Below are positions 1 through 64,000 of a stretch of 64,000 nucleotides of DNA, piece after piece. This DNA comes from Salinivirgaceae bacterium (GTDB taxonomy: Bacteria; Bacteroidota; Bacteroidia; Bacteroidales; SZUA-534). The stretch spans positions 62,001 through 126,000 of the forward strand of contig JAFXQB010000005.1 of NCBI GenBank assembly GCA_017527435.1. The letters run 5' to 3'. Made by a program: the position numbers and the translations under genes. The notes beneath the pieces are model-generated. The model ran no database searches. It saw only the letters and a program-made list of their open reading frames with translations, and was not told the origin of the DNA. Position 1 is the first letter of the stretch; every line of letters begins with the position of its first letter.

Positions 1-268
1 ATTCCGACGGCAGTATCGATTTTACCCACACACCCAGTTTCACTTCGAGCCGGTTCCAAACCTTGCCGTCGAATTCCCAGATGGCATTGGCCGAGCCGAA
101 ATACATCATTCCAAAGCGGTTTTGTGCAATGGCGTAATTCTCAACATCGTAGTTTTTCCCATAGTCTTTAGGCCCGTAGTTCACCGGCGAGTAGTTCTTG
201 ATTTGCGCCTGTGCGCTTGCAGCCATCGCAATTGCGGCTGTCAGAACAAATAATTTGAGTGCTTTCAT
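1..268 (-). CDS. N-terminus of a secreted two-component-regulator-propeller-like protein (cut by window edge)
   Basis: The minus frame is open from the ATG at 266-268 to the left edge, giving 89 codons. It starts with a clear signal peptide (MKALKLFVLTAAIAMAASAQA). The mature part contains NRFGMMYFGSANAIWEFDGKVW, the pattern of a first propeller blade in Bacteroidetes sensor proteins (hybrid histidine kinases or SpoIIE-like phosphatases with a periplasmic Reg_prop domain). The output domain lies outside the window, so the class of regulator cannot be decided. It diverges from the NifX-like gene at 381. Propeller assignment is by motif only. Confidence 0.6.
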   Translation of the reverse strand, partial: MKALKLFVLTAAIAMAASAQAQIKNYSPVNYGPKDYGKNYDVENYAIAQNRFGMMYFGSANAIWEFDGKVWNRLEVKLGVWVKSILPSE

Positions 269-331
269 TGTCAGAAAATTATCTACCAAATATGCACAAA
301 TTTTGGCATTAACAATCGGGGGACAGTGTTT

Positions 332-359
332 TTTGGCCAATAGAGATTTCCTATCTTTG
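332..359 (+). promoter_or_regulatory. Probable Bacteroidetes promoter of the NifX-like gene
   Basis: TATCTTTG at 352-359 matches the -7 consensus TAnnTTTG and lies 21 bases before the ATG at 381. A TTTG at 332-335 could be the -33 box, but the 16-bp spacer is shorter than the usual 19-21. The -7 match also argues that translation starts at 381 and not further upstream. Confidence 0.45.
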
Positions 360-380
360 CCCGAAACAAAACACACTGAT

Positions 381-728
381 ATGAAATTAGCAATCCCCAC
401 TTGCGATGGCCGCGTGGATGACCATTTCGGACACTGCAAGGAATATACCGTCTATACGGTTGAAAACAAGCAGATTACTGGCGCCGAGACCGTTCCGTCG
501 CCCGAAGGCTGCGGCTGCAAGAGCAACATTGCCTTTGTGCTGCGGCAGATGGGCGTGAACGTGATGCTCGCCGGCAATATGGGCGACGGCGCGCTCAACG
601 TGCTCAACACGCAGAACATTATGGTGATTCGCGGCTGCTCGGGCAACGTGAAGGAAGTTGCCGAAGCCTATCTGAACGGCACCCTGGCCGATTCGGGCAT
701 TGGCTGCCAGCATCACGAGTGCCATTGA
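381..728 (+). CDS. NifX/NifB-type dinitrogenase iron-molybdenum cofactor-binding family protein
   Basis: This 115-aa single-domain protein begins MKLAIPTCDGRVDDHFGHC, the typical start of the small NifX/NafY-like family that binds metal-sulfur cofactor precursors. It ends in a Cys/His tail (CQHHECH) that could bind metal. The glycine-rich core CGCKSNIAFVLRQMGVNVMLAGNMGDGALNVL fits the RNase H-like fold of the family. No nif genes are nearby, and in gut Bacteroidales such proteins occur without nitrogenase, so a general Fe-S or metal-handling role is more likely than nitrogen fixation. The start at 381 follows a TAnnTTTG element and replaces a longer reading that would overlap the divergent gene. 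Confidence 0.85.
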   Translation: MKLAIPTCDGRVDDHFGHCKEYTVYTVENKQITGAETVPSPEGCGCKSNIAFVLRQMGVNVMLAGNMGDGALNVLNTQNIMVIRGCSGNVKEVAEAYLNGTLADSGIGCQHHECH

Positions 729-769
729 ACTGAGGCCGGAATAAGCATAAAAACTGAAACAAATCAATT

Positions 770-1537
770 ATGAAAAACAAATTCTTAATAGTGCTTTTTA
801 CCGCAATTCTCACAATACCAGCCGTTGCCCAATCCACCGGATCTTCGGAATTTGTACAGAAAAGCAATGATTTCGAGGCTATGCTGAATTCGGGAACAAA
901 AGATTGGTACAATAATCCGAATGCAAAAGAATGGTTCAAAAACTGTCATACAAATATTTTCTCGATACTCGACGCTATTGAGATTATGCCCGAATGGCGA
1001 TTGGCTATCGACTTGCCTGACACGGATGGATTGGGTGATGAATCGCATATTTATGTGGAGAATGTCAATTCTGGAAAGAAATTCTATGGCTACTTGAATT
1101 ATATAAAACTGAAAAGCATTTCGGCAGAGAGTTGCTGGCAATGGTTTTTGCTATACAACATCAGAAATATGTTGCCTACATGGTGGCATGGTGGCTACTC
1201 GTCGTCGGACTTAATACTGACAGAAGAAGACCACCAACAAATACTGAAATATATTGAAATAATTCCCGACAGTCTAATCGATAGTGAAGAAGAACTTACA
1301 ATTGGAGGATTGTCGGAAACAAATTACCGTATACTAAAAGATTATAAAATTAAACCTGTACGGGTTGATGTAAACGAATTGAAAAGAACGGCGGAAATCA
1401 CTCTTTGCACTTGGAACGATTGGGTAGGCCTGACAGAAAAAAATTTCAGCATAATAATTAAAGATGACAATACAGCAAATGTGGAGAACATTGATTATAA
1501 AACAATTATTGAATATGATTGTGGAGTAACGTATTAA
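770..1537 (+). CDS. Hypothetical secreted protein
   Basis: This 255-aa protein has an N-terminal signal peptide (MKNKFLIVLFTAILTIPAVAQ) and so is probably periplasmic or surface exposed. I do not recognise a domain. The mature part is rich in Trp and Asn (WYNNPNAKEWFKNC near residue 46, WQWFLLYNIRN near 125) and lacks membrane segments. Its base composition is more AT-rich than uvrC next door. It lies 41 nt after the NifX-like gene and 35 nt before uvrC in the same direction, but nothing links the three functionally. Confidence 0.6.
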   Translation: MKNKFLIVLFTAILTIPAVAQSTGSSEFVQKSNDFEAMLNSGTKDWYNNPNAKEWFKNCHTNIFSILDAIEIMPEWRLAIDLPDTDGLGDESHIYVENVNSGKKFYGYLNYIKLKSISAESCWQWFLLYNIRNMLPTWWHGGYSSSDLILTEEDHQQILKYIEIIPDSLIDSEEELTIGGLSETNYRILKDYKIKPVRVDVNELKRTAEITLCTWNDWVGLTEKNFSIIIKDDNTANVENIDYKTIIEYDCGVTY

Positions 1538-1572
1538 ACAGCCGGTTCAATTTCGAATAAATCAATAATCCC

Positions 1573-3405
1573 TTGCAATCCCCCGACGAACATATCGCCC
1601 GCTTGAAGGAACTGGTTGCCGTGCTGCCCGAAAGCCCTGGCGTCTATCAGTATCTGGACAAGAACGGAACCATCATCTACGTTGGCAAAGCCAAACGGCT
1701 GAAGCGGCGCGTGTCGTCGTACTTCAACAAGTATCAGGACCGCGCCAAGGTGCGCATTCTGGTGCGTAACATTGCCGACATCAAGCATATTGTGGTCGAT
1801 ACCGAGCAGGACGCGCTTCTGCTTGAAAACAACCTGATTAAGAAATATCAGCCGCGCTACAACTCGCTGCTGAAAGACGACAAGACCTATCCGTGGATTT
1901 GCATAAAAAACGAGCCGTTCCCGCGCATCTTCTCAACGCGCAACTTCATCCGCGACGGCTCATCGTACTTCGGACCGTACACGTCGGGCTTTGCGCTGAA
2001 AACGCTGCTGGAACTCATAAGGCGGCTCTATCCCATCCGCACCTGCGCGCTCAATTTAAGCCGCGACGCCATTGCCAAAGGCCGCTACAAAATCTGCCTT
2101 GAGCACCACATCGGCAACTGCCTGGGACCTTGCGAGGGGCTGCAGTCGGAGGAGGATTACGCCGAGGCCATCAGCAACATAAAAGAGATTCTGAAGGGCA
2201 ACTCGAACGAAGTCATCGAGCTGCTGAAGTCGAAAATGAACGCTTTAAGCAAGGAGTACAAATTTGAAGAGGCACAGAAGGTTAAGAACAAAATCGACAA
2301 GCTGTCGGAGTTCCAGAGCAAATCGACGGTTGTCAGTCCAACAATACACAATGTCGATGTCTTTGCAATATATGACGACGACGACTGCGCCTACATCAGT
2401 TTTATGAAGGTGGTGAACGGCGCTATTGTGCAGGTGCACACCTTCGAAATGAGGAAACGGATTGAGGAGGAACTCGACTCGCTGCTGCTATCGGTCATTG
2501 AGGAGGCGCGGCAACGGCGGCTGAGCACCTCGGCAGAGATTATTGTGCCGTTCGAAATCGACTTCAGCCTCGACAACATAAACTTTGTTGTTCCGCAGCG
2601 CGGCGACAAGAAAAAACTGCTTGAACTGTGCGAGAAAAACGCGCACATGTACGCCGTTGAGAAACTCAAGCGCAGCGCCCTGCGCAACCGTAACAATCCT
2701 ATCGACCTGCTGGTGTCGGTTCAGAAAAAACTGCATCTGCCCAACATTCCGCGCTACATAGAGATTTTCGACAACTCAAACATTCAGGGCGCGTTTCCGG
2801 TTGCCGCCTGCGTTGTTTATAAAGACGGAAAGCCGTCGAAAAAAGACTACCGGCTGTTCAACATAAAAACTGTTGAGGGTCCCGACGATTACGCTTCAAT
2901 GTTTGAAGTGGTAAACCGCCGCTACTCCCGTCTTATGGCCGAGGCGCAACCCCTGCCCGACCTGATTGTCGCCGACGGCGGTGTGGGGCAAATGGAGTCA
3001 ATCCGTCAGGCTACGGAAGACGCTCTCGGTTTGAATATTCCCATACTGGGGCTTGCCAAAAACGACAAGCACTCAACCAACGAACTTCTAATCGGATTTC
3101 CGCCGAAACACATTGAGATACGCCGTACCGACGACATTTTCCGATTCTTTGCAGGAATGCAGGAGGAGGTTCACCGCGCGGCCATCACCTTCCACCGCAA
3201 CAAACGCTCAAAAGCATTCCTTGTGTCAGAACTCGACGGCATTAAAGGTATCGGCGACAAGACCAAAGAAGCGCTCTTCAGCGAACTGAAAACCATTGAC
3301 GCAATGCGCGCCGCGTCACTCGAAACGCTCGAAAAGATTATCGGCCACGCCAAGGCGGTGATTGTGAGAGAGTATTTTGATGGGCTGAATTTGAGTAACA
3401 AATAG
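1573..3405 (+). CDS. uvrC: Excinuclease ABC subunit C (UvrC)
   Basis: The 610-aa product is the dual-incision nuclease of nucleotide excision repair, acting with UvrA and UvrB. Domains in order: GIY-YIG nuclease (GVYQYLDKNGTIIYVGKAK near residues 24-42, with the following RRVSSYF), a cysteine region (residues 155-190), a UVR motif that contacts UvrB (FEEAQKVKNKIDKL near 230-245), the RNase H-like second nuclease (FDNSNIQGAFPVAACVV near 397, DLIVADGGVGQM near 462) and a C-terminal helix-hairpin-helix (LDGIKGIGDKTKEALFSEL near 555). No upstream in-frame ATG or GTG exists before the stop at 1558, so a TTG start at 1573 is used. Length is normal. Confidence 0.95.
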   Translation: MQSPDEHIARLKELVAVLPESPGVYQYLDKNGTIIYVGKAKRLKRRVSSYFNKYQDRAKVRILVRNIADIKHIVVDTEQDALLLENNLIKKYQPRYNSLLKDDKTYPWICIKNEPFPRIFSTRNFIRDGSSYFGPYTSGFALKTLLELIRRLYPIRTCALNLSRDAIAKGRYKICLEHHIGNCLGPCEGLQSEEDYAEAISNIKEILKGNSNEVIELLKSKMNALSKEYKFEEAQKVKNKIDKLSEFQSKSTVVSPTIHNVDVFAIYDDDDCAYISFMKVVNGAIVQVHTFEMRKRIEEELDSLLLSVIEEARQRRLSTSAEIIVPFEIDFSLDNINFVVPQRGDKKKLLELCEKNAHMYAVEKLKRSALRNRNNPIDLLVSVQKKLHLPNIPRYIEIFDNSNIQGAFPVAACVVYKDGKPSKKDYRLFNIKTVEGPDDYASMFEVVNRRYSRLMAEAQPLPDLIVADGGVGQMESIRQATEDALGLNIPILGLAKNDKHSTNELLIGFPPKHIEIRRTDDIFRFFAGMQEEVHRAAITFHRNKRSKAFLVSELDGIKGIGDKTKEALFSELKTIDAMRAASLETLEKIIGHAKAVIVREYFDGLNLSNK

Positions 3406-3574
3406 AACGCGTAAGGCAAGAGAGTGTATAAAATTGAGCCTTTCCGCACATCACATCAACCCATTCCATACAAAAATTTCCACACAGACTGTTACATTTT
3501 GGTTTTTCACGCGTCATTAAGACGTAAAAAACAACACGGCACGTTTGATGGTGCCCGTTCTAAAAAAACTTATT

Positions 3575-4465
3575 ATGAAAAGGTCAATAAGAATATCGAT
3601 GGTCAGCGCCGCGCTGATGGCGGCCACATCAGTTTTTGCCGAGCCCTTTGCGGCCGACACTACTATCACAAATGCCAAAATCAGTGATGGTCAGATTAAA
3701 ACACACACCGACACCGCCAGTCACTTCTATTTCGGTCGGCGCGAGGTTGTTGTGGACAACAACGGCATCCACTTCGTCAAAGCTTATACAAACAAATTCG
3801 ACGACGATTCCGATGACAACTACCGCAAGTACGGTTTGTCATGGGTCAACCTGCACGATGACACGCATGTCGATGCGTTCGACTTTGGTGTGTCGGGCTA
3901 TGGCTCGAAAACTTTCTCAAACAATATTGCCGACAGCGCCAGCTTTATGGAGCTGAACCGCGGCTTTCATGTTGCCTTCGGCCTTTGCGAGGCATCGCTG
4001 CCGATTGTAGATAACAGGCTCTATTTAGGAACTGACATCGGCTTTAAGTTCGACATCTACTCGTTTTCAAACAACGACATGATTTTGAGCAAAGGGCCTG
4101 CCGGCCTGGCTTACAGTCACGACAGCACGACAAGCTACAGCAAGAGCAAGCTGCGCTGCACCTATCTAACGGTTCCGCTTATTCTGGAATGGCAGAGAGG
4201 CGGCGATGACTTCTACATTATGGCCGGCGTTGAGGGCAACCTGCGCATCGGCTCATCGACAAAGACAAAAACAACGTCGGGCGACAAGGAAAAACACCGC
4301 AACGATTTGTATATGAACCGTTTCAACTACAATCTTGTGGCGCGGGTTGGAATAAAAGGCGTGGGTGTGTTTGTGAAAGCCAATATGTCGCCGCTGTTCC
4401 GCGACGGCAAAGGCCCCGAGCTCTATCCCTTCTCGGCCGGCATAAGTTTCGGCGGGTTTGATTAA
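3575..4465 (+). CDS. Outer-membrane beta-barrel-like hypothetical protein, paralogue 1
   Basis: This 296-aa protein has a signal peptide ending in VFA-EPF. The rest is built of alternating short strands typical of small outer-membrane barrels (YLTVPLILEWQRG, FYIMAGVEGNLRIGS, YNLVARVGIKGVGVFVKANM) and ends in an aromatic/glycine run. It is clearly homologous to the next gene, sharing for example YFGRREVVVDNNGIH versus HFGKREVIFDDNGIH and ANMSPLFRDGKGPELYPFSAGIS versus ANMSPLFSKDKGPELYPYSAGIS, so the pair arose by tandem duplication. The start at 3575 places the signal peptide at the N-terminus. Function is unknown. PorT-like barrels are the nearest structural analogy. Confidence 0.65.
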   Translation: MKRSIRISMVSAALMAATSVFAEPFAADTTITNAKISDGQIKTHTDTASHFYFGRREVVVDNNGIHFVKAYTNKFDDDSDDNYRKYGLSWVNLHDDTHVDAFDFGVSGYGSKTFSNNIADSASFMELNRGFHVAFGLCEASLPIVDNRLYLGTDIGFKFDIYSFSNNDMILSKGPAGLAYSHDSTTSYSKSKLRCTYLTVPLILEWQRGGDDFYIMAGVEGNLRIGSSTKTKTTSGDKEKHRNDLYMNRFNYNLVARVGIKGVGVFVKANMSPLFRDGKGPELYPFSAGISFGGFD

Positions 4466-4494
4466 ACATAATTACTCATTAAATCTAATGTCAA

Positions 4495-5433
4495 ATGAGA
4501 ACAATAATAAAACTTACAATGACTGGTGTCGTGCTGATGGCTGCGACATCGCTATTCGCGGAGACCGATGGCGCGACAGCGCTTGATTTTTCCGCAGACT
4601 CTGCCTATTCGCAGACCAAAACCAACGATGCCAAAAGCTATCATTTCGGAAAACGCGAGGTGATTTTCGATGACAACGGAATACACATCATGAAAGACCG
4701 CGACAACTTTGACCAAAGTTTCGACGACGATAACTTCCGTGGCAATCAAGGCGGCTACACCCCGCAAACAAACAACAACGGAAACGTTTCAAACCAAAAT
4801 GGCGGAAATTCTTCAAGCAAGCACAATAAATATCGATACTTCTCACCTAACCTGTCATCGATTGATTTTGGTGTGTCGCAGTTTGCGTCAAACCCGCTGT
4901 CGTTCACCATTGACGATGCCGGTTACATGGATCTCAAACGTGGGTTTCATTTGAGCGCGTGCCTGGATGCGGCAGGGTTGCCAATCATTTCGCGCCGTTT
5001 GGGCATTGCCGTCGGTGTTGGTGTGAAATGCGATTTTTACACGTTCGCGACACAAAATCTCGCTCTCGAGAAGGTTGACGGCCGCCTGGTGCACTACGCC
5101 GATACATCGAAATCGTACAAAAAAAGCAAACTAACCAATACCCATCTTACTGTTCCGGTGGTTATTGAGGTACACGCAAAAGATGTCTGGCTGATGGCTG
5201 GTGTCGAAGGCAATCTGCTTGCATGGTCGAATACAAAACTGAAGACATCGTCGGGCCACAAAGACCGCGTACACTCAAATTTCTGCCAAAATCTTTTCAG
5301 CTACAATCTTGTGGCAAAAATCGGTGTTGACTGTGTGGGAGCGTATGTGCGCGCCAACATGTCACCGCTGTTCAGCAAAGACAAGGGACCTGAACTCTAT
5401 CCGTATTCGGCGGGAATATCTTTGACGTTCTGA
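4495..5433 (+). CDS. Outer-membrane beta-barrel-like hypothetical protein, paralogue 2
   Basis: This 312-aa tandem paralogue of the preceding gene lies 29 nt downstream and is probably co-transcribed. It has a signal peptide (ending SLFA-ETD) and the same strand pattern in the C-terminal two thirds. It differs by a low-complexity Asn/Gly/Ser/Gln linker at about residues 80-108, absent from paralogue 1. The closing segment (ELYPYSAGISLTF) ends in Phe, as expected for barrel insertion by the BAM machinery. Role unknown. Confidence 0.65.
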   Translation: MRTIIKLTMTGVVLMAATSLFAETDGATALDFSADSAYSQTKTNDAKSYHFGKREVIFDDNGIHIMKDRDNFDQSFDDDNFRGNQGGYTPQTNNNGNVSNQNGGNSSSKHNKYRYFSPNLSSIDFGVSQFASNPLSFTIDDAGYMDLKRGFHLSACLDAAGLPIISRRLGIAVGVGVKCDFYTFATQNLALEKVDGRLVHYADTSKSYKKSKLTNTHLTVPVVIEVHAKDVWLMAGVEGNLLAWSNTKLKTSSGHKDRVHSNFCQNLFSYNLVAKIGVDCVGAYVRANMSPLFSKDKGPELYPYSAGISLTF

Positions 5434-5669
5434 TAATATGTTTAAATGTTTGGCAATGAACAATATAAGCTACAGAATAACATCATCATAATTTGGTTTT
5501 TGGTTTACGGCATTGGAGGCGTTCCGACGGGGCGTCTCTATGCTATTTTAGAAAAAACGCCGGGAATCTCAACAATCTAAGACACAATCTAAACAACAAT
5601 AATTATTTTTACACTTTCGGTTGAATTGAGTAGATTCACCGCATTATTTTACAACTAATATTTACGAGT

Positions 5670-8528
5670 ATGAAAAAACTATCAATTATCGCGGCCATTG
5701 CCGCAAGTATGCTGATTCCTTCGCAGATGAAGGCGCAGCAGCAAATGCCACAACTTCCGCTCGACACAGCGGTAATATTTGGCAAACTGCCCAACGGGCT
5801 AACCTACTACATCCGTCACAACGAGGAGCCGCGCGAGCGCGCCTACTTCTACATCGCCCAGCGTGTTGGCTCGGTGCAGGAAGAGGAAGACCAGCGTGGC
5901 TTGGCGCACTTTCTGGAGCATATGTGCTTCAACGGCACCACTCACTTCCCCGGAAACAGCATTGTGAAGTATTGCGAGAGCATCGGTGTGAAGTTCGGCA
6001 ACAACCTGAACGCCTACACCAGCACCGACGAGACGGTGTACAACATTGACGATGTGCCGGTCAACGATAACAACATCGACTCGTGCCTGCTCATCCTTCG
6101 CGACTGGTCGGACGGCCTTCTGCTGCTGCCTGAGGAGATTGACAAGGAGCGCGGCGTAATTCATGAGGAGTGGCGTATGCGCACCAGCGCACAGATGCGA
6201 ATCCTGAACCGCAATCTGGAGACTCTCTATCCCAACTCGCGCTACGGCAAGCGTATGCCCATCGGCCTGATGAGCGTGGTTGACAACTTTGCGCCGCAAA
6301 CCCTGCGCGACTACTACGAGAAATGGTACCGCCCTGACCTTCAGGGAATTATTGTTGTGGGTGATTTCGATGCCAAGGATATGGAGAAACGCATCCAAAA
6401 GACGTTTGGCGACGTTGAGATGCCCGAGAATCCAGCCGAGTTCAAGCGTTTCGATGTGCCCGCAACCACCGAGCCAATCTACGTGATTGACAAGGACAAG
6501 GAGATGGAGCGCACCATTATCGAAGTGTTGTTCAAAACACCAGCCATCCCCTACGAAATGGCCAATACCACGACTGCAATAGCCCAGTCGTTCCTGCGTA
6601 GCGTCATCGGAAGGGCTCTCAGCGCCCGCCTGGCAGAACTCGCCCGCAAAGATGACTGCCCGTTTGCGGCAGCCGACTGCGGATTCGACAACTATCTGCT
6701 TGCAAAAACCGAAGACTGCTTTGTGGGCGCAATTATCCCCAAAGAGGGACGCGACAAAGAGGCTCTGACTATGCTTATGCAGGAGATTGAGCGTGCACGC
6801 CGCTTCGGAATCACCGGCACCGAGATTTTCCGCGCACGCCAGCAAATTATGAGCTCGATTGAGCGCAGCTACGACAACCGCGACAAGCAGTACAGCAGTT
6901 ACTATGTGAACAAAGCCGTGCGCCACTTCATCGACAACCGCTCTTATCCCGGTCTTGAAGCCGAATATGAACTCTACAAGCAAATCGACCAGCAGCTGGA
7001 CCAGATGGGTGTGCAAATATTCTCGCAGATGATGGCACAAGCCGCAGCATCAATCGACACAAACTTCGTCTTCCTGGCCATGTATCCTGACAAAGAAGGA
7101 CTTACACTGCCCACTGTTGACGAGATGAAACAGGTGATTGCCGATGTTCGCAAGGCCGAGCTGGAGCCGTATGTTGATAATGTGAAAGACGAGCCGCTGA
7201 TTACCAAGCTTCCCAAGAAAGGCAAAATTGCCAAAGAGAGCGCATCTGACTTTGGCTACACAATGTGGACACTCTCGAACGGTGCACGTGTATTCTTCAA
7301 GCAGACTGATTTCAGCAACACCGAGGTTAGCCTGACGGCCATGAGCTGGGGTGGCAACGCAACCATCTCCGATATGACTTTGCTGCCTACAATCAAGACT
7401 TTCAACGGAGTGATTGGCAGCACCGGCTTGGGCAACTTCACAACAACCGAGCTCAGCAAGAAATTGGCCGGAAAGCAGGTTAGTCTGCGTCCGTCGTTGA
7501 GCACTTATCAGGAATATCTGTCGGGCAACTCAACGCCGAAAGACCTTCGCACGCTGTTCGAGCTCATCTATATGCGTTTCCAGGAGCCTGCCAACGATGT
7601 TGACGGTTTCAATAGTTACATTGCCCGTATGCGCACATCGCTCGAGAATGCAGCCAAAGACCCGATGAACGCTTTCAACGACTCAATCAACGCCACACTC
7701 TTCGACCGCAATCCGCGGCAGATGGACATTAAACTTGAAGATCTTGACAAGATTAAATATGAGGACGTGCGCCGCATCTACAGCGAGCGATTCAAATCGG
7801 CCGGCGATTTCGACTTCATCTTCACCGGAGCGTTCAACACCGACTCGCTGCGGCTGTATGTTGAGCAGTACATTGCATCGCTGCCAGGCGTGAAAAAACG
7901 TGAACCGCGCGCCACTGAACAGATTGAAACTTACCATCGTGGTCCGATTGAGAATCGCTTTGTGCGCTCAATGGAGACACCGCAGGCCTGGTTCTTCCAG
8001 TACTGGCATGGTGAGCGCAAATTCAGTCCGGCAGAACAGCTTACAGCAAATGCCTTTGGCTCGGCACTGCGTCAGCGCTACACCAATATTATTCGTGAGG
8101 AGAAAGGATTCGCTTATTCAGTATCGGCATCGGCCGGAACGGGAACAGGCGTAAAGGAAGGCTTTATGGTTGAGATATACTGCCCGTTCACACCGGCAAA
8201 ATGCGACTCAGTAGCCATGTTGGTCCGCCAGAGTATCGATGACATTGCCGCCAACGGTGTAACTGACGAGGAGCTGAACAGCTTCAAACTGTTCCAAAAG
8301 AAGCAGTTCGACAACAACCAGCGCCAGAACGGCTATTGGTCAAACTTGATTGAAAGCAAAATCGAGTGGAACGTCGATGGACACTCTGTGTTCGAGTCCA
8401 ATCTTGAGAAACTCTCGTCGGACGGCATCCGCAACTTTGTGAAGGACGTGGTTCTGCCGGCCAACAACTGCATAACCGTCATTATGCTTCCCGACGATTT
8501 CACTGAGAAGGAACTGCACGAGAGATAA
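5670..8528 (+). CDS. Secreted M16 family zinc metallopeptidase (insulinase/PqqL-like, two M16 units)
   Basis: The 952-aa protein has a signal peptide followed by a complete M16 unit with the inverted zinc motif HxxEH at residues 80-84 (HFLEHMCFNGT) and the distal glutamate region EEIDKERGVIHEEW near 155. A second, inactive M16 half follows from about residue 530 (YTMWTLSNGARVFFKQTDFS). This active-plus-inactive tandem layout is that of periplasmic PqqL/M16B proteases of Bacteroidetes, which degrade imported peptides. It appears monocistronic, with a terminator just after the stop. Confidence 0.92.
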   Translation: MKKLSIIAAIAASMLIPSQMKAQQQMPQLPLDTAVIFGKLPNGLTYYIRHNEEPRERAYFYIAQRVGSVQEEEDQRGLAHFLEHMCFNGTTHFPGNSIVKYCESIGVKFGNNLNAYTSTDETVYNIDDVPVNDNNIDSCLLILRDWSDGLLLLPEEIDKERGVIHEEWRMRTSAQMRILNRNLETLYPNSRYGKRMPIGLMSVVDNFAPQTLRDYYEKWYRPDLQGIIVVGDFDAKDMEKRIQKTFGDVEMPENPAEFKRFDVPATTEPIYVIDKDKEMERTIIEVLFKTPAIPYEMANTTTAIAQSFLRSVIGRALSARLAELARKDDCPFAAADCGFDNYLLAKTEDCFVGAIIPKEGRDKEALTMLMQEIERARRFGITGTEIFRARQQIMSSIERSYDNRDKQYSSYYVNKAVRHFIDNRSYPGLEAEYELYKQIDQQLDQMGVQIFSQMMAQAAASIDTNFVFLAMYPDKEGLTLPTVDEMKQVIADVRKAELEPYVDNVKDEPLITKLPKKGKIAKESASDFGYTMWTLSNGARVFFKQTDFSNTEVSLTAMSWGGNATISDMTLLPTIKTFNGVIGSTGLGNFTTTELSKKLAGKQVSLRPSLSTYQEYLSGNSTPKDLRTLFELIYMRFQEPANDVDGFNSYIARMRTSLENAAKDPMNAFNDSINATLFDRNPRQMDIKLEDLDKIKYEDVRRIYSERFKSAGDFDFIFTGAFNTDSLRLYVEQYIASLPGVKKREPRATEQIETYHRGPIENRFVRSMETPQAWFFQYWHGERKFSPAEQLTANAFGSALRQRYTNIIREEKGFAYSVSASAGTGTGVKEGFMVEIYCPFTPAKCDSVAMLVRQSIDDIAANGVTDEELNSFKLFQKKQFDNNQRQNGYWSNLIESKIEWNVDGHSVFESNLEKLSSDGIRNFVKDVVLPANNCITVIMLPDDFTEKELHER

Positions 8529-8556
8529 TCGGTTTGAACACTAATGATATTTTTGA

Positions 8557-8588
8557 AGAAGGGCGGTAGAACCGTCCTTCTTTTTTTG
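8557..8588 (+). terminator. Rho-independent terminator after the M16 peptidase
   Basis: GAAGGGCGGT and ACCGTCCTTC form a 10-bp stem with one G-U pair and a short loop, followed by seven or more T. It lies about 30 nt after the M16 stop codon. Confidence 0.85.
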
Positions 8589-8676
8589 ATATTACTGCAA
8601 GACGAGCCAAAACACTTTTAAAATCAGCAAATTAAGAAAGAAGCAAAACGAGTAACCGTTTTTTTTCGGTAATTAG

Positions 8677-8707
8677 TTTGTTATTGAAAGCCAAATTCAT
8701 ACTTTTG
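8677..8707 (+). promoter_or_regulatory. Promoter of tRNA-Ser
   Basis: TTTG at 8677-8680 and TACTTTTG at 8700-8707 are separated by exactly 19 bp. This is a full match to the Bacteroidetes housekeeping promoter (TTTG N19-21 TAnnTTTG). The tRNA begins 37 nt after the -7 element. Confidence 0.8.
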
Positions 8708-8744
8708 TGCCGCTCAAATGAGCACGTTCAGCACAGAACACTTT

Positions 8745-8832
8745 GGAGAGGTGGGTGAGTGGCTGAAACCAACAGTTTGCTAAACTGTCGTACGCGATTA
8801 GTGTACCACGAGTTCGAATCTCGTCCTCTCCG
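8745..8832 (+). tRNA. tRNA-Ser(GCU)
   Basis: An 88-nt class II tRNA. The acceptor stem GGAGAGG (8745-8751) pairs with CCTCTCC (8825-8831), with discriminator G at 8832. The anticodon stem ACAGT/ACTGT encloses loop TTGCTAA, giving anticodon GCT at 8779-8781. A long variable arm follows and the T loop is TTCGAAT. CCA is not encoded. The 3' end is the attachment site of the adjacent element: its last 16 bases plus two more are repeated at 31205-31222. Confidence 0.97.
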
Positions 8833-8834
8833 CA
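8817..8834 (+). repeat. attL: 18-bp direct repeat at the tRNA-Ser 3' end
   Basis: AATCTCGTCCTCTCCGCA occurs here, within and just past the tRNA-Ser gene, and again without mismatch at 31205-31222. The flanking bases differ on both sides (G/T here, A/A there), so the identity block is exactly 18 bp. Integration into a tRNA 3' end with regeneration of the gene is the standard outcome for tyrosine integrases. Confidence 0.92.
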
Positions 8835-8870
8835 TATACGCATTGAAATTCAAACAGTTACTACAAAGTG

Positions 8871-9257
8871 TTGACAAAAATGTTGACACTTTTTTATTGT
8901 AAGTCCCTTAAAATAAGTCGATTTGCTGTCAAGTCCACTTATTAGCGAATTTCTCTGTAACACGTTAAAAATCACCATATTAAAGCATATTTTTTCGTTT
9001 TTTGCTGTCAAGTACCTTTAAAGTGGTTCAAATCATTGAAAAATAGTGAGTTAAATGTTGTTTTTCAACCTTTCCTGTCAAGTACTTGACAGGGGTAATG
9101 CTCATAATATCAATTAATTACGCCCTTTTGTCAAGTTAAATAATACCCCAGAAAACACTTGACAACTCACATTTTCGCCTGATTTTGTCAACCACTTGAC
9201 GAATATAATGTTCATAATATCAATTAGTAATGTCGTTTTGTCAAGTGTTACTTGACA
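8871..9257. repeat. Left-end cluster of TGTCAAGT/ACTTGACA repeats (8835-9367 carries no gene)
   Basis: The 8-mer TGTCAAGT occurs forward at 8927, 9006, 9076, 9129 and 9239, and reversed (ACTTGACA) at 9084, 9157 and 9250, with near matches at 9186 and 9194. At 9074-9093 two copies make a perfect 20-bp palindrome. About 40 bp containing CATAATATCAATTA and then TTTTGTCAAGT is present twice (about 9098-9136 and 9207-9246). A TGTTGACAC pair lies at 8869-8890. The same 8-mer clusters at the right end (29587-29770). These look like protein-binding sites: integrase arm sites, or a replication/excision region. Confidence 0.8.
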
Positions 9258-9367
9258 ATCTTGATTGGTTGGCTTTTTTACCCCGATATGCCAAATTTCC
9301 CCTCCATTTAATCTAACATGGATTCCATTTAAAAAAAGAGTGTTGAAATACACCAGAACAGTTGGAT

Positions 9368-10111
9368 TTATTGTTTGTGTTCTGCTTTCAGGTTAATGAT
9401 TTGCTGTTTCAATGCGGCAATCTCCTCGTCTTTTTTCTTGAGTTCCAATTCGAGGTTGTAATTTTTTTCAGCAACCTCCATATACATTTTAGAAATCTTT
9501 GAAGGTTCTTTTATTGAAGGATTCTTAGGTTTTTCTTGTTCATTAAGTGTAAATTGACCATTTACAACCATAAATTCCTCATTGAAATATTTTGTTATTG
9601 TGAATTGAATACTAAACGCTTCACAAAATTTATTTGTGAAATTATCAGAAAGTGTTCTTGGTGTATGGATAGATAGTGCTAAAGTTGTATAGTTCAATTT
9701 TTTTGCAACGGCCTTTCGTAAAACATTTTTCTCTTTTAATGCATCGAGCTCCATTTTTAACCAGGCCTTTTTGAAATTGGTGAAACTATCATATTTAAAT
9801 TCCTCATCCATCGGTCGGCAATCAGGATATGTTATTGTATTTAATATATTACCCCGTTCAATATAAAATATACCATAACCCTCGTAAGCTTTATTCATCA
9901 CGAAAGTTATTTTATAAGCCTTTACAAATCTGTCAAGAAATGAATCTGACGGCAATCTTCCCAGCGCATTTGACAAAGCCGCACCAGTCATACCTAAATT
10001 TGCGGCAATATCAGTTTTTTTTATTCCCTTATGTAACAACCAGTCAATTTCAAATTCAAACCAAACTTTCTTGAATTGTGTGAAATTATTGACGGTTCTT
10101 GTAATTTCCAT
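9368..10111 (-). CDS. Two-repeat DNA-binding-like protein with C-terminal coiled coil
   Basis: This 247-aa protein contains two copies of one unit. Each begins F(T/K)xFKKxWxxxExD (FTQFKKVWFEFEIDWLLHK near 11, FTNFKKAWLKMELDALKEK near 110) and is followed by a helix-turn-helix-like stretch (KKTDIAANLGMTGAALSNAL near 31, LRKAVAKKLNYTTLALSI near 131). The last 35 residues are a charged coiled coil. I infer a DNA-binding regulator or initiator that may recognise paired sites, perhaps the palindromic ACTTGACA repeats just downstream. No named family is recognised. It is the last gene of the left minus-strand mobilisation cluster, 52 nt after the ATPase gene. Confidence 0.6.
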   Translation of the reverse strand: MEITRTVNNFTQFKKVWFEFEIDWLLHKGIKKTDIAANLGMTGAALSNALGRLPSDSFLDRFVKAYKITFVMNKAYEGYGIFYIERGNILNTITYPDCRPMDEEFKYDSFTNFKKAWLKMELDALKEKNVLRKAVAKKLNYTTLALSIHTPRTLSDNFTNKFCEAFSIQFTITKYFNEEFMVVNGQFTLNEQEKPKNPSIKEPSKISKMYMEVAEKNYNLELELKKKDEEIAALKQQIINLKAEHKQ

Positions 10112-10163
10112 AATACTGTGATTAAGCGTACAACAGCGTTACGACAAAAATAATCAGATTTAA

Positions 10164-11105
10164 CTATTTTAAACGTTTTTTCTTTTCTTGTTTTTTGGGC
10201 TTCAACACAAGACGGATACCTTCGCGTGAAATAGGCATTCCTTTTTGTGCACAAATATCCGATATTTCTTGCAATGTCTTTCCTTCACCTTTTAACTTAA
10301 AAATCAGCTTATTACGTTCTGTGTTATCTGTTATATTTTTTTGTGTGAAAAGATGGTCAGATTCTTTGCCAGTACCTATATTGGTGAATAACAGTATATT
10401 ATTCTTTTTTTCGCGTTTGTAAACCAGGACATTCTTTTCATCATATATAATTTCGTTATTTCTGGCTTTTACCTGTTCTACGTACACGATGTTTTTGCCT
10501 TGCACGCTGGGCATAATGGCAAATGCTGATTTTATGAAATTTAGTAGCGCTTTGGAGCCAGCAAGACTGTCGGGGGTGACAGGGAATGCGTTGTCGCGCT
10601 TTGGCGTGTGGCCGATAAGTATAATGGACAAATCTGGATTATCGTCAACTAACGATTTGTATTCCAATATGAAATGTTTCGCCTTATCATAGTTCGTGGC
10701 GTCATCCAATATAATTGACATATTGTCAATTATGAAATATTTGATTTTCTGTTCATTATGTGCTTTTCTTATTAGGGTTGTAATTTTTTTTGCGTCGAGC
10801 GACAACAGTTCTTTGGTGTTAGGTGCTGCCCGATAAAACAGTTTGCCGAGATAATCTGAAGAAAACCGCTGCATGAATTCCAATTCCGATAATTCGAGGT
10901 CGATATACAAAACAGGTTCCTTTGTTTTTTTAGTGACATCTATAGCCAATTGTACCGCAAATGTTGATTTGCCGATGCCAGCAGGCCCAAAGAAAATGCA
11001 CAGGTCGTTTCCAATCCATAGGGAATTGGAATCCAATGGTTTAAGTCTGTTTTCTGGTTTAATATCTTTCATGTCAATACCTCTTTTTAAGTTGTAGATA
11101 CCCAT
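10164..11105 (-). CDS. RepA/DnaB-like hexameric AAA ATPase (mobilisation module)
   Basis: The 313-aa protein has a RecA-fold core. Walker A GPAGIGKST is at about residues 40-48, LYIDLE at 66-71 and Walker B YFIIDN at 123-128, followed by ILIGHTPKR and SLAGSKALLNFIKSAFAIMP. This is the pattern of RepA-like replicative helicases (AAA_25) common in Bacteroides mobilisable elements. The C-terminus carries an HTH-like segment (LQEISDICAQKGMPISREGIRLVL near 282). A strong GGAGGATA sits before the ATG at 11105, one base after the relaxase gene, so the two are translationally linked. A second ATG (MKDIKPENR) is an alternative start. Confidence 0.75.
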   Translation of the reverse strand: MGIYNLKRGIDMKDIKPENRLKPLDSNSLWIGNDLCIFFGPAGIGKSTFAVQLAIDVTKKTKEPVLYIDLELSELEFMQRFSSDYLGKLFYRAAPNTKELLSLDAKKITTLIRKAHNEQKIKYFIIDNMSIILDDATNYDKAKHFILEYKSLVDDNPDLSIILIGHTPKRDNAFPVTPDSLAGSKALLNFIKSAFAIMPSVQGKNIVYVEQVKARNNEIIYDEKNVLVYKREKKNNILLFTNIGTGKESDHLFTQKNITDNTERNKLIFKLKGEGKTLQEISDICAQKGMPISREGIRLVLKPKKQEKKKRLK

Positions 11106-11106
11106 G

Positions 11107-11868
11107 TTATATCCTCCTTTTTATATTGCGTTCCCTTTCCTCTGTTTTTTTGAAGTGCGGTTCAGGTTGTTGCTTCTCTTTTAATTCATCTTTGTCGGGC
11201 AGATTACGGATTTCCTCGAGAGAACCTTTGGCTAGCGTCCTAGCGTACATATATGTTTCGCCTATTGTCCGCTTATAGGCGAATTTCATATCGAACAAAT
11301 CTTCAATTCGTTGTTTGTATTCTGAGCGGTTAAATCCGTGACTTATAATGCCTTTGCTCGCTTTCTTGTGGTTGGATAAGGGCGAGAGTTTGTGCTTGCC
11401 GTCAGCGGTTTTCCTGCTAACTACAATATGGATGTGAGTATCAATCTTGTCCGAGTTAGGCTGCCTATCTCTATGTATTTTTGCTATCCAAAGTAAGTCT
11501 TCGGAATGTAAGCCAATGCCAAAGTTGTCGGCATAAGCCTCCATTGCGTCTTTTGCGAATACCTGCAGTTTTTCGGCTCTGCTGCCGAAGTCATCACCCA
11601 AATAAGCCAATTCTGAGTCCGATGGTGCCAAAATCAAACAGAAGAATTTGCTGTCCGACTTCATCAGTTTTTGGCGATTGTTATCAATACGATTAACCAT
11701 CACCATCGGATTTTCGATTATGCCGTCTTGGTTAAAAAAAGGCTGTTTCATGCCTTCTTCTATTAATGCGGCATCCTCGTGCATGAGATAATTGATTACG
11801 CCATAACAACTGCCAGTGTTGTTTGACACTTGCGCTTTTTCACTGTGTGCCAGTATTTTAGTGTACAT
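11107..11868 (-). CDS. Relaxase / mobilisation protein (DUF5712-like MobB)
   Basis: This 253-aa protein has the His-rich metal site of relaxases: H132 (WIAKIHRDR) and the H-x-H pair H145/H147 (DTHIHIVVSRK). A conserved N-terminal CYGVINYLMHED block (residues 20-31) is also present. It resembles the DUF5712/MobB-type mobilisation proteins of Bacteroides elements, which nick oriT. The ATG at 11866-11868 is chosen because it overlaps the end of the RHH accessory gene by 11 nt. A longer reading to 11925 would bury 68 nt in that gene. A candidate nucleophilic Tyr cannot be singled out by eye. Confidence 0.7.
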   Translation of the reverse strand: MYTKILAHSEKAQVSNNTGSCYGVINYLMHEDAALIEEGMKQPFFNQDGIIENPMVMVNRIDNNRQKLMKSDSKFFCLILAPSDSELAYLGDDFGSRAEKLQVFAKDAMEAYADNFGIGLHSEDLLWIAKIHRDRQPNSDKIDTHIHIVVSRKTADGKHKLSPLSNHKKASKGIISHGFNRSEYKQRIEDLFDMKFAYKRTIGETYMYARTLAKGSLEEIRNLPDKDELKEKQQPEPHFKKTEERERNIKRRI

Positions 11869-12274
11869 CTGAGAAGAATGCCTTATATTTATCTTCGTTG
11901 TAATTGTCTCCTGGCACGGTGTCATTGTGTAGCCGCCAGATGCCGTTTTTTATGCTTTTATCTTGCGTTGCTAAATAGTTTGCCAATTTCTTGATGTACT
12001 CAGGTATTTTTTGACATTCCAGTATCATCGGGCGCAGAGAGTCCTTTTCGATAGCACGGAACAACTTAATCATTTCTTCATTCCTTTTAGCCAGCCTGTT
12101 TATTGCTTCCGTTGGCGGTTCAGCGTTCACTGGGTCAATGCCGTTTTTTGCGAAATATTCAGCCATGGCTGCTATTATTTCATTTCGTGTTTTGCCATGC
12201 TGCGAAGCAAATTTTGCTATTCTTTCGGCCACTGCCGAATCAATGCAAACTGTAGTTTTTTCAAGTTTATTCAT
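11858..12274 (-). CDS. BfmA/BtgA-family mobilisation accessory protein (RHH)
   Basis: A 138-aa protein starting MNKLEKTTVCIDSAVAERIAKFASQHGKTRNEIIAAMAEYF: a short strand then two helices, the ribbon-helix-helix pattern of BfmA/BtgA. These proteins bind oriT and help the relaxase. The ATG at 12272-12274 is preferred because it places the RHH strand at the N-terminus and leaves the palindrome 12313-12339 and the oriT-like hairpin 12384-12420 as upstream non-coding DNA. It overlaps the relaxase start, so the order is accessory, relaxase, ATPase, two-repeat protein in one operon. Confidence 0.8.
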   Translation of the reverse strand: MNKLEKTTVCIDSAVAERIAKFASQHGKTRNEIIAAMAEYFAKNGIDPVNAEPPTEAINRLAKRNEEMIKLFRAIEKDSLRPMILECQKIPEYIKKLANYLATQDKSIKNGIWRLHNDTVPGDNYNEDKYKAFFSDVH

Positions 12275-12312
12275 TTTATAACTTTTTAGGCTGATTATCA
12301 ATCGTTTATACC

Positions 12313-12339
12313 GCGAGTTATATTGAAAATATAACTCGC
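12313..12339. promoter_or_regulatory. Perfect 12-bp palindrome upstream of the mobilisation operon
   Basis: GCGAGTTATATT and AATATAACTCGC are perfect inverted repeats separated by GAA, 38 bp before the accessory-protein start codon. The position suits autoregulation by the ribbon-helix-helix protein, which binds such symmetric sites as dimers of dimers. That is inference. Confidence 0.65.
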
Positions 12340-12383
12340 TAAAATGCCAAAATCTTGATTTTGTGCATTTTACACCCCGTAGG

Positions 12384-12420
12384 GCAAGCGAGAATGGGGC
12401 CATGCCCAATTCCCGCTTGC
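12384..12420. other. Candidate oriT: 17-bp imperfect inverted repeat
   Basis: The arms GCAAGCGAGAATGGGGC and GCCCAATTCCCGCTTGC pair at 15 of 17 positions across a 3-nt spacer. It lies just upstream of the RHH accessory and relaxase genes, where transfer origins of mobilisable elements usually sit, and is much more GC-rich than its surroundings. The nick site cannot be placed from sequence alone. Confidence 0.6.
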
Positions 12421-12459
12421 TCGCGGAAGGGAGAAAGTGGTAACTTCCTCCCTGGAGTG

Positions 12460-12714
12460 TCAGTCATTTGGTATGACTTTTTGTAGGGCCAATACTTTGT
12501 CGGCATCAAAGGCTAACTTTCTGCCAATCTGGTACATGGCGTCATCAAGAGTGCCTGAATTTTTCAAATTTTGGGCTTTGGGAATAGAAATATTCAACAA
12601 TCCCGCCAGGCCCTTAATTCCGTAAACGAGTCGTGGCCTCATTAATTGCCGCGAATCCATAATTTCTAAAATAACGGACCGCAATTCTTCTTTGTTAACG
12701 AAAAAATGATTCAT
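12460..12714 (-). CDS. DUF3853-family protein, excisionase-like DNA-binding fold
   Basis: This 84-aa protein begins MNHFFVNKEELRSVILEIM. It contains a winged-helix/MerR-like segment GIKGLAGLLNISIPKAQNLKNSG followed by RKLAFDADKVLAL, the arrangement of HTH_17 and excisionase-type proteins. DUF3853 members are common on Bacteroides integrative elements. Directionality factor or regulator are both possible. The start at 12714 is chosen because the upstream codons (12715-12768) are a poly-Phe/Val/Leu translation of an AT-rich leader. About 210 bp of AT-rich sequence without a recognisable gene follows up to 12923. Confidence 0.7.
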   Translation of the reverse strand: MNHFFVNKEELRSVILEIMDSRQLMRPRLVYGIKGLAGLLNISIPKAQNLKNSGTLDDAMYQIGRKLAFDADKVLALQKVIPND

Positions 12715-12923
12715 AAAATTAATTTTTAAAAACTTTACGAAAATAACAAAATTTAACAAAACAAACAATTTTATTCAAAAATATTCTACTTTAATACATT
12801 TTATTTAATTTGACATTGCCACAACGCTGAGAAGCGACTGCTCCGCAAAAAGGCATTGTGCAGAATGACGATGAAGACTTGGAAACGAAAATCAAAATAT
12901 TATTGGGCAAACTAATCGGGTGA

Positions 12924-13067
12924 TTACCAACGACTTGGACAAACATCCTCAAACGGCTCAATGTCTTCCTCATAGATAGTGCCCGTTCCGTCACACAGTA
13001 CGCATCTGCAGGGCTTTCCGCTACGCATATATAGAAGGCCTTCGCCAAGGCACCTGCCACAAGTCAC
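12924..13067 (-). CDS. Small zinc-ribbon protein with two DnaJ-type CxxCxGxG motifs (47 aa)
   Basis: Starting from GTG at 13065-13067, the frame encodes 47 residues with two exact CxxCxGxG motifs, CGRCLGEG (residues 3-10) and CVLCDGTG (22-29), followed by an acidic tail ending EPFEDVCPSRW. Two such motifs can build one zinc site as in the DnaJ central domain. Chance occurrence of both in one short frame is unlikely. It lies 5 nt after the HNH gene on the same strand, so the pair is probably one transcript. The start is not certain; an in-frame TAA lies 8 codons upstream. No clear Shine-Dalgarno is seen, which is normal in this phylum. Confidence 0.6.
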   Translation of the reverse strand: MTCGRCLGEGLLYMRSGKPCRCVLCDGTGTIYEEDIEPFEDVCPSRW

Positions 13068-13072
13068 GAAGG

Positions 13073-13348
13073 CTATTCTGGCTTCTTATGTAGAAAAATC
13101 AAATACTTGTGCTTTTTGTGCCAATGCCAGTGGCATTTGTAACACAATGTTTCAACCAATTCTTGCGGATGATCCCAGGGGGCATTTCCTTTAATATACT
13201 TTTTGTGGTGCACATATAGTTCATTCTCCGATTTCTTCTGGTGGCAGTTTTGGCAGGTGTAATTGTCCCGCTCTAAAATGGTTTTTCTGTACTCTTTCCA
13301 CTCAGGCCTTTTTAGTAATCTTTTGTAGTTAAATTGCTTATTTTCCAT
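13073..13348 (-). CDS. HNH nuclease family protein
   Basis: This 91-aa protein has the full beta-beta-alpha metal layout: CxxC at C32/C35 (YTCQNCHQKK), the HH pair at 47-48 (LYVHHKKYI) and a second CxxC at C69/C72 (LCYKCHWHWH). The spacing matches stand-alone HNH proteins of phages and mobile elements. The start at 13348 follows an AT-rich leader that belongs to the inverted-repeat structure 13355-13506. Possible roles are restriction-like defence or homing; nothing decides between them. Confidence 0.8.
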   Translation of the reverse strand: MENKQFNYKRLLKRPEWKEYRKTILERDNYTCQNCHQKKSENELYVHHKKYIKGNAPWDHPQELVETLCYKCHWHWHKKHKYLIFLHKKPE

Positions 13349-13354
13349 TTTTTA

Positions 13355-13506
13355 GATAATTTTTTTCCCAACCCGAAAACGCTGCCTGCATTTAAGCGAG
13401 CATTAAGGTTTTATTTGGTCGGTTATGGGCTCGCGGTTGTCAAGACGCGGCTTCCGCCGTCTTGACAATAAATGCACGCGGAGTTAGATTGGGAAAAAGA
13501 ATTATC
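13355..13506. repeat. 152-bp imperfect inverted-repeat structure with an internal hairpin
   Basis: The outer arms start GATAATTTTTTTCCCAA at the left and, read from the right, GATAATTCTTTTTCCCAA. Both arms continue to GCATTTA about 40 bp in. Inside, at 13437-13468, TTGTCAAGACGCGG pairs with CCGC-C-GTCTTGACAA (one bulge, 3-nt loop) as a very stable hairpin. The hairpin arms contain the TTGTCAAG core of the end repeats. No target duplication is evident. It could be a MITE-like insertion, a second transfer or replication origin, or a cassette recombination site. Confidence 0.6.
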
Positions 13507-13542
13507 CAGGCTAAACAGAGAGGAAGGATTGTAATACAGTGA

Positions 13543-13633
13543 TTTTGTTTGTTGTATTGTTTGTTTGTTGTATTGTTTGTTTGTTGTATTGTTTGTTTGT
13601 TGTATTGTTTGTTTGTTGTATTGTTTGTTTGTT
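13543..13633 (+). repeat. 16-bp tandem repeat, about 5.5 copies
   Basis: The unit TTGTTTGTTTGTTGTA repeats with period 16; GTTGTA recurs at 13551, 13567, 13583, 13599 and 13615. Copies are virtually identical, so the array is likely to vary in number. A low-complexity translation on the minus strand is not considered a gene. Confidence 0.9.
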
Positions 13634-14160
13634 AAAATTTTGTTGGATTGTAATATTGTTTGCTATTAAAAGGTATTGTTGGAAACAAATAAGAAGAAGC
13701 GTGAAACCATTCACTTTTTCCATTTCCACCATCTTAAAAATCCCCTAAAAAACCTACCTTTACACCGCTGTTGCAACATATTTTGCTGCAGCGCTACATA
13801 CATAAGGCGTCAGACTGATGCTTGTTTTTGGCTTTCTGAAAACTTAGGAACTTTCATAAAGGTGTATCAAAAACAATGCAAAAGATGATGCCACGGGTGT
13901 GATATACATTCCGGGGTGTGCATTGGGGCGTTATGTCCCTGCACGCTTTCTCGGACTATATACACGCAACGTGGGTATCTCTTTGCTTGTCCATACACAA
14001 TGGTTTCCTAAGGCCACAGAAAGCGGATGAGTTAAGGTTCAGATACTCACGTTTTTTGTTTGTAGCCAGTAACATTTGAGCAGCGATGTTCCCGAATCGA
14101 CGGGTTGGAAGTAGTTGAAAATAGCACAAACTGATTGCTCTAATAATCAAGGAAATAAGA
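13634..14160. other. Non-coding stretch before the helicase-nuclease gene
   Basis: I see no convincing gene, tRNA or clear TAnnTTTG promoter in these 527 bp. Base composition shifts from AT-rich (13634-13760) to balanced (13880-14100), which suggests joined pieces of different origin. The helicase promoter must lie near the right end, but no match is good enough to mark. Confidence 0.5.
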
Positions 14161-17022
14161 ATGCTTAATACACACAAAAAAAATATGGGAACGCCAGAAG
14201 AAGAATTCAAAGAATGCGTAAGTAATGCGGACAATTATTTGAAAGAAGCTTATGAATGCTTCGATTCTGCAGACAGAGCACGCAAAGATACTGATAGAGA
14301 TAATTATAATAATGAGGGAGATAAAAAACTCGAACTGTATTGTGAATGGATGGCAAGGGCGAGATATGAGTATTGCAAGGCCCTTGCCAATAAATTTGGG
14401 AAAGAAGAATATAAAGATGATAAAAAACAGGCAGCATATAGCAATCTATGGTATTTCGTAACAACAGAATATGATTTTCTTAATCCTTTAACAAAAGCAT
14501 TTTTGGGTGATATCAAAATGTATAATCTGCAGGAAGTCAAGAAAGAAAAAAGATCATCGAAAAATTTCGAAAAATACTTGATAGATAATGATTTGAATGA
14601 CCAACAAAAGAATGCTATAAAAACCGCATTGGAAGAACCCATAACAATTATTCAAGGACCTCCAGGAACTGGTAAAACAAAAACCATTTTCAACTTGATT
14701 GCATGTATTAAAAAGTTAGGCAGAACTGTAGCAATGGTTTCTTCAAACAATCTTGCGATTAAGGACGTGGAAGAGAAAATTGAGAAATACGAAGATTTGA
14801 ATAATTCTTCTGCTTTTTTAGGTAATAAACATAAGAGAACCGCATTTAATAACAAGTTTCCCGATAGCGAGAAATTCCAACGCGTAAGTAAGAATTATGA
14901 ATATAATGGTAATGTCTATGAATATTGGAAAGAATCGAAGGTCAAGCTAAAGGAAGGTAAAGAAAAAGTCTTTCTTGAAAAATGGCCTATAGTAACAAGT
15001 ACCATTCAGTCTTTAAAATCATTGTTTGTTGATGGTGATTATTCTCGTCGTTACGATTATGTAATTATCGATGAGGCTTCTTTGATAACAATAGATTTAG
15101 GAATACTTGCCATGACCGCTGCCCACCGTCTTGTTATTGTTGGTGATGACAATCAATTGCCGCCTGTTGTGGACTCCAAAATTTTGGATAGCGTTAATCA
15201 AAAGTATGATATCAAAGATGTATTTTCCCTTGACAAACACCAACAAAAGGGGGATACTAGTTTTATGAAAATTTGTGAAGATGTATTTAATAAGATCTCA
15301 GAACTACATAAAGGATGGTTCGATATAAAAAAGATATGCCTAAACCAGCATTATCGTTGCCATCCTGCAATTATAGGTTTCTGCAATGAATATGTATATA
15401 ATAGCCAATTAGATATTATGACAAAAGATGACGGAAATGTTCCTATCAGAGTCCGTTGGTTCGATGGAAATCATTGTGAAAATTATTTATATAGTAAAGA
15501 AGAGCGGGTTAGTAAAGTAAACTACAAACAAATTAGAATTCTAATCGAGGAAGAATTTGACAGCATAATTGAGGACATTAGGAATGGCAAGTCCGTTTGC
15601 ATAATGACACCATTCGTCGGTCAATTGGAAGAATTAAAAAAACAATTGAATGGCAGACTGGATGCGGAATTAAATAGAATTATCAACAACAAGAAATTTA
15701 TAGGCCGTGAAGGTGTGTTATACAAAATTGATGAAAACAGTGAAGTAGTGTTAAACAAAAGGTTAAAGAGTACTATTAATTTGCACTTAGATAAAGAATT
15801 ACTGGAGAAACTGATAAAAGAAACTGTTAGAACGAATTATTCAAAATTAGGCGAAAACGAGTCATTTTTCTTTGATAAAAAGAATCAGCATATTTTTGAA
15901 GAGTCCTTTATAGCCATTTCTGATAATTATAAAACTACAGAAAAAGAAGTCAGCGATGACACAGAGGAGAAAGAATATGATGAAGAATGTGAAGAAAAAG
16001 TCTCATTTGAAATAGATTGTTTGACTATTCATAAGTCACAAGGTTCAGAATATGATGTTGTGTATTTCTTACCTGTAGAAGATAATGAGTGGGAATGGCC
16101 ATGGAGCCAGAAAAAACGGCTTGTAAATGTTGCAGTTTCAAGAGCGAAAGAAAAACTTGTAATTATTACGTCAACCAATTTAATGACAAAAAATACAAAA
16201 GACATTTTGCATGGGGAAAAGATTCAGAATGAAGATAACATGATAAAAAAAGATTCTGGTGATGAGATGTTTGTTCAAAAACTTGTTGATTATGTTTTTA
16301 ATAAATTCAAGCAAAAACAGAACTATCAAGATGATGCCTACGGATTCCACAAATCAAAAATTGTTTCCGTATTTGACCACCCAGTAAAAAGAGAACAAAA
16401 AACAGAATCAGAATCTGATGCTGAAGAGACTATTTTGGAATTGTTGAAAAAACTGAAATTACACTATAAACAACAAGTTGAACTGAGTTTTATGATTAGT
16501 GATAAAGTTCGTGACAAATTGGATTATGATGATTATGCCTATATTTATAATCGTCCCTCATTAAAAAATAATCAGCACAATAAAAGTGCAGCATACGATT
16601 TCGTTATTTATTCTAATAAAGGAAAGAAAAAAACTCTTTTTGCCATAGAAGTAGATGGAGAACAACATCGGGCTGGTTATACCGATGTTGGGAATGAAAA
16701 CAACGATAAAAAGAAAGACAGATATATGAAGCTTAAAAGCTCTCAAAAGAGGAACGAAGAGTACGATAAAAAGAAAAACAGTATTTCATCAAAGGGGAAA
16801 ATGGATATTAAACTTTTAAGATTATCAACAAGTGGTCAAAGGCACACATTGGATGGTGAGGATTATGACGTAGATGTGAAAGATATGGATGGAAAAACAA
16901 GTATAGAAGAAATGATAATCAGAAGATTAGTTGGTGATTTAACGTGTTCCGCGACTTCCACAAAAAAAATAGCATTGTTAAGGTTGGCAATACCACCAAA
17001 ACGGGGAATGATGAATATTTGA
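14161..17022 (+). CDS. SF1 (DNA2/NAM7-like) helicase fused to a C-terminal PD-(D/E)XK-type nuclease
   Basis: The 953-aa protein has a helical N-terminus (residues 1-140) and then SF1B helicase motifs: Walker A GPPGTGKT 166-173, DEAS 304-307, VGDDNQLPPV near 330, LNQHYRCHPAI near 397, TIHKSQGSEYDVV near 622 and VNVAVSRAKEKLVII near 655. The C-terminal domain has AYDFVIYS (D813) and FAIEVDGEQH (E830, D832, H836), the D...ExD pattern of DUF2726/Vsr-like endonucleases. Single-gene helicase-nuclease proteins of this layout are frequent in defence islands. It is alone on the plus strand, with an AbiE pair convergent downstream. The last 25 residues (after VGDL) look unrelated to the domain and may be a junction tail. 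Confidence 0.8.
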   Translation: MLNTHKKNMGTPEEEFKECVSNADNYLKEAYECFDSADRARKDTDRDNYNNEGDKKLELYCEWMARARYEYCKALANKFGKEEYKDDKKQAAYSNLWYFVTTEYDFLNPLTKAFLGDIKMYNLQEVKKEKRSSKNFEKYLIDNDLNDQQKNAIKTALEEPITIIQGPPGTGKTKTIFNLIACIKKLGRTVAMVSSNNLAIKDVEEKIEKYEDLNNSSAFLGNKHKRTAFNNKFPDSEKFQRVSKNYEYNGNVYEYWKESKVKLKEGKEKVFLEKWPIVTSTIQSLKSLFVDGDYSRRYDYVIIDEASLITIDLGILAMTAAHRLVIVGDDNQLPPVVDSKILDSVNQKYDIKDVFSLDKHQQKGDTSFMKICEDVFNKISELHKGWFDIKKICLNQHYRCHPAIIGFCNEYVYNSQLDIMTKDDGNVPIRVRWFDGNHCENYLYSKEERVSKVNYKQIRILIEEEFDSIIEDIRNGKSVCIMTPFVGQLEELKKQLNGRLDAELNRIINNKKFIGREGVLYKIDENSEVVLNKRLKSTINLHLDKELLEKLIKETVRTNYSKLGENESFFFDKKNQHIFEESFIAISDNYKTTEKEVSDDTEEKEYDEECEEKVSFEIDCLTIHKSQGSEYDVVYFLPVEDNEWEWPWSQKKRLVNVAVSRAKEKLVIITSTNLMTKNTKDILHGEKIQNEDNMIKKDSGDEMFVQKLVDYVFNKFKQKQNYQDDAYGFHKSKIVSVFDHPVKREQKTESESDAEETILELLKKLKLHYKQQVELSFMISDKVRDKLDYDDYAYIYNRPSLKNNQHNKSAAYDFVIYSNKGKKKTLFAIEVDGEQHRAGYTDVGNENNDKKKDRYMKLKSSQKRNEEYDKKKNSISSKGKMDIKLLRLSTSGQRHTLDGEDYDVDVKDMDGKTSIEEMIIRRLVGDLTCSATSTKKIALLRLAIPPKRGMMNI

Positions 17023-17133
17023 ATTCAGTCCAATTCCTGATGTCATAGGGCTTTCCCCGCAATATACTCTCTTAAATACTTAAACGGGAACGGGACCACT
17101 GTATTTTGGCGCTTTTAATCGTACCATTTGGAA

Positions 17134-18195
17134 TTATAACTTCTGAATCTCATTCCAGTAGAAGAATGCCTCAATGTTACTTTTCTTGAGTTTGTTGAAA
17201 TTAGTTGGCAGTGGGGCAGTGATAACGGCATTCGCCAATTGTTGTTCATCTCCTGGAAAGTAATGGAGAACTTCGGTTATACCATGTTCGATGAGTTTGC
17301 AAAGATAGGCAGCCTTTGACGCATTGACAATGGCGCTGTCGAGCCCATAGTTTTCGCTGTGAATGAAACTGCGAACTCGGCTTATTCCGTTTTGGAGCAA
17401 TTTGAACTCTTCAGGATTCTCCTTGCCACGGAGACATATACAAAGCGAGGTGCTGAAAATGTCATTGAGAACATCTTGCAGTTTGGTTGAGTCCGCCTTG
17501 CGATAAAGCAATTCTACGGCAGCATATTTGCGGAAGGTCTCTGCTGTAATCGTCAGGTCGTTTGTCATATCGAACAGTGCGGCTATGTCAAACAGTTGTT
17601 TGTTGATTTCCATTGTGCAGTCTTTCTCGCCCTTGAAGAACGGAATTCCCGTAGTGTGCGGTGCAAAAGCAGTCAGTTTGTCGCCTAACATATCCTGATA
17701 ACTTGGCAGACTGACCATCACAGGGGAGCCTTCGGTTTTCAGAAACGGGCTTTGAATCGGAAGCGACACAACGTGGGTATAATGATTCTCTTCAAACAGA
17801 ACATCAAGCAAAATCTTGTCTTGTCGTCCTCCTTCGGGATAAGACACCAGATAGTTGTATTTCGCGTGTTTTTTCGGAATGTCGGAGCGTGAAATGCGTT
17901 CCACCAACTCAACTTCACCAAAGCCGTATTCTGAAGAATAGACCTTCAGATAATCTTCAATCTGCGTGCCTGGCGGACAAATGATATCCACATCGATTGA
18001 CAATCGCTTGGCGCTGTTCAGATGAAGCATCTCGGCAGTTCCGCCTTTGAACAGTAACGGACATCCCGAACGCACCAATGCTTCTAGCAAAGAAAACGCC
18101 CTGATAGACTTTTCGACCAGTGCCAAATCCTTCACATTATTCTTTTTGGCAACTTTTTCTATCCACTCTAATGTTCTGCTGTCGGGGTGTATCAT
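17134..18195 (-). CDS. AbiEii-like nucleotidyltransferase toxin
   Basis: This 353-aa protein has the DNA polymerase-beta-type nucleotidyltransferase core: FKGGTAEML (residues 49-57) and RLSIDVDII (64-72) with the paired Asp D68 and D70. That is the signature of AbiEii/AbiGii toxins, which modify tRNA or other substrates with nucleotides to halt growth. Its ATG overlaps the TGA of the upstream AbiEi-like gene by four bases, the classic coupled antitoxin-toxin order. C-terminal helices (about 200-353) complete the family length. Confidence 0.87.
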   Translation of the reverse strand: MIHPDSRTLEWIEKVAKKNNVKDLALVEKSIRAFSLLEALVRSGCPLLFKGGTAEMLHLNSAKRLSIDVDIICPPGTQIEDYLKVYSSEYGFGEVELVERISRSDIPKKHAKYNYLVSYPEGGRQDKILLDVLFEENHYTHVVSLPIQSPFLKTEGSPVMVSLPSYQDMLGDKLTAFAPHTTGIPFFKGEKDCTMEINKQLFDIAALFDMTNDLTITAETFRKYAAVELLYRKADSTKLQDVLNDIFSTSLCICLRGKENPEEFKLLQNGISRVRSFIHSENYGLDSAIVNASKAAYLCKLIEHGITEVLHYFPGDEQQLANAVITAPLPTNFNKLKKSNIEAFFYWNEIQKL

Positions 18196-18914
18196 AATCC
18201 AATGGTGCTGAAGATTTTGAGTATATAATCCTTACGATTGCGGCGCGCTGCGTAACGTAGTAAGCGTTTGCGGTTCACATTGTAACTGCTGAAGGCATCG
18301 CTGTAAATGGTGTATAGTTCGGCGCCTTGCGCAAAGTTAAGTTCCTTGTCGCCTGCGGCATCCACCAGAATTTTTTCCAATGTTGGCACTGGCGTGTCGC
18401 CAGCAAGCGTGATGGGCGCTTCATTTACCAATACGCGGACAATTAATATTTTTTCGGTTGTGATGTATCTCTCACATTCTTGCTTTGTAGGATTCAGCAA
18501 TATGGGCATAGTTGGAAAAACTCCTTGTAGGAAGTTGAAAACCGATTTCATTGCAACGCGCTCGACATCCACAAACACCATCTTCAAGGCAGGAACATGT
18601 CGCATAAAACGGGTCAATGTCGATGGACTCCAGACACAGAAATCGGCAAATGGGAATTTCTTTTTTATCTGTTCCGATATCGTACGTTCTTCTTCGGATG
18701 GATTGTAAAAGAAATCCCGTCTTTCTTTTAAGGGAACGGCATACAAGCCATATCCAGTTTTAACCAACTTTCCGTTCTTCACAAGACGGCTGAGCAGCAC
18801 CTGAGCCGATGTTTCAGATACTTTTTGGGTATCTAAAAACTGCATCAGGTTACGCCTGCGAAAAGGTTGACACTGCGTGGATGCATAGTCTAATATCTGC
18901 TCTGGTATCGTCAT
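18192..18914 (-). CDS. AbiEi-like antitoxin / transcriptional regulator (DUF6577-like)
   Basis: The 240-aa protein has an N-terminal winged-helix segment (MTIPEQILDYAS, then SETSAQVLLSRLVKNGKLVKTGYGLYAVP) and a C-terminal AbiEi-type domain. It would repress its own operon and neutralise the AbiEii toxin (type IV toxin-antitoxin). The start at 18912-18914 is preferred over 18941 because a TAnnTTTG -7 box at 18939-18946 would otherwise lie within the coding region. The stop overlaps the toxin start as ATGA. Confidence 0.8.
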   Translation of the reverse strand: MTIPEQILDYASTQCQPFRRRNLMQFLDTQKVSETSAQVLLSRLVKNGKLVKTGYGLYAVPLKERRDFFYNPSEEERTISEQIKKKFPFADFCVWSPSTLTRFMRHVPALKMVFVDVERVAMKSVFNFLQGVFPTMPILLNPTKQECERYITTEKILIVRVLVNEAPITLAGDTPVPTLEKILVDAAGDKELNFAQGAELYTIYSDAFSSYNVNRKRLLRYAARRNRKDYILKIFSTIGL

Positions 18915-18938
18915 TGCCCCAAAAATGTAATTCAAGCG

Positions 18939-18984
18939 CAAACATATAACAATTTTGGCAAATTTTGGTAATTTTTGCCAAAAA
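18939..18984 (-). promoter_or_regulatory. Promoter and inverted-repeat operator of the AbiE operon
   Basis: On the minus strand TATGTTTG (18939-18946) is a good -7 element 24 nt before the antitoxin start. Immediately upstream, TTTTGGCAAA and TTTTTGCCAAAA (18953-18984) form an inverted repeat with another TTTGG half-site between. AbiEi antitoxins repress by binding inverted repeats at their promoter, and this position would cover the -33 region. No standard TTTG sits at the correct spacing, so the promoter call is moderate. Confidence 0.65.
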
Positions 18985-19011
18985 AGTTACAGATTCTTCT
19001 TTGGGCTTGTT

Positions 19012-19188
19012 TTAACCGTTTTTGTTTAGCCGTTTAAGTTCTTCTTCGGCTTCCTCGTTCATTTCTTCTATGAATCTTTGGGGCAAGTCAAGATGAATAT
19101 GTGCGTCCTGTTCAACCTCATATTCTTCATCGCTCCATTCGGCGGGGCGTTCAACAAGTTCAAAACAACGTTTGTGTATCTTTATTGA
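19012..19188 (-). pseudogene. 3' remnant of an unidentified gene (minus strand)
   Basis: About 50 codons are open and gene-like (RCFELVERPAEWSDEEYEVE, then DAHIHLDLPQRFIEEM), ending in an acidic helix and a normal TAA. There is no plausible start codon before the upstream TAG. The fragment runs head-on into the 3' remnant of another gene on the plus strand at about 19170. I read this as the C-terminus of a gene cut by a deletion or insertion. Family not recognised. Confidence 0.5.
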
Positions 19189-19342
19189 CTACATAAGCAA
19201 GAATAAAGTTGTGGACGGGAAAGGTGACGATTGGAAGAAACGTATATGTGAAGCTTTACAAACTAATTATAACGAAAAGAGAATTAGTAGTTATAAATCT
19301 ACCTATAAAGATTTCTTCAGTGACTTAGAAAACTGTTTTTGA
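19172..19342 (+). pseudogene. 3' remnant of an unidentified gene (plus strand)
   Basis: The open frame reads FIDYISKNKVVDGKGDDWKK, continues with RICEALQTNYNEKRISSYKS and ends in ENCF. Codon use is gene-like and the composition is AT-rich, but no start codon fits. The true 5' part is replaced by the antiparallel remnant 19012-19188. It could be the end of a mobile-element protein; I cannot name it. Confidence 0.45.
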
Positions 19343-19354
19343 TGTTGAAAAGGC

Positions 19355-19466
19355 AAATAAGCAAGGTGGGTTTTCCTAATAGGAAAACTTGCGGACGAGG
19401 CAGCCGCATAAGCACATGGCTGTTTCATGAGTGAAGTAACTTTCCGTTCCGTCGGTTGCTGTTTTT
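19355..19466 (-). repeat. Repeat B, copy 1 (separated from repeat A by a 2.1-kb cassette)
   Basis: On the minus strand this reads AGCAACCGACGGAACGGAAA, then CATGTGCTTATGC, then GCCTCGTC and ACCTTGCT. It aligns over about 105 bp with 29163-29270 on the plus strand with a few substitutions and small gaps. It contains a small hairpin (GTTTTCC-TATTA-GGAAAAC). In the other copy, B directly follows repeat A; here A lies 2.1 kb away at 21603-21722. Confidence 0.75.
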
Positions 19467-19489
19467 CGGGAAATCTCATTTAGAGAGTG
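19467..19489 (-). repeat. Cassette boundary repeat, B side
   Basis: On the minus strand CACTCTCTAAATGAGATTT resembles CACTCACTAATGGGCGATTT at 21595-21617. The two flank the segment holding the 194-aa gene, a phosphoesterase, the 74-aa gene and a terminator. The uninterrupted A-B copy has a single related stretch (ACTCACTATTCTCTCCATG at about 29137-29155). Confidence 0.5.
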
Positions 19490-19560
19490 TTTTTTCTGAA
19501 GCCCATTTCTTCCTATATTTTAGACCCAGTTCTATTATAGTTGGTAACTTCATTTTATAA

Positions 19561-19607
19561 AAATTGCTTCGTTTTAAAGTACAATTAAAACGAAGCAATT
19601 TTTTTGG
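19561..19607. terminator. Strong terminator hairpin
   Basis: AAATTGCTTCGTTTTAA (19561-19577) and TTAAAACGAAGCAATTT (19585-19601) are a perfect 17-bp inverted repeat with a 7-nt loop, followed by T residues on the plus strand and preceded by A-rich sequence that gives T residues on the minus strand. It can stop transcription from both sides, including the minus-strand cassette genes. Confidence 0.85.
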
Positions 19608-19786
19608 TGGCGGGATAATTATCATCCTATTTGAAATACCTTTTGAAGAAACAATTCTATTTAGCACATTTCAATTTTAGATAGCTGCCTATGACATGTG
19701 AATTCCCACATATGTCAGTTATCGCATTAGAAGCTTTGTGCCGGACATTATTTCCCCAATCACATTTGTTCTGGCAAAATCATCAA

Positions 19787-20011
19787 TTATCTCATTGATT
19801 TGTATCGAGGGTGTGTCCGAAGGAGTTCCTCATTGCGTTTTTCTTGCTGTCTCATAGCATCGGGCGACAAATGGTGCTTCTGCATTTGCATTATTGATTC
19901 CATACAGGCTTCGCTCTCCTTCTTGTGCGATTCTTTCAGGAAGCCAGGTTCGTAGCCAATCAGTTCCAAATATTTGTATGCCATATCTGTATAGTTCGTT
20001 TGCGCTCTCAA
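19787..20011 (-). CDS. Small hypothetical protein (74 aa)
   Basis: A 74-aa basic protein (AYKYLELIGYEPGFLKESHK, then MQKHHLSPDAMRQQEKRNEE). It is mostly helical and charged, with no signal peptide, membrane segment or recognised family. It lies 50 nt downstream of a phosphoesterase on the same strand and upstream of the terminator at 19561, so it is probably the last gene of that small transcript. Two starts are possible (20011 or the inner MAYKYLEL). Confidence 0.5.
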   Translation of the reverse strand: MRAQTNYTDMAYKYLELIGYEPGFLKESHKKESEACMESIMQMQKHHLSPDAMRQQEKRNEELLRTHPRYKSMR

Positions 20012-20061
20012 TTATTTCGTTATAAGTGCTGTCACCATAATTGACATTGCTGATTGCGAAA

Positions 20062-20853
20062 TTACTGATTATTCACTTCAATAAACCGTGACGGATTGAA
20101 ACCGTTTGTCAGGTTTTCACCGTGCGAGACGTAGCCCAACTGGTTGGAAAAAATTTTTGTGGCACCGATTTGTGCGTCAATGTTGCGGTGTGAGTGGCCG
20201 TAAATCCAGTAATCGATATCTGAATCAGCAATGTAATCGCCCAACTCGACGGTAAATGCACCATTTATCGTGCTGCTTTGGAACTCCTTTGCGGTGCACA
20301 ATTCCGTCGGAACGTGGTGCGTGAGAACAATCTTTGTTTTTGCCTGACTATCTCTCACGGCCAGTTTCACAAACGTCAGGCACCGTTCGTGCTCGCGGTT
20401 GAAATCGTCTGCCGTAAGGCGGTGGCCATTGTACTTGATTCGATAGAAATCATTCACTCTGCGTTCAGTGAGATACGCATCGTATGGCTCGATTTTCGAC
20501 CATAAAGTAGAAACCACGATATCGGCATCGGCGATATGCACCACGGCGTTGTAGTAGGCGTGAACATTGGTGCGGATTTCCTTGCAGTATCCGTCGGGCA
20601 TCTCCGAAAGGTTGTAACTGCCGTAGAAATCGTGATTGCCCAAACATACAACGACCTGCTTGTAATGCTCTGACGCCCAATCCCAAAACTCATATTTCGA
20701 ATAATCGTTACTTCCCGTTTCGGGATAATCGAGATATGCCGTGTCACCTGCAATTAACAGTATTTCGCCCGTTACGTTGAGTGGATTTTCGACAAGAAAC
20801 TGCTCGTTCTGCGAGAATTCCAAATGTAAATCGCTGACAAATTGAATGCGCAT
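20062..20853 (-). CDS. Calcineurin-like metallophosphoesterase (cassette copy, subfamily D)
   Basis: The 263-aa protein has all five motifs of the fold: FVSDLHLEF (D8, H10), LLIAGDTAYL near 32, VVCLGNHDFYG near 68, IVLTHHVPTE near 171 and YWIYGHSHRN near 217. It would be a two-metal phosphoesterase; the substrate (nucleotide, cyclic nucleotide, RNA end or protein) cannot be read from the sequence. It belongs to a different subfamily from the three phosphoesterases at 23836-26095, and lies in the 2.1-kb segment that seems to have been inserted between repeats A and B. Confidence 0.85.
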   Translation of the reverse strand: MRIQFVSDLHLEFSQNEQFLVENPLNVTGEILLIAGDTAYLDYPETGSNDYSKYEFWDWASEHYKQVVVCLGNHDFYGSYNLSEMPDGYCKEIRTNVHAYYNAVVHIADADIVVSTLWSKIEPYDAYLTERRVNDFYRIKYNGHRLTADDFNREHERCLTFVKLAVRDSQAKTKIVLTHHVPTELCTAKEFQSSTINGAFTVELGDYIADSDIDYWIYGHSHRNIDAQIGATKIFSNQLGYVSHGENLTNGFNPSRFIEVNNQ

Positions 20854-20955
20854 TGTTTTGTATTGGATTTATGACGGATTATGCTCTGTAATTTAAGTTA
20901 TTACTACATCATGTATATTGTTCTTAAAGTCAAATGTGCAACTTGACATTTAATC

Positions 20956-21540
20956 TTAAAAATATCGGAAATACTTGCTGAACAACTTGAAAAACTCACT
21001 TTTGCATTTTTCGCGGTAACGCTCTATTTCCTTTTCGCACTTGCGATACGAATTCCATACTTTGCAGTATTCCTTCCCGTTAACAGGGTCATTTATGGGT
21101 GTGTACATACGAATGCCATCGCTTTTTTTATCTTCTTCCGTTTGCAACTTCTCACCTAAAAAACCATATTTTTTTTCAAAGATTCTCTCTATTCGGTTCC
21201 ACTCTTTGTCGTATGGATTTTTCATAGAACATTTGTTTTCGTTCATCTCGTCGGCGAGAAAGGCCAAATGCTGAATCATATCTAACCAGCGTTTTAAATA
21301 CATTTCATTTTCTTCGGTACTAAGAGATTTGTCAAAACTGATAATATTCCCTTTCTCGTCCAACAAGAAGAATCCTGGAGTCTTTTTTGCCAACTGCTTC
21401 AGCATCGGACTGATTGTGTTACAAAACCAATAATCTATCGATAATACATCGCTGTCGCTGAAACCGCGTTTTGCCCTTTGTTTTGACATTCGCTCTTCAT
21501 ATTCAAAATCTATTATTTCTCGTGTGTGCTTTTTTGCCAT
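20956..21540 (-). CDS. Hypothetical protein of a phage/mobile-element family
   Basis: This 194-aa protein has the stretch RGFSDSDVLSIDYWFCNTISPMLKQL (residues 25-50), then YLKRWLDMIQHLAF and the basic C-terminal helix EIERYREKCKSEFFKLFSKYF. The SDxDVxxIDxWF pattern followed by a WxxxxxxM helix recurs in unnamed proteins of phages and mobile elements. No enzymatic motif is visible. It is the first gene of the 2.1-kb cassette, 102 nt before the phosphoesterase. The intervening leader holds one ACTTGACA (20941-20948). Confidence 0.6.
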   Translation of the reverse strand: MAKKHTREIIDFEYEERMSKQRAKRGFSDSDVLSIDYWFCNTISPMLKQLAKKTPGFFLLDEKGNIISFDKSLSTEENEMYLKRWLDMIQHLAFLADEMNENKCSMKNPYDKEWNRIERIFEKKYGFLGEKLQTEEDKKSDGIRMYTPINDPVNGKEYCKVWNSYRKCEKEIERYREKCKSEFFKLFSKYFRYF

Positions 21541-21594
21541 AGTTGCTAGTATTAAATTGACATTCAGTTAATGCGTTTAAATATAGTTCTTTTT

Positions 21595-21722
21595 AAAAAA
21601 TCGCCCATTAGTGAGTGGTTGGGTGTGGTCGCAGGCGCAACGTCAACTAATGGACTTAATCAGAAAGGCAATACACACCTAAGCCGTTGGTCATTAACGC
21701 ATTCTGATTCATTTTCTAATTC
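21595..21722 (-). repeat. Repeat A, copy 1, with cassette boundary repeat at its end
   Basis: On the minus strand the repeat starts at the stop codon of the HicB-like gene: GAATTAGAAAATGAATCAG, a diverged 40-nt centre, then CTGATTAAGTCCATTAGTTG and TGCGCC. It aligns with 29029-29145 on the plus strand, with conserved ends and a variable middle of similar length. CCATTAGT and ACTAATGG form an inverted repeat within it. At 21595-21617 it ends in the sequence that recurs at 19467-19489. Confidence 0.75.
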
Positions 21723-22386
21723 AACATTGTACTAACACGATATCCCATGTCGTTTTTCGGCCTTTGTAGTTGGCATCAACCTTTTCCTGATTGCTTTCAT
21801 AAACATCTCCGACAGCACAGTCTATATTATCTAACAACTCTTTAATGGTTTTGCCCAAGCCTGTGGCTTCGGGTATTTCGCGGCATTGCCCAGCGTAACG
21901 TCCGTTTTTTTCGTCTTTCCTCACTGCAACGGTGTATCCGTGTGGTGTTTTGTGAATCTTGCAATCTAGACCGCAGTCGGCATCAACCTTTTCGCGATTG
22001 CTTTCAATCACAAGTTGTATGGCTTCCTCAATATTGTCATACAACTCATCAATGGTTCTGCCCTGACTCATGGCCTCGGGTAAATGGTAGCACTGGCCCA
22101 TATACCAGCCGCTTTTCTCGTCTTTGTCTATGACAATATCGAAATCCACGTATGGTTGGGCTCGTTTTTTTAGGCTGTGTTTACTTGTTTTGCCTTGCTT
22201 TAACGCTTCTTCGTAAAGGCGTTTTATTATATGAAGTGTCACCCTTTTTTTTAGTTCTTCTACTGACATGTTGGATTTTGAAGGGTCAAATTTTATTTTG
22301 TTTAAGTCCACTTTGATTACATCTATCATTCTAACCTTTTTGCGTTGACATTGCGTTTTGTCGGGATAAAGTTTCTCTCTTTTCAT
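21721..22386 (-). CDS. Protein with two tandem HicB-like antitoxin domains
   Basis: This 221-aa protein carries two HicB partial RNase H folds in a row: DFDIVIDKDEKSGWYMGQCY then HLPEAMSQGRTIDELYDNIE (about 80-125), and YTVAVRKDEKNGRYAGQC then REIPEATGLGKTIKELLDNI (about 145-190). Each ends in the typical helix (EEAIQLVIESN, DCAVGDVYESN). The basic N-terminal 80 residues are unlike HicB. Usual HicB proteins have one such domain and partner the small RNase HicA; no HicA-like gene is adjacent. The start overlaps the upstream stop (ATGA), so it is translated with the phosphoesterase operon. It may bind RNA or neutralise an operon toxin. Confidence 0.75.
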   Translation of the reverse strand: MKREKLYPDKTQCQRKKVRMIDVIKVDLNKIKFDPSKSNMSVEELKKRVTLHIIKRLYEEALKQGKTSKHSLKKRAQPYVDFDIVIDKDEKSGWYMGQCYHLPEAMSQGRTIDELYDNIEEAIQLVIESNREKVDADCGLDCKIHKTPHGYTVAVRKDEKNGRYAGQCREIPEATGLGKTIKELLDNIDCAVGDVYESNQEKVDANYKGRKTTWDIVLVQC

Positions 22387-22796
22387 AGTTGTCTTGATTT
22401 AAGTTTATACCATCCATCTCCGAATTTCATTTTCTTCAGTTCGTCGCTGACATAAAACACATAGTAGCAGTTGTCGCACCATTTGGGCCGAGCGTAATCA
22501 AACAACCTTATATTTTTTCCGCCAATGTTGACGGCAATATCTTTCACGTTTTCCGCCTCATCCATAAATAAAGAGTTGTCACATGGTATCTGATTCGGAT
22601 AAAGTCTGACGCCATACAAGTTGTCTGCCGCGAAATATTCGCGGATTGCCGTTTTCAGAATGCGTTCCGTGATACTCATATCAGGTGATTTTTCAAGGAA
22701 ATCATCTGCAGCGACAATCTCTTTCGTATCAGTAACATTATCATTGTCGTTCTTCCCTTTGACAAAAAAAGTTGATATCCATTTTGCGGATTTCAT
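22383..22796 (-). CDS. Hypothetical protein (operon member)
   Basis: About 137 aa, unrecognised, containing MSITERILKTAIREYFAADN, YPNQIPCDNSLFMDEAENVK and PKWCDNCYYVFYVSDELKKM. It has two nearby Cys (CDNC) but no full zinc motif. The gene overlaps the end of the 349-aa upstream gene by 56 nt if started at 22796, and an internal ATG at 22679 would avoid the overlap. The overlap contains a T7 run where a +1 shift would join the two frames. It is coupled (ATGA) to the double-HicB gene. Confidence 0.5.
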   Translation of the reverse strand: MKSAKWISTFFVKGKNDNDNVTDTKEIVAADDFLEKSPDMSITERILKTAIREYFAADNLYGVRLYPNQIPCDNSLFMDEAENVKDIAVNIGGKNIRLFDYARPKWCDNCYYVFYVSDELKKMKFGDGWYKLKSRQL

Positions 22797-23790
22797 CGGC
22801 GGTTTTCGCACCGTGTTTCAATAGTAACCGTTCCATCTTTTTCAGAATGTCGAGTCGTGTTTTTTTGCCCTTCCAATTCCGTTTTTCTTCTTTCGCGTAG
22901 GCCTTGCGTATGAAATCAAGACAACTGCAGCCTTTAATGATTCCCGTCAGGCTACTTCCACGCTTAAGGCACCATTTGAATTTCAGGTATGCGTCTTTTG
23001 CCACATTGTTATCGTCAAACCCAAGAAATTCTATTACCTCGCACAGGCACAGCAATGAGTATTTTGCCGAATAGCCCTCGATATCAACCAGATAATCGAG
23101 CAACTCTATGTCGTGATAATTCTCAAAGTTAGGGCAGAACTCAATGACTTTGTTTTTGAAGAACATATTGCAGTACGACTGATACTCACTGTCACTCAAT
23201 TTGCCCGTGTCGCGTTGTGTGCTTAAATATTTGATTAGCAACTGCTTCTTTGCAATATAATTCTCAACGTTGCCGCTTATTGAATCTAAATATATATCAT
23301 CAAACTCCCCCCAGCCGCTATCAATCCAGAAACGTACAATGAACATTTTCACCATTCCGTCAGCAAGCATGTCATCGTAACCAATCGCCGTAAAATCGGT
23401 TGGGTCCAGAACGGAATACAAATCCAGTCTTTGGAATTGGTGCACAAGTTTGGCTAGTTCGGTGTCGGGAATGACAGTTTGGCTGTTGGTCCAGATTTTT
23501 ACGATAAAAAGACTTCTTTCGAAACACTGCATTTTTTCCAACTGCATCAGGCAGTCTTCAATTGGCGTTGCGGTAGCAGATTGCACGCAATAAGCCGAAT
23601 ACTGGTATAGAAAACTACTGTTGAAATCGTCCAAACGTGCAACACCTTTATCCCAAACTTCGCAATGGCTCTTTACGATATCGGTCACTTCCGCTTCCGA
23701 TATTTTGCTTTTTGTCACATCCCGCCCATTCTCACATGCGTACAGTTGCGAATCTGTTGGACAATCGGGTACAAATTCGTTTATGTTCAT
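22741..23790 (-). CDS. Unrecognised 349-aa protein (operon member)
   Basis: This cytosolic protein has no signal peptide or membrane segment. It is rich in Cys, aromatics and short helices (FWIDSGWGEFDDIYLD near 157, YNCMFFKNKVIEFCPNF-like stretch near 207, RNWKGKKTRLDILKKMERLL near 310). I cannot assign a domain. It lies 45 nt after a phosphoesterase gene on the same strand, within the long minus-strand operon that starts at 27577. The end overlaps the next gene. Confidence 0.6.
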   Translation of the reverse strand: MNINEFVPDCPTDSQLYACENGRDVTKSKISEAEVTDIVKSHCEVWDKGVARLDDFNSSFLYQYSAYCVQSATATPIEDCLMQLEKMQCFERSLFIVKIWTNSQTVIPDTELAKLVHQFQRLDLYSVLDPTDFTAIGYDDMLADGMVKMFIVRFWIDSGWGEFDDIYLDSISGNVENYIAKKQLLIKYLSTQRDTGKLSDSEYQSYCNMFFKNKVIEFCPNFENYHDIELLDYLVDIEGYSAKYSLLCLCEVIEFLGFDDNNVAKDAYLKFKWCLKRGSSLTGIIKGCSCLDFIRKAYAKEEKRNWKGKKTRLDILKKMERLLLKHGAKTADEIRKMDINFFCQREERQ

Positions 23791-23835
23791 AGTTATTTGG
23801 TTTTAAGGGTTATACAATGTATTAGCAATTCTCTA

Positions 23836-24711
23836 TTATTTTAAAAAGGCCTCCAACCATTCGTCTATATTTTGGGGCTTTTTCCGACCACGGTGGGTCA
23901 CTTCTTTCCATGGGATTTCGTCGATTAGGGTTGTGTCAAGTAAAGCACCTTTTCTTTCCTTATCATCATTGCTATCGACAACGATAAGGCAGCGGCTGCC
24001 TGATTTAAAAGCGCCCAAACCAATTCGCGTATGTCCGACAACCTGACATTTTATTCGCGGTGGCCAGTTTTTGGCTTCAAACAATGCCCACGGCCTTACC
24101 CATACACAAGACGCATCGTCGCTGTTACCATATACGTCGTCCCCCATAAGGTCGAAATAGGAAATGCCATTCTTTCTGGAATTAAAATCATAATGCATTA
24201 TGAAATTCAAAGTTTCAGGGTTGAATGGGTTAACGTTTAAAGATTCCCATTTCCGTTCGTTGTCTGGCGAAAGTCTTTTCTTGCTATTTAATTTAGAAAA
24301 CTGTCCAACCACTCTTTTGTAGAAATCCATTGTCACCCCCGCATGTGAGAACAAACAACCATCAATCAGATAGACAACGTTCAAAATATCAAGATTATCC
24401 CTGAACATTTCCCTGTAATAATTCGTCATGTCGCCGTGGTGCCGCGAGCAATATATAGCATCTCTGCCGCTTGAAATGTAACTCATGTCATGATTGCCAA
24501 GGCAAAGACAGAATTTATCAGGCTCTTTGCGGGCCATCTCGCACAGCATCCAGAAATCATTAACCAGACTGTCGTTATCCAGTCCTTGCTCGTACCCGTC
24601 AACATAATCACCCAAAACAACCACCTTGTCAACGTGGTCTTTGTGCTCGTTGATTACGCTAAAGGCATCCTCAAATTTTCCGTGAATGTCAGGAATTACA
24701 AGAATCTTCAT
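23836..24711 (-). CDS. Calcineurin-like metallophosphoesterase (PPP-like, subfamily C)
   Basis: The 291-aa protein has the phosphoprotein-phosphatase order of motifs: VIPDIHGKFEDAF (D8, H10), VVVLGDYVDGY near 31, LCLGNHDMSY near 69, LFSHAGVTMDFY near 118 and VVGHTRIGLG near 228. GDxxDRG-like GDYVDG and the SHAG motif relate it to Ser/Thr phosphatases and Ap4A hydrolases. Its start codon overlaps the previous phosphoesterase stop by 4 bases, so the enzymes are made together. Confidence 0.87.
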   Translation of the reverse strand: MKILVIPDIHGKFEDAFSVINEHKDHVDKVVVLGDYVDGYEQGLDNDSLVNDFWMLCEMARKEPDKFCLCLGNHDMSYISSGRDAIYCSRHHGDMTNYYREMFRDNLDILNVVYLIDGCLFSHAGVTMDFYKRVVGQFSKLNSKKRLSPDNERKWESLNVNPFNPETLNFIMHYDFNSRKNGISYFDLMGDDVYGNSDDASCVWVRPWALFEAKNWPPRIKCQVVGHTRIGLGAFKSGSRCLIVVDSNDDKERKGALLDTTLIDEIPWKEVTHRGRKKPQNIDEWLEAFLK

Positions 24712-25301
24712 TTGGTTTCTGTTTTGCGTTGTTTTATAATTCTATCTACCTCATTGAATGATATTGGCTTATAGCCATTGTTATCTACCCCGACATCGTA
24801 TTGAGTAGGGAACAGGTACGCCAATCGCGGAATGTCCTTGCCATCAGAGAAATCGGAAGTATGGACGTGCCCGAAGAATTGGTATGTCTTGAACGGACTG
24901 TATGTCCCAGCATAGCACAGGAATGGGTAATGGTTTAGAATGATTTTCCGATTATCTACAATAATCGACATTTGTTCGGCAACGTTGATAAGATTTTTGT
25001 ATTGGTGGCGACGGTCGAAATACTTTCGGTCATGGTTGCCCAATACAAGGTGAATGTGGCCGTTGAGTTGGGCTAGAATGCCGTCCCACATTTTCACATT
25101 GCCAAAGCAAAAATCGCCCAAATGGAACACAACATCGTCTTTGCCAATGCGGGCATTCCAATTGTCAATTAGAGTCTGGTTCATTGCTTCAACACTGTTG
25201 AACGGACGGCCATTCATACGGATTATGGCTTCGTGACAAAAATGTGTGTCGCTTGTAAACCAGACAGGCTGGCCGCTTATAATCATATCGTAGTTCTTCA
25301 T
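24708..25301 (-). CDS. Calcineurin-like metallophosphoesterase (YfcE/phage-type, subfamily B)
   Basis: The compact 197-aa enzyme has WFTSDTHFCHEAIIRMNGRP (D18, H20), VVFHLGDFCFGN near 58, LVLGNHDRKYF near 87, ILNHYPFLCY near 116 and QFFGHVHTSDF near 137. FTSDTHFxH at the N-terminus marks a subfamily found in phages and mobile elements. It is coupled by 4-nt overlaps to the phosphoesterases on both sides. Confidence 0.88.
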   Translation of the reverse strand: MKNYDMIISGQPVWFTSDTHFCHEAIIRMNGRPFNSVEAMNQTLIDNWNARIGKDDVVFHLGDFCFGNVKMWDGILAQLNGHIHLVLGNHDRKYFDRRHQYKNLINVAEQMSIIVDNRKIILNHYPFLCYAGTYSPFKTYQFFGHVHTSDFSDGKDIPRLAYLFPTQYDVGVDNNGYKPISFNEVDRIIKQRKTETK

Positions 25302-26095
25302 AGCGTATTTACTTTTCGTATTTGCATAATGTCAAGCGCCGTGAAATCAATGCCGTCAATAGTGGCTTCGTTGTGCAGGTGAAAGTGTCCATAGAACCAC
25401 TGACGCAGCGGGTGTTTGTCGGCAAGCAAGTGTTCGTAAATCTTGTCGATAGTGGCACGTTCCATCTCGCAGTCAATAAAAAGAGCATTGTCGCGAGCCA
25501 ACCATGACTCTATGCCGTTCTTGTCGGTCGGCACACAGAACGAAGGCGCAGTGTGGGTGACCACAGTGTCAATCGGGATTTGCTGTTGTTGCAGTTCGTC
25601 GAGCAATGCAGGCGAATAGAATGGCGGCTCGTCGGGCCAATAATAGGTGCGGCCATCGGCAGCCTGCCAGTTCTTGCGAACGCGGCGGTCAATGCTGATT
25701 GCACCACCAACGCACAGCACATTATGCCCACAACAGCGGACAACGGTATAGTCGGGAATAATCAAAAATCTGTCAGCTGCTTGCCGTTGCTCTATAAACC
25801 ATGCGGGGTCGTCGTGGTTGCCGCGCAGCAACACCACTGTTACGTTATGCTTGCGAAGTTGTTGGCCGCAATGTTTAAACTCGCTCTCGTAATATTTTGG
25901 CGAATGAAAACCTAATCCACAATCGCCAGCAACAATCACTACGGCGTTGTTAAGGTTGTATTGGTTGCATATAGTGAACACCAACGAGCGGAACTCTCCA
26001 TGAATGTCGCCGCAAACAAACATATGTTCGGCGTTCGGGAAGTCTGCCTTTACGAGGTGGCGGTTATCGGGATTGTTATGGTAATAGTCAGTCAT
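25298..26095 (-). CDS. Calcineurin-like metallophosphoesterase (subfamily A)
   Basis: The 265-aa enzyme has VCGDIHGEF (D30, H32), VIVAGDCGLGF near 53, VVLLRGNHDDPAWF near 91, VVTHTAPSFCVPTDKNG near 182 and WFYGHFHLHNEATIDG near 237. The GDIHGEF opening and the TAPS stretch match a subfamily of cytosolic phosphoesterases. It is the first of three overlapping phosphoesterase genes and follows the 484-aa unknown gene by 27 nt. Confidence 0.87.
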   Translation of the reverse strand: MTDYYHNNPDNRHLVKADFPNAEHMFVCGDIHGEFRSLVFTICNQYNLNNAVVIVAGDCGLGFHSPKYYESEFKHCGQQLRKHNVTVVLLRGNHDDPAWFIEQRQAADRFLIIPDYTVVRCCGHNVLCVGGAISIDRRVRKNWQAADGRTYYWPDEPPFYSPALLDELQQQQIPIDTVVTHTAPSFCVPTDKNGIESWLARDNALFIDCEMERATIDKIYEHLLADKHPLRQWFYGHFHLHNEATIDGIDFTALDIMQIRKVNTL

Positions 26096-26122
26096 AATAT
26101 TCTAACATTTGGAAGATGGAAT

Positions 26123-27577
26123 TCAGAAGTTATACTCAATATTGTTGATATACTCCAATAATCGGTCATTACGTTTTTCTTTGTAATCATCACCTGTATA
26201 TCCACCATTTATTATGATGTCGAGCATTGAAGCCAGGTTACATTCTGCAGTGTTGCATTTGTATTTGCCTTGAAAAACCAAACTTCGCGTGTACTTGAAT
26301 ATGTTGAACGAATAATAGTCATCAATTGTAATGCACATAATTCCATCGAATACGATGCCTGAAACTTGCATGACGTATGCCGGAGTTTTAATCGCGTAAC
26401 CAGGTCCTTCAAATTTAGCCTTTGCTATGAGGAAGGTGCGTTCAATGTTCCATCTCTTATTCCAATCATTTCCCTCACCATAAATACATTTGTCAATGTC
26501 TTGGTATGTATTGTTCAATTCTGCTTCATATATATCAGCTTCATAACTCAAACCAACATGGAAAATCCTACGTATATCATAATCAGCATCGAATATCTCA
26601 TCGCATAATTCAGGTGTCATTTTTCCAATTCGTTTCGATATATCTTCTGCCAACTCAAAAGTTCTTGGTATGTAACCATAATTTCTTTTTATGTATTTGT
26701 TTACAAGCTCTTTTACGGCCAACAACAATTCCGTTTCATATTTTGGTTTGCAGATATTAGCACAATAATCCCAATCATGACCTATGGTGAACACATATTC
26801 CGATTTTAAACCAATATAAGCCGAATCTGGGGTGTTGTTTCCGTTTTTCTCCGATTCAAATAAATGCTTAATATCTTTTTCATCAATCTTTTTCAACAAT
26901 ACGACATTTATATCAATGTCTTGCCCATCAACACTAAACGTCAACACAAGACCGAATGTCTCGTATGTATTATTGTAGTAGTACAAACTAACCTTTTTAA
27001 GGCCCCACAGAGACAAGGCATCAACACTCAAAACCTCAACTATACTTTTCCATTTTTTGCGAAATCTTTTAATTACAGATTGCGACAGTTTGGTCGGCTT
27101 GATTGTACGATAAAACGTTTTTAGCACATTGGGATAGAAATATGTCCAATCAACGTTTCTGTCGCAGGATGAGTCGAGCATAATATATTTGCCATCAATC
27201 GAAAAACGTAATTTAGTTCTCAACTCGTTGTAAATAGATGTTATTCGAAATGTGGCTATCCCGAATTTAGAAAGAGTAGCGTCATCAAAAACTCTCAAAT
27301 TAATCGGTCTGCCATCATCCTCATAACGAATAGTGATTTCATAGTATTTGAGTTCGTTAATTGCTATGGCAAATTTTTCAAAATCTGTATCAGACATTCC
27401 CACTTCTTCTTTCAAAAGATTGATGGCGGAAATGTTATATTTCATATTTTGGACTAACACTCGCTTCACTATTCTTTCGCGCAAAGTGTCTTCAGGCAGA
27501 TGATTCACCCAGTCGGTGTTGTCGTGCTCTGCGAATTCAATTGCTTCTGGCATCTCTTCATAATCGGTGTTGCTCAT
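26123..27577 (-). CDS. Unrecognised 484-aa protein, first gene of the phosphoesterase operon
   Basis: A large cytosolic protein without signal peptide or membrane helices. The start at 27575-27577 (MSNTDYEEMPEAIEFAEHD) lies 28 nt after a full promoter match. Notable are repeated amphipathic strands (LRFSIDGKYIMLDSS near 130, LVLTFSVDGQDIDINVVLL near 215, VMQVSGIVFDGIMCITIDDY near 420), basic helices (SVIKRFRKKWKSIVEVL near 170) and clustered Tyr/Trp. The alternating beta pattern hints at a binding scaffold. I do not recognise any family or catalytic motif. It probably defines the specificity of the operon. Confidence 0.6.
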   Translation of the reverse strand: MSNTDYEEMPEAIEFAEHDNTDWVNHLPEDTLRERIVKRVLVQNMKYNISAINLLKEEVGMSDTDFEKFAIAINELKYYEITIRYEDDGRPINLRVFDDATLSKFGIATFRITSIYNELRTKLRFSIDGKYIMLDSSCDRNVDWTYFYPNVLKTFYRTIKPTKLSQSVIKRFRKKWKSIVEVLSVDALSLWGLKKVSLYYYNNTYETFGLVLTFSVDGQDIDINVVLLKKIDEKDIKHLFESEKNGNNTPDSAYIGLKSEYVFTIGHDWDYCANICKPKYETELLLAVKELVNKYIKRNYGYIPRTFELAEDISKRIGKMTPELCDEIFDADYDIRRIFHVGLSYEADIYEAELNNTYQDIDKCIYGEGNDWNKRWNIERTFLIAKAKFEGPGYAIKTPAYVMQVSGIVFDGIMCITIDDYYSFNIFKYTRSLVFQGKYKCNTAECNLASMLDIIINGGYTGDDYKEKRNDRLLEYINNIEYNF

Positions 27578-27605
27578 AGTTGTTTTTTTATTGGTTTCGT
27601 GCTGA

Positions 27606-27637
27606 CAAAAATAACAAATCAAGCCTCAAAAAACAAA
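27606..27637 (-). promoter_or_regulatory. Promoter of the phosphoesterase/HicB operon
   Basis: On the minus strand TTTG (27634-27637) and TATTTTTG (27606-27613) are separated by 20 bp, a full match to the Bacteroidetes promoter. The ATG of the 484-aa gene follows 28 nt after the -7 element. Seven genes down to 21721 follow with gaps below 46 nt or overlaps, so one transcript is likely. Confidence 0.75.
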
Positions 27638-27862
27638 TAAAAATAGAGTTTAATTTATTGATATTTAATGAGTTAACTATAAATATGACCAGATTTCTCC
27701 TACAGCAAATATATTGGCAGAAACAAGTTTGGTTTTACATTTTTTAAGTGTGGTCAGTCATCAGGTTAATTGTCAGGTTAATAGGCGTTGAAAAAAGTTT
27801 TTAACACCATATAAATGTGTGCTTATTCTTAACTAATTTTATCCTAAATCATATAACAGGTT

Positions 27863-29005
27863 ATGGATGATGATAACATTCGAAAAAAGGCTGAAAATAA
27901 AGCCGATATGTTAATGGAAACATGGTCGGACAAATCCGTTTTCGATGAAATAAATTTGAGTAATCAATATTTTGACACACTGCGTTCCAAAATGGAATGT
28001 TGGCATTGGTTCGAAATCTGTTATTATTCCGAAGAAGAAAGAGAAGAAATTGTTGAAAAAGCAATTGGTGAGGTGAGACGAGTATTAGGATGTTTTATTC
28101 GCGCAAACATAAACAATGGCTATTCCGAAATAACGGTTCGCGCAAAACTCGTTGATATAATCAATTTTGTACCAATGATTTTTGAGGACATGAGCGATAA
28201 AAATGTTTTTATCAGGTATGACTTGTCGTATGCGCTTCGGAGATGGGAAGAATATATCGAATTTTTAAAAACGCCACAACTGCCATACAAAGGAATAATA
28301 CATATAAAATCAGAAAGGCAAAAAACGAAAGAATTAAAAGAGAAACATTACAATACAAAACCAAAGTCTTCAACAATACGCCGTAAGGCACAATCAATCA
28401 AATCATTTTGTCAGTTTCTGAATCAATATGGTGGATACCATCACACCAACTACGAATCGTTTCCCGATTTCAGTAAACCGATTTACAGGCAATCAAATAA
28501 AGTCTCAATTACAACTACAGACATAGAAAAAATAGTAAATAAAATACCCACAAATAAAAATGGTGCTGTTTCGTTCATCGGTTATCGAGATAAGGCGATA
28601 ATTATAGCCTTAAGCCACATCGGTCTTACTGTATCTGAACTGATTAATCTGAATGTTAATGACATTGATTTTGACAACCGTTTTATTACAATCATTCACA
28701 GCGCAAATCGAGGGCGCAGATTAATCATCGACAAAGACACATATTGGGCAATGAAGAAATACTATGACATTTGCATAAAGAAATATCCCGCCCCTGAAAA
28801 ATTCTTCATAACAGCCAAGGGTAAGCATATTTCGGGAGTCAGCATTTTCAAGATAGTGAAAGAGAATGCAGAACATGCTGGCTACAATCACATTAACCCA
28901 CAAATGTTGCGCGAATTAGTGAAAAAAAGAATGATAATGCATAAACAAAAATCAAAAATACCGGAAACGTTGGGAATAAAAAGATTGTATAACAGGAATT
29001 TGTGA
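27863..29005 (+). CDS. Degenerate tyrosine-recombinase-like protein
   Basis: The 380-aa protein has a long unfamiliar N-terminus (1-165), a SAM-like core-binding segment (TIRRKAQSIKSFCQFLNQY near 171) and a recombinase catalytic fold (GYRDKAIIIALSHIGLTVSE then LINLNVNDIDF, 240-270). The catalytic Arg expected in GLR is Thr256, and the HxLRH box is QMLRE (Q347, R350, E351). Only the second Arg and a terminal Tyr (Y376) remain. The frame is intact, so it is maintained, perhaps as a DNA-binding factor. It diverges from the phosphoesterase operon and is followed by repeats A and B. Confidence 0.75.
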   Translation: MDDDNIRKKAENKADMLMETWSDKSVFDEINLSNQYFDTLRSKMECWHWFEICYYSEEEREEIVEKAIGEVRRVLGCFIRANINNGYSEITVRAKLVDIINFVPMIFEDMSDKNVFIRYDLSYALRRWEEYIEFLKTPQLPYKGIIHIKSERQKTKELKEKHYNTKPKSSTIRRKAQSIKSFCQFLNQYGGYHHTNYESFPDFSKPIYRQSNKVSITTTDIEKIVNKIPTNKNGAVSFIGYRDKAIIIALSHIGLTVSELINLNVNDIDFDNRFITIIHSANRGRRLIIDKDTYWAMKKYYDICIKKYPAPEKFFITAKGKHISGVSIFKIVKENAEHAGYNHINPQMLRELVKKRMIMHKQKSKIPETLGIKRLYNRNL

Positions 29006-29028
29006 AGGAGTTGGAATCAAAAAACATT

Positions 29029-29270
29029 AAATGTCGAATTAGAAAATGAATCAGATTGTGCTTGTGTATCGTGGCATAGGGGCTTGCTGCTAGTCTGATT
29101 AAATCCATTAGTTGGCGATGCGCCTATAGTCGAGTTACTCACTATTCTCTCCATGTAAAAATAGCAACCGACGGAATGGAGAGTTGACTTGCTCATGAGA
29201 CTATCATGTGCTTATGCAACTGCTTCGTCAGCAATTTATTCGACCAGAAAACTCGCCTTGCTATCAGAAA
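29029..29270 (+). repeat. Repeats A and B, contiguous copy
   Basis: Repeat A (29029-29145, starting ATGTCGAATTAGAAAATGA, with CTGATTAAATCCATTAGTTG and TGCGCC) is followed at once by repeat B (29163-29270, with AGCAACCGACGGAATGGAGA and CATGTGCTTATGC). On the minus strand the same two blocks lie at 21722-21603 and 19466-19355, with 2.1 kb of genes between. CTCTCCAT and ATGGAGAG flank the A-B junction as an inverted repeat. Confidence 0.75.
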
Positions 29271-29586
29271 AGATTGTAGAAAATTATTATCAAAAAATGT
29301 CCTAAAACAATGTGGAAATACGGAATGTAAGGGAAGAAATTCGGTACGTTATTTTATCAATATTCCAAGGATTCACAATAGCCACTCGTTTAATGCCCAT
29401 CTTCACAATGAGTACTTTTCTCCCTTTCATTTGTAACCAATTGTTCATATATGGAAGGGATAGAAAGGCTTATTCTGCTTAGATTCTTTCCCTACTGTTA
29501 AGCGGTGTTGCAGCCGAGCGAATTAACCTCGGGTTTTGGGGGTAGCGCCCCCATAAGGATTCAGCCTATCTGCCACGTTTTTACAT
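29271..29586. other. Non-coding stretch with two small GC-rich hairpins
   Basis: No convincing gene is seen. CCGAG and CTCGG (29513-29530) can form a short stem followed by TTTT. TGGGGG and CCCCCA (29537-29553) form a 6-bp hairpin around TAGCG. Such GC-rich hairpins stand out in this AT-rich region and could belong to an excision, replication or transfer site near the integrase. Confidence 0.5.
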
Positions 29587-29770
29587 ACTTGACAATTATA
29601 TATATGTATTTATATATCAATATATTACAATTGTCAAGTACTTGACAAACTTGACAATTGGTATATATAAATATTTGATATACAATACAATATGATTTTA
29701 GTCAATATTGTTGTATATTGACATAACAATCTGATATAAAACGTTTTATGTGGTGTCAAGTAACTTGACA
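29587..29770. repeat. Right-end cluster of ACTTGACA/TGTCAAGT repeats
   Basis: ACTTGACA occurs at 29587, 29640, 29649 and 29763, and TGTCAAGT at 29632 and 29754. TTGTCAAGTACTTGACAA (29631-29648) is a perfect 18-bp palindrome, almost the same as the left-end palindrome at 9074-9093. GTGTCAAGTAACTTGACAGC at 29752-29771 is an inverted pair with 1-bp spacing. The cluster lies just past the 3' end of the integrase gene. Confidence 0.8.
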
Positions 29771-29777
29771 GCAAGGG

Positions 29778-31040
29778 CTATTTAATGGGCAGAATATTGT
29801 TAAGGGCGTTCATCGAGGTTTCTCGAGCATCGTTCAGAATAGCAATATATGGTTTCATAGCCTTGTATGAACTATGTCCTGTCCAATCCATCACTATCTG
29901 AGTAGGAACACCTTGCGATAAGGCAAGAGTCACGAATGTACGTCTGGCAGTGTGTGTGCCTATCAGCGAATATTTAGGAGGAAACGATTCAATGCGCCTT
30001 TGTCCGCTATAGGATATTTGTGGGACTAGTGTATCTATCCCTGCCATTTCAGCAATTATTTTGAGGTACATATTCATGCGTTGATTAACGGCAACAGGTA
30101 GGGCTTTGTCATCCTTTGTTGGATAGTTTTCATATTTTCGGAGTATGGAGGAAGTGACATCATTAAGCTCAACTATTAGAGTGTCAGTTGTTTTGATTGT
30201 AGTAAACTGGATTTTCCCATTGATAATATTTGACCTTCTCAAGTTATAGACATCACTGTGCCGCAACCCTGAAAAACAACAAAAAATAAAGACGTCACGT
30301 GCTTGTTCAAGGTGCATTTGTGACCTGTCAAACTTCAAATTTATCAGCGAATTCAGTTCGGGAATAGTAAGGTAAACAGGCTTGTTGTGCACTTGCTTAA
30401 GCTTGGGGACAAAAGTCTCGTAATCAATTACATTATGGTACCCCTTTTTGTGCGCCCATTTAAGAAACCATTTCAAGAACCCCAAATTCTTCCCTATAGT
30501 AGAGTTCTTTAGGCCTTCCTTCTCGCGAAGAAATTCGATGAAGAGTCCCAACCCTGTTTCATTAAAATCTTCGAATTCTGGGTTGGCTTCAAAATTGATA
30601 ATGTGCTGCTTTAATGCTGCGAACTTCTCATAAGTGGCAGGTGTCCAATCCTTAATTGCCCCGTTTACTTTCACAAACTCATCATATACTGTAATGAAAG
30701 ACAACTGGAATTGAAGTTTAGGATTACGCAAATCCAGAAAAGCACTTTTCAGTTGGGCTGGGCGAGGCATAAAGCCTTTTCGTGCATATTGGCTTAGAAT
30801 GGAGTCAATATCGTCACGGAATTGGCGTAATTGGGTATTGATGTCATGTGCTAGTCGTGCTTCATAAATGTCATTCGATGATTTAACAATCATCGTTTTT
30901 TCATCCCATTTTTTGGGATTGACTTTAAGCCCCGTAGTTGTCCGCAGACGTACTCCACCATATGAAATATGCATGCGTATTGGGGCACAATTACTTTTTT
31001 TGAATCTTGAATCAAGTAGGAATCTAATTTGATGTTTCAT
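29778..31040 (-). CDS. Tyrosine-type site-specific integrase of the element
   Basis: This 420-aa integrase has an Arm-DNA-binding domain (residues 1-95, GGVRLRTTTGLKVNPKKWDE), a SAM-like core domain (110-205) and a complete catalytic domain: R260 (FSGLRHSD), H363 and R366 (HTARRTF), H389 (WTGHSS) and nucleophile Y398 (MKPYI). This is the family that integrates Bacteroides elements into tRNA genes. It is transcribed away from the right end. It should act on the 18-bp attachment repeats at 8817 and 31205. Confidence 0.93.
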   Translation of the reverse strand: MKHQIRFLLDSRFKKSNCAPIRMHISYGGVRLRTTTGLKVNPKKWDEKTMIVKSSNDIYEARLAHDINTQLRQFRDDIDSILSQYARKGFMPRPAQLKSAFLDLRNPKLQFQLSFITVYDEFVKVNGAIKDWTPATYEKFAALKQHIINFEANPEFEDFNETGLGLFIEFLREKEGLKNSTIGKNLGFLKWFLKWAHKKGYHNVIDYETFVPKLKQVHNKPVYLTIPELNSLINLKFDRSQMHLEQARDVFIFCCFSGLRHSDVYNLRRSNIINGKIQFTTIKTTDTLIVELNDVTSSILRKYENYPTKDDKALPVAVNQRMNMYLKIIAEMAGIDTLVPQISYSGQRRIESFPPKYSLIGTHTARRTFVTLALSQGVPTQIVMDWTGHSSYKAMKPYIAILNDARETSMNALNNILPIK

Positions 31041-31204
31041 TTGCGTTGTTTTTAAAATTTAAAATAGTGTTGTCATTTTGTTGACACTTTTAGTTTAAAT
31101 TGAATTGAATGCAAATAAATAATCTAATGTCGGAAACATCAAGTAAAATATTGATTTACAGTAGTTTTTATAGTTAGATTAAATATAGTTAAATGAAGAC
31201 GGAA

Positions 31205-31222
31205 AATCTCGTCCTCTCCGCA
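31205..31222 (+). repeat. attR: 18-bp direct repeat
   Basis: AATCTCGTCCTCTCCGCA is identical to 8817-8834 at the tRNA-Ser 3' end and marks the right boundary. Upstream, TGTTGACACTTTT at 31079-31091 equals 8881-8893 inside the left end, as expected of integrase core or arm sites present on both ends. Confidence 0.92.
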
Positions 31223-31227
31223 AGAAG

Positions 31228-31251
31228 CCGCCGATAAAAAGGCGGTTTTTT
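31228..31251 (+). terminator. Terminator, originally of tRNA-Ser
   Basis: CCGCC (31228-31232) and GGCGG (31241-31245) with an 8-nt loop are followed by TTTTTT. It lies 6 nt after the right repeat, where the tRNA-Ser terminator would be in an uninserted chromosome. Confidence 0.8.
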
Positions 31252-31276
31252 GTTGCATACTGTTAGTCAATCGGAT

Positions 31277-31666
31277 TTACTGAATTTTTGTCAGATAACC
31301 ATTGATCATCTCAAGCAAAAGATTGCCAGCGATGGGTTTCGACACGTAGTTGTCGCAGCCGGCGGCAATAATCTCTTCGCGTTCGCCGGAGAGCGCAATT
31401 GCAGTTTGAGCGATAATCACTAATTGCGGACGAACTTTTTTAATCTCGGTAGCGGCGGTTTTGCCGTCCATAACGGGCATCATCATATCCATTAGCACAA
31501 TGTTGATGTCGGGTTGATTGGCAACGGCTTCAATGGCTTCAACGCCATTCTTTGCCCACACAATGTCGGCATTGGTCTTCTTGAGCAACGCCTTCAGATA
31601 CAAGAAGTTGGTGTACTCATCTTCGGCAATGAGGATTTTCTTTCCGCTGAAATCGTATTTGTCCAT
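31277..31666 (-). CDS. Stand-alone response regulator receiver protein
   Basis: This 129-aa CheY-like domain has the acid pocket (ILIAEDEYTN), phospho-acceptor Asp in VLMDMMMPVMDG, the T/S switch (AQTAIALSG) and Lys in YVSKPI. No output domain is attached, so it would act through partner proteins, for example as a receiver for hybrid kinases. The start at 31666 (MDKYDFSGKK) is chosen since TACCTTTG (31694-31701 on the minus strand) is a -7 element 27 nt upstream. It is divergent from hflX. Confidence 0.88.
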   Translation of the reverse strand: MDKYDFSGKKILIAEDEYTNFLYLKALLKKTNADIVWAKNGVEAIEAVANQPDINIVLMDMMMPVMDGKTAATEIKKVRPQLVIIAQTAIALSGEREEIIAAGCDNYVSKPIAGNLLLEMINGYLTKIQ

Positions 31667-31712
31667 ACCACTATTTGATTTTCCAATGCTACCCAAAGGT
31701 ATAAAAAAATTG

Positions 31713-31720
31713 TAGTTTTG
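31713..31720 (+). promoter_or_regulatory. -7 element before hflX
   Basis: TAGTTTTG matches TAnnTTTG 23 nt before the hflX start. No good -33 TTTG lies at the usual distance. A minus-strand counterpart TACCTTTG (31694-31701) serves the response regulator, making the 77-bp gap a divergent promoter region. Confidence 0.45.
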
Positions 31721-31743
31721 CACGCATCACACAAATCATTGCA

Positions 31744-32961
31744 ATGGGCAAGATAAACATAATTGGACAGGAATGCGCCGAGACGGCCGTGCTTGTGGGC
31801 GTTATCACTCAGGAACAGGACGAAGCCAAGGTTGGCGAATATCTTGACGAACTCGCCTTTCTGGCCGATACTGCCGGCGCGGTCACTGTGAACCGTTTCA
31901 CGCAGAAGATGGACAAGCCTAATGGCGCCACGTTTCTGGGAACAGGTAAGATTAAAGAAGTGGCCGAATATGTTGAGCAGAACAATGTCAGTCTTGTGAT
32001 TTTTGATGACGAGCTGACGCCCACGCAGTTGAGAAATCTTGAGAATATGTTCAAGGCACGAGTGCTCGACCGCACCAACCTTATTCTCGATATTTTCGCA
32101 CAACGTGCACAAACGGCACACGCCAAGGTGCAAGTCGAACTGGCTCAATATCAGTATCTTCTACCCCGCCTTACGCGAATGTGGACGCACCTTGAGCGCC
32201 AGCGTGGCGGCATCGGAATGCGCGGGCCGGGCGAGACGCAGATTGAAACCGACCGCCGCATCATTCTCGACAAGATTGCCCACCTGAAAGAGCAACTATC
32301 GAAAATCGACCGCCAGATGGCCACACAGCGCAAAAACCGCGGTCAGATGGTTCGCATCGCGCTTGTGGGATACACCAATGTGGGCAAGTCGACCATTATG
32401 AACCTGTTGAGCAAAAGCGATGTGTTTGCCGAAAACAAGCTGTTCGCCACTCTCGACACCACAGTGCGCAAAGTGGTGATTGGCAATCTGCCGTTCCTGC
32501 TGTCGGACACTGTCGGATTCATCCGCAAACTGCCGCACGGCCTTGTTGAATCGTTCAAATCGACACTCGATGAAGTGCGAGAAGCTGATATTCTGCTGCA
32601 TGTGGTCGATGTGTCGCACCCGGGATTCGAAGACCAGATAAATGTGGTGAACAATACTTTGCAAGAGATTGGCGCACAGAGCATTCCAACATATGTGGTG
32701 TTCAACAAGATTGACAATTACAAATTCGAACCCCAGGACGAGTTCGACCTTCTGCCACCAAACCGCAACAACATCCCGCTCGACGAGCTGAAACGCTCAT
32801 GGATTGCCAAAAACAATCTGCCGTGCATCTTCATCTCGGCCAAAGAGCACGTCAACATTGATGAGTTCCGCAATCTGATTTACGACAAGGCCCGCGCCAT
32901 CCACGCCGAACGCTATCCCTATAACAATTTCCTGTTCGATACTTTTGACGAGGACAAATGA
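31744..32961 (+). CDS. hflX: GTPase HflX
   Basis: This 405-aa ribosome-associated GTPase splits or rescues stalled 70S ribosomes. The N-terminal HflX domain (about 1-190, with GATFLGTGKIKEV and QRGGIGMRGPGETQIETDRR) is followed by the G domain: G1 GYTNVGKST near 205, G3 DTVGFI near 255, G4 NKID near 324 and G5 SAK near 365. The MazG-like gene begins 12 nt after its stop, so they probably form an operon. Confidence 0.95.
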   Translation: MGKINIIGQECAETAVLVGVITQEQDEAKVGEYLDELAFLADTAGAVTVNRFTQKMDKPNGATFLGTGKIKEVAEYVEQNNVSLVIFDDELTPTQLRNLENMFKARVLDRTNLILDIFAQRAQTAHAKVQVELAQYQYLLPRLTRMWTHLERQRGGIGMRGPGETQIETDRRIILDKIAHLKEQLSKIDRQMATQRKNRGQMVRIALVGYTNVGKSTIMNLLSKSDVFAENKLFATLDTTVRKVVIGNLPFLLSDTVGFIRKLPHGLVESFKSTLDEVREADILLHVVDVSHPGFEDQINVVNNTLQEIGAQSIPTYVVFNKIDNYKFEPQDEFDLLPPNRNNIPLDELKRSWIAKNNLPCIFISAKEHVNIDEFRNLIYDKARAIHAERYPYNNFLFDTFDEDK

Positions 32962-32973
32962 CAAATAAAAGCT

Positions 32974-33318
32974 ATGGAACTGACAATCAAACAAGCTCAA
33001 CAGCGAGTTGATGAGTGGATAAAAACTTACGGCGTGCGTTATTTCGGCGAACTGACAAATATGGCTCTGCTCACTGAGGAAGTGGGCGAAATGGCCCGAA
33101 TCATTGCCCGCACCTACGGTGAACAGTCGTTTAAAGATAGCGACCGCGAGAAAGATCTTGCCGACGAGATGGCTGATGTGCTGTGGGTGCTAATCTGCCT
33201 TGCCAACCAAACTGGCACCGACTTGACGGAAGCCTTTGCCCGTAACATCGAAAAGAAAACCCGACGCGACTCGTCGAGACACATTGAGAATCCGAAGCTT
33301 AACGCCAATAAGAAATAA
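32974..33318 (+). CDS. MazG-like nucleotide pyrophosphohydrolase
   Basis: A 114-aa single MazG domain: ELTIKQAQQRVDEWI, then LLTEEVGEMARIIARTY (EExxE metal-binding helix near residue 33) and DLADEMADVLWVLICLANQ (ExxD near 63). It hydrolyses nucleoside triphosphates, probably non-canonical dNTPs, to monophosphates. It follows hflX by 12 nt. 167 bp without features separates it from the lepA -7 box. Confidence 0.87.
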   Translation: MELTIKQAQQRVDEWIKTYGVRYFGELTNMALLTEEVGEMARIIARTYGEQSFKDSDREKDLADEMADVLWVLICLANQTGTDLTEAFARNIEKKTRRDSSRHIENPKLNANKK

Positions 33319-33479
33319 AGTGCGTAATGTATTGATAGTCTTTGCTACACATGCATAACAATAGTCGGTTGCCTGTAGTCATAAGGCCAAAACGAAACGC
33401 CGCAAACAACTCTGCCCCCAACAGCTATTGTCACATCAATTCATCGGGTTGCCAATTATTCGATTCAGCAATCTTTGAT

Positions 33480-33487
33480 TATCTTTG
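33480..33487 (+). promoter_or_regulatory. -7 element before lepA
   Basis: TATCTTTG matches TAnnTTTG and overlaps the upstream TTG codon at 33485, so translation must begin at the ATG 33506, 18 nt downstream. No clear TTTG is seen 19-21 bp upstream. Confidence 0.4.
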
Positions 33488-33505
33488 CCACCTAAAAATC
33501 TGCAA

Positions 33506-35296
33506 ATGGACAACATCCGCAATTTCTGCATAATAGCGCACATCGACCACGGCAAAAGCACGCTGGCCGACCGTCTGCTTCAGTATACGGGCACCGTCAA
33601 CGAGCGGCAGGCGCAGGACCAGGTGCTCGACGATATGGACCTTGAACGCGAGCGCGGCATCACCATCAAGAGCCACGCCATACAAATGGATTATATGTAC
33701 GAGGGCAAGAAATACGTGCTGAACCTGATTGACACCCCAGGGCACGTCGATTTCTCGTACGAGGTTTCGCGCTCGATTGCCGCCTGCGAGGGGGCGCTGC
33801 TCATTGTCGACGCCACGCAAGGCATTCAGGCACAGACTATTTCGAACCTTTATTTGGCCATTGAGCATAATCTTGAGATAATTCCTGTTATCAATAAAAT
33901 CGACCTGCCGAACGCTATGCCCGAAGAGGTGAAGGACCAGATTGTGGACCTTATCGGCTGCGACCGCGACGACATTCTTGCGGCCAGCGGCAAGACGGGC
34001 GAGGGTGTGGACAAGATTCTTGAACGCATTGTGCAGGTGATTCCGCCGCCGAAGGGCGACCCGCAGGCGCCGCTGCAGGCTCTGATTTTCGACTCGGTCT
34101 TCAACTCGTTCCGCGGCATCATTGCCTATTTCAAGATTGTGAACGGCGAGATTGCTACGGGCGATTTTGTGAAGTTTGTGAACACGGGCAAGCAATACAA
34201 CGCCGACGAGGTGGGCGTTCTTCGGCTCGACCGCGAACCGCGAAAGGTGCTGCACACGGGCGACGTGGGCTACATCATTTCGGGCATCAAAACGTCGCGC
34301 GAGGTGAAGGTGGGCGACACCATCACACACGTCGACCGTCCGTGCGCCACTGCCATCGAGGGCTTTGAAGAGGTGAAGCCAATGGTGTTCGCGGGCGTCT
34401 ATCCTGTGGTGGCCGACGAGTATGAGGACCTTCGCGCATCGCTCGAGAAACTGCAACTGAACGACGCTTCATTGACGTTCCAGCCCGAATCGTCGGCGGC
34501 GTTGGGCTTCGGCTTCCGCTGCGGATTCCTTGGCCTGCTGCATATGGAAATCATTCAGGAACGGCTCGACCGTGAGTTCAATATGGACGTCATCACCACA
34601 GTGCCCAACGTGTCGTTCATCTGCCACACCAAAAAAGGCGAAACCCTTGAGGTGCACAACCCGTCGGGACTGCCTGCGGTGAACACCATCGACTACATTG
34701 AGGAACCGTATATCAACGCGCAGATAATCTCGAACGTTGATTACATCGGCAGCATAATGAAACTCTGCATCGACAAGCGCGGCGTGCTGAAGAACCAGAC
34801 CTACGTGACGGGCAACCGCGTTGAGGTGACGTTTGATATGCCGCTGTCGGAAATCGTGTTCGATTTTTACGATAAACTGAAAAGTATATCAAAGGGTTAC
34901 GCGTCGTTCGACTACCACCCCAGCGGATACGGGCGCGCCAATCTTGTGAAACTCGATATTCTGCTCAACGGCGAGGGTGTTGACGCGCTGTCGTCGCTCA
35001 TTCACGCCGACCACGCCTACGACCTTGGCCGCAAAATGTGCGAGAAGTTGAAGGAACTGATTCCGCGCCAGCAGTTCGACGTGGCCATTCAGGCTGCCAT
35101 TGGCGCCAAAATCATTGCCCGCGAAACCGTGCGCCAGGTGCGCAAGGACGTGACGGCCAAATGCTACGGCGGCGACGTGTCGCGAAAGCGCAAACTGCTT
35201 GAAAAACAGAAGGAAGGCAAGAAACGTATGCGCCAGATTGGAACCGTTGAGGTGCCGCAGAAGGCGTTTTTGGCAGTGCTGAAGTTGGATAGTTGA
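33506..35296 (+). CDS. lepA: Elongation factor 4 (LepA)
   Basis: This 596-aa translational GTPase starts [21 protein letters not shown]1 is AHIDHGKST (residues 11-19), G2 RGITIKS, G3 DTPGHVDF near 75 and G4 NKIDLPNA near 130. It then has EF-G-like domains and the LepA-specific C-terminus ([18 protein letters not shown] near 470; [19 protein letters not shown] and [20 protein letters not shown] near 540). It back-translocates or remodels stalled ribosomes. Full length. Confidence 0.96.
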
Positions 35297-35373
35297 TTTT
35301 AGGGGCTCACTGCGTGCGATTTAGGATTTGTTCGGATAAGTTTGGTTAGAGATAAATATAAAATTTACTGATT

Positions 35374-36378
35374 ATGAAACGTATAACATTTTTAGCAGCA
35401 ATAGCGGCAACAATGCTTTCCGCCTGCAACACCGTCCGCGAGAAAGCGCTGCCGCAGATTTCGGGCAAGGCGGGCGAAGTGGTGCTCGTTGTTGAAGACC
35501 AAGTGTGGAAATCGACTGCCGACACCATTCTGAACATTCTTTCGGCCGACGTAGACGGGCTGAACCAAAGCGAGCCGATGTTCGACGTGGTGCGCATTCC
35601 AGCCAGCGCCTTCACCGAGATTTTCCAGCGCCACCGCAACATTATCAGCTGCCGCATAGCCGCCGACAGCGCCGCCAACATAAAAGTGGCGCAAGATCTT
35701 TGGGCAACGCCGCAGACGGTGGTTCAGATTGTGGCGCCGTCGGCACAAGCCTTTGAGCAACTTTTTTCAGACAACCGCGACAAAATCACCGCTCTTTTGC
35801 TCAAAGCCGAACAAGACCGAATCATTAAGAACTACGCCACCTTCCCCGACCGTGAGGTGATGTCGAAACTTGAGCGTTCGGCCAGCGTAACAATGACAAT
35901 ACCAAAGGGTTACACCTACGATATGGACACCAGTTGCACGCTCGACGGCGATACCTGCCACTTCATTTGGATTTCGCACGAGACACCTGAAATCAGCCAG
36001 GGCCTGTTCGTTTACTATTACCGCTACACCGACACGCTGATGCTCACTCGCAACAGCCTTATGGCAATGCGCAACCTGATGTGCAAGCGTTTTGTTGGCG
36101 GCCCGTCCGACGGCTCGTATATGACCACCGTCGCATTCGAGGATGTGACAACCTTCCGCTCGTACAACCGCCGCGGCCGCTACACCGCCGAACTGCGCGG
36201 CCTGTGGGAGACTCACGGCGACTTTATGGGCGGGCCATTCGTCAGCCTTACGCAGTACGACGAGAAGCGCGGCCGCATTGTCACCGTCGATGGCTTTGTG
36301 TACGCAGGCAAGAAGGACAAACGCAACTATATGCGCCAGGTTGAGGCGATTATGAGCACGATGAAGTTTGCGGAATAA
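35374..36378 (+). CDS. DUF4837 family lipoprotein
   Basis: The 334-aa protein has a lipoprotein signal peptide (MKRITFLAAIAATMLSAC, Cys18). The mature protein matches the Bacteroidetes DUF4837 family (GKAGEVVLVVEDQVWKSTAD near 30; RRGRYTAELRGLWETHGDFM then GGPFVSL near 265). Function unknown; it is a periplasmic or outer-membrane lipoprotein. It lies alone, 77 nt after lepA. Confidence 0.83.
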   Translation: MKRITFLAAIAATMLSACNTVREKALPQISGKAGEVVLVVEDQVWKSTADTILNILSADVDGLNQSEPMFDVVRIPASAFTEIFQRHRNIISCRIAADSAANIKVAQDLWATPQTVVQIVAPSAQAFEQLFSDNRDKITALLLKAEQDRIIKNYATFPDREVMSKLERSASVTMTIPKGYTYDMDTSCTLDGDTCHFIWISHETPEISQGLFVYYYRYTDTLMLTRNSLMAMRNLMCKRFVGGPSDGSYMTTVAFEDVTTFRSYNRRGRYTAELRGLWETHGDFMGGPFVSLTQYDEKRGRIVTVDGFVYAGKKDKRNYMRQVEAIMSTMKFAE

Positions 36379-36391
36379 GATTGAATGATTT

Positions 36392-36419
36392 GTAGAGACG
36401 TGGTGCGCTGCGTCACTAC
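36392..36419. repeat. Dispersed GTAGAGACG palindrome, copy 1
   Basis: GTAGAGACG at the left and CGTCACTAC at the right form an imperfect palindrome related to the two copies at 56657-56684 and 56709-56736. It sits between two genes in the same direction. Such REP-like intergenic repeats are common in Bacteroidales. Confidence 0.6.
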
Positions 36420-36433
36420 CGATATATAAAACG

Positions 36434-37873
36434 ATGGACAACACCAACATAATCAGCGAGGTAACCGACAGCGAGTACAAATACGGCTTTGTGTCGGACA
36501 TTGAGCACGATACCATTGGCAAGGGCTTGAACGAGGACGTTATTCGGCTGATTTCGAGCAAGAAGGAAGAACCAGAATGGCTGCTCGAATTCCGCTTGAA
36601 GGCCTATCGCCATTGGCTGACACAAAAAATGCCCACTTGGGCGCACCTTGACATTCCAGAGATTGATTATCAGGATATTATCTACTATTCGGCACCAAAA
36701 CAGAACGTCAAGCCCGAAAACGGCGAGATTGACCCCGAACTGAAAAAGACTTTCGACAAGTTGGGCATTCCACTCGACGAGCAAAAAGCGCTCTCGGGCG
36801 TGGCTTTCGATGCAGTAATGGACAGTGTATCAGTAAAAACCACTTACAAAGACGCACTTGCCGAGCGCGGCATAATCTTCTGCTCGTTCAGCGAAGCCGT
36901 GCGCAACCACCCCGACCTTGTGCGGCAGTATCTCGGCTCGGTGGTGCCGCCAACCGACAACTATTTTGCGGCCCTGAACTCGGCCGTTTTCAGCGACGGC
37001 TCGTTCTGCTATATCCCGAAAGGGGTGCGCTGCCCAATGGAGTTGAGCACCTATTTCCGCATAAACGCCGCCAAAACAGGTCAGTTTGAGCGCACGCTAA
37101 TTGTTTGTGACGATGATAGTTATGTGAGTTACCTTGAAGGCTGCACCGCACCCCGCCGTGATGAGAACCAACTGCACGCCGCCATTGTCGAGATTGTGGT
37201 GATGAACAATGCCGAAGTGAAATATTCGACCGTGCAGAACTGGTATCCGGGCGACAAGGAGGGCCGCGGCGGCATTTACAATTTTGTGACGAAACGAGGT
37301 CTGTGCAAGGGCGTGAACGCGCGGCTGTCGTGGAGCCAGGTGGAGACAGGCTCGGCCATTACGTGGAAATATCCGGGCACGGTGCTCTTGGGCGACGGCT
37401 CGTCGTCGGAGTTCTACTCGGTGGCCGTGACCAACAACCACCAGCAAGCCGACACGGGCTCAAAAATGATTCACATTGGCCGCAACACCAGTAGCCGCAT
37501 AGTGTCGAAGGGCATTTCGGCAGGCCAGAGCCAGAACAGTTACCGCGGCCTTGTCAAGGTCTCGGCCAACGCCGACGGCGCCCGCAACTACTCGCAGTGC
37601 GACTCGCTGCTTTTAGGCGACAAATGCGGTGCCCACACGTTCCCTTACGTCGAGTGCCTGAACAACACTGCCGTACTCGAACACGAGGCCACCACGTCGA
37701 AAATCGGCGAGGACCAGATTTTCTACTGCAACCAGCGCGGCATTTCAACCGAAGACGCCGTGGGCCTGATTGTGAACGGCTACGCCAAAGAGGTGCTGAA
37801 CACCCTGCCGATGGAGTTCGCCGTTGAAGCGCAGAAACTGCTGCAAGTCAGTCTGGAAGGAAGTGTGGGATGA
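36434..37873 (+). CDS. sufB: Fe-S cluster assembly protein SufB
   Basis: This 479-aa SufB is the scaffold of the SUF system. Typical blocks are [20 protein letters not shown] near 195, [20 protein letters not shown] near 228, [16 protein letters not shown] near 298 and [13 protein letters not shown] near 402, with conserved Cys and the C-terminal His/Glu region. It normally works with SufC ATPase and SufD. Neither is next to it: the following gene is an unrelated lipoprotein, so the suf operon is split in this organism. Confidence 0.95.
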
Positions 37874-37911
37874 TTTACTATATTTGAAATAGAAATAAGG
37901 AATCGATTATA

Positions 37912-39744
37912 ATGAAATCAGTTGGCAAATATTTGATTTTCAGCCTTGCGGCAATGGCGGCTATTGGATGCGCCAAGATGTCGGCACCCACCGGCGGGCC
38001 TAAAGACACTGAACCGCCAGTGCCATTGCGCAGCATGCCGGTCAATTATTCAACTGACTTCAAAGGGAAAAAGTTCATTGTCGAGTTCGATGAATTTGTC
38101 GATTTGAAAAATGTGAGCCAGGAACTGCTGGTATCGCCGCCGGTGCCAAACAAGCCGAAGGTAGTGATGCGCGGCAAGAATATGGTTGTCAGAATCAACA
38201 ACGAGCTGGCCGACAGCACCACATACAACTTCAATTTCTTTAACTCGGTGACCGACCTTAACGAAGGCAATGTACTCGAAAACTTCCAATTTGAGTTTTC
38301 GACCGGTCCAACCTTCGACTCAACCTATATGGGCGGAATTGTGACCGACGCTTTCACCGGCAAACCGCTGAAGGATGTGAACATTATGCTGTACCGTCAG
38401 TTTTCCGACTCGACACCGCGCACGCAAAAACCCGAGTGCGTAGGCCGTACTAATGCCGACGGTCTGTTCATTGTGCCGAATATGAAGCCCGAGCCTTATT
38501 ACGTTTTCGCTCTGCGCGATTTGAACAACAATCTCATCTTCGACATGCCGGGCGAAGCCATAGCCTTCAGCGACAGCACCATACAACCATCGTTTGAGCC
38601 TGAAATTATGACCGACACCATCCGTCTGATTGAACGGATATCGCGCGACAAGAAAGACACTGTCTTCCGTGACTCAATACACACCTACACCGTGATGGTT
38701 TCGACTCTCGACAATATGAGTCTGAACCTATTCACCGAAGAGTATCATATTCAGTATCTGCACGATGTGTACCGCCCTAACCGCCGGCTTCTGGCCGTTG
38801 CGTTCAACGACCAGGTTGACAGCACTTTTTCCATCAGTCCGATTGTTGACACCACGTTTGCTGCCGACTGGTGCGTCTTTGAGAGCCAGCTGCCGACCGA
38901 CTCGGTGGTGCTATGGATTACTGACTCGGTGCTCTACAACCTCGACACGCTGCGAATGCAGGTGAGCTACACGATGAAGGACTCGGCCGATGCCGATTAT
39001 CTGCAAACCGATACTCTCGAATTCTTATCAAAACCAAAAGCGCAGGCAAAGGCTGACAAGAAAAAAGGCGGCCTTCTGGCAAAACTGAAGAAAGACGAGC
39101 CCGTCGAGAAGAAAGAAGAGAAAAAACTGTCGGAACTGAAGATTGAGCACAATCTGAACTCACCGTTCAACCTTGTCAAACCCATCCGCCTGAAAACCAA
39201 CTATCCGGTTAAGGATTTCGATGCCGCCAGCATTGCTCTCACCAAAATCGAAGAAGGGGAAGAATCGGCTGTCAAATTCACAATGAGCCGCACCGAAGGC
39301 AGCATGCGCAGTTTCGACATCGATTTTAAACGCGACGAGACGACACAGTACCGCCTGCTGGTTCCGGCTGGCACGCTCACCGACGTTTATGGTAACATCA
39401 ACGACACTCTCAAGCAGGATTTCAAAACACAGATGCGCGACTACTACAGCACGGTAGTTCTGAATATTGACAACGTGCCGTGCAACAATGCCATTGTGCA
39501 GCTGCTCGACACCAAAGAGAAGGTGCTCGAAGAGTACACCATTGGTGCCGACACCACGCTCACCATCAACTATCTGGAACCGGGCTCATATCTTTGTAAA
39601 ATGATTTGTGACGATAACCGCAACGGCAAATGGGATACGGGTAATTTCAACCTGCGCCAACAGCCTGAACGTGTGTTCTATTTCGGTCAGATTATCGAGA
39701 CCAAATCAAGCTGGGACATCGAATACACCTGGAAAGTTGAGTAA
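37912..39744 (+). CDS. Ig-like domain-containing lipoprotein
   Basis: This 610-aa protein has a lipoprotein signal (MKSVGKYLIFSLAAMAAIGC) and then a Bacteroidetes SbsA-type Ig-like domain (PTGGPKDTEPPVPLRSMPVN, then FVDLKNVSQELLVSPP and FNFFNSVTDLNEGNVLENFQ). A carboxypeptidase-regulatory-like region (GRTNADGLFIVPNMKPEPYY near 183), a lysine-rich linker (about 380-410) and a C-terminal beta domain (DDNRNGKWDTGNF near 573) follow. It is probably a cell-envelope structural lipoprotein. Its TAA shares one base with the ATG of the next gene, so they are co-translated. Confidence 0.8.
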   Translation: MKSVGKYLIFSLAAMAAIGCAKMSAPTGGPKDTEPPVPLRSMPVNYSTDFKGKKFIVEFDEFVDLKNVSQELLVSPPVPNKPKVVMRGKNMVVRINNELADSTTYNFNFFNSVTDLNEGNVLENFQFEFSTGPTFDSTYMGGIVTDAFTGKPLKDVNIMLYRQFSDSTPRTQKPECVGRTNADGLFIVPNMKPEPYYVFALRDLNNNLIFDMPGEAIAFSDSTIQPSFEPEIMTDTIRLIERISRDKKDTVFRDSIHTYTVMVSTLDNMSLNLFTEEYHIQYLHDVYRPNRRLLAVAFNDQVDSTFSISPIVDTTFAADWCVFESQLPTDSVVLWITDSVLYNLDTLRMQVSYTMKDSADADYLQTDTLEFLSKPKAQAKADKKKGGLLAKLKKDEPVEKKEEKKLSELKIEHNLNSPFNLVKPIRLKTNYPVKDFDAASIALTKIEEGEESAVKFTMSRTEGSMRSFDIDFKRDETTQYRLLVPAGTLTDVYGNINDTLKQDFKTQMRDYYSTVVLNIDNVPCNNAIVQLLDTKEKVLEEYTIGADTTLTINYLEPGSYLCKMICDDNRNGKWDTGNFNLRQQPERVFYFGQIIETKSSWDIEYTWKVE

Positions 39745-40562
39745 TGCGCCGAACGGTTGCCATATTGCTTTTTTTGTGCATGAGGGTTACCGGATACCCG
39801 CAGCCTACCTACACGTTCGGCAAGTTCGTCGCTGGCGAGCGGTTTAAACTCGACATCTACTACAACTGGCAGTTCATTTGGCTCAACGCCGGATGGGTAA
39901 CCTTCGAAATCCGCGATACAACCTGGAACGAAAAACCATTCTACCACCTTTTGAGTGAAGGTGCCACAAATCCGGGCTACGATTGGTTCTACAAGGTCCG
40001 CGACCGCTACGAAGCCATTGTTGAACCGCAGACCTACACCCCGCACTGGTTCAGATGCAACACTTTGGAAGGCAGTTTTTGGGACCGCGAAGAAGTCCGG
40101 TTCAACTATAACGACAGCATTGCCATTGTGGCAACCGAGAACGCCAAACGAGCTTTCAAAATCGATACACTGAAAGTAACACCAGCGATAACCGATTTGA
40201 TTTCTGCCATATACATCTGCCGCTCGATTGATTTTACAAAAATCGTCTATGGACAGAAGGTGCCCGTGCCGGTGATTGTGGGCAACAAAATCTACAACTT
40301 GTATTTCCGCTATCTGGGCATCGAGCCTGTCACTACCCGCAACGGCGATACTTACCAATGCCGCAAATTTGCGGTGATGATGGTCGATGGCACCATCTTC
40401 AGTGGCGGTGAAGACCTTACAGCATGGATAACCGACGACCCCAACTGCGCACCAATAATGATGGAAGCAAAGATAGCTGTTGGCTCGGTAAAGGCTTTTC
40501 TTGTGGAAATGCGCGGCAACCGCTGGCCGTTGAAAAAGATTGAAGACAATAAAAAAGAGTAA
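39744..40562 (+). CDS. DUF3108 domain-containing secreted protein
   Basis: This 272-aa protein has a short signal peptide (MRRTVAILLFLCMRVTGYPQ). The body matches DUF3108 proteins (FKLDIYYNWQFIWLNAGWVT near 33; YDWFYKVRDRYEAIVEPQTY near 77; VPVPVIVGNKIYNLYFRYLG near 175), an all-beta periplasmic family of unknown role related to lipid or polysaccharide-binding folds. It starts in the stop codon of the preceding Ig-like lipoprotein, which suggests a joint envelope function. Confidence 0.83.
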   Translation: MRRTVAILLFLCMRVTGYPQPTYTFGKFVAGERFKLDIYYNWQFIWLNAGWVTFEIRDTTWNEKPFYHLLSEGATNPGYDWFYKVRDRYEAIVEPQTYTPHWFRCNTLEGSFWDREEVRFNYNDSIAIVATENAKRAFKIDTLKVTPAITDLISAIYICRSIDFTKIVYGQKVPVPVIVGNKIYNLYFRYLGIEPVTTRNGDTYQCRKFAVMMVDGTIFSGGEDLTAWITDDPNCAPIMMEAKIAVGSVKAFLVEMRGNRWPLKKIEDNKKE

Positions 40563-40615
40563 AGACAAAACCCGCCTTCACTCTTTATTCTTTCTACCAT
40601 AAGCAAAACTGTCGC

Positions 40616-41938
40616 TTAAATCTTCAACTCTCTTCCGTAGTAGAAATCCAGAATCTTCATTCTGAACAGATACTCGTACTTGGCCTGGATGAAGGTTGAC
40701 TGCGCCTGTGCAAGGCGGTTTTTGGCTTCGTTGAACTCGAGCGGTGTCACAATGCCCAAATCGAATTTCTCTTTCACATAGCGGAACGACTCGTCGGCGC
40801 TGCTCACGGCTTTCTGGCTCGACTCGTAGCGCTTCAGGGCGGCCTGCGCGTTCACATACACTTGCTGAATCTCTTTCAAAAGTGTGTTTTTGGCCTGTTG
40901 CAGTTCGAGTTGTGAGTTCTGATAGTTCAACTTGCTGTTTTTCACGTTTGTGCGGGCTTGCCAACCGTTGAAAATCGGAATGTTCAGCGACAAGCCGATG
41001 CTCTTGCTGCCGTGAAGGTCGAGCTGGTCGCTCAACGACGGGTTATCTATTCCCGACATTTTGTAGTAACTGTTGCTGTAGCCCGCACTGGCGCTCAACG
41101 ACGGGTACTGCTGCGCCCGTGCCACGGCAATCTGGCGGTCGGCACTCTCAACGGCCAACTCACGACTCTTAATCTCGGGCCGCTCCTCAACGGCGTGCTC
41201 ATAAATCGTGTCAACCGACAGCAGAGTGGCTGCCACCTGGTCAAAATCGATGTCGGGCACTGCAATGTCGAACTCATCGCTCACGGGCAGTTCGAGCAGT
41301 TGCTGCAGTGTTATCTTCGAGATTAACAGCGAGTTCTCGCGGTTGGTAACGTCCAGTTCCTCCTGCGCGGCCTGCGACTCGGTCTCGAGCAGTTTGCCGG
41401 CGGCCAGCGTTCCGGACTCCACCTGCTGGCGGTTGGTCTCAATCTGCGCGCGCGTCAGCTCGAGCTGCTCCTGCGATGTGGCCAGCAGCTCCTTGTTCAG
41501 CAGCACATCAAGGTAAGCCGATGTAATGTTCAGCGACATATTGTTCTTGGCCTGCTCCAGATTCTGCAAAGCCGCTTCGTAATTGAGTTTGCTCACTTTT
41601 ATCTGGTTGTATTTCGACAGACCGTTGAACAGCGTCATATTGGCCGAGATGTGGCCCGATGTCGACGATGAGTTGTTATTGACAAAGGTATTGTCGCTAC
41701 CCGTCGACTGACCGAACGAGTACGACTGGCTCAACCCCGCATTCACGCTTGGCAGCACGCTCAAGCGCGTCTGCTCATACGAGTTTTGATGTTGCTCAAC
41801 GTTCAGTTGCTGCTGCTTGATTGTGATATTGTTCTCGACAGCGTGGTTGATGCACTGCTCCAGAGTCCACGGCTCCTGCGCTCCGGCCGTTGCGGCCCCC
41901 ATTATCGCGGCAAATGCCAATATTGCTGACTTTTTCAT
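40616..41938 (-). CDS. TolC-family outer-membrane efflux protein
   Basis: This 440-aa protein has a signal peptide (ending AGA-QEP) and two OEP repeats of long coiled-coil helices (QCINHAVENNITIKQQQLNV near 28; LEQAKNNMSLNITSAYLDVL near 133; PEIKSRELAVESADRQIAVA near 255; ESSQKAVSSADESFRYVKEK near 370, followed by the LDLGIVTPLEF-like block). It forms the outer-membrane exit duct. It is the last gene of the minus-strand exporter operon starting at 46668. Confidence 0.92.
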   Translation of the reverse strand: MKKSAILAFAAIMGAATAGAQEPWTLEQCINHAVENNITIKQQQLNVEQHQNSYEQTRLSVLPSVNAGLSQSYSFGQSTGSDNTFVNNNSSSTSGHISANMTLFNGLSKYNQIKVSKLNYEAALQNLEQAKNNMSLNITSAYLDVLLNKELLATSQEQLELTRAQIETNRQQVESGTLAAGKLLETESQAAQEELDVTNRENSLLISKITLQQLLELPVSDEFDIAVPDIDFDQVAATLLSVDTIYEHAVEERPEIKSRELAVESADRQIAVARAQQYPSLSASAGYSNSYYKMSGIDNPSLSDQLDLHGSKSIGLSLNIPIFNGWQARTNVKNSKLNYQNSQLELQQAKNTLLKEIQQVYVNAQAALKRYESSQKAVSSADESFRYVKEKFDLGIVTPLEFNEAKNRLAQAQSTFIQAKYEYLFRMKILDFYYGRELKI

Positions 41939-42131
41939 TGTTGATTTTCGATTTTTAATTTCTGATTAATTGAACGCAGATGACACAGATTTAACTGATT
42001 TTAAGGATTTTTCTCTAACCGATTTCACCCGATTCTATCCGATGAACTGACGCGATGAATCGTGTTCTTACCAACACCTAAAACCATTCTGTTTACACCT
42101 ATATGCCTTATTCATTGTTAATTGTTAATTC

Positions 42132-43235
42132 CTAATTAATCTTCAAGTTCCCTTTGATTTGGTCGTTCCAGTCGAGTCCGCTCTTTATTTCGATGTTGAT
42201 TCCGTCCGACGAGCCAATCTCTACAAACCGGCGCTCGAAGCGTTGCGGCATTTCGGTTGAGTCGCTCACCAGCACATTCACAAACGAGCTGTCGTTCTCG
42301 AAGAAGAGCAGACCTTCCGATATGGCCATTACGCTGTCGCGACGGTCGAGAATGATGTTGGCGTTGGCGCTGTAGCCCGCGCGAATGAACTTGCCCTCTT
42401 GTAGCTGCACCTTGGCTTTGATGTCGAACTGCACGGCGCCGTTCTGCTCAACGCCTTTTGGCGAGATGTACTCAAGAACAGCGTCGTAGTGCGTGTCGAT
42501 GATGGCGCCGATGGTCAGGTCCAGATGCATTCCCTCGTGGATTTTTCCAACCTCGGTCTCGTCAATCTTGCCCTCGAAAATCATATCGCCCATATCGGCC
42601 ACCACGGCGATGGTGGTGCCGTCGTTGAAGGTGTTCGACTGCGTGACGCTGTTGCCCTCTTTGATTGGCACGTCGATAATCATTCCGTTGATGGTTGAGC
42701 GGATGAGCGTGTTGGTGGTGTTCTGCGCCTTTTTGCTCACACCGTCTTTAATGATTTCAAGGTTGCTCTGCGCGTTGTTGTAGTTTTCAAGTGCCTGATT
42801 ATATGACAGTTCAGCCTTCTGATAGTCTTGGTCCGAAATCACGTGCTTCTCATAGAGCTGTTTCTGACGGTTGAAGTTGATGGTCTCGTTGTCGAGATTC
42901 AGTTTCTGCATTTTCACCTGCGATTCGGCCGAGTTAAGTGATTGAACGTCAGGGATAATCTTCACTTTTGCAATCACTTGGCCTTCCTTCACCATTGAGC
43001 CGGCCTCGAAATAAATCTCTTGCACAATGCCCGACACCTGCGGCTTGATAGGTATCTCCTTGCGCGGCACAATCGAGCCGGTGGCCATTGTCTGATTTAC
43101 AATGTTGGTTTTCTGTGGTTTCTCAATGTTGTAAACCTCCGGCTCCTTCTTGGTTTTATTGGCCAGGAACACTATTGTGCCCACAAACAGCACAATCACA
43201 AAAATCAGTGTCAGAATCTTAAAAAACTTTTTCAT
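42132..43235 (-). CDS. MacA/HlyD-type periplasmic adaptor of an ABC exporter
   Basis: The 367-aa adaptor has an N-terminal membrane anchor (residues 7-25, LTLIFVIVLFVGTIVFLA), a lipoyl/barrel-sandwich domain (GSIVPRKEIPIKPQVSGIVQ then EIYFEAGSMVKEGQVIAKV), a coiled-coil hairpin (85-160) and a beta-barrel (GKIDETEVGKIHEGMHLDLT near 220). It bridges inner-membrane ABC permeases and the TolC-like duct. The 193-bp gap after it holds low-complexity, REP-like sequence. Confidence 0.92.
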   Translation of the reverse strand: MKKFFKILTLIFVIVLFVGTIVFLANKTKKEPEVYNIEKPQKTNIVNQTMATGSIVPRKEIPIKPQVSGIVQEIYFEAGSMVKEGQVIAKVKIIPDVQSLNSAESQVKMQKLNLDNETINFNRQKQLYEKHVISDQDYQKAELSYNQALENYNNAQSNLEIIKDGVSKKAQNTTNTLIRSTINGMIIDVPIKEGNSVTQSNTFNDGTTIAVVADMGDMIFEGKIDETEVGKIHEGMHLDLTIGAIIDTHYDAVLEYISPKGVEQNGAVQFDIKAKVQLQEGKFIRAGYSANANIILDRRDSVMAISEGLLFFENDSSFVNVLVSDSTEMPQRFERRFVEIGSSDGINIEIKSGLDWNDQIKGNLKIN

Positions 43236-43290
43236 ACTCTTATATTTAATTGTTAATTGTTCATTATTAATTAATTATCCGTTTTCCAAT

Positions 43291-44535
43291 TTACTCCTCC
43301 CTAATCGCGTCAATCGGTTTGATTTTGACGGCGCGCATTGCGGGCAGAAGGCCAGCCAGGGCACCGCACATGACCAAAATGGTAAGGCAGACGAGCCCCA
43401 CGCTCAAGTTGATGCCGGGATTCATAAAGATGCTGTTGTCGCTCGATGCGAGAATCACACCCAATCCCTCGTTGATTAGCACGCCCAGCACCAGTCCAAG
43501 GTATCCGGCCACCACTGTCAGCAGCACCGACTCGGTTATTATCTGGCGAATGATGTTGCCCGGTGTGGCTCCCAGAGCACGTTTGATACCAATCTCCTGC
43601 GTGCGTTCCTTCACAATCACCAACATAATGTTGCTGATACCAATAACTCCGGCCAACAGTGTGCCCAGGCCTACAAGCCAGATGAGCAAATCGACACCGA
43701 GAAAAAGGTTGGTTATCTGCTTGAAAGTTTTGTTTAGGTTCTCGTGGCTTAATGCCTCGTTATCGTCGGGCGAAACGTCTTTGTGGCGGCTGCGGATGAA
43801 ACGCATAACCTCCGCCTCAACGTCGCCGATGTCGTGGTCGGCTGGGGCACCAATAATAAGCATACCCACGTTGTCGCCCAAATTGTAAGTTTGCTGCATT
43901 GTGCTGAAAGGGAGACGGACGGCCGTTTCGTAATTGAACCCAATGCCTACACCCTTACCACTGTATGCCCCTACCACTTTGTAATAGACACCAGACAAAC
44001 TGATGTTTTTGCCTAACGGGTCCTCGCCGTTGGGGAACAACTCTTCACGCACACGCGGTCCAATCACGCAAACTTTACGCCGCTGCAGAATATCCATTTC
44101 GTTGATATAGCGGCCACATTCTAACTTTATATACTCAACTTTGGTGGTGATTGGATACTCACCCACTACCGAACACTCCGATGTGCGCAGGTTGTAGGAT
44201 GCACCGCCGCCGCTCCACCTTGTGATACGCGGCACAATGTAAAGTTCGGGGTATTGCTTGTTGAGTGCCACAACGTCGCTGTTTTTGAAGTTCCACCAGT
44301 GGTTGCGTCTGAATCCGCCGTAGGGAATTGTTGTATTATTTGTCCACAACAATGTGGTGTTTTTGGCCACATTGCTGTACTGCGCCAAAACACCATTCCG
44401 CAAGCCGTTGCCTGCTCCGGCCAGCGTTATCAGCATAAACAATCCCCAAAACACACCAAACGCCGTCAGAATCGAACGCGTCCGGTTCTTGCTAATTGCC
44501 TGCCAAATCTCCTTATATAACTCTCTGTCGAACAT
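43291..44535 (-). CDS. MacB-like ABC transporter permease 1
   Basis: This 414-aa protein has one N-terminal membrane helix (ILTAFGVFWGLFMLITLAGAG), a large periplasmic MacB_PCD domain (about 50-240) and three C-terminal FtsX helices (LIWLVGLGTLLAGVIGISNI; LLTVVAGYLGLVLGVLINEG; LSVGLVCLTILVMCGALAGLL) ending PIDAIREE. This is the MacB/FtsX permease layout without the ATPase. It pairs with permease 2 and the ATPase at 45964. Confidence 0.92.
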   Translation of the reverse strand: MFDRELYKEIWQAISKNRTRSILTAFGVFWGLFMLITLAGAGNGLRNGVLAQYSNVAKNTTLLWTNNTTIPYGGFRRNHWWNFKNSDVVALNKQYPELYIVPRITRWSGGGASYNLRTSECSVVGEYPITTKVEYIKLECGRYINEMDILQRRKVCVIGPRVREELFPNGEDPLGKNISLSGVYYKVVGAYSGKGVGIGFNYETAVRLPFSTMQQTYNLGDNVGMLIIGAPADHDIGDVEAEVMRFIRSRHKDVSPDDNEALSHENLNKTFKQITNLFLGVDLLIWLVGLGTLLAGVIGISNIMLVIVKERTQEIGIKRALGATPGNIIRQIITESVLLTVVAGYLGLVLGVLINEGLGVILASSDNSIFMNPGINLSVGLVCLTILVMCGALAGLLPAMRAVKIKPIDAIREE

Positions 44536-44710
44536 TGTCGTTTAAAAGTTTAGTGTTTAGAGTTGAGATGTTTAGTTTTAAGTTTTAAGTTTTAAGTTTA
44601 AAGTTTAGAAGTTTAGACGCTTCGCTGTTTAGTTTAAACTTTCTCAACTTCCTTTCCTTTGCTAATTGTTAATTGTTAATTCCTAATTCCTAAATATTAA
44701 CTCCTAACTC
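44536..44710. repeat. Low-complexity intergenic sequence between permease genes
   Basis: Short runs TTTAAG/TTTAGT and TAATTGTTAATTCC repeat many times here. Similar low-complexity sequence follows the porE-like gene (58820-58970) and the adaptor gene. No gene or promoter is evident. Such stretches are common between Bacteroidetes genes and expand by slippage. Confidence 0.6.
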
Positions 44711-45976
44711 CTATTCGTATCTCAACGCCTCAATCGGCTTAATCCGTGCCGCTTTCAGGGAAGGGATGAGTCCGGCAATGGTGCCGCATATAACGAGCAG
44801 AACCGTTGCTCCGATGGCGATGCCAATGTCGGCGTTCGGGTTCAGAAACGTTACCGCATTGCCCGCCTCGTTGGCGGCTGCAAGCTTGTCGGCGACAATT
44901 TGGTCGTTGATGTAGTCCACAACTTCCATAACAAACACACCAAACACCATTCCAAAGTAACCAGCTATGGTTGTGATAGTTATGGCCTCCGAGATAACCA
45001 AGCTCACCACCGAACCGGGCCGTGCTCCAAGCGCCTTGCGGATGCCAATCTCGCGGGTGCGCTCCTTAACCACAATCATCATAATGTTGCTCACGCCCAC
45101 AATGCCCGAAATGAGTGTGCCGATGCCTATCATCCAAATGAATATGCTGATTCCGTTAAATAGTTTCTGCGTATCTTGATAATCCTCAAGGCCGTCGTAG
45201 ATGTAAACCGCCGAACGGTCGTCGGGATTGAACTGGTGCAGAGCTGCCATTTTTTTACGTATCTGATTAACAAGCTCTTGATTCTGCTCGACAGTGTTGC
45301 CTGGTTTCGAAGTCATTTGGACCCACGAAAACTCGTTGCGGCCACCACGTAGCATACGCGCCGTGCTGAACGGGATATACACGTTGCGGTTGTCCCACTG
45401 GTAGTCGCTGTAAACGCCCACCACAAGGAACATAGAGTTGTTGATTTTTATGTACTGCCCAAGCGGGTCGCTGTCGGGAAAGACGGTTTTCACCACATCG
45501 GTGCCAATGGCTGCTACCTTGCGCTTCAGACGCACGTCGGTATCGTTTATGAACCGGCCCGACGTTATTTTCAGATTCTCGCTCACCTCGATTGACGGAT
45601 AAACGCCGCGTGTCGAGAAACTGCCGTAGTTGGCGCCGTTGCTCACACTTGAGCTCCACATCGATATTATGGGCGATATGGTGGCAAGGCCGACAACATT
45701 TTCAAGAAGGTCGATGTCGCGGTTGTCAAACTGAATCCGGCGGTTCTTTTTCAAACCATTGTATTCCATACTGGTGCGTCCGCCATCAATGCTCATATAG
45801 TTGGTGACGTCTCTCTCAAAATTCGTCATCACGGCGTTTTTCAAGCCGTTGCCTGAACCCAGCAGAACAATCAAAATAAAGATTCCCCAAGCCACGCTGA
45901 AAGCGGTGAGTACGGTGCGCAGCTTGTTTTTGCGCATCGTCGAGAAAATCTCCTGCCATTTGTCTATATCAAACAT
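44711..45976 (-). CDS. MacB-like ABC transporter permease 2
   Basis: The 421-aa paralogue of permease 1 has the same architecture: N-terminal helix (VLTAFSVAWGIFILIVLLGS), MacB_PCD periplasmic domain (50-260) and three FtsX helices (FIWMIGIGTLISGIVGVSNI; ITTIAGYFGMVFGVFVMEVV; IGATVLLVICGTIAGLIP) with PIEALRYE at the end. Two permeases probably form a heterodimer. Its start overlaps the ATPase gene by 13 nt. Confidence 0.92.
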   Translation of the reverse strand: MFDIDKWQEIFSTMRKNKLRTVLTAFSVAWGIFILIVLLGSGNGLKNAVMTNFERDVTNYMSIDGGRTSMEYNGLKKNRRIQFDNRDIDLLENVVGLATISPIISMWSSSVSNGANYGSFSTRGVYPSIEVSENLKITSGRFINDTDVRLKRKVAAIGTDVVKTVFPDSDPLGQYIKINNSMFLVVGVYSDYQWDNRNVYIPFSTARMLRGGRNEFSWVQMTSKPGNTVEQNQELVNQIRKKMAALHQFNPDDRSAVYIYDGLEDYQDTQKLFNGISIFIWMIGIGTLISGIVGVSNIMMIVVKERTREIGIRKALGARPGSVVSLVISEAITITTIAGYFGMVFGVFVMEVVDYINDQIVADKLAAANEAGNAVTFLNPNADIGIAIGATVLLVICGTIAGLIPSLKAARIKPIEALRYE

Positions 45977-46668
45977 TCGCGGGCAATTTTTATCTGGTTT
46001 TTAGTATCCGACTCAATAACGCCGTCTTTCAGAAAGACAGTGCGGTTGGTCATATCGGCAATGTCACGCTCGTGGGTTACGATGATGATGGTCTTGCCCT
46101 CGCGGTTCACCTCCTGCAGAAGGTCCATCACCTCGTACGATGTGCGAGTGTCAAGCGCACCTGTGGGTTCGTCGGCCAGAATCACCTTGGGGTTGGCAAT
46201 GAGCGCCCGCGCAATGGCAATGCGCTGCTTCTGTCCGCCCGAAAGCTCGTTGGGCATATGCTCGGCGTGAGTGGCCAGCCCCACGCGCTCCAGATACTCA
46301 TAGGCAATCTGGTTGCGCTTTTTGCGGTTAACACCTTGATAATAAAGCGGAAGCGCCACGTTCTCGAGCGCATTTTTGAAAGCTATCAGGTTAAACTGCT
46401 GGAAGACAAACCCCAACATTCGATTGCGGAAGGCTGCGGCGCGCTTCTCGCTCATATTGCGAACCAGCTCGCCGCCAAGGTGGTAGGTACCCTCATCGTA
46501 GTTGTCCAGGATGCCCAGAATGTTGAGCAGCGTCGATTTGCCGCTACCCGAACTGCCCATAATCGATACCAGCTCGCCCTCGGCAACGCTCAAGTTTATG
46601 CCCTTCAATACGTGCAGCGGCTCGCCTCCGGTGAAATACGATTTATGCAGATTTTCTATTTGTATCAT
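45964..46668 (-). CDS. ABC transporter ATP-binding protein (MacB/LolD type)
   Basis: This 234-aa ATPase has Walker A GSSGSGKST (residues 38-46), Q-loop FVFQQFNLIAF near 89, signature LSGGQKQR near 142, Walker B VILADEPTGALD near 160 and H-loop IIVTHERD near 194. It is the first gene of the five-gene operon ATPase, permease, permease, adaptor, TolC. This machine would export a peptide, lipid or drug across both membranes; the substrate is unknown. Confidence 0.95.
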   Translation of the reverse strand: MIQIENLHKSYFTGGEPLHVLKGINLSVAEGELVSIMGSSGSGKSTLLNILGILDNYDEGTYHLGGELVRNMSEKRAAAFRNRMLGFVFQQFNLIAFKNALENVALPLYYQGVNRKKRNQIAYEYLERVGLATHAEHMPNELSGGQKQRIAIARALIANPKVILADEPTGALDTRTSYEVMDLLQEVNREGKTIIIVTHERDIADMTNRTVFLKDGVIESDTKNQIKIARECLI

Positions 46669-46822
46669 TGCTTTTTTTCAATTTTACACAACATATAGAC
46701 TGTGAAAAGTGAGCAATGTTACAAAAAAAAGTGATTTTTTTTGGAAAACGGCGAACCATACTAGAGGTAAAGAGAAAGAATTCGTCTGAATTCTTTGCTC
46801 ATTACTCTCAACACATAAAACC

Positions 46823-47833
46823 CTATTTATAATAACTCTTCAGGTTCCGCTCAAACAGTTTCTTGTTGATGGCGTTCACCTGGCGGATGACACCCTGCAT
46901 AAGCTGCATACGCTGGTCAATCTCGTCGGCGCTGAGTGTTTCCTGCTGATTGAAAACCACATTGTCAATCTTATATCCTTCGTGGTCGAGTGTCATTGCC
47001 ACGGCCGCGCCAAAATCGTCGAAGATAATGACCGAAGGCAGGCTGTTCATCGAGTATTTCATAATGGACCGCGACACTGCGCCCTGGATGAGCGAAATCT
47101 GGTCCAGACCAAGATAGTTGGCGCTCACCAGCAGACGAATCATATCAATGATGGCCACTTTGTTGGTCTCGCCGTCGGCCTTCAGCTGCTCATACTGCTT
47201 TTGATTGGTGCCAAGAAAAAGGTCGATGAACGATTTGGGCAGCAGTTGCATATCGCCCAACTCGCCGTTCTTCTGTTTGGTAAGATATTCTTTCTGAGCA
47301 AGTTTCTGATTGTCGGGAAAGTAATATTTCCAGTTTTTGGTGCGTCGGTACGACTCGGTCATCGGTTTCGGCTTCCAGTTCGACTCGGGCCGGCGGTAGA
47401 ATGGCGACCAAAGGTTCAGACTTTTCGACTCCAAGCTGTAAATCAGGCAATTGATGAAATGAATATATCCACCGCCAATCTCGCCGTGCAGGGCGCTCCA
47501 TAGCGTTTTTGCACGCACGGTGTCGGAAAATTTCAGTGCGGCAGCTGTATCCCCATCAAAACTTTCGAGCTTCTTGTTTTTCAGCGCGTCAACAAACTCG
47601 GGGTCGAGCGTGACGGGATAGTAGGTCACTTCTTCCGACCCGACGGCCATCTGCGGCATTGTTGATGTTGAGTGGTAAAGTCCGCGCACATCGAGAATTG
47701 ATGTTGAGTCGTTGCTGAATGTGATGTGGATGTTGAAATCGGCGCCCCACCGCATCGACGAAATCCCGTTGCGCTGCGCCGTGGCCGTTGCGGCAAGCGC
47801 AATGCAAAATATTGATATGAAAGCTTTTCTCAT
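46823..47833 (-). CDS. Hypothetical secreted protein (336 aa)
   Basis: The signal peptide (MRKAFISIFCIALAATATA) is followed by an unrecognised domain with short beta strands (ADFNIHITFSNDSTSILDVR near 30; SVIIFDDFGAAVAMTLDHEG near 267) and helices near the C-terminus. It has no membrane segments and no catalytic motif. It lies between the exporter operon and transketolase and is transcribed separately. A periplasmic location is likely. Confidence 0.65.
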   Translation of the reverse strand: MRKAFISIFCIALAATATAQRNGISSMRWGADFNIHITFSNDSTSILDVRGLYHSTSTMPQMAVGSEEVTYYPVTLDPEFVDALKNKKLESFDGDTAAALKFSDTVRAKTLWSALHGEIGGGYIHFINCLIYSLESKSLNLWSPFYRRPESNWKPKPMTESYRRTKNWKYYFPDNQKLAQKEYLTKQKNGELGDMQLLPKSFIDLFLGTNQKQYEQLKADGETNKVAIIDMIRLLVSANYLGLDQISLIQGAVSRSIMKYSMNSLPSVIIFDDFGAAVAMTLDHEGYKIDNVVFNQQETLSADEIDQRMQLMQGVIRQVNAINKKLFERNLKSYYK

Positions 47834-48055
47834 AATTTCAAAATCTTATTTCCGACCCCAAAAATACTCGGCTTATCGCGAAAGCGGCACCTACGAGAAA
47901 AGAAGTTATTTACAATGGGCGGTGAGTTTTTTTCGGATGGCACCAATTTGTCTGCCACCCAATTTATTTTTGCGTTTTCAGTTTGCGTTAATTACTTTTA
48001 TCGCCTTATTTTAGAAACGAACGATATTTGATATTCTAAACTTAAATAACAGAAA

Positions 48056-50071
48056 ATGAGTACAAACGCAACAAATCTGGCTGCCAACAACATTCGTATT
48101 TTGGCAGCGTCGATGGTCGAAAAGGCCAAATCGGGACACCCGGGCGGTGCTATGGGTGGCGCCGACTTCATCAATGTTCTTTATTCGGAATTCCTGCAGT
48201 ACGACCCGCAGAACCCGTCGTGGATTGGCCGCGACCGCTTCTTCCTTGACCCGGGCCATATGGCACCTATGCTCTACGCACAGTTGGCTCTGACCGGCAA
48301 ATACACGCTCGACGAACTGGCACAGTTGCGCCAATGGGGCTCACCAACCACCGGTCACCCTGAGTTTGAAATCGCTCGTGGTGTTGAGAACACATCGGGC
48401 CCACTCGGACAAGGCCACAGCTATGCTGTTGGCGCTGCCATTGCCGCCAAATTCCTGGCCGCTCACACCGGCAACCCAACTTTCGAGAAGGAAACCATCT
48501 ACGCCTACATCTCTGACGGCGGTGTTCAGGAAGAGATTTCGCAAGGCTCGGCACGTATTGCTGGCGTTCTCGGTCTGGACAACCTGGTAATGTTCTACGA
48601 CTCGAACGACATCCAACTTTCGACTGAAACAAAGGCTGTTATGAACGAAGACACAGCCGCTAAATATCGCGCTTTGGGTTGGGAAGTTATCGAAATCAAC
48701 GGTAACGACGCCGACCAAATCCGCAAGGCACTGGCACAGGCCAAAGCCGTGAAGGGCAAACCGGCTCTCATCATCGGCAAGTGCATTATGGGCAAGGGCG
48801 CGCTGAAAGAAGACGGCTCGTCGTATGAGCGCAACTGCAAGACTCACGGCGCACCGCTCGGTGGCGACGCTTACAAGAACACCATCAAGAACCTTGGCGG
48901 CGACCCTGAGAATCCGTTCGTAATCTTCCCCGAAGTTAAAGAACTCTACGCTAAACGCGCCGAAGAGTTGAAGAAGATTGTTGCCGACCGCTACGCTGAA
49001 GAGAAAGCCTGGGCATCGGCTAACGCCGACAAGGCTGCCCAACTGACCGAGTGGTTCAGCGGCAAGGCACCGAAAATCGACTGGAGCAAAGTTCAACAGA
49101 AGGACAACGACGCTACACGTAACGCAAGCGCCGCCTGCTTGAGCGTTCTGGCAGAGCAGGTTCCGAATATGATTTGCGCATCGGCCGACTTGTCGAACTC
49201 TGACAAGACCGACGGCTTCCTGAAGAAGACCACCGCATTCACCAAAGGTGACTTCTCGGGCGCATTCTTCCAGGCTGGTGTTGCCGAATTGACAATGGCT
49301 TGCTGCTGCATTGGTATGGCACTGCACGGCGGCGTTATCCCGGCTTGCGGCACATTCTTCGTATTCTCTGACTATATGAAACCGGCTGTGCGTATGGCTG
49401 CCCTTATGCAACTTCCTGTTAAGTTCATCTGGACACACGACGCATTCCGTGTTGGCGAAGACGGCCCTACCCACGAGCCTGTTGAGCAGGAGGCACAAAT
49501 CCGCCTTATGGAGAAACTGAAAAACCACAAGGGACAGAACTCAATGCTGGTTCTTCGTCCGGCCGACGCACAAGAGACCACAGCCGCTTGGAAACTTGCA
49601 ATGGAGAACACAGCAACTCCGACCGCTTTGATTCTCTCTCGTCAGAACATCAACAACCTGCCCGCCGGAAACGACTATTCGCAGGCTGCCAAAGGCGCTT
49701 ACATTGTTGCCGGAAGCGACAATAATCCAGACGTTATCCTGGTTGCCAGCGGCTCTGAAGTTTCCACTTTGGTTGCCGGTGCCGAACTCATCCGCAAAGA
49801 CGGCAAGAAGGTTCGCATTGTGAGCGTTCCGTCGGAAGGCCTGTTCCGCAGCCAGAGCAAAGACTATCAGAAGAGCGTTCTGCCTGCAGGCGTGAAGAAA
49901 TTCGGTTTGACCGCCGGTCTGCCGGTGAACCTGCAAGGCCTTGTTCCGGAAAGCGAAGGCGCTGTCTGGGGCTTGGAGAGCTTCGGTTTCTCGGCACCTT
50001 ACAAAGTGCTCGACGAGAAACTCGGCTTCACTGCTGAAAATGTTTACAATCAGGTTAAGAAGTTGTTCTAA
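48056..50071 (+). CDS. tkt: Transketolase
   Basis: This 671-aa enzyme of the pentose phosphate pathway transfers two-carbon units with thiamine diphosphate. The N-terminus reads ANNIRILAASMVEKAKSGHP; the ThDP/Mg motif GDGxxN is replaced in sequence by the region YISDGGVQEEISQGSARIAG near 149, with DSNDIQLS near 182. The pyrimidine-binding part includes RVGEDGPTHEPVEQEAQIR near 463, typical for the family. The C-terminal domain (about 540-671) is complete. It is followed by a terminator. Confidence 0.95.
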   Translation: MSTNATNLAANNIRILAASMVEKAKSGHPGGAMGGADFINVLYSEFLQYDPQNPSWIGRDRFFLDPGHMAPMLYAQLALTGKYTLDELAQLRQWGSPTTGHPEFEIARGVENTSGPLGQGHSYAVGAAIAAKFLAAHTGNPTFEKETIYAYISDGGVQEEISQGSARIAGVLGLDNLVMFYDSNDIQLSTETKAVMNEDTAAKYRALGWEVIEINGNDADQIRKALAQAKAVKGKPALIIGKCIMGKGALKEDGSSYERNCKTHGAPLGGDAYKNTIKNLGGDPENPFVIFPEVKELYAKRAEELKKIVADRYAEEKAWASANADKAAQLTEWFSGKAPKIDWSKVQQKDNDATRNASAACLSVLAEQVPNMICASADLSNSDKTDGFLKKTTAFTKGDFSGAFFQAGVAELTMACCCIGMALHGGVIPACGTFFVFSDYMKPAVRMAALMQLPVKFIWTHDAFRVGEDGPTHEPVEQEAQIRLMEKLKNHKGQNSMLVLRPADAQETTAAWKLAMENTATPTALILSRQNINNLPAGNDYSQAAKGAYIVAGSDNNPDVILVASGSEVSTLVAGAELIRKDGKKVRIVSVPSEGLFRSQSKDYQKSVLPAGVKKFGLTAGLPVNLQGLVPESEGAVWGLESFGFSAPYKVLDEKLGFTAENVYNQVKKLF

Positions 50072-50096
50072 TTGAACAGTAAACTGATAAATGAAG

Positions 50097-50123
50097 AGCC
50101 CCGCTGATTGGCGGGGCTTTTTT
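50097..50123 (+). terminator. Rho-independent terminator of transketolase
   Basis: AGCCCCGC (50097-50104) and GCGGGGCT (50111-50118) pair perfectly around a 6-nt loop and are followed by a T run. Confidence 0.92.
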
Positions 50124-50170
50124 TGTAAATAATCTTGCCCCTGATGCAGAATAATTCAATAATTCAGCCG

Positions 50171-50201
50171 TTTGTTATACTACGGCGAAAAATTATTTTT
50201 G
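50171..50201 (+). promoter_or_regulatory. Promoter of the porW/sprE-like gene
   Basis: TTTG (50171-50174) and TATTTTTG (50194-50201) are separated by 19 bp, a full consensus match. Since it lies inside any longer reading of the gene, it fixes the translation start downstream, at GTG 50222. Confidence 0.7.
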
Positions 50202-50221
50202 CACTCGCTAAAAAACTAATT

Positions 50222-52921
50222 GTGTCAACGATAAGTAAAACAGTCTCATTTTGGAGTATGGCAGCTCTTGCCGTGCTGCTGGTTTGCTGTTCGCCTACCA
50301 AAAACACACCCATACGCCGCGGCTACCATAACCTGACATCTAAATACAACGTCTATTTCAACGGAAACGAAGCTTACAAGTCGGGTATGGAAAACATCTA
50401 CTCGGCCCATCAAGAGAATTTTTCTCTGATTCTGCCGGTGTTTGTCTACAGCGACAAAGATGCGGCACTCACATCGTACGCCGACATGAACCGAGTGATT
50501 GAAAAGAGCGAGAAGTGCATACGCAAGCACTCAATCACGGCCAAGCCGAAAACCAAGAAGGGCAAGAAGCTGAACGACAAGCAGAAAGCGTTCCAAAACA
50601 AAAATGAATATGTAAAATGGATTGACAATGCCGAAATTCTTGGAGGCAAAGCAAAAACCATCAAGCAGGACTACTTTGCAGCCATTGAGCAGTTCACAGG
50701 CATTGTGCACCAATACGATGAGCAGGACACCAAGACCGAGGCCTACATCTGGCTGGCACGCTGCTACACCGAAATGGAGAAGTATCAGCAGGCCGACGAT
50801 TTCATCAGCACCGTGACAGGCGACATGAGCAAGGTGTCGCGTAAGATGGAAGCACCGCTGGCACAGACACAGGCCGACATTCTGCTGCGTCAGGGCCGCT
50901 ACGCCGACGCCATTCCGTATGTGGAGACGGCCGTGAAGAAAATCCGCCGCGACAAGCGTGAGAAAATCCGCCTGATGTACATTCTGGCGCAACTCTATCA
51001 GTTCAATGAAGACAACCACAAGGCAAGCGAATGGTATCAGAAGGTTATCGACAAAAACCCTGACTATGAGTATGTTTTCAATGCCCGCATCAACAAGGCG
51101 AGCCTTTACAGCAGCGAGTCGGGCGGAAGTGCGGCTCTGCAGCGTGAGCTCACCAAAATGCTGAAAGACGACAAAAACACCGACTATCTGGATCAGATTT
51201 ACTACGCGCTAGGCAACATTGCCTACAACGAGATGCGCGACGACGACGCCCTGTGGTACTTCAAGCAGTCGATTGCCGCAAGCACCACCAACGACAATCA
51301 GAAGAGCATCTCTTATCTGGCCGTGGCCGACATCTACTTCGACAAGCCCGACTACCGCAACGCGCAGCTCTACTACGACAGCGCGATGGTGAACCTGCCG
51401 CACGAATACCCTGATTATCAGAACATCCGCCGCAAGGCCGAGAACCTGACCGACCTGGTGAACTGCATTGAAACCATCCACACGCAAGACAGCCTTCAGA
51501 AACTGGCAAAAATGAGCGAAGATGAACGCAACAGAGTCATCGACAGAATGATACAAGAAGTGAAGAATCAGGAGCAAGCCGAAAAGAACCGCGAAAACGA
51601 AGCCAAAAGCGAATTGGCGCAGGCACAGCAGATGAGCCGCCAAAACACGCAGACAGGCGGCAAATGGTATTTCTACAACCAATCGTCGCTGAGCCTTGGG
51701 CAGGACGAGTTCCGCAAGAAATGGGGCAACCGCAAGCTGGAAGACAACTGGCGTCGAAGCAACAAGACCGTCACCGAGTGGGATGACGGGTCGGCAACGG
51801 CAGATGCCGAAGATACAGAAGACACAAAGAAAGGTCTCGACAACAAGAGCCGCGAATATTATTTGGTCGATATTCCGCTCACCGATTCAGCTTACAAGGT
51901 GTCGGAGCAGAAGATGGAGCAGGCCTATTTCAATCTGGGCGTGGTCTACAAAGACAAATTCGCCGACTATCCGCTTGCCATTGATGCTTTTAACGACTAT
52001 ATGAAGAAATATCCGAGGTCGGAAAAAGAAGTGTCGGCAATGTTCAATCTCTACAAAACCTACCTTTTGCAGAAGGACTACGCCAACGCCGACATCTATA
52101 AGAAACGGATTATCAGTGAGTATCCGGAAACCGACTACGCTAAAATCTTGAACGACCCCGACTACTATAAAGAATTGGAAAGGGCTGAAAACGAGCTCAA
52201 TTTTATGTATCAGGTGACCTACCGATACTTCTTGAACGATGAGTGCGACAACGTGAACTCAACATTCAAGTACGTTGACTCGGCATATCACGAAAGCCGC
52301 CTGATGCCTAAATTCGCGCTGCTCAACACGTTGTGTGAGGGCAAATCAACCGATTCGCTGACATTCGAGAGCTTGCTGAAAAGCTATATCGAAAAATATC
52401 CCAAAACCGATGAAGCCGGCTACGCACGCGATGTGATTGCCGCCCTGAACCGCAAGCCGCACGAGGTTGAGGAGAAGACCGAAGAGCAGATTCTGGCCGA
52501 AGAGCAGTTGGCAGCGCAAGCCGCCTACGACTCGCTCGACGTGTCGCTCTACAACTATGACGCCGACGAGCTGCACTACTACATTGTTGTTGTCGACAAG
52601 CATAAACTGGAGGAGAGCCGCATCCGATTCGGATTCATCGACTTCAACGACGAGTATTTCGACTTTATGAATTTCGATGTCTCGACAGCCAAACTCTCTG
52701 AAGATTACGGAATTGTCAAAGTCGATAAATTCAAGAACGCCCGCATGGCACAGAACTACATTGAGTCGGTGATTGTTGCCGGCGAAGTGTTCGACGGCGT
52801 GGTGAGCGACAGCTACAAGCAATACATCATATCGAAATCGAACTACGAGAAATTCCTTCAGGACGGCAATCTCGACCGTTACAACAAGTTCTTCGACTTG
52901 AACTACACGTTGAATCCATAA
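50222..52921 (+). CDS. porW: PorW/SprE-like TPR lipoprotein (type IX secretion)
   Basis: This 899-aa lipoprotein (GTG start, SMAALAVLLVCC lipobox) opens with KNTPIRRGYHNLTSKYNVYF, the hallmark of PorW/SprE. Many tetratricopeptide repeats follow (for example YAIWLARCYTEMEKYQQADD-type near 195; AYFNLGVVYKDKFADYPLAI near 575). In Porphyromonas and Flavobacterium the homologues are needed for type IX secretion, linking the outer-membrane translocon to the periplasm. The start is chosen because a full promoter (50171-50201) lies upstream, and it yields a proper lipoprotein signal. The acid phosphatase gene begins 11 nt after the stop. Name by similarity of the N-terminal motif. Confidence 0.8.
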   Translation: MSTISKTVSFWSMAALAVLLVCCSPTKNTPIRRGYHNLTSKYNVYFNGNEAYKSGMENIYSAHQENFSLILPVFVYSDKDAALTSYADMNRVIEKSEKCIRKHSITAKPKTKKGKKLNDKQKAFQNKNEYVKWIDNAEILGGKAKTIKQDYFAAIEQFTGIVHQYDEQDTKTEAYIWLARCYTEMEKYQQADDFISTVTGDMSKVSRKMEAPLAQTQADILLRQGRYADAIPYVETAVKKIRRDKREKIRLMYILAQLYQFNEDNHKASEWYQKVIDKNPDYEYVFNARINKASLYSSESGGSAALQRELTKMLKDDKNTDYLDQIYYALGNIAYNEMRDDDALWYFKQSIAASTTNDNQKSISYLAVADIYFDKPDYRNAQLYYDSAMVNLPHEYPDYQNIRRKAENLTDLVNCIETIHTQDSLQKLAKMSEDERNRVIDRMIQEVKNQEQAEKNRENEAKSELAQAQQMSRQNTQTGGKWYFYNQSSLSLGQDEFRKKWGNRKLEDNWRRSNKTVTEWDDGSATADAEDTEDTKKGLDNKSREYYLVDIPLTDSAYKVSEQKMEQAYFNLGVVYKDKFADYPLAIDAFNDYMKKYPRSEKEVSAMFNLYKTYLLQKDYANADIYKKRIISEYPETDYAKILNDPDYYKELERAENELNFMYQVTYRYFLNDECDNVNSTFKYVDSAYHESRLMPKFALLNTLCEGKSTDSLTFESLLKSYIEKYPKTDEAGYARDVIAALNRKPHEVEEKTEEQILAEEQLAAQAAYDSLDVSLYNYDADELHYYIVVVDKHKLEESRIRFGFIDFNDEYFDFMNFDVSTAKLSEDYGIVKVDKFKNARMAQNYIESVIVAGEVFDGVVSDSYKQYIISKSNYEKFLQDGNLDRYNKFFDLNYTLNP

Positions 52922-52932
52922 ACCACTAGAAG

Positions 52933-53736
52933 ATGAAACGCTTATCAGTCATTTTGGGATTAGTGGCGGGCATTGTCGCCACATCGTGCACACCAAAAAC
53001 CGACAATCAAACAGACGGCGAGCCTATGACTCACCTGCTGCTGGCCACCGCGTGGTTTCAGCAGTCGGCCGAGATGCGCGCCTGCTACTATCAGTCGTAC
53101 AATATGGCCAAGCTGGCTCTGAAGGACAACTTGCAGAACTACAAGGGCACGAAACCCACCGCAGTGGTTCTGGACATCGACGAGACGGTGCTCGACAACA
53201 GCCCCTTTGAAGCCAAGCTGATGGCCGACCGCCAAAACTACTCTGACAGCGCCTGGATGGCGTGGTCGGCACGTGAGGAAGCATTGGCGCTGCCCGGAGC
53301 GGCTGAATTCATTGCCTATGCGCGCGAGCTGGGTGTTGATGTTTTCTTCATATCGAACCGTACGCTCGATGAGCGCGACCGCACGCTACGTAACCTTGCC
53401 ACCGCCGGAATGGCTGTTGACTCAGCCCACCTGCTGCTCTACAACCCGAGCAAGGGAACATCGTGCAAAGACGAGCGCCGCGACGCCGTTTCGGCCACTC
53501 ACGAGATAATTCTTTTCATTGGTGACAACCTGGGCGATTACACTTCGCTCTTCGACCGCCGCGACAGCACGCTTGCCCTGCGGCTCGCCGACTCACTGCA
53601 CAACGACTTCGGCCGCAAGTTCATCATGCTGCCCAACCCCATGTACGGTGAATGGGAGAACGCCATCTACAATCACAACTACAAGCTGCCGATGGCTGAA
53701 AAGAACCGCATGATGCAGAAGCTGTTGAGGAAGTAG
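52933..53736 (+). CDS. 5'-nucleotidase, lipoprotein e(P4) family acid phosphatase
   Basis: This 267-aa HAD-superfamily phosphatase has a lipoprotein signal (GLVAGIVATSC). HAD motif I is VLDIDETVLDN near residue 78, motif II VFFISNRT near 138, with a distal Lys/Asp region (IILFIGDNLGDYTSLFDRRD near 195). The family dephosphorylates nucleotides such as NMN at the outer membrane for uptake. It is probably co-transcribed with the porW-like gene. Confidence 0.92.
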   Translation: MKRLSVILGLVAGIVATSCTPKTDNQTDGEPMTHLLLATAWFQQSAEMRACYYQSYNMAKLALKDNLQNYKGTKPTAVVLDIDETVLDNSPFEAKLMADRQNYSDSAWMAWSAREEALALPGAAEFIAYARELGVDVFFISNRTLDERDRTLRNLATAGMAVDSAHLLLYNPSKGTSCKDERRDAVSATHEIILFIGDNLGDYTSLFDRRDSTLALRLADSLHNDFGRKFIMLPNPMYGEWENAIYNHNYKLPMAEKNRMMQKLLRK

Positions 53737-53880
53737 ACAATCGGTTTTTACCGGATTTTTGTCGAACAATACCGAATTTAAAACCATCACCGCCAAATTT
53801 GAATTTGCACACACTGCGCCCGGAAGTGGCTATATATTTGCATTGTTCAATCAACCATGAAAGATGTGGAGAATCTGGAA

Positions 53881-53919
53881 ATACCTTGGTTTCACCCCCG
53901 AAATTCAAGGTATTTTTTT
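53881..53919 (+). terminator. Probable terminator after the acid phosphatase
   Basis: ATACCTTG (53881-53888) and CAAGGTAT (53905-53912) pair around a 16-nt loop and are followed by seven T. The 290-bp gap also holds TACTTTTG at 53946-53953, a -7 element for the adhesin gene. Confidence 0.6.
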
Positions 53920-54027
53920 GTTTTACAAACAAAAAAACTTTTTATTACTTTTGTAAACACTATTGTGCGCGACAAATGCATAAATAGATGAAAACCAAAT
54001 AATGTCGTACTATAAAACTTTATCCTT

Positions 54028-56628
54028 ATGAAACATTTTCTCACCTCAATTGTGGCTATTGCTTTTGTGCTGAGCTCAATAGCAGCAATGGCTCAAACCG
54101 ACGGATTCTCGTATCAGGCTGTGGTACGTGATGCTAACGGCAAACTCGTTAACAACTCAAAAGTTGGCCTTCGCCTGACGCTGACCGACAAAGATGATAA
54201 CCAAATGTATCAGGAGACACACACGCCAACGACCAACAGTTACGGTGTTTTGAACGTGACAGTAGGCTCGGGCCAAGCAACTGGCAACAAAAAAATGTCA
54301 GACGTGAACTGGGCAAGCGGCGACGTGTGGATGCGCGTTGAGATTGACCCCAAAGGTGGCAGCGAATACACAGATATGGGCAATACCAAGTTGCAAGCCG
54401 TTCCGTTCGCATACTATGCAGTCAATGGCGCCCAAAGTGCCCCTGGCCGCGAGGGTCAGACACTGGTGCACAACGGCACAACCTGGGTGGCAACTGACGA
54501 AATATCGCTTAAGAAACTCAATGTGAAAGGCGAAACCTCTTCCGAAGACGCCCTGTTCGAAGTTAAGGACAAAGACGGCAATGCGGTGTTCGCCGTATAC
54601 CCCAACGGAGTGCATGTTTATATCGACCCCAATGCCGAAAACAGCAAGGTGCGCCGCAGCGGATTCCTCATCACAGGACGAGATGCCACAAAGAATGGTG
54701 AGGATGTTGACTACCTGGCAGTTGACGGCACCGGCACGCAAGTATATGTAGATGATGACAACAGTGGCAAAGTTCGCCGCAGCGGTTTCCTTATCACTGG
54801 TCGTGATGCGACAAAGGACGGACATCCAAACAACTATTTAACCGTGAACAACGAAGGCACCAAGGTCTTTATCGACAACCAACTTGATGATGACAACAGC
54901 AAAGTGCGCCGCAGCGGATTCCTTATCACCGGCCGTGACGCGACTAAAGACGGCAATGCCGCCAACTATCTGAAAGTGGCCACCGACGGCACACAGATAA
55001 AATTTGACGCTGACGCTTCAAAAGTTCGCCGCAGCGGATTCCTCATCACCGGACGCGACGCCGCCAAAGGTGAGTCATCCGACTACCTCACCATCAACAC
55101 CGACAGCACCCGCTTCTATATTGACGGTGCAGACAGCGCCAAAGGCTTTGCCGTCAGCGAAAATGACGGAGCAAGCGCCAAAGAAGGCGCAGTGGCTGGC
55201 GGTTTTGCTGTTACCGGCCGCAATGGTTCGAAAGGTACAGCAAGCAACCTTTTCAATATCGATCTATCAACTGATGCCAAAGTGATAAACAACGAGAACC
55301 GCATCTACTGGTATCCCGAAAAGAACGCTTTTATGGCTGGAAACCTGAAAGTTGAGCACCCCGACAGCGTTGGCACCAACTCGTTCAGCGCAGGCTATCA
55401 AAACAAGGCTATTGGCGAATATTCGCAAGCTATGGGCTATCAATCGGTTGCCAAAGGCAATTATACCACAGCCATTGGCCGCGAGGCCAAAGCCCTTTCC
55501 AATAACGCCTATGCCTTCGGTAATAAGGCGCAAGCCTCAGGCGAAAATGCTGTGGCCATCGGCGATACAGCTATAGCATCTGGAAAGAACGCCTACGCTT
55601 TGGGCATGAATAGCTCGGCCTCGGGTGAGGGCAGCTATGCCTTTGGCGAAGGCGCAATAGCAAGCGGTGCAGGCAGTTTCGCCATGGGTATAGCAGGTAC
55701 AGATTGGGGAGGAAATTTGCATAATCCCCCAACAGCATCCGGTAAATATTCCTACGCCATAGGTCCTGGAGCCGTGGCAAAATTTGATAACTCAATAGCA
55801 ATCGGTTTTGGGTGTACGGCAGAAAAAGAAAATTGCCTGGCACTTGGACTTGGTTGTAATGCTTCAGGAGGAAATGCTGTTGCCTTGGGGTATGCTAATA
55901 CGGCTTCTGGAAATTGGTCCACCGCTTTGGGACGTTACTCTCTAGCAGAAGGTATTTATTCCATAGCCATGGGATTCAATGCAAGGGCAAAATCACATTA
56001 TGAAGTTGTAATTGGCTCTTATAACACAGACTATGAAGTGCCATCGTGGCAGAATAACGTTAACAATCCCGATGGCAATCTTAGGGCTTTTACTGTAGCC
56101 AACGGATACGAATCATGGTATGGTAGTTGTACAATAACCAGAAGCGATGCTATGGTAATTCTGAAAAACGGCAATACTACAATAAACGGCACATTAACAG
56201 CAAATAATGTTTCCGCATCGTCCGATTTCCGTCTGAAAAAAGATATTCAGCCACTTGATGGTGCATTGGATAAGGTGCTGAAGTTGCGCGGAGTTTCGTT
56301 CTATTGGAAGAGCAAGGAGGAGATGGCCGCCGCAAAAGGCAAAGATGTCAACAATATGAGCTACGGCTATAGCAAGGATAAGCAGATTGGCGTCATAGCA
56401 CAGGAGATTGAAGAAGTTCTGCCAGAGCTGGTTGTGACAGATAATGAAGGCTTTAAGTCCGTTAAATACGAGAATCTTACAGCTGTGCTAATCGAAGCCA
56501 TGAAGGAGCAGCAAGCCATAATCGATGCGCAGAACCAAAAGATTGAGAATCAGCAATCGAAAATAGAAAGCCTTGAAGCACAAATGGAGGAGATGAAAAA
56601 AATGATGGAGGAATTGCTGAAGAAATAA
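54028..56628 (+). CDS. Repeat-rich adhesin/tail-fibre-like protein with YadA-type stalk and S74 chaperone domain
   Basis: The 866-aa protein has a signal peptide (ending AMA-QTD) and a conserved Bacteroidetes N-domain (FSYQAVVRDANGKLVNNSKV). Four near-identical repeats of about 43 aa each contain KVRRSGFLITGRDA (about 206-345), with a degenerate fifth (GGFAVTGRNG). A YadA-like head follows (about 450-660, with units such as AKGNYTTAIGREAKALSNNA). Then comes the Peptidase_S74 intramolecular chaperone (SDFRLKKDIQPLDGALDKVL near 732; QIGVIAQEIEEVLPELVV near 790) and a coiled coil. It probably forms a trimeric surface fibre that self-processes. It appears monocistronic. Confidence 0.88.
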   Translation: MKHFLTSIVAIAFVLSSIAAMAQTDGFSYQAVVRDANGKLVNNSKVGLRLTLTDKDDNQMYQETHTPTTNSYGVLNVTVGSGQATGNKKMSDVNWASGDVWMRVEIDPKGGSEYTDMGNTKLQAVPFAYYAVNGAQSAPGREGQTLVHNGTTWVATDEISLKKLNVKGETSSEDALFEVKDKDGNAVFAVYPNGVHVYIDPNAENSKVRRSGFLITGRDATKNGEDVDYLAVDGTGTQVYVDDDNSGKVRRSGFLITGRDATKDGHPNNYLTVNNEGTKVFIDNQLDDDNSKVRRSGFLITGRDATKDGNAANYLKVATDGTQIKFDADASKVRRSGFLITGRDAAKGESSDYLTINTDSTRFYIDGADSAKGFAVSENDGASAKEGAVAGGFAVTGRNGSKGTASNLFNIDLSTDAKVINNENRIYWYPEKNAFMAGNLKVEHPDSVGTNSFSAGYQNKAIGEYSQAMGYQSVAKGNYTTAIGREAKALSNNAYAFGNKAQASGENAVAIGDTAIASGKNAYALGMNSSASGEGSYAFGEGAIASGAGSFAMGIAGTDWGGNLHNPPTASGKYSYAIGPGAVAKFDNSIAIGFGCTAEKENCLALGLGCNASGGNAVALGYANTASGNWSTALGRYSLAEGIYSIAMGFNARAKSHYEVVIGSYNTDYEVPSWQNNVNNPDGNLRAFTVANGYESWYGSCTITRSDAMVILKNGNTTINGTLTANNVSASSDFRLKKDIQPLDGALDKVLKLRGVSFYWKSKEEMAAAKGKDVNNMSYGYSKDKQIGVIAQEIEEVLPELVVTDNEGFKSVKYENLTAVLIEAMKEQQAIIDAQNQKIENQQSKIESLEAQMEEMKKMMEELLKK
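54640..55250 (+). repeat. Internal coding repeats of the adhesin
   Basis: Units of about 126-135 bp repeat four times, with KVRRSGFLITGRDA beginning at about 54646, 54769, 54901 and 55021, and a decayed fifth unit near 55198. The DNA copies differ mainly at third positions, so they are older than a recent slippage. Confidence 0.8.
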
Positions 56629-56656
56629 GGATAAGAATAAAATATTTGTTTGGTTT

Positions 56657-56736
56657 GTAGAGACGGTGCGTGCACCGTCTCTACATGTTTTATGTGGGCG
56701 CGGTTATTGTAGAAACGCGCCATGGCACGTCTCTAC
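56657..56736. repeat. Dispersed GTAGAGACG palindromes, copies 2 and 3
   Basis: At 56657-56684 GTAGAGACGGTGC and GCACCGTCTCTAC form a perfect 13-bp palindrome. At 56709-56736 GTAGAAACGCGCC and GGCACGTCTCTAC pair at 11 of 13 positions. Both follow the adhesin gene, and the first could also end its transcript. Confidence 0.75.
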
Positions 56737-56827
56737 GTTATCGCAAAAAAAAATGATTAGATGAAAAAAATCCTTATTTTCGCAAATTGTTTATTAAAAA
56801 GTTGACATTCCGCAATTTGATTCAATA

Positions 56828-58816
56828 TTGAAAATGAAGAGAATTATTGCAATAACCATCGCCGCACTTGCAGTGCTTCCGGCATTTGCGCAACGTGGCA
56901 TCACCGCCAAGGCCGACCGAGCCTTTGAATTAGGAAAATATTTCGATGCCATCGACGAGTACAAATACGCTTATGCGAAAGCCAAAGACAAAAACAAGAA
57001 AAACGACATAATGTTCATGGTGGCCGAGAGCTACCGTATGGTTCAAAACAGCCGTCAGGCCGAGATATGGTACCGCAAGGTCATCAAAAAAGGGTACGAG
57101 AACCCGCTTGCCACTCTCTACCTTGCCGACGCCATGCGCGCTCAAGGACAGTATGAAGATGCCATGAAGGAATATCAAAACTACACCAAACTCGCCCCGG
57201 CAGACGACCGCGGACCGGCGGGCGTGGAATCGTGCGCATCGGCCATTGAGTGGATGGGGCAGCCCACCCGCTACAAGATTGAGAACATGCACTATTTCAA
57301 CTCGAAATACAGCGATTTCGGCATCGCCTACGCCAAAGACGACTACAGCATGGTTATTTTCTCGTCGTCGCGCGAAGGCTGCACAGGCGGCAAAATCAGC
57401 GGCGTAACGGGCGAGTACTACTGCGACTTGTTCCGTTCACGCGTCGACCGCAAGGGCAAATGGTCGGAGCCGGTGGCGCTCGAAGAGAACATCAACACTG
57501 CTCTCGAAGAAGGCATGCCAAGCACCAACAAAAAGTGCAACACTCTCTATTTCACTAGCTTCCGCGAAGACAAGAACAAAAATATGGTCTGCAAGATTTT
57601 CTGCTCTGCAAAAGAGAACGCCGAATGGGGCGCCCCCATTGAGCTTAACCTGGCACCCGACACTGTGGCTGTGGGCCATCCCGCCATCAGCGACGACGAA
57701 CTGACGCTTATCTTCGTTTCGGCCATGGATGGCGGATATGGCGGCAAGGACCTTTGGAAGACAACCCGCGCCAACAAATCGGCCGAATGGGGCAAACCCG
57801 TGAATATGGGACCGGCCATCAACACTAGCGGCGACGAAATGTTCCCTTACATCCACCCCGAAGGCACGCTCTACTTCTCATCGAACGGTCATCCGGGAAT
57901 GGGCGGATTAGACATTTTCAAGGCCACCGAAGGCAATTCGGGTTGGAAGGTTGAGAATATGAAATACCCCATCAACAGCTCGCAGGACGATTTCGGAATC
58001 TGCTTCGAGTCGGAGATGGAACGTGGCTATTTCTGCTCGAACCGCCCCGGCGGCAAGGGCTCTGACGATATCTACCAATTCTCGCTTCCGCCGATTGAGT
58101 TCACTCTGACCGGCATCGTGCGCAACGGCAAGACCGACGCCATCATAGCCGGCGCCGAAGTGAACCTTATCGGTAGCGACGGAACAAACATCACCGCCAA
58201 AACCGAGACCGACGGCTCATACAACTTCAACCTGGCGCCGAACGCCGATTACCGCATTGTGGTGAAGCGCGGCGGCTTCCTTAACTCGAAGGACAAGACC
58301 ACAACCAAAGGCCTGACCGACAGCGAGCAGCTGAAGGTGAACATCGACCTTCAGCCCGACGACCGCCGTATGGACCTTGACGGAATTGAATATGAGTTCA
58401 ACAGCGCCAAGCTGAAACCATCGTCGATTGCGGGACTTGAAGTGCTTGTGGGCATTCTGAACGACAACTCGAACATCACAATTGAGATTGGTTCGCACGC
58501 CGACTATCGCGGAAGCGACGACGCTAACCTGAAACTGTCAGAAGCCCGCGCCAAATCGGTTGTCGACTTCCTGACCACCTACGGTATCGACCGTGAGCGC
58601 CTGACATCGCACGGCTACGGCGAGCAGATGCCGAAGGAAGTGGATAAGAAGATGGCACAGAAATATCCGTTCCTGAAAGAAGGCGACACTCTGACCGAAG
58701 CCTTCATCAAGCGCCTGAACGACGAGCAGCAAGAGATTTGCAACCAAATCAACCGCCGTACCGACTTTGTTGTCACCGGCCGCGATTACGTTCCAAAGGT
58801 GCGCAAACGCAGGTAA
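56828..58816 (+). CDS. porE: PorE-like TPR/PD40-propeller/OmpA protein (type IX secretion)
   Basis: This 662-aa protein combines, in order, a signal peptide, TPR repeats (about 28-130), a PD40 beta-propeller (SDFGIAYAKDDYSMVIFSSS near 160; ISDDELTLIFVSAMDGGYGG near 285; YIHPEGTLYFSSNGHPGMGG near 340), a carboxypeptidase-regulatory-like domain (about 425-505) and an OmpA peptidoglycan-binding domain (EYEFNSAKLKPSS near 521; IEIGSHADYRGSDDANLKLS near 557). This is the architecture of PorE, which anchors the type IX secretion machine to peptidoglycan. It also fits other OmpA-type envelope proteins, so the name rests on domain order. Confidence 0.85.
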   Translation: MKMKRIIAITIAALAVLPAFAQRGITAKADRAFELGKYFDAIDEYKYAYAKAKDKNKKNDIMFMVAESYRMVQNSRQAEIWYRKVIKKGYENPLATLYLADAMRAQGQYEDAMKEYQNYTKLAPADDRGPAGVESCASAIEWMGQPTRYKIENMHYFNSKYSDFGIAYAKDDYSMVIFSSSREGCTGGKISGVTGEYYCDLFRSRVDRKGKWSEPVALEENINTALEEGMPSTNKKCNTLYFTSFREDKNKNMVCKIFCSAKENAEWGAPIELNLAPDTVAVGHPAISDDELTLIFVSAMDGGYGGKDLWKTTRANKSAEWGKPVNMGPAINTSGDEMFPYIHPEGTLYFSSNGHPGMGGLDIFKATEGNSGWKVENMKYPINSSQDDFGICFESEMERGYFCSNRPGGKGSDDIYQFSLPPIEFTLTGIVRNGKTDAIIAGAEVNLIGSDGTNITAKTETDGSYNFNLAPNADYRIVVKRGGFLNSKDKTTTKGLTDSEQLKVNIDLQPDDRRMDLDGIEYEFNSAKLKPSSIAGLEVLVGILNDNSNITIEIGSHADYRGSDDANLKLSEARAKSVVDFLTTYGIDRERLTSHGYGEQMPKEVDKKMAQKYPFLKEGDTLTEAFIKRLNDEQQEICNQINRRTDFVVTGRDYVPKVRKRR

Positions 58817-58974
58817 TTTGAGTGTAAAGTTTAAAGTTTAAGGTGTAAAGTTTGAAGTTTAAAGTGTAAAGTTTAAGGGTTAAAGTTTAAAGTTAATCGC
58901 TCATTACTCATCGCTCACTGCTCATTACTCACTGCTCATCGCTCACTACTCATTACACATTACTCAACATCAAT
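58817..58974. repeat. Low-complexity intergenic repeats
   Basis: GTAAAGTTTAAAGTTTAAG-like units (58823-58893) are followed by CTCATTACTCATCGCTCACT-like units (58898-58968). The array ends just before the aldo/keto reductase start. No gene. Confidence 0.8.
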
Positions 58975-59808
58975 ATGCTGACAATCAAACTGCACAACGG
59001 CATTGATATGCCTGCCATAGGCTTTGGCACATGGGCTGTTGCCGATGGCGCCGACGTGGCCGAAACTGTTAAAATGGCCATCGGATGCGGATTCCGCCAC
59101 ATCGACACGGCATCGTTCTACAAGAACGAAACTGGCGTGGGACAAGGCATAAAAGATAGCGGCGTGGACCGCAGCCAACTCTGGATTACAAGCAAGGTCT
59201 GGCCCACCGAGTCGGGTTACAACGGCACTCTGCAAGCCTTCGATGCGTCGCTCAAACGCCTGGGGCTCGATTACCTTGATTTGTACCTGATTCACTGGCC
59301 GGCATCGCCGTCGCACTATGCCGACTGGCGCGAGCGCAACGCCGACACCTGGCGCGCACTCGAAAAGCTCTATGCCGACGGCCGGGTGCGTGCCATTGGC
59401 GTGAGCAACTTCCTTAAGCATCACCTGCAGGCTCTTCTGGATGTATGTTCGGTCAAGCCGATGGTCGATCAGCTTGAGATTCACCCGGGTTACGCACAGG
59501 CGGCCGATGTTGAGTTCTGCCAAAAGAACGGCATTGCGGTTGAAGCCTGGAGCCCGTTCGGACGCGGCTCGTCACTCAAAAACGCCGACCTGAAGCGGAT
59601 TGCCGACCGGAACCACTGCTCTGTGGCACAGCTGTGCCTTGCATGGTGCCGTCAGAAACAGATTGTACCGCTGCCCAAATCAATCACACCCGAGCGCGTG
59701 AAAGAGAATCTGGAATCTTTCAGCATCACTCTTCCGGCCGAAGACATAACCGCCATCGACCGTATGCCGAACATCGGCTGGTCGGGCGAGCACCCTGACA
59801 GATTATAA
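58975..59808 (+). CDS. Aldo/keto reductase
   Basis: This 277-aa (beta/alpha)8 NADPH-dependent oxidoreductase has MPAIGFGTWAVADG, FRHIDTASFYKNETGVGQGI (catalytic Asp44/Tyr49 region), LWITSKVWPTE (Lys near 73), LDLYLIHWPAS (His near 105), then IGVSNF near 143 and PLPKSITPERVKENLESF near 235. This is the 2,5-diketogluconate-reductase type. The substrate is not predictable. The phosphoesterase gene begins 6 nt downstream. Confidence 0.93.
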   Translation: MLTIKLHNGIDMPAIGFGTWAVADGADVAETVKMAIGCGFRHIDTASFYKNETGVGQGIKDSGVDRSQLWITSKVWPTESGYNGTLQAFDASLKRLGLDYLDLYLIHWPASPSHYADWRERNADTWRALEKLYADGRVRAIGVSNFLKHHLQALLDVCSVKPMVDQLEIHPGYAQAADVEFCQKNGIAVEAWSPFGRGSSLKNADLKRIADRNHCSVAQLCLAWCRQKQIVPLPKSITPERVKENLESFSITLPAEDITAIDRMPNIGWSGEHPDRL

Positions 59809-59814
59809 CACACA

Positions 59815-60921
59815 ATGCAAAAAATGTTCGCACTCTTTCCGTTACTTTTCCTTGCAATCATCGGCCTGGCCGCCTACTATATGGCTAGCCGCATATCGTT
59901 TGCCACCGGCTTCGGCAAGTGGTGGCTGTTTGCCGGGCTCTTCGTTCTGGCCTTTTTCGCGATTAGCTCGATGATGGCCGCCAAAAACCACTTTCCGGTG
60001 CTTCATCCGATGGTTGTTCTGCTCTCGGCAGCTGTTGGCGTTCTGCTTTATATGCTGATGGTTATGCTGCTGACCGATGTTGTGAACTTTTTTGCGCACT
60101 TCCAACCCAAAACCTACGGCCTGATAGTTGCCGCCGGCACCACTTTGATTTGCATCTATGGTCTTGTAAACACAGCCTGCCCGCGCCTGAAAACCATCGA
60201 TATTGAGCTGCCGAAACTGACCGAGCCGGTGCAGATTGCGCAACTGTCGGATGTTCATCTGGGGCATTTCCGCGGACGGCGCAACCTTGAAAAACTTGTC
60301 AGCAAGGTGAACAAGACCGACGCGCAGATGGTGGTCATCACAGGCGATATGTTCGAGAGCTTCTATAATCTTGAGCCGGCAACTCTTGAGCCGCTGAAAA
60401 AACTTACGGTGCCAATCTTTTTCGTCTCGGGCAACCACGATATGTACGTCGATGTTGACAGTGTGAAGCAGCTGATGCGCGATGCGGGTGTCAACGTGCT
60501 GGAAAACAGCATGATGGAATGTTGCGGCATTCAGATTGTCGGGCTCGACTACATGCGCCCCGACGACCGCACCATCGACCATATGCACGCCGGCGTGGGT
60601 GCGAAAACCATTGAGAACACACTGCCCACAATTGCTTTAGACAGCACCCGCCCGTCGATTCTGCTGCACCATAACCCTGTGGGCGCAGAATATGCCGAAA
60701 AAGCGGGATTCGGGCTTTATCTGGCCGGCCACACTCACGGCGGACAGCTCTTCCCCGTCACTCTCTTAAACGACCGCATTTTCAACTACAACCGCGGCCT
60801 GTACCGCTACGGCAGTCTGCAAATATACACGTCGGAAGGTTCGGGCACGTTCGGCCCGCCAATGCGCATTGGAACCAAAAGCGAAGTAACGCTGATAAGG
60901 CTGAAACCTAAAGGAATTTAG
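59815..60921 (+). CDS. Membrane-anchored metallophosphoesterase (YaeI-like)
   Basis: This 368-aa protein has four N-terminal membrane helices (residues 5-25, 38-52, 66-92, 105-120), then a calcineurin-like domain: IAQLSDVHLGHF near 142, MVVITGDMFESF near 176, FFVSGNHDMYV near 205, SILLHHNP near 281 and LAGHTHGGQLFPV near 304. The family includes YaeI-type phosphodiesterases acting on lipid-linked or nucleotide substrates at the membrane. It is unrelated in context to the island phosphoesterases. Confidence 0.92.
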   Translation: MQKMFALFPLLFLAIIGLAAYYMASRISFATGFGKWWLFAGLFVLAFFAISSMMAAKNHFPVLHPMVVLLSAAVGVLLYMLMVMLLTDVVNFFAHFQPKTYGLIVAAGTTLICIYGLVNTACPRLKTIDIELPKLTEPVQIAQLSDVHLGHFRGRRNLEKLVSKVNKTDAQMVVITGDMFESFYNLEPATLEPLKKLTVPIFFVSGNHDMYVDVDSVKQLMRDAGVNVLENSMMECCGIQIVGLDYMRPDDRTIDHMHAGVGAKTIENTLPTIALDSTRPSILLHHNPVGAEYAEKAGFGLYLAGHTHGGQLFPVTLLNDRIFNYNRGLYRYGSLQIYTSEGSGTFGPPMRIGTKSEVTLIRLKPKGI

Positions 60922-60950
60922 AATATTGCAAGGCTCGGTGCGACGACTTC

Positions 60951-62057
60951 TTACACGTTGAAGCGGAAGTGCATAATGTCGCCGTCTTCAGGCTCGTAGT
61001 CTTTGCCCTCGATGCCGATTTTGCCGGCGTCGCGGCAGGCCGATTCCGAGCCAAGTGTCACATAATCATTGTATTTAATAACCTCTGCACGGATGAATCC
61101 CTTTTCAAAATCGGTGTGGATGATGCCGGCGCACTGCGGTGCCTTCATTCCGGCTTTGAACGTCCAAGCGCGGGTTTCGTCGGGGCCGGTGGTGAAATAT
61201 GTCTTAAGATTCAGCAGTTTGTAGGCGGCTTTGATGAGTTTTGCCACGCCCGGCTCCTCGAGTCCAAGGTCGCTCAAGAACATCTGGCGCTCGTCGTAGC
61301 TCTCGAGTTCGGCAATGTCGGCCTCAATGGCAGCGCCGATAATCAGCACGTCGGCGTTCTCGCCCTCAACGGCTTTCATCACCTTTTCGGTGTAGGCGTT
61401 TCCGGTTTTCACCGATGCCTCGTCAACGTTGCAGACGTAGAGCACCGGCTTGTCGGTGAGCAGGTTAAGGTCGGTGAGCAACTCTTTTTTCACTGCGGCG
61501 TCAACCTCAACGGTGCGGGCCGAAAGACCTTTCATCAGCGCCTCGCGATATTGGGTGAGCAGTTCGAGCTGTTTCTGCGCCTTCTTGTCGTTGCCCACTT
61601 TGGCAATCTTCTCAACCTTCTGAATGCGGCTCTCAACTGTCTCAAGGTCTTTGAGTTGCAGCTCGGTATCGATGATTTCCTTGTCGGCAATCGGGTCAAC
61701 CGGGGCGCCGCCCTCACGAACGATGTTGTTGTTGTCGAAGCAGCGCAGAACGTGGATTATGGCGTCGGTCTCGCGGATGTTGGCCAAGAATTTATTGCCA
61801 AGCCCCTCACCTTTGCTGGCGCCCTTCACAAGGCCGGCAATGTCAACAATCTCGATGGTTGTTGGGATGATGCGCTTCGGGTTGTCGATGGCCGCAAGCT
61901 TGTTCAGACGCTCATCGGGCACGGTGATGACGCCCAAGTTAGGCTCGATGGTGCAGAACGGAAAGTTGGCCGCCTGCGCCTTGGCGTTCGACAAACAGTT
62001 GAAAAGTGTTGATTTGCCCACATTTGGCAATCCTACAATACCGCATTGAAGTCCCAT
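60951..62057 (-). CDS. ychF: Redox-regulated ATPase/GTPase YchF
   Basis: This 368-aa Obg-family P-loop protein starts MGLQCGIVGLPNVGKSTLFN (Walker A GLPNVGKST), with DIAGLVKGASKGEGLGNKFL near 69, G4-like NVDE near 206 and a C-terminal TGS domain (TYFTTGPDETRAWTF near 283). YchF prefers ATP over GTP and associates with ribosomes. The ATG at 62057 is chosen because the protein must start at MGLQ and a minus-strand TACTTTTG (62082-62089) lies 24 nt upstream. Confidence 0.95.
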   Translation of the reverse strand: MGLQCGIVGLPNVGKSTLFNCLSNAKAQAANFPFCTIEPNLGVITVPDERLNKLAAIDNPKRIIPTTIEIVDIAGLVKGASKGEGLGNKFLANIRETDAIIHVLRCFDNNNIVREGGAPVDPIADKEIIDTELQLKDLETVESRIQKVEKIAKVGNDKKAQKQLELLTQYREALMKGLSARTVEVDAAVKKELLTDLNLLTDKPVLYVCNVDEASVKTGNAYTEKVMKAVEGENADVLIIGAAIEADIAELESYDERQMFLSDLGLEEPGVAKLIKAAYKLLNLKTYFTTGPDETRAWTFKAGMKAPQCAGIIHTDFEKGFIRAEVIKYNDYVTLGSESACRDAGKIGIEGKDYEPEDGDIMHFRFNV

Positions 62058-62141
62058 TTCTTTCGATTTTAAAATTTGCGGCAAAAGTAGCAATAATGTG
62101 GAATGAGTAAAGTGTATTGTGATACAGGAAAGGGAAAAAAC

Positions 62142-62326
62142 CTGCTCTACGGGCATTTGCGGCGGTATGATGAGAAACATCGTTGGGGTTGGGAAGCCGG
62201 CAGATTGGCCGCGAATCGGGTAGGATATTGTTTTTCACATGATTCGCGCCCATTTGCCCGTGTTTTTTTTGCGACTATAAACATTCCCTATGCATCAAAT
62301 CGCCATGCGCATTTGCCCGTAGAGCC
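62142..62326. repeat. Inverted repeat in the ychF-YfiR intergenic region
   Basis: CTCTACGGGCATTTGC (62141-62156) is repeated inverted as GCGCATTTGCCCGTAGAG (62308-62325), with a third GCCCATTTGCCCGTG near 62247. No gene is seen in this 339-bp gap. It may be a dispersed repeat or the remnant of a small element. Confidence 0.6.
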
Positions 62327-62396
62327 CGGTTTTCAGGTTAGTTGTCAGTTAGTAGAAAAACGGTTAGTTGTTTGTTAGTAATCAATTATTTAGTAG

Positions 62397-62930
62397 TTAG
62401 TTGTTGACTGCATTATTCAGTAGATACAGATTAGCCTTCAAACCGCGACTTTCAATGTTCGCCTTGCTGGTTTCGTATTTGATTTTATCGTCAGCCATCA
62501 CAAAGTTAATGCACGAGCCGCTTTCCAAAGCCCCCTGACAGTCGCTGACAATCAGCGTTGCAGCGTTTCCGAACTTTTCTACAGCCGAACCCATTTTGTC
62601 GGCTTTGCTTTCCGAAGATGGCAAATAAAGAATCTGACACTCTGGGGCTTCATCGATGTTTTTCACACCAACCACTGAAATGGCTTTGTCATCGACCATC
62701 ATGCCCTTCTTTGCCATCGAATTAAGTGCTTCAAAGACCTCATCCTGATTGACAACACATATCACAAAATTGCCTTTGGTTGCCGGCCAATCAATCTGTT
62801 TGGTGAAATTTAAGACAAACATGGCTTTGTACTTATCCTCTTGCGCTGATGCTGTTCTTGTTTGAACGGTCAGCATTGCTATGGCGGCAACCGCTACGAT
62901 TGCACTGCGCCAAAATAATTGTGTTCTCAT
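62397..62930 (-). CDS. YfiR family protein
   Basis: This 177-aa protein has a signal peptide (ending TASA-QED) and one YfiR domain (KYKAMFVLNFTKQIDWPATK near 33; ILYLPSSESKADKMG near 100; LIVSDCQGALESGSCINFVM near 125). Periplasmic YfiR-type proteins in other bacteria inhibit diguanylate cyclases; in Bacteroidetes the partner is unknown. Its domain is about half identical to the C-terminal domain of the next gene, and both end in LLNNAVNN. Confidence 0.83.
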   Translation of the reverse strand: MRTQLFWRSAIVAVAAIAMLTVQTRTASAQEDKYKAMFVLNFTKQIDWPATKGNFVICVVNQDEVFEALNSMAKKGMMVDDKAISVVGVKNIDEAPECQILYLPSSESKADKMGSAVEKFGNAATLIVSDCQGALESGSCINFVMADDKIKYETSKANIESRGLKANLYLLNNAVNN

Positions 62931-62973
62931 AACTGTACGTTTTAAATATTAATGGTTAGTTGTTTGTTAGTAG

Positions 62974-64000
62974 TTAGTTGTTGACTGCATTATTCAGTAG
63001 AGCTTTGTTTAATTGCAAATTGCGGTCTTTGATAGCTTTGTCGTTGATTTCGAATTTGATTTTATTTTCCACCGTTACAAGGTTGATACACGAGCCGTAT
63101 TTCACTGCCCCCGGACAGTCGCTGACAATCAATGTCGCGGCGTTACCCACTTTTGCCACGGCATCACTAATGTCGGCGTCTTTCACGTTTGAAGGCAGAT
63201 AAAGAATATGGCACTTGGGTATCTTATTGATATTCTCGACTCCAACCACCGAAATGGGGCTGTTGCCGACCACTTTACCTTCAGCAATTGCTTTCATTTG
63301 TTTCAGTACATCATCCTGATTCATAACACATATTACAAAGTCCCCTTTCATCTCGCTTGCAGGCCACTCAACACTTCTGGTGAAATTGTAAACAAACATA
63401 GCCTTGTACTTATCGTCTTGCGATGAACTACTATAATTTGCGCGTGGCATATTGCCGTTCAATGCTTCATCCACCGCCTTCTCCAAATCGGCTGCGGCAA
63501 TATCGCGTTTCAGAATAGTGCCATCGGGGTCGAAGAGTATTATCTCGCCGTTGCCAATTCCATACGTTCTGTTGGCTTGGTGACTTACATCGTAATACAT
63601 TTTGTGACTGATACCCATATCTTTATACAGTTTTCCGTAGGAATCGGGTGACATATGTGTGCACGCAATAGAAAAAACATCGATTGGTTTCCCTTTGTAC
63701 TTTTCAAGCAGAGCATCGATTGCTTTTCCCGCTGCTATACTTTTTTCATCGGGCGGATAGCAGAAATTTACAAGCGCGTGCCGACCTTTGCCCACAATGT
63801 CTGACAGGCTCGGGCGGTTGTTGGGATTGCTCATATTCTGCAAATCAATGTCAGCGAACATCTTGCCCGGTGCGGTGTTGGCACGGGCTTCCTCGCGGCG
63901 CTTTTGCGACTCTGCAATACTCTTTTTCCATTCATCGTCTCGTTGTTTTAGAAGTTTCACCATCGGGTTTTGCAAAGTTTTTTCGGGCAGAATGCTGTAA
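62974..64000 (-). CDS. Thioredoxin-like (TlpA/DUF4369-type) protein fused to a YfiR domain, partial
   Basis: The frame is open to the right edge of the window, so the N-terminus is missing. A basic helix (KLLKQRDDEWKKSIAESQKR) like the linker after DUF4369 is followed by a TlpA-like thioredoxin fold (APGKMFADIDLQNMS, LSDIVGKGRHALVNF, IILFDPDGTILKRDI). At the expected WCxxC site it reads CYPPDEKS, so the redox pair is lost. A YfiR domain (KYKAMFVYNFTRSVEWPASE; LIVSDCPGAVKYGSCINLV) ends the protein. The TTG at 63973-63975 is not taken as the start because gene-like sequence continues beyond it. The YfiR gene follows 43 nt downstream. Confidence 0.72.
   Translation of the reverse strand, partial: YSILPEKTLQNPMVKLLKQRDDEWKKSIAESQKRREEARANTAPGKMFADIDLQNMSNPNNRPSLSDIVGKGRHALVNFCYPPDEKSIAAGKAIDALLEKYKGKPIDVFSIACTHMSPDSYGKLYKDMGISHKMYYDVSHQANRTYGIGNGEIILFDPDGTILKRDIAAADLEKAVDEALNGNMPRANYSSSSQDDKYKAMFVYNFTRSVEWPASEMKGDFVICVMNQDDVLKQMKAIAEGKVVGNSPISVVGVENINKIPKCHILYLPSNVKDADISDAVAKVGNAATLIVSDCPGAVKYGSCINLVTVENKIKFEINDKAIKDRNLQLNKALLNNAVNN

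Follow-up and report, generated by a model that had tools for sequence, protein, structure and literature searches.

An intact gene on an island of a Salinivirgaceae bacterium encodes a Xer-type tyrosine recombinase that is, with high probability, dead as a recombinase and maintained as a protein. The dead, conserved, DNA-binding-fold part of this reading is well supported. The role proposed here, control of transcription in the divergent region upstream of its gene, is given a probability of about one half; within it we infer that the protein binds DNA, which site it recognises and that it governs transcription. Together with a homologue carried by a second species of the same genus, the protein makes up a new small family of conserved pseudo-recombinases; catalytic loss with a retained fold is itself already known elsewhere. 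The window is the whole 64,000-nucleotide stretch of DNA that was analysed, and the features discussed are collected in Table 1.

Table 1 Features of the pseudo-recombinase locus and its island, in positions of the window
Feature	Position	Strand	Description
Whole island	8817..31222		22.4 kb, flanked by an exact 18-bp direct repeat
SF1 helicase (MkoA-like)	14161..17022	+	homologue of the helicase beside the G009 pseudo-recombinase
Repeat B, left	19360..19466	-	structured ~105-nt element of the genus
Variable gene array	20062..26095	-	downstream of partner; four calcineurin-like phosphoesterases, HicB-like protein, unknowns
Repeat A, left	21633..21728	-	
Divergent partner gene	26123..27577	-	484 aa from ATG, 499 aa from first possible start; no Pfam family
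Conserved block	27440..27840		80-93% identical to the G009 locus; candidate binding region
Pseudo-recombinase gene	27863..29005	+	catalytically dead Xer-type tyrosine recombinase, 380 aa
Repeat A, right	29030..29125	+	inverted, 75% identical; 25 bp past pseudo-recombinase stop
Repeat B, right	29157..29262	+	~150 bp downstream of pseudo-recombinase
Intact island integrase	29778..31040	-	Arm-DNA-bind_5, SAM_5, Phage_integrase

The reading frame has exactly the bounds given in Table 1 and contains zero stops. Its product matched the Pfam family Phage_integrase (E=1.5e-14) and, in NCBIfam, the XerA/integron-integrase (6e-26), XerD (3e-23) and XerC (2e-19) models; by family profiles it is nearest to XerA/XerD. 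It scored 82 bits against the XerD equivalog cut-off of 330, 70 bits against the XerC cut-off of 335 and 91.6 bits against the cut-off of 220 for XerA/integron-integrase, which is a broad model. The integron-integrase equivalog model gave no match in NCBIfam, and the active site is lost as well.

A fold model was built from a 20-sequence alignment rich in true Xers, so that its Xer likeness is partly there by construction. Its mean pLDDT was 69.6, with 74-97 across most of the catalytic domain (~215-360). The top Foldseek matches were XerA (1e-8), XerD and IntI4, and the phage repressors SroF of phi3T (1e-4) and YopR/MrpR of SPbeta (3e-4) were also listed. An AlphaFold model from two sequences was poor (pLDDT 42) and was set aside. 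The profile matches and the model place the protein in the tyrosine recombinase superfamily. The recognisable fold and the frame undamaged over 380 codons that a first-pass annotation had reported are both confirmed.

The chain consists of an acidic extension (residues 1-60, pI 4.5), a core-binding-like domain (60-215, pI 9.6) with a basic insertion near 138-168, and a catalytic-domain fold (215-372), and it ends before the tyrosine; with a pI of 9.9 for the catalytic region, both DNA-contact domains are basic. The N-terminus had been described as new, which is true of the extension but not of residues ~60-215, which still align with the Xer core-binding domain.

To read the catalytic residues, the protein was aligned with 18 Xer-type recombinases: 15 came from viral contigs and three from genomes of the order, the host's own Xer being among these three. 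Columns 256, 280, 347, 350 and 372 and the tyrosine column hold R, K, H, R, H and Y in 18/18; the pseudo-recombinase has T256, S280, Q347, R350 and I372, and the tyrosine is absent. Five of the six catalytic residues are lost, Arg-II (R350) being the sole survivor, and the protein lacks the R-K-H-R-(H/W)-Y set of an active tyrosine recombinase. Its chain stops one residue short of the column of the nucleophilic tyrosine, and the C-terminal helix is missing too. The first-pass annotation had spoken of a protein lacking most of its catalytic residues and had named Thr256, Q347 and E351; the general statement is borne out and all three substitutions are correct, but S280 (the beta-hairpin lysine), I372 (the histidine of LGH) and the missing tyrosine and C-terminal helix had been overlooked. 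Both histidines of HxLRH were said to be replaced, and Q347 and E351 had indeed been read correctly; the E351 column, however, is not universally catalytic, holding 12 H, 5 R and 1 K among the 18.

Displacement of residues that are still present, which the same annotation had proposed to check by profile alignment, was ruled out by the 18 Xers, with no nucleophile standing at the right column. Y376, which falls 5 positions before the tyrosine column, could be brought into register only by a deletion, as in an alternative alignment. A C-terminus hidden by a frameshift or stop was also rejected: the DNA past the stop encodes no Xer-like end in either copy.

One homologue was found among 20 genomes of the family, in G009, the second species mentioned above. 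This protein (404 aa, 49% identical) shares the T, Q, R, E and I columns, has G at the lysine column and is truncated at the same point, the end ...LGIKRxYNRxL being common to both. Nucleotide identity between the two genes is 0.66, 0.72 and 0.46 at codon positions 1, 2 and 3, and the NG86 method gave dN 0.40 and dS 1.99 (saturated), which puts dN/dS at ~0.2 for the whole comparison and at 0.1 for the catalytic domain. The catalytic-domain and C-terminal segments (~60% identical) are among the best-kept parts of the pair. The shared losses and the dN/dS indicate that catalysis was lost in the common ancestor of the two island lineages and that the protein has since been kept by purifying selection; recent decay is ruled out on the same grounds. 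The first-pass annotation had proposed a survey of close homologues for the same substitutions, with homologues of normal active site beside a copy simply decaying as the refuting outcome; the same substitutions were seen. Searches of ~800 genomes from the order and class, and of the phage, plasmid and viral collections, yielded no homologue whose active site is normal.

The known family has two members. No further pseudo-recombinase turned up in genome_contigs, in viral_contigs or in the genomes of the order (393) and of the class (395); distant relatives can escape the degenerate-pattern scans. Plasmids and phages gave only generic Xer matches (~25%) and no relative of the pseudo-recombinase. 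Among the ten other genomes of the genus G009 alone carries one. The stem leading to the pair in a tree is 3.3 changes per column long, and the pair is placed weakly (66/55) near XerD-like sequences of the order.

Both islands are integrated at tRNA-Ser genes, mobilizable and furnished with defence genes. Copies of the repeat AATCTCGTCCTCTCCGCA bound the window island at 8817-8834, the 3' end of tRNA-Ser(GCT), and at 31205-31222; the G009 island is 38 kb long, with a 15-bp repeat at tRNA-Ser(TGA). The cargo in the window includes a DUF5712 protein (probably a mobilization protein), an AAA ATPase, the helicase and AbiE. In G009 the genes next in line after the pseudo-recombinase, on its own strand, are an SF1 helicase homologue, DdmD-like (1e-42) and DdmE-like (4e-10) genes and then type I R-M genes, the type I restriction genes being named by sequence inspection; the DdmD-like and DdmE-like genes beside them occupy L016:1456-6634 (-). 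A very stable ~110-nt imperfect hairpin (z = -6.0, no Rfam match) lies between the G009 pseudo-recombinase and helicase at L016:9131-9280 (-). Several TGTCAAGT/ACTTGACA motifs, possibly integrase arm sites, stand just inside both ends of the window island (~8922-9259 and 29586-29774). Tandem 16-nt TTTGTTTGTTGTATTG repeats, which may be slippage-prone, were seen upstream of the helicase gene at 13528-13655.

On both islands the pseudo-recombinase gene is divergent from the partner gene, which heads the variable array. The partner (G009 homologue at L016:10969-12384; 481-499 aa across both loci) is present only alongside the pseudo-recombinase, in 2/20 family genomes and 1/294 order genomes. Its N-terminal 45 aa are 87% identical to G009 (third codon positions 0.87; 97% aa identity over 10-45) and the remainder ~30%, a sharp mosaic border between the species, possibly that of a shared leader with a diversifying body. 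The conserved block (~370 bp in one measure) takes in these first ~45 codons and the intergenic/promoter region, and outside it both flanks drop sharply to about 40-50% identity, with 40-65% for the neighbouring genes. Such conservation could reflect constraint at the DNA level (promoters, operator) or block exchange between the islands, and the two sequences fit both. No dif-like or palindromic Xer-type site in the conserved intergenic block rose above shuffles, nor did any dispersed operator motif, for which ~27 matches were expected and 30 and 29 counted. The intergenic region gave z values of +0.5 and +1.0 for RNA structure. Rfam offered no credible match.

Some members of the array are 85-94% identical between the window and G009 and are arranged differently. 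A chimeric gene at L016:14123-14536, in which a new 5' part is joined to the C-terminal half of an array phosphoesterase, duplicating the gene 1.3 kb upstream, indicates that the array is actively rearranging. Repeats A and B are genuine inverted pairs (75-79%) and lie between some array genes; on the question of whether they are attC-like, A has no significant fold, B is structured and neither has an Rfam match. Reading repeat A as coding was rejected: the opposite-strand frame is open, yet the substitutions have no codon bias (8/9/7). Repeat B has further copies at L016:16841-16946, L051 ~1141-1252 and L050 ~10051-10165. It is intergenic, has a predicted structure that is conserved (32 pairs, with one compensatory change in five copies), and adjoins remnants of the phosphoesterase C-terminus in three genomes.

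The pseudo-recombinase had been noted to sit next to repeats A and B, which is so in the window (Table 1) but not in G009, where 4.5-7.5 kb separate them from it and they stand at the other end of the array. G010 and G015, both of which lack the pseudo-recombinase, have repeat B as well. Given these gene-less genomes and the distance in G009, the repeats are no evidence of a specific partnership, which weakens the suggestion that the protein is a site-binding factor for the cassette repeats.

In the regulatory role proposed, a Xer-derived recombinase would have lost catalysis and been retained as a DNA-binding protein, keeping a basic core-binding-like domain and a catalytic-domain fold without the cleavage residues. 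Its predicted target is the conserved ~280-bp intergenic region upstream of its own gene. From there it would control both divergent promoters, one driving its own gene and the other the 481-499-aa gene at the head of the array, in a manner like that of MrpR/YopR of phage SPbeta. A repurposed regulator is the best supported of the three roles first suggested for the protein: neither displaced residues nor a decaying copy was found, the layout and the block are conserved, and dead-recombinase repressors exist. On the other side, the family has two known members, and both the palindromic Xer-like site and the dispersed operator were no better than chance. The block reaches into 45 partner codons, and recent recombination would explain it as well as a binding site. 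The Xer likeness of the model is partly built in by the Xer-rich alignment, and the two-sequence model was poor. More tentatively, the pseudo-recombinases may be a novel Xer-derived family which, together with the partner gene, makes up the controlling head of an array that is modular and exchangeable, in mobilizable defence islands, an integron-like layout in which an 'integrase' has turned switch.

The gene order in G009, together with the helicase homologue and AbiE on the window island, might instead point to a component of a defence module that senses or binds invader DNA, for example with the SF1 helicase and the DdmD/DdmE-like genes. However, the window helicase stands ~11 kb from the pseudo-recombinase and the window has no DdmD/E, and in G009 a 410-bp gap with the strong hairpin separates the pseudo-recombinase from the helicase. 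DdmDE and helicase systems are moreover known without such a protein, and this role seems unlikely. Less likely again is an accessory or architectural factor for the intact integrase, acting in directionality or synapsis or as a dead subunit in a mixed complex, as the structural partner of the first-pass annotation would have been. A related intact integrase (40% identical) is indeed present on each island, in the window ~770 bp from the pseudo-recombinase; but the integrases are of another subfamily (Arm-DNA-bind_5/SAM_5), and in G009 the two genes are ~29 kb apart at opposite ends of the island, which weakens the idea. Integrases of such elements generally manage without a pseudo-recombinase, as its absence from the other genomes of the genus also implies.

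An improbable alternative is that the protein selects targets or sites and recruits other machinery to them, for instance to bring new genes into the array. This has a precedent in TnsF of Tn6022, a proven DNA-targeting protein derived from an inactivated tyrosine recombinase (PMC10293859), and the mosaic array, with members far closer between the islands than the 49% of the pseudo-recombinases, would suit it. Homologous recombination at shared spacers can yield the same mosaic, though; no TnsB/TnsC/TniQ-like gene was found among the island proteins scanned (part of the G009 ORFs), and TnsF retains ~70 aa of the catalytic domain where the pseudo-recombinase retains most of it. It is very improbable that the gene is a selfish remnant or decaying integrase of a derelict integron-like platform, with no present function. 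An array divergent from a recombinase-like gene, as in integrons, and repeats between some array genes are what such a platform would leave, but both frames are intact, the dN/dS is low, the catalytic-domain and C-terminal segments are well kept and the integron-integrase equivalog model is unmatched.

Among known systems, XerC, XerD and XerA are the best family matches and have the same domain order, but the pseudo-recombinase lacks their Arg-I, Lys, both His, Tyr and C-terminal helix and has an additional N-terminal extension and basic insertion. A catalytic point mutant of Pseudomonas XerC raises pyocin expression less than deletion does, which implies a non-catalytic role for XerC (PMC8609362). 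Integron integrases with their cassettes share the layout in which a gene resembling a recombinase and a variable array of small genes point away from each other, with a conserved block between. The window locus differs in having no catalysis and no IntI equivalog match, in an array that holds multi-gene operons, and in repeats A/B, which are at most candidate attC sites and are not specific to the pseudo-recombinase. TnsF, the inactivated tyrosine recombinase that serves DNA targeting in the Tn7-like Tn6022 (PMC10293859), combines zinc fingers with two core-binding domains and a partial catalytic domain of ~70 aa, and works with TniQ/TnsABC. None of these was seen here, and neither TniQ/TnsABC nor a YRec/HTH co-occurrence was found among the proteins scanned, which covered the second-island ORFs in part.

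The closest parallel in kind is MrpR, which has a tyrosine-recombinase fold, keeps 3/7 catalytic residues, has no recombinase function, and is a proven master repressor that binds operators (PMC10516654). MrpR (YopR) of SPbeta and SroF of phi3T resemble the pseudo-recombinase in fold, in catalytic loss and in carriage by a mobile element, and the combination of a recombinase fold with lost catalysis is found in all three. The structural match is moderate (3e-4 and 1e-4, against 1e-8 for XerA), and YopR/SroF were absent from a PDB sequence search at E 0.01. MrpR keeps K169 and Y304, whereas the pseudo-recombinase has neither and no C-terminal helix; MrpR also has a repeated operator, SPBRE, whereas a similar repeated motif at the pseudo-recombinase locus was not above chance. 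Few bacterial cases of dead tyrosine recombinases kept as DNA-binding proteins are proven (MrpR/SroF and TnsF), and the authors of the MrpR study suggested that such recruitment is commoner than thought (PMC10516654). If the regulatory reading is true, the pseudo-recombinase would add a third lineage, apparently of Xer origin and housed in mobile islands of bacteria rather than in a phage. Its clear candidate target region renders the idea directly testable, and the case calls for caution with 'integrase' annotations beside defence genes, as these can be regulators.
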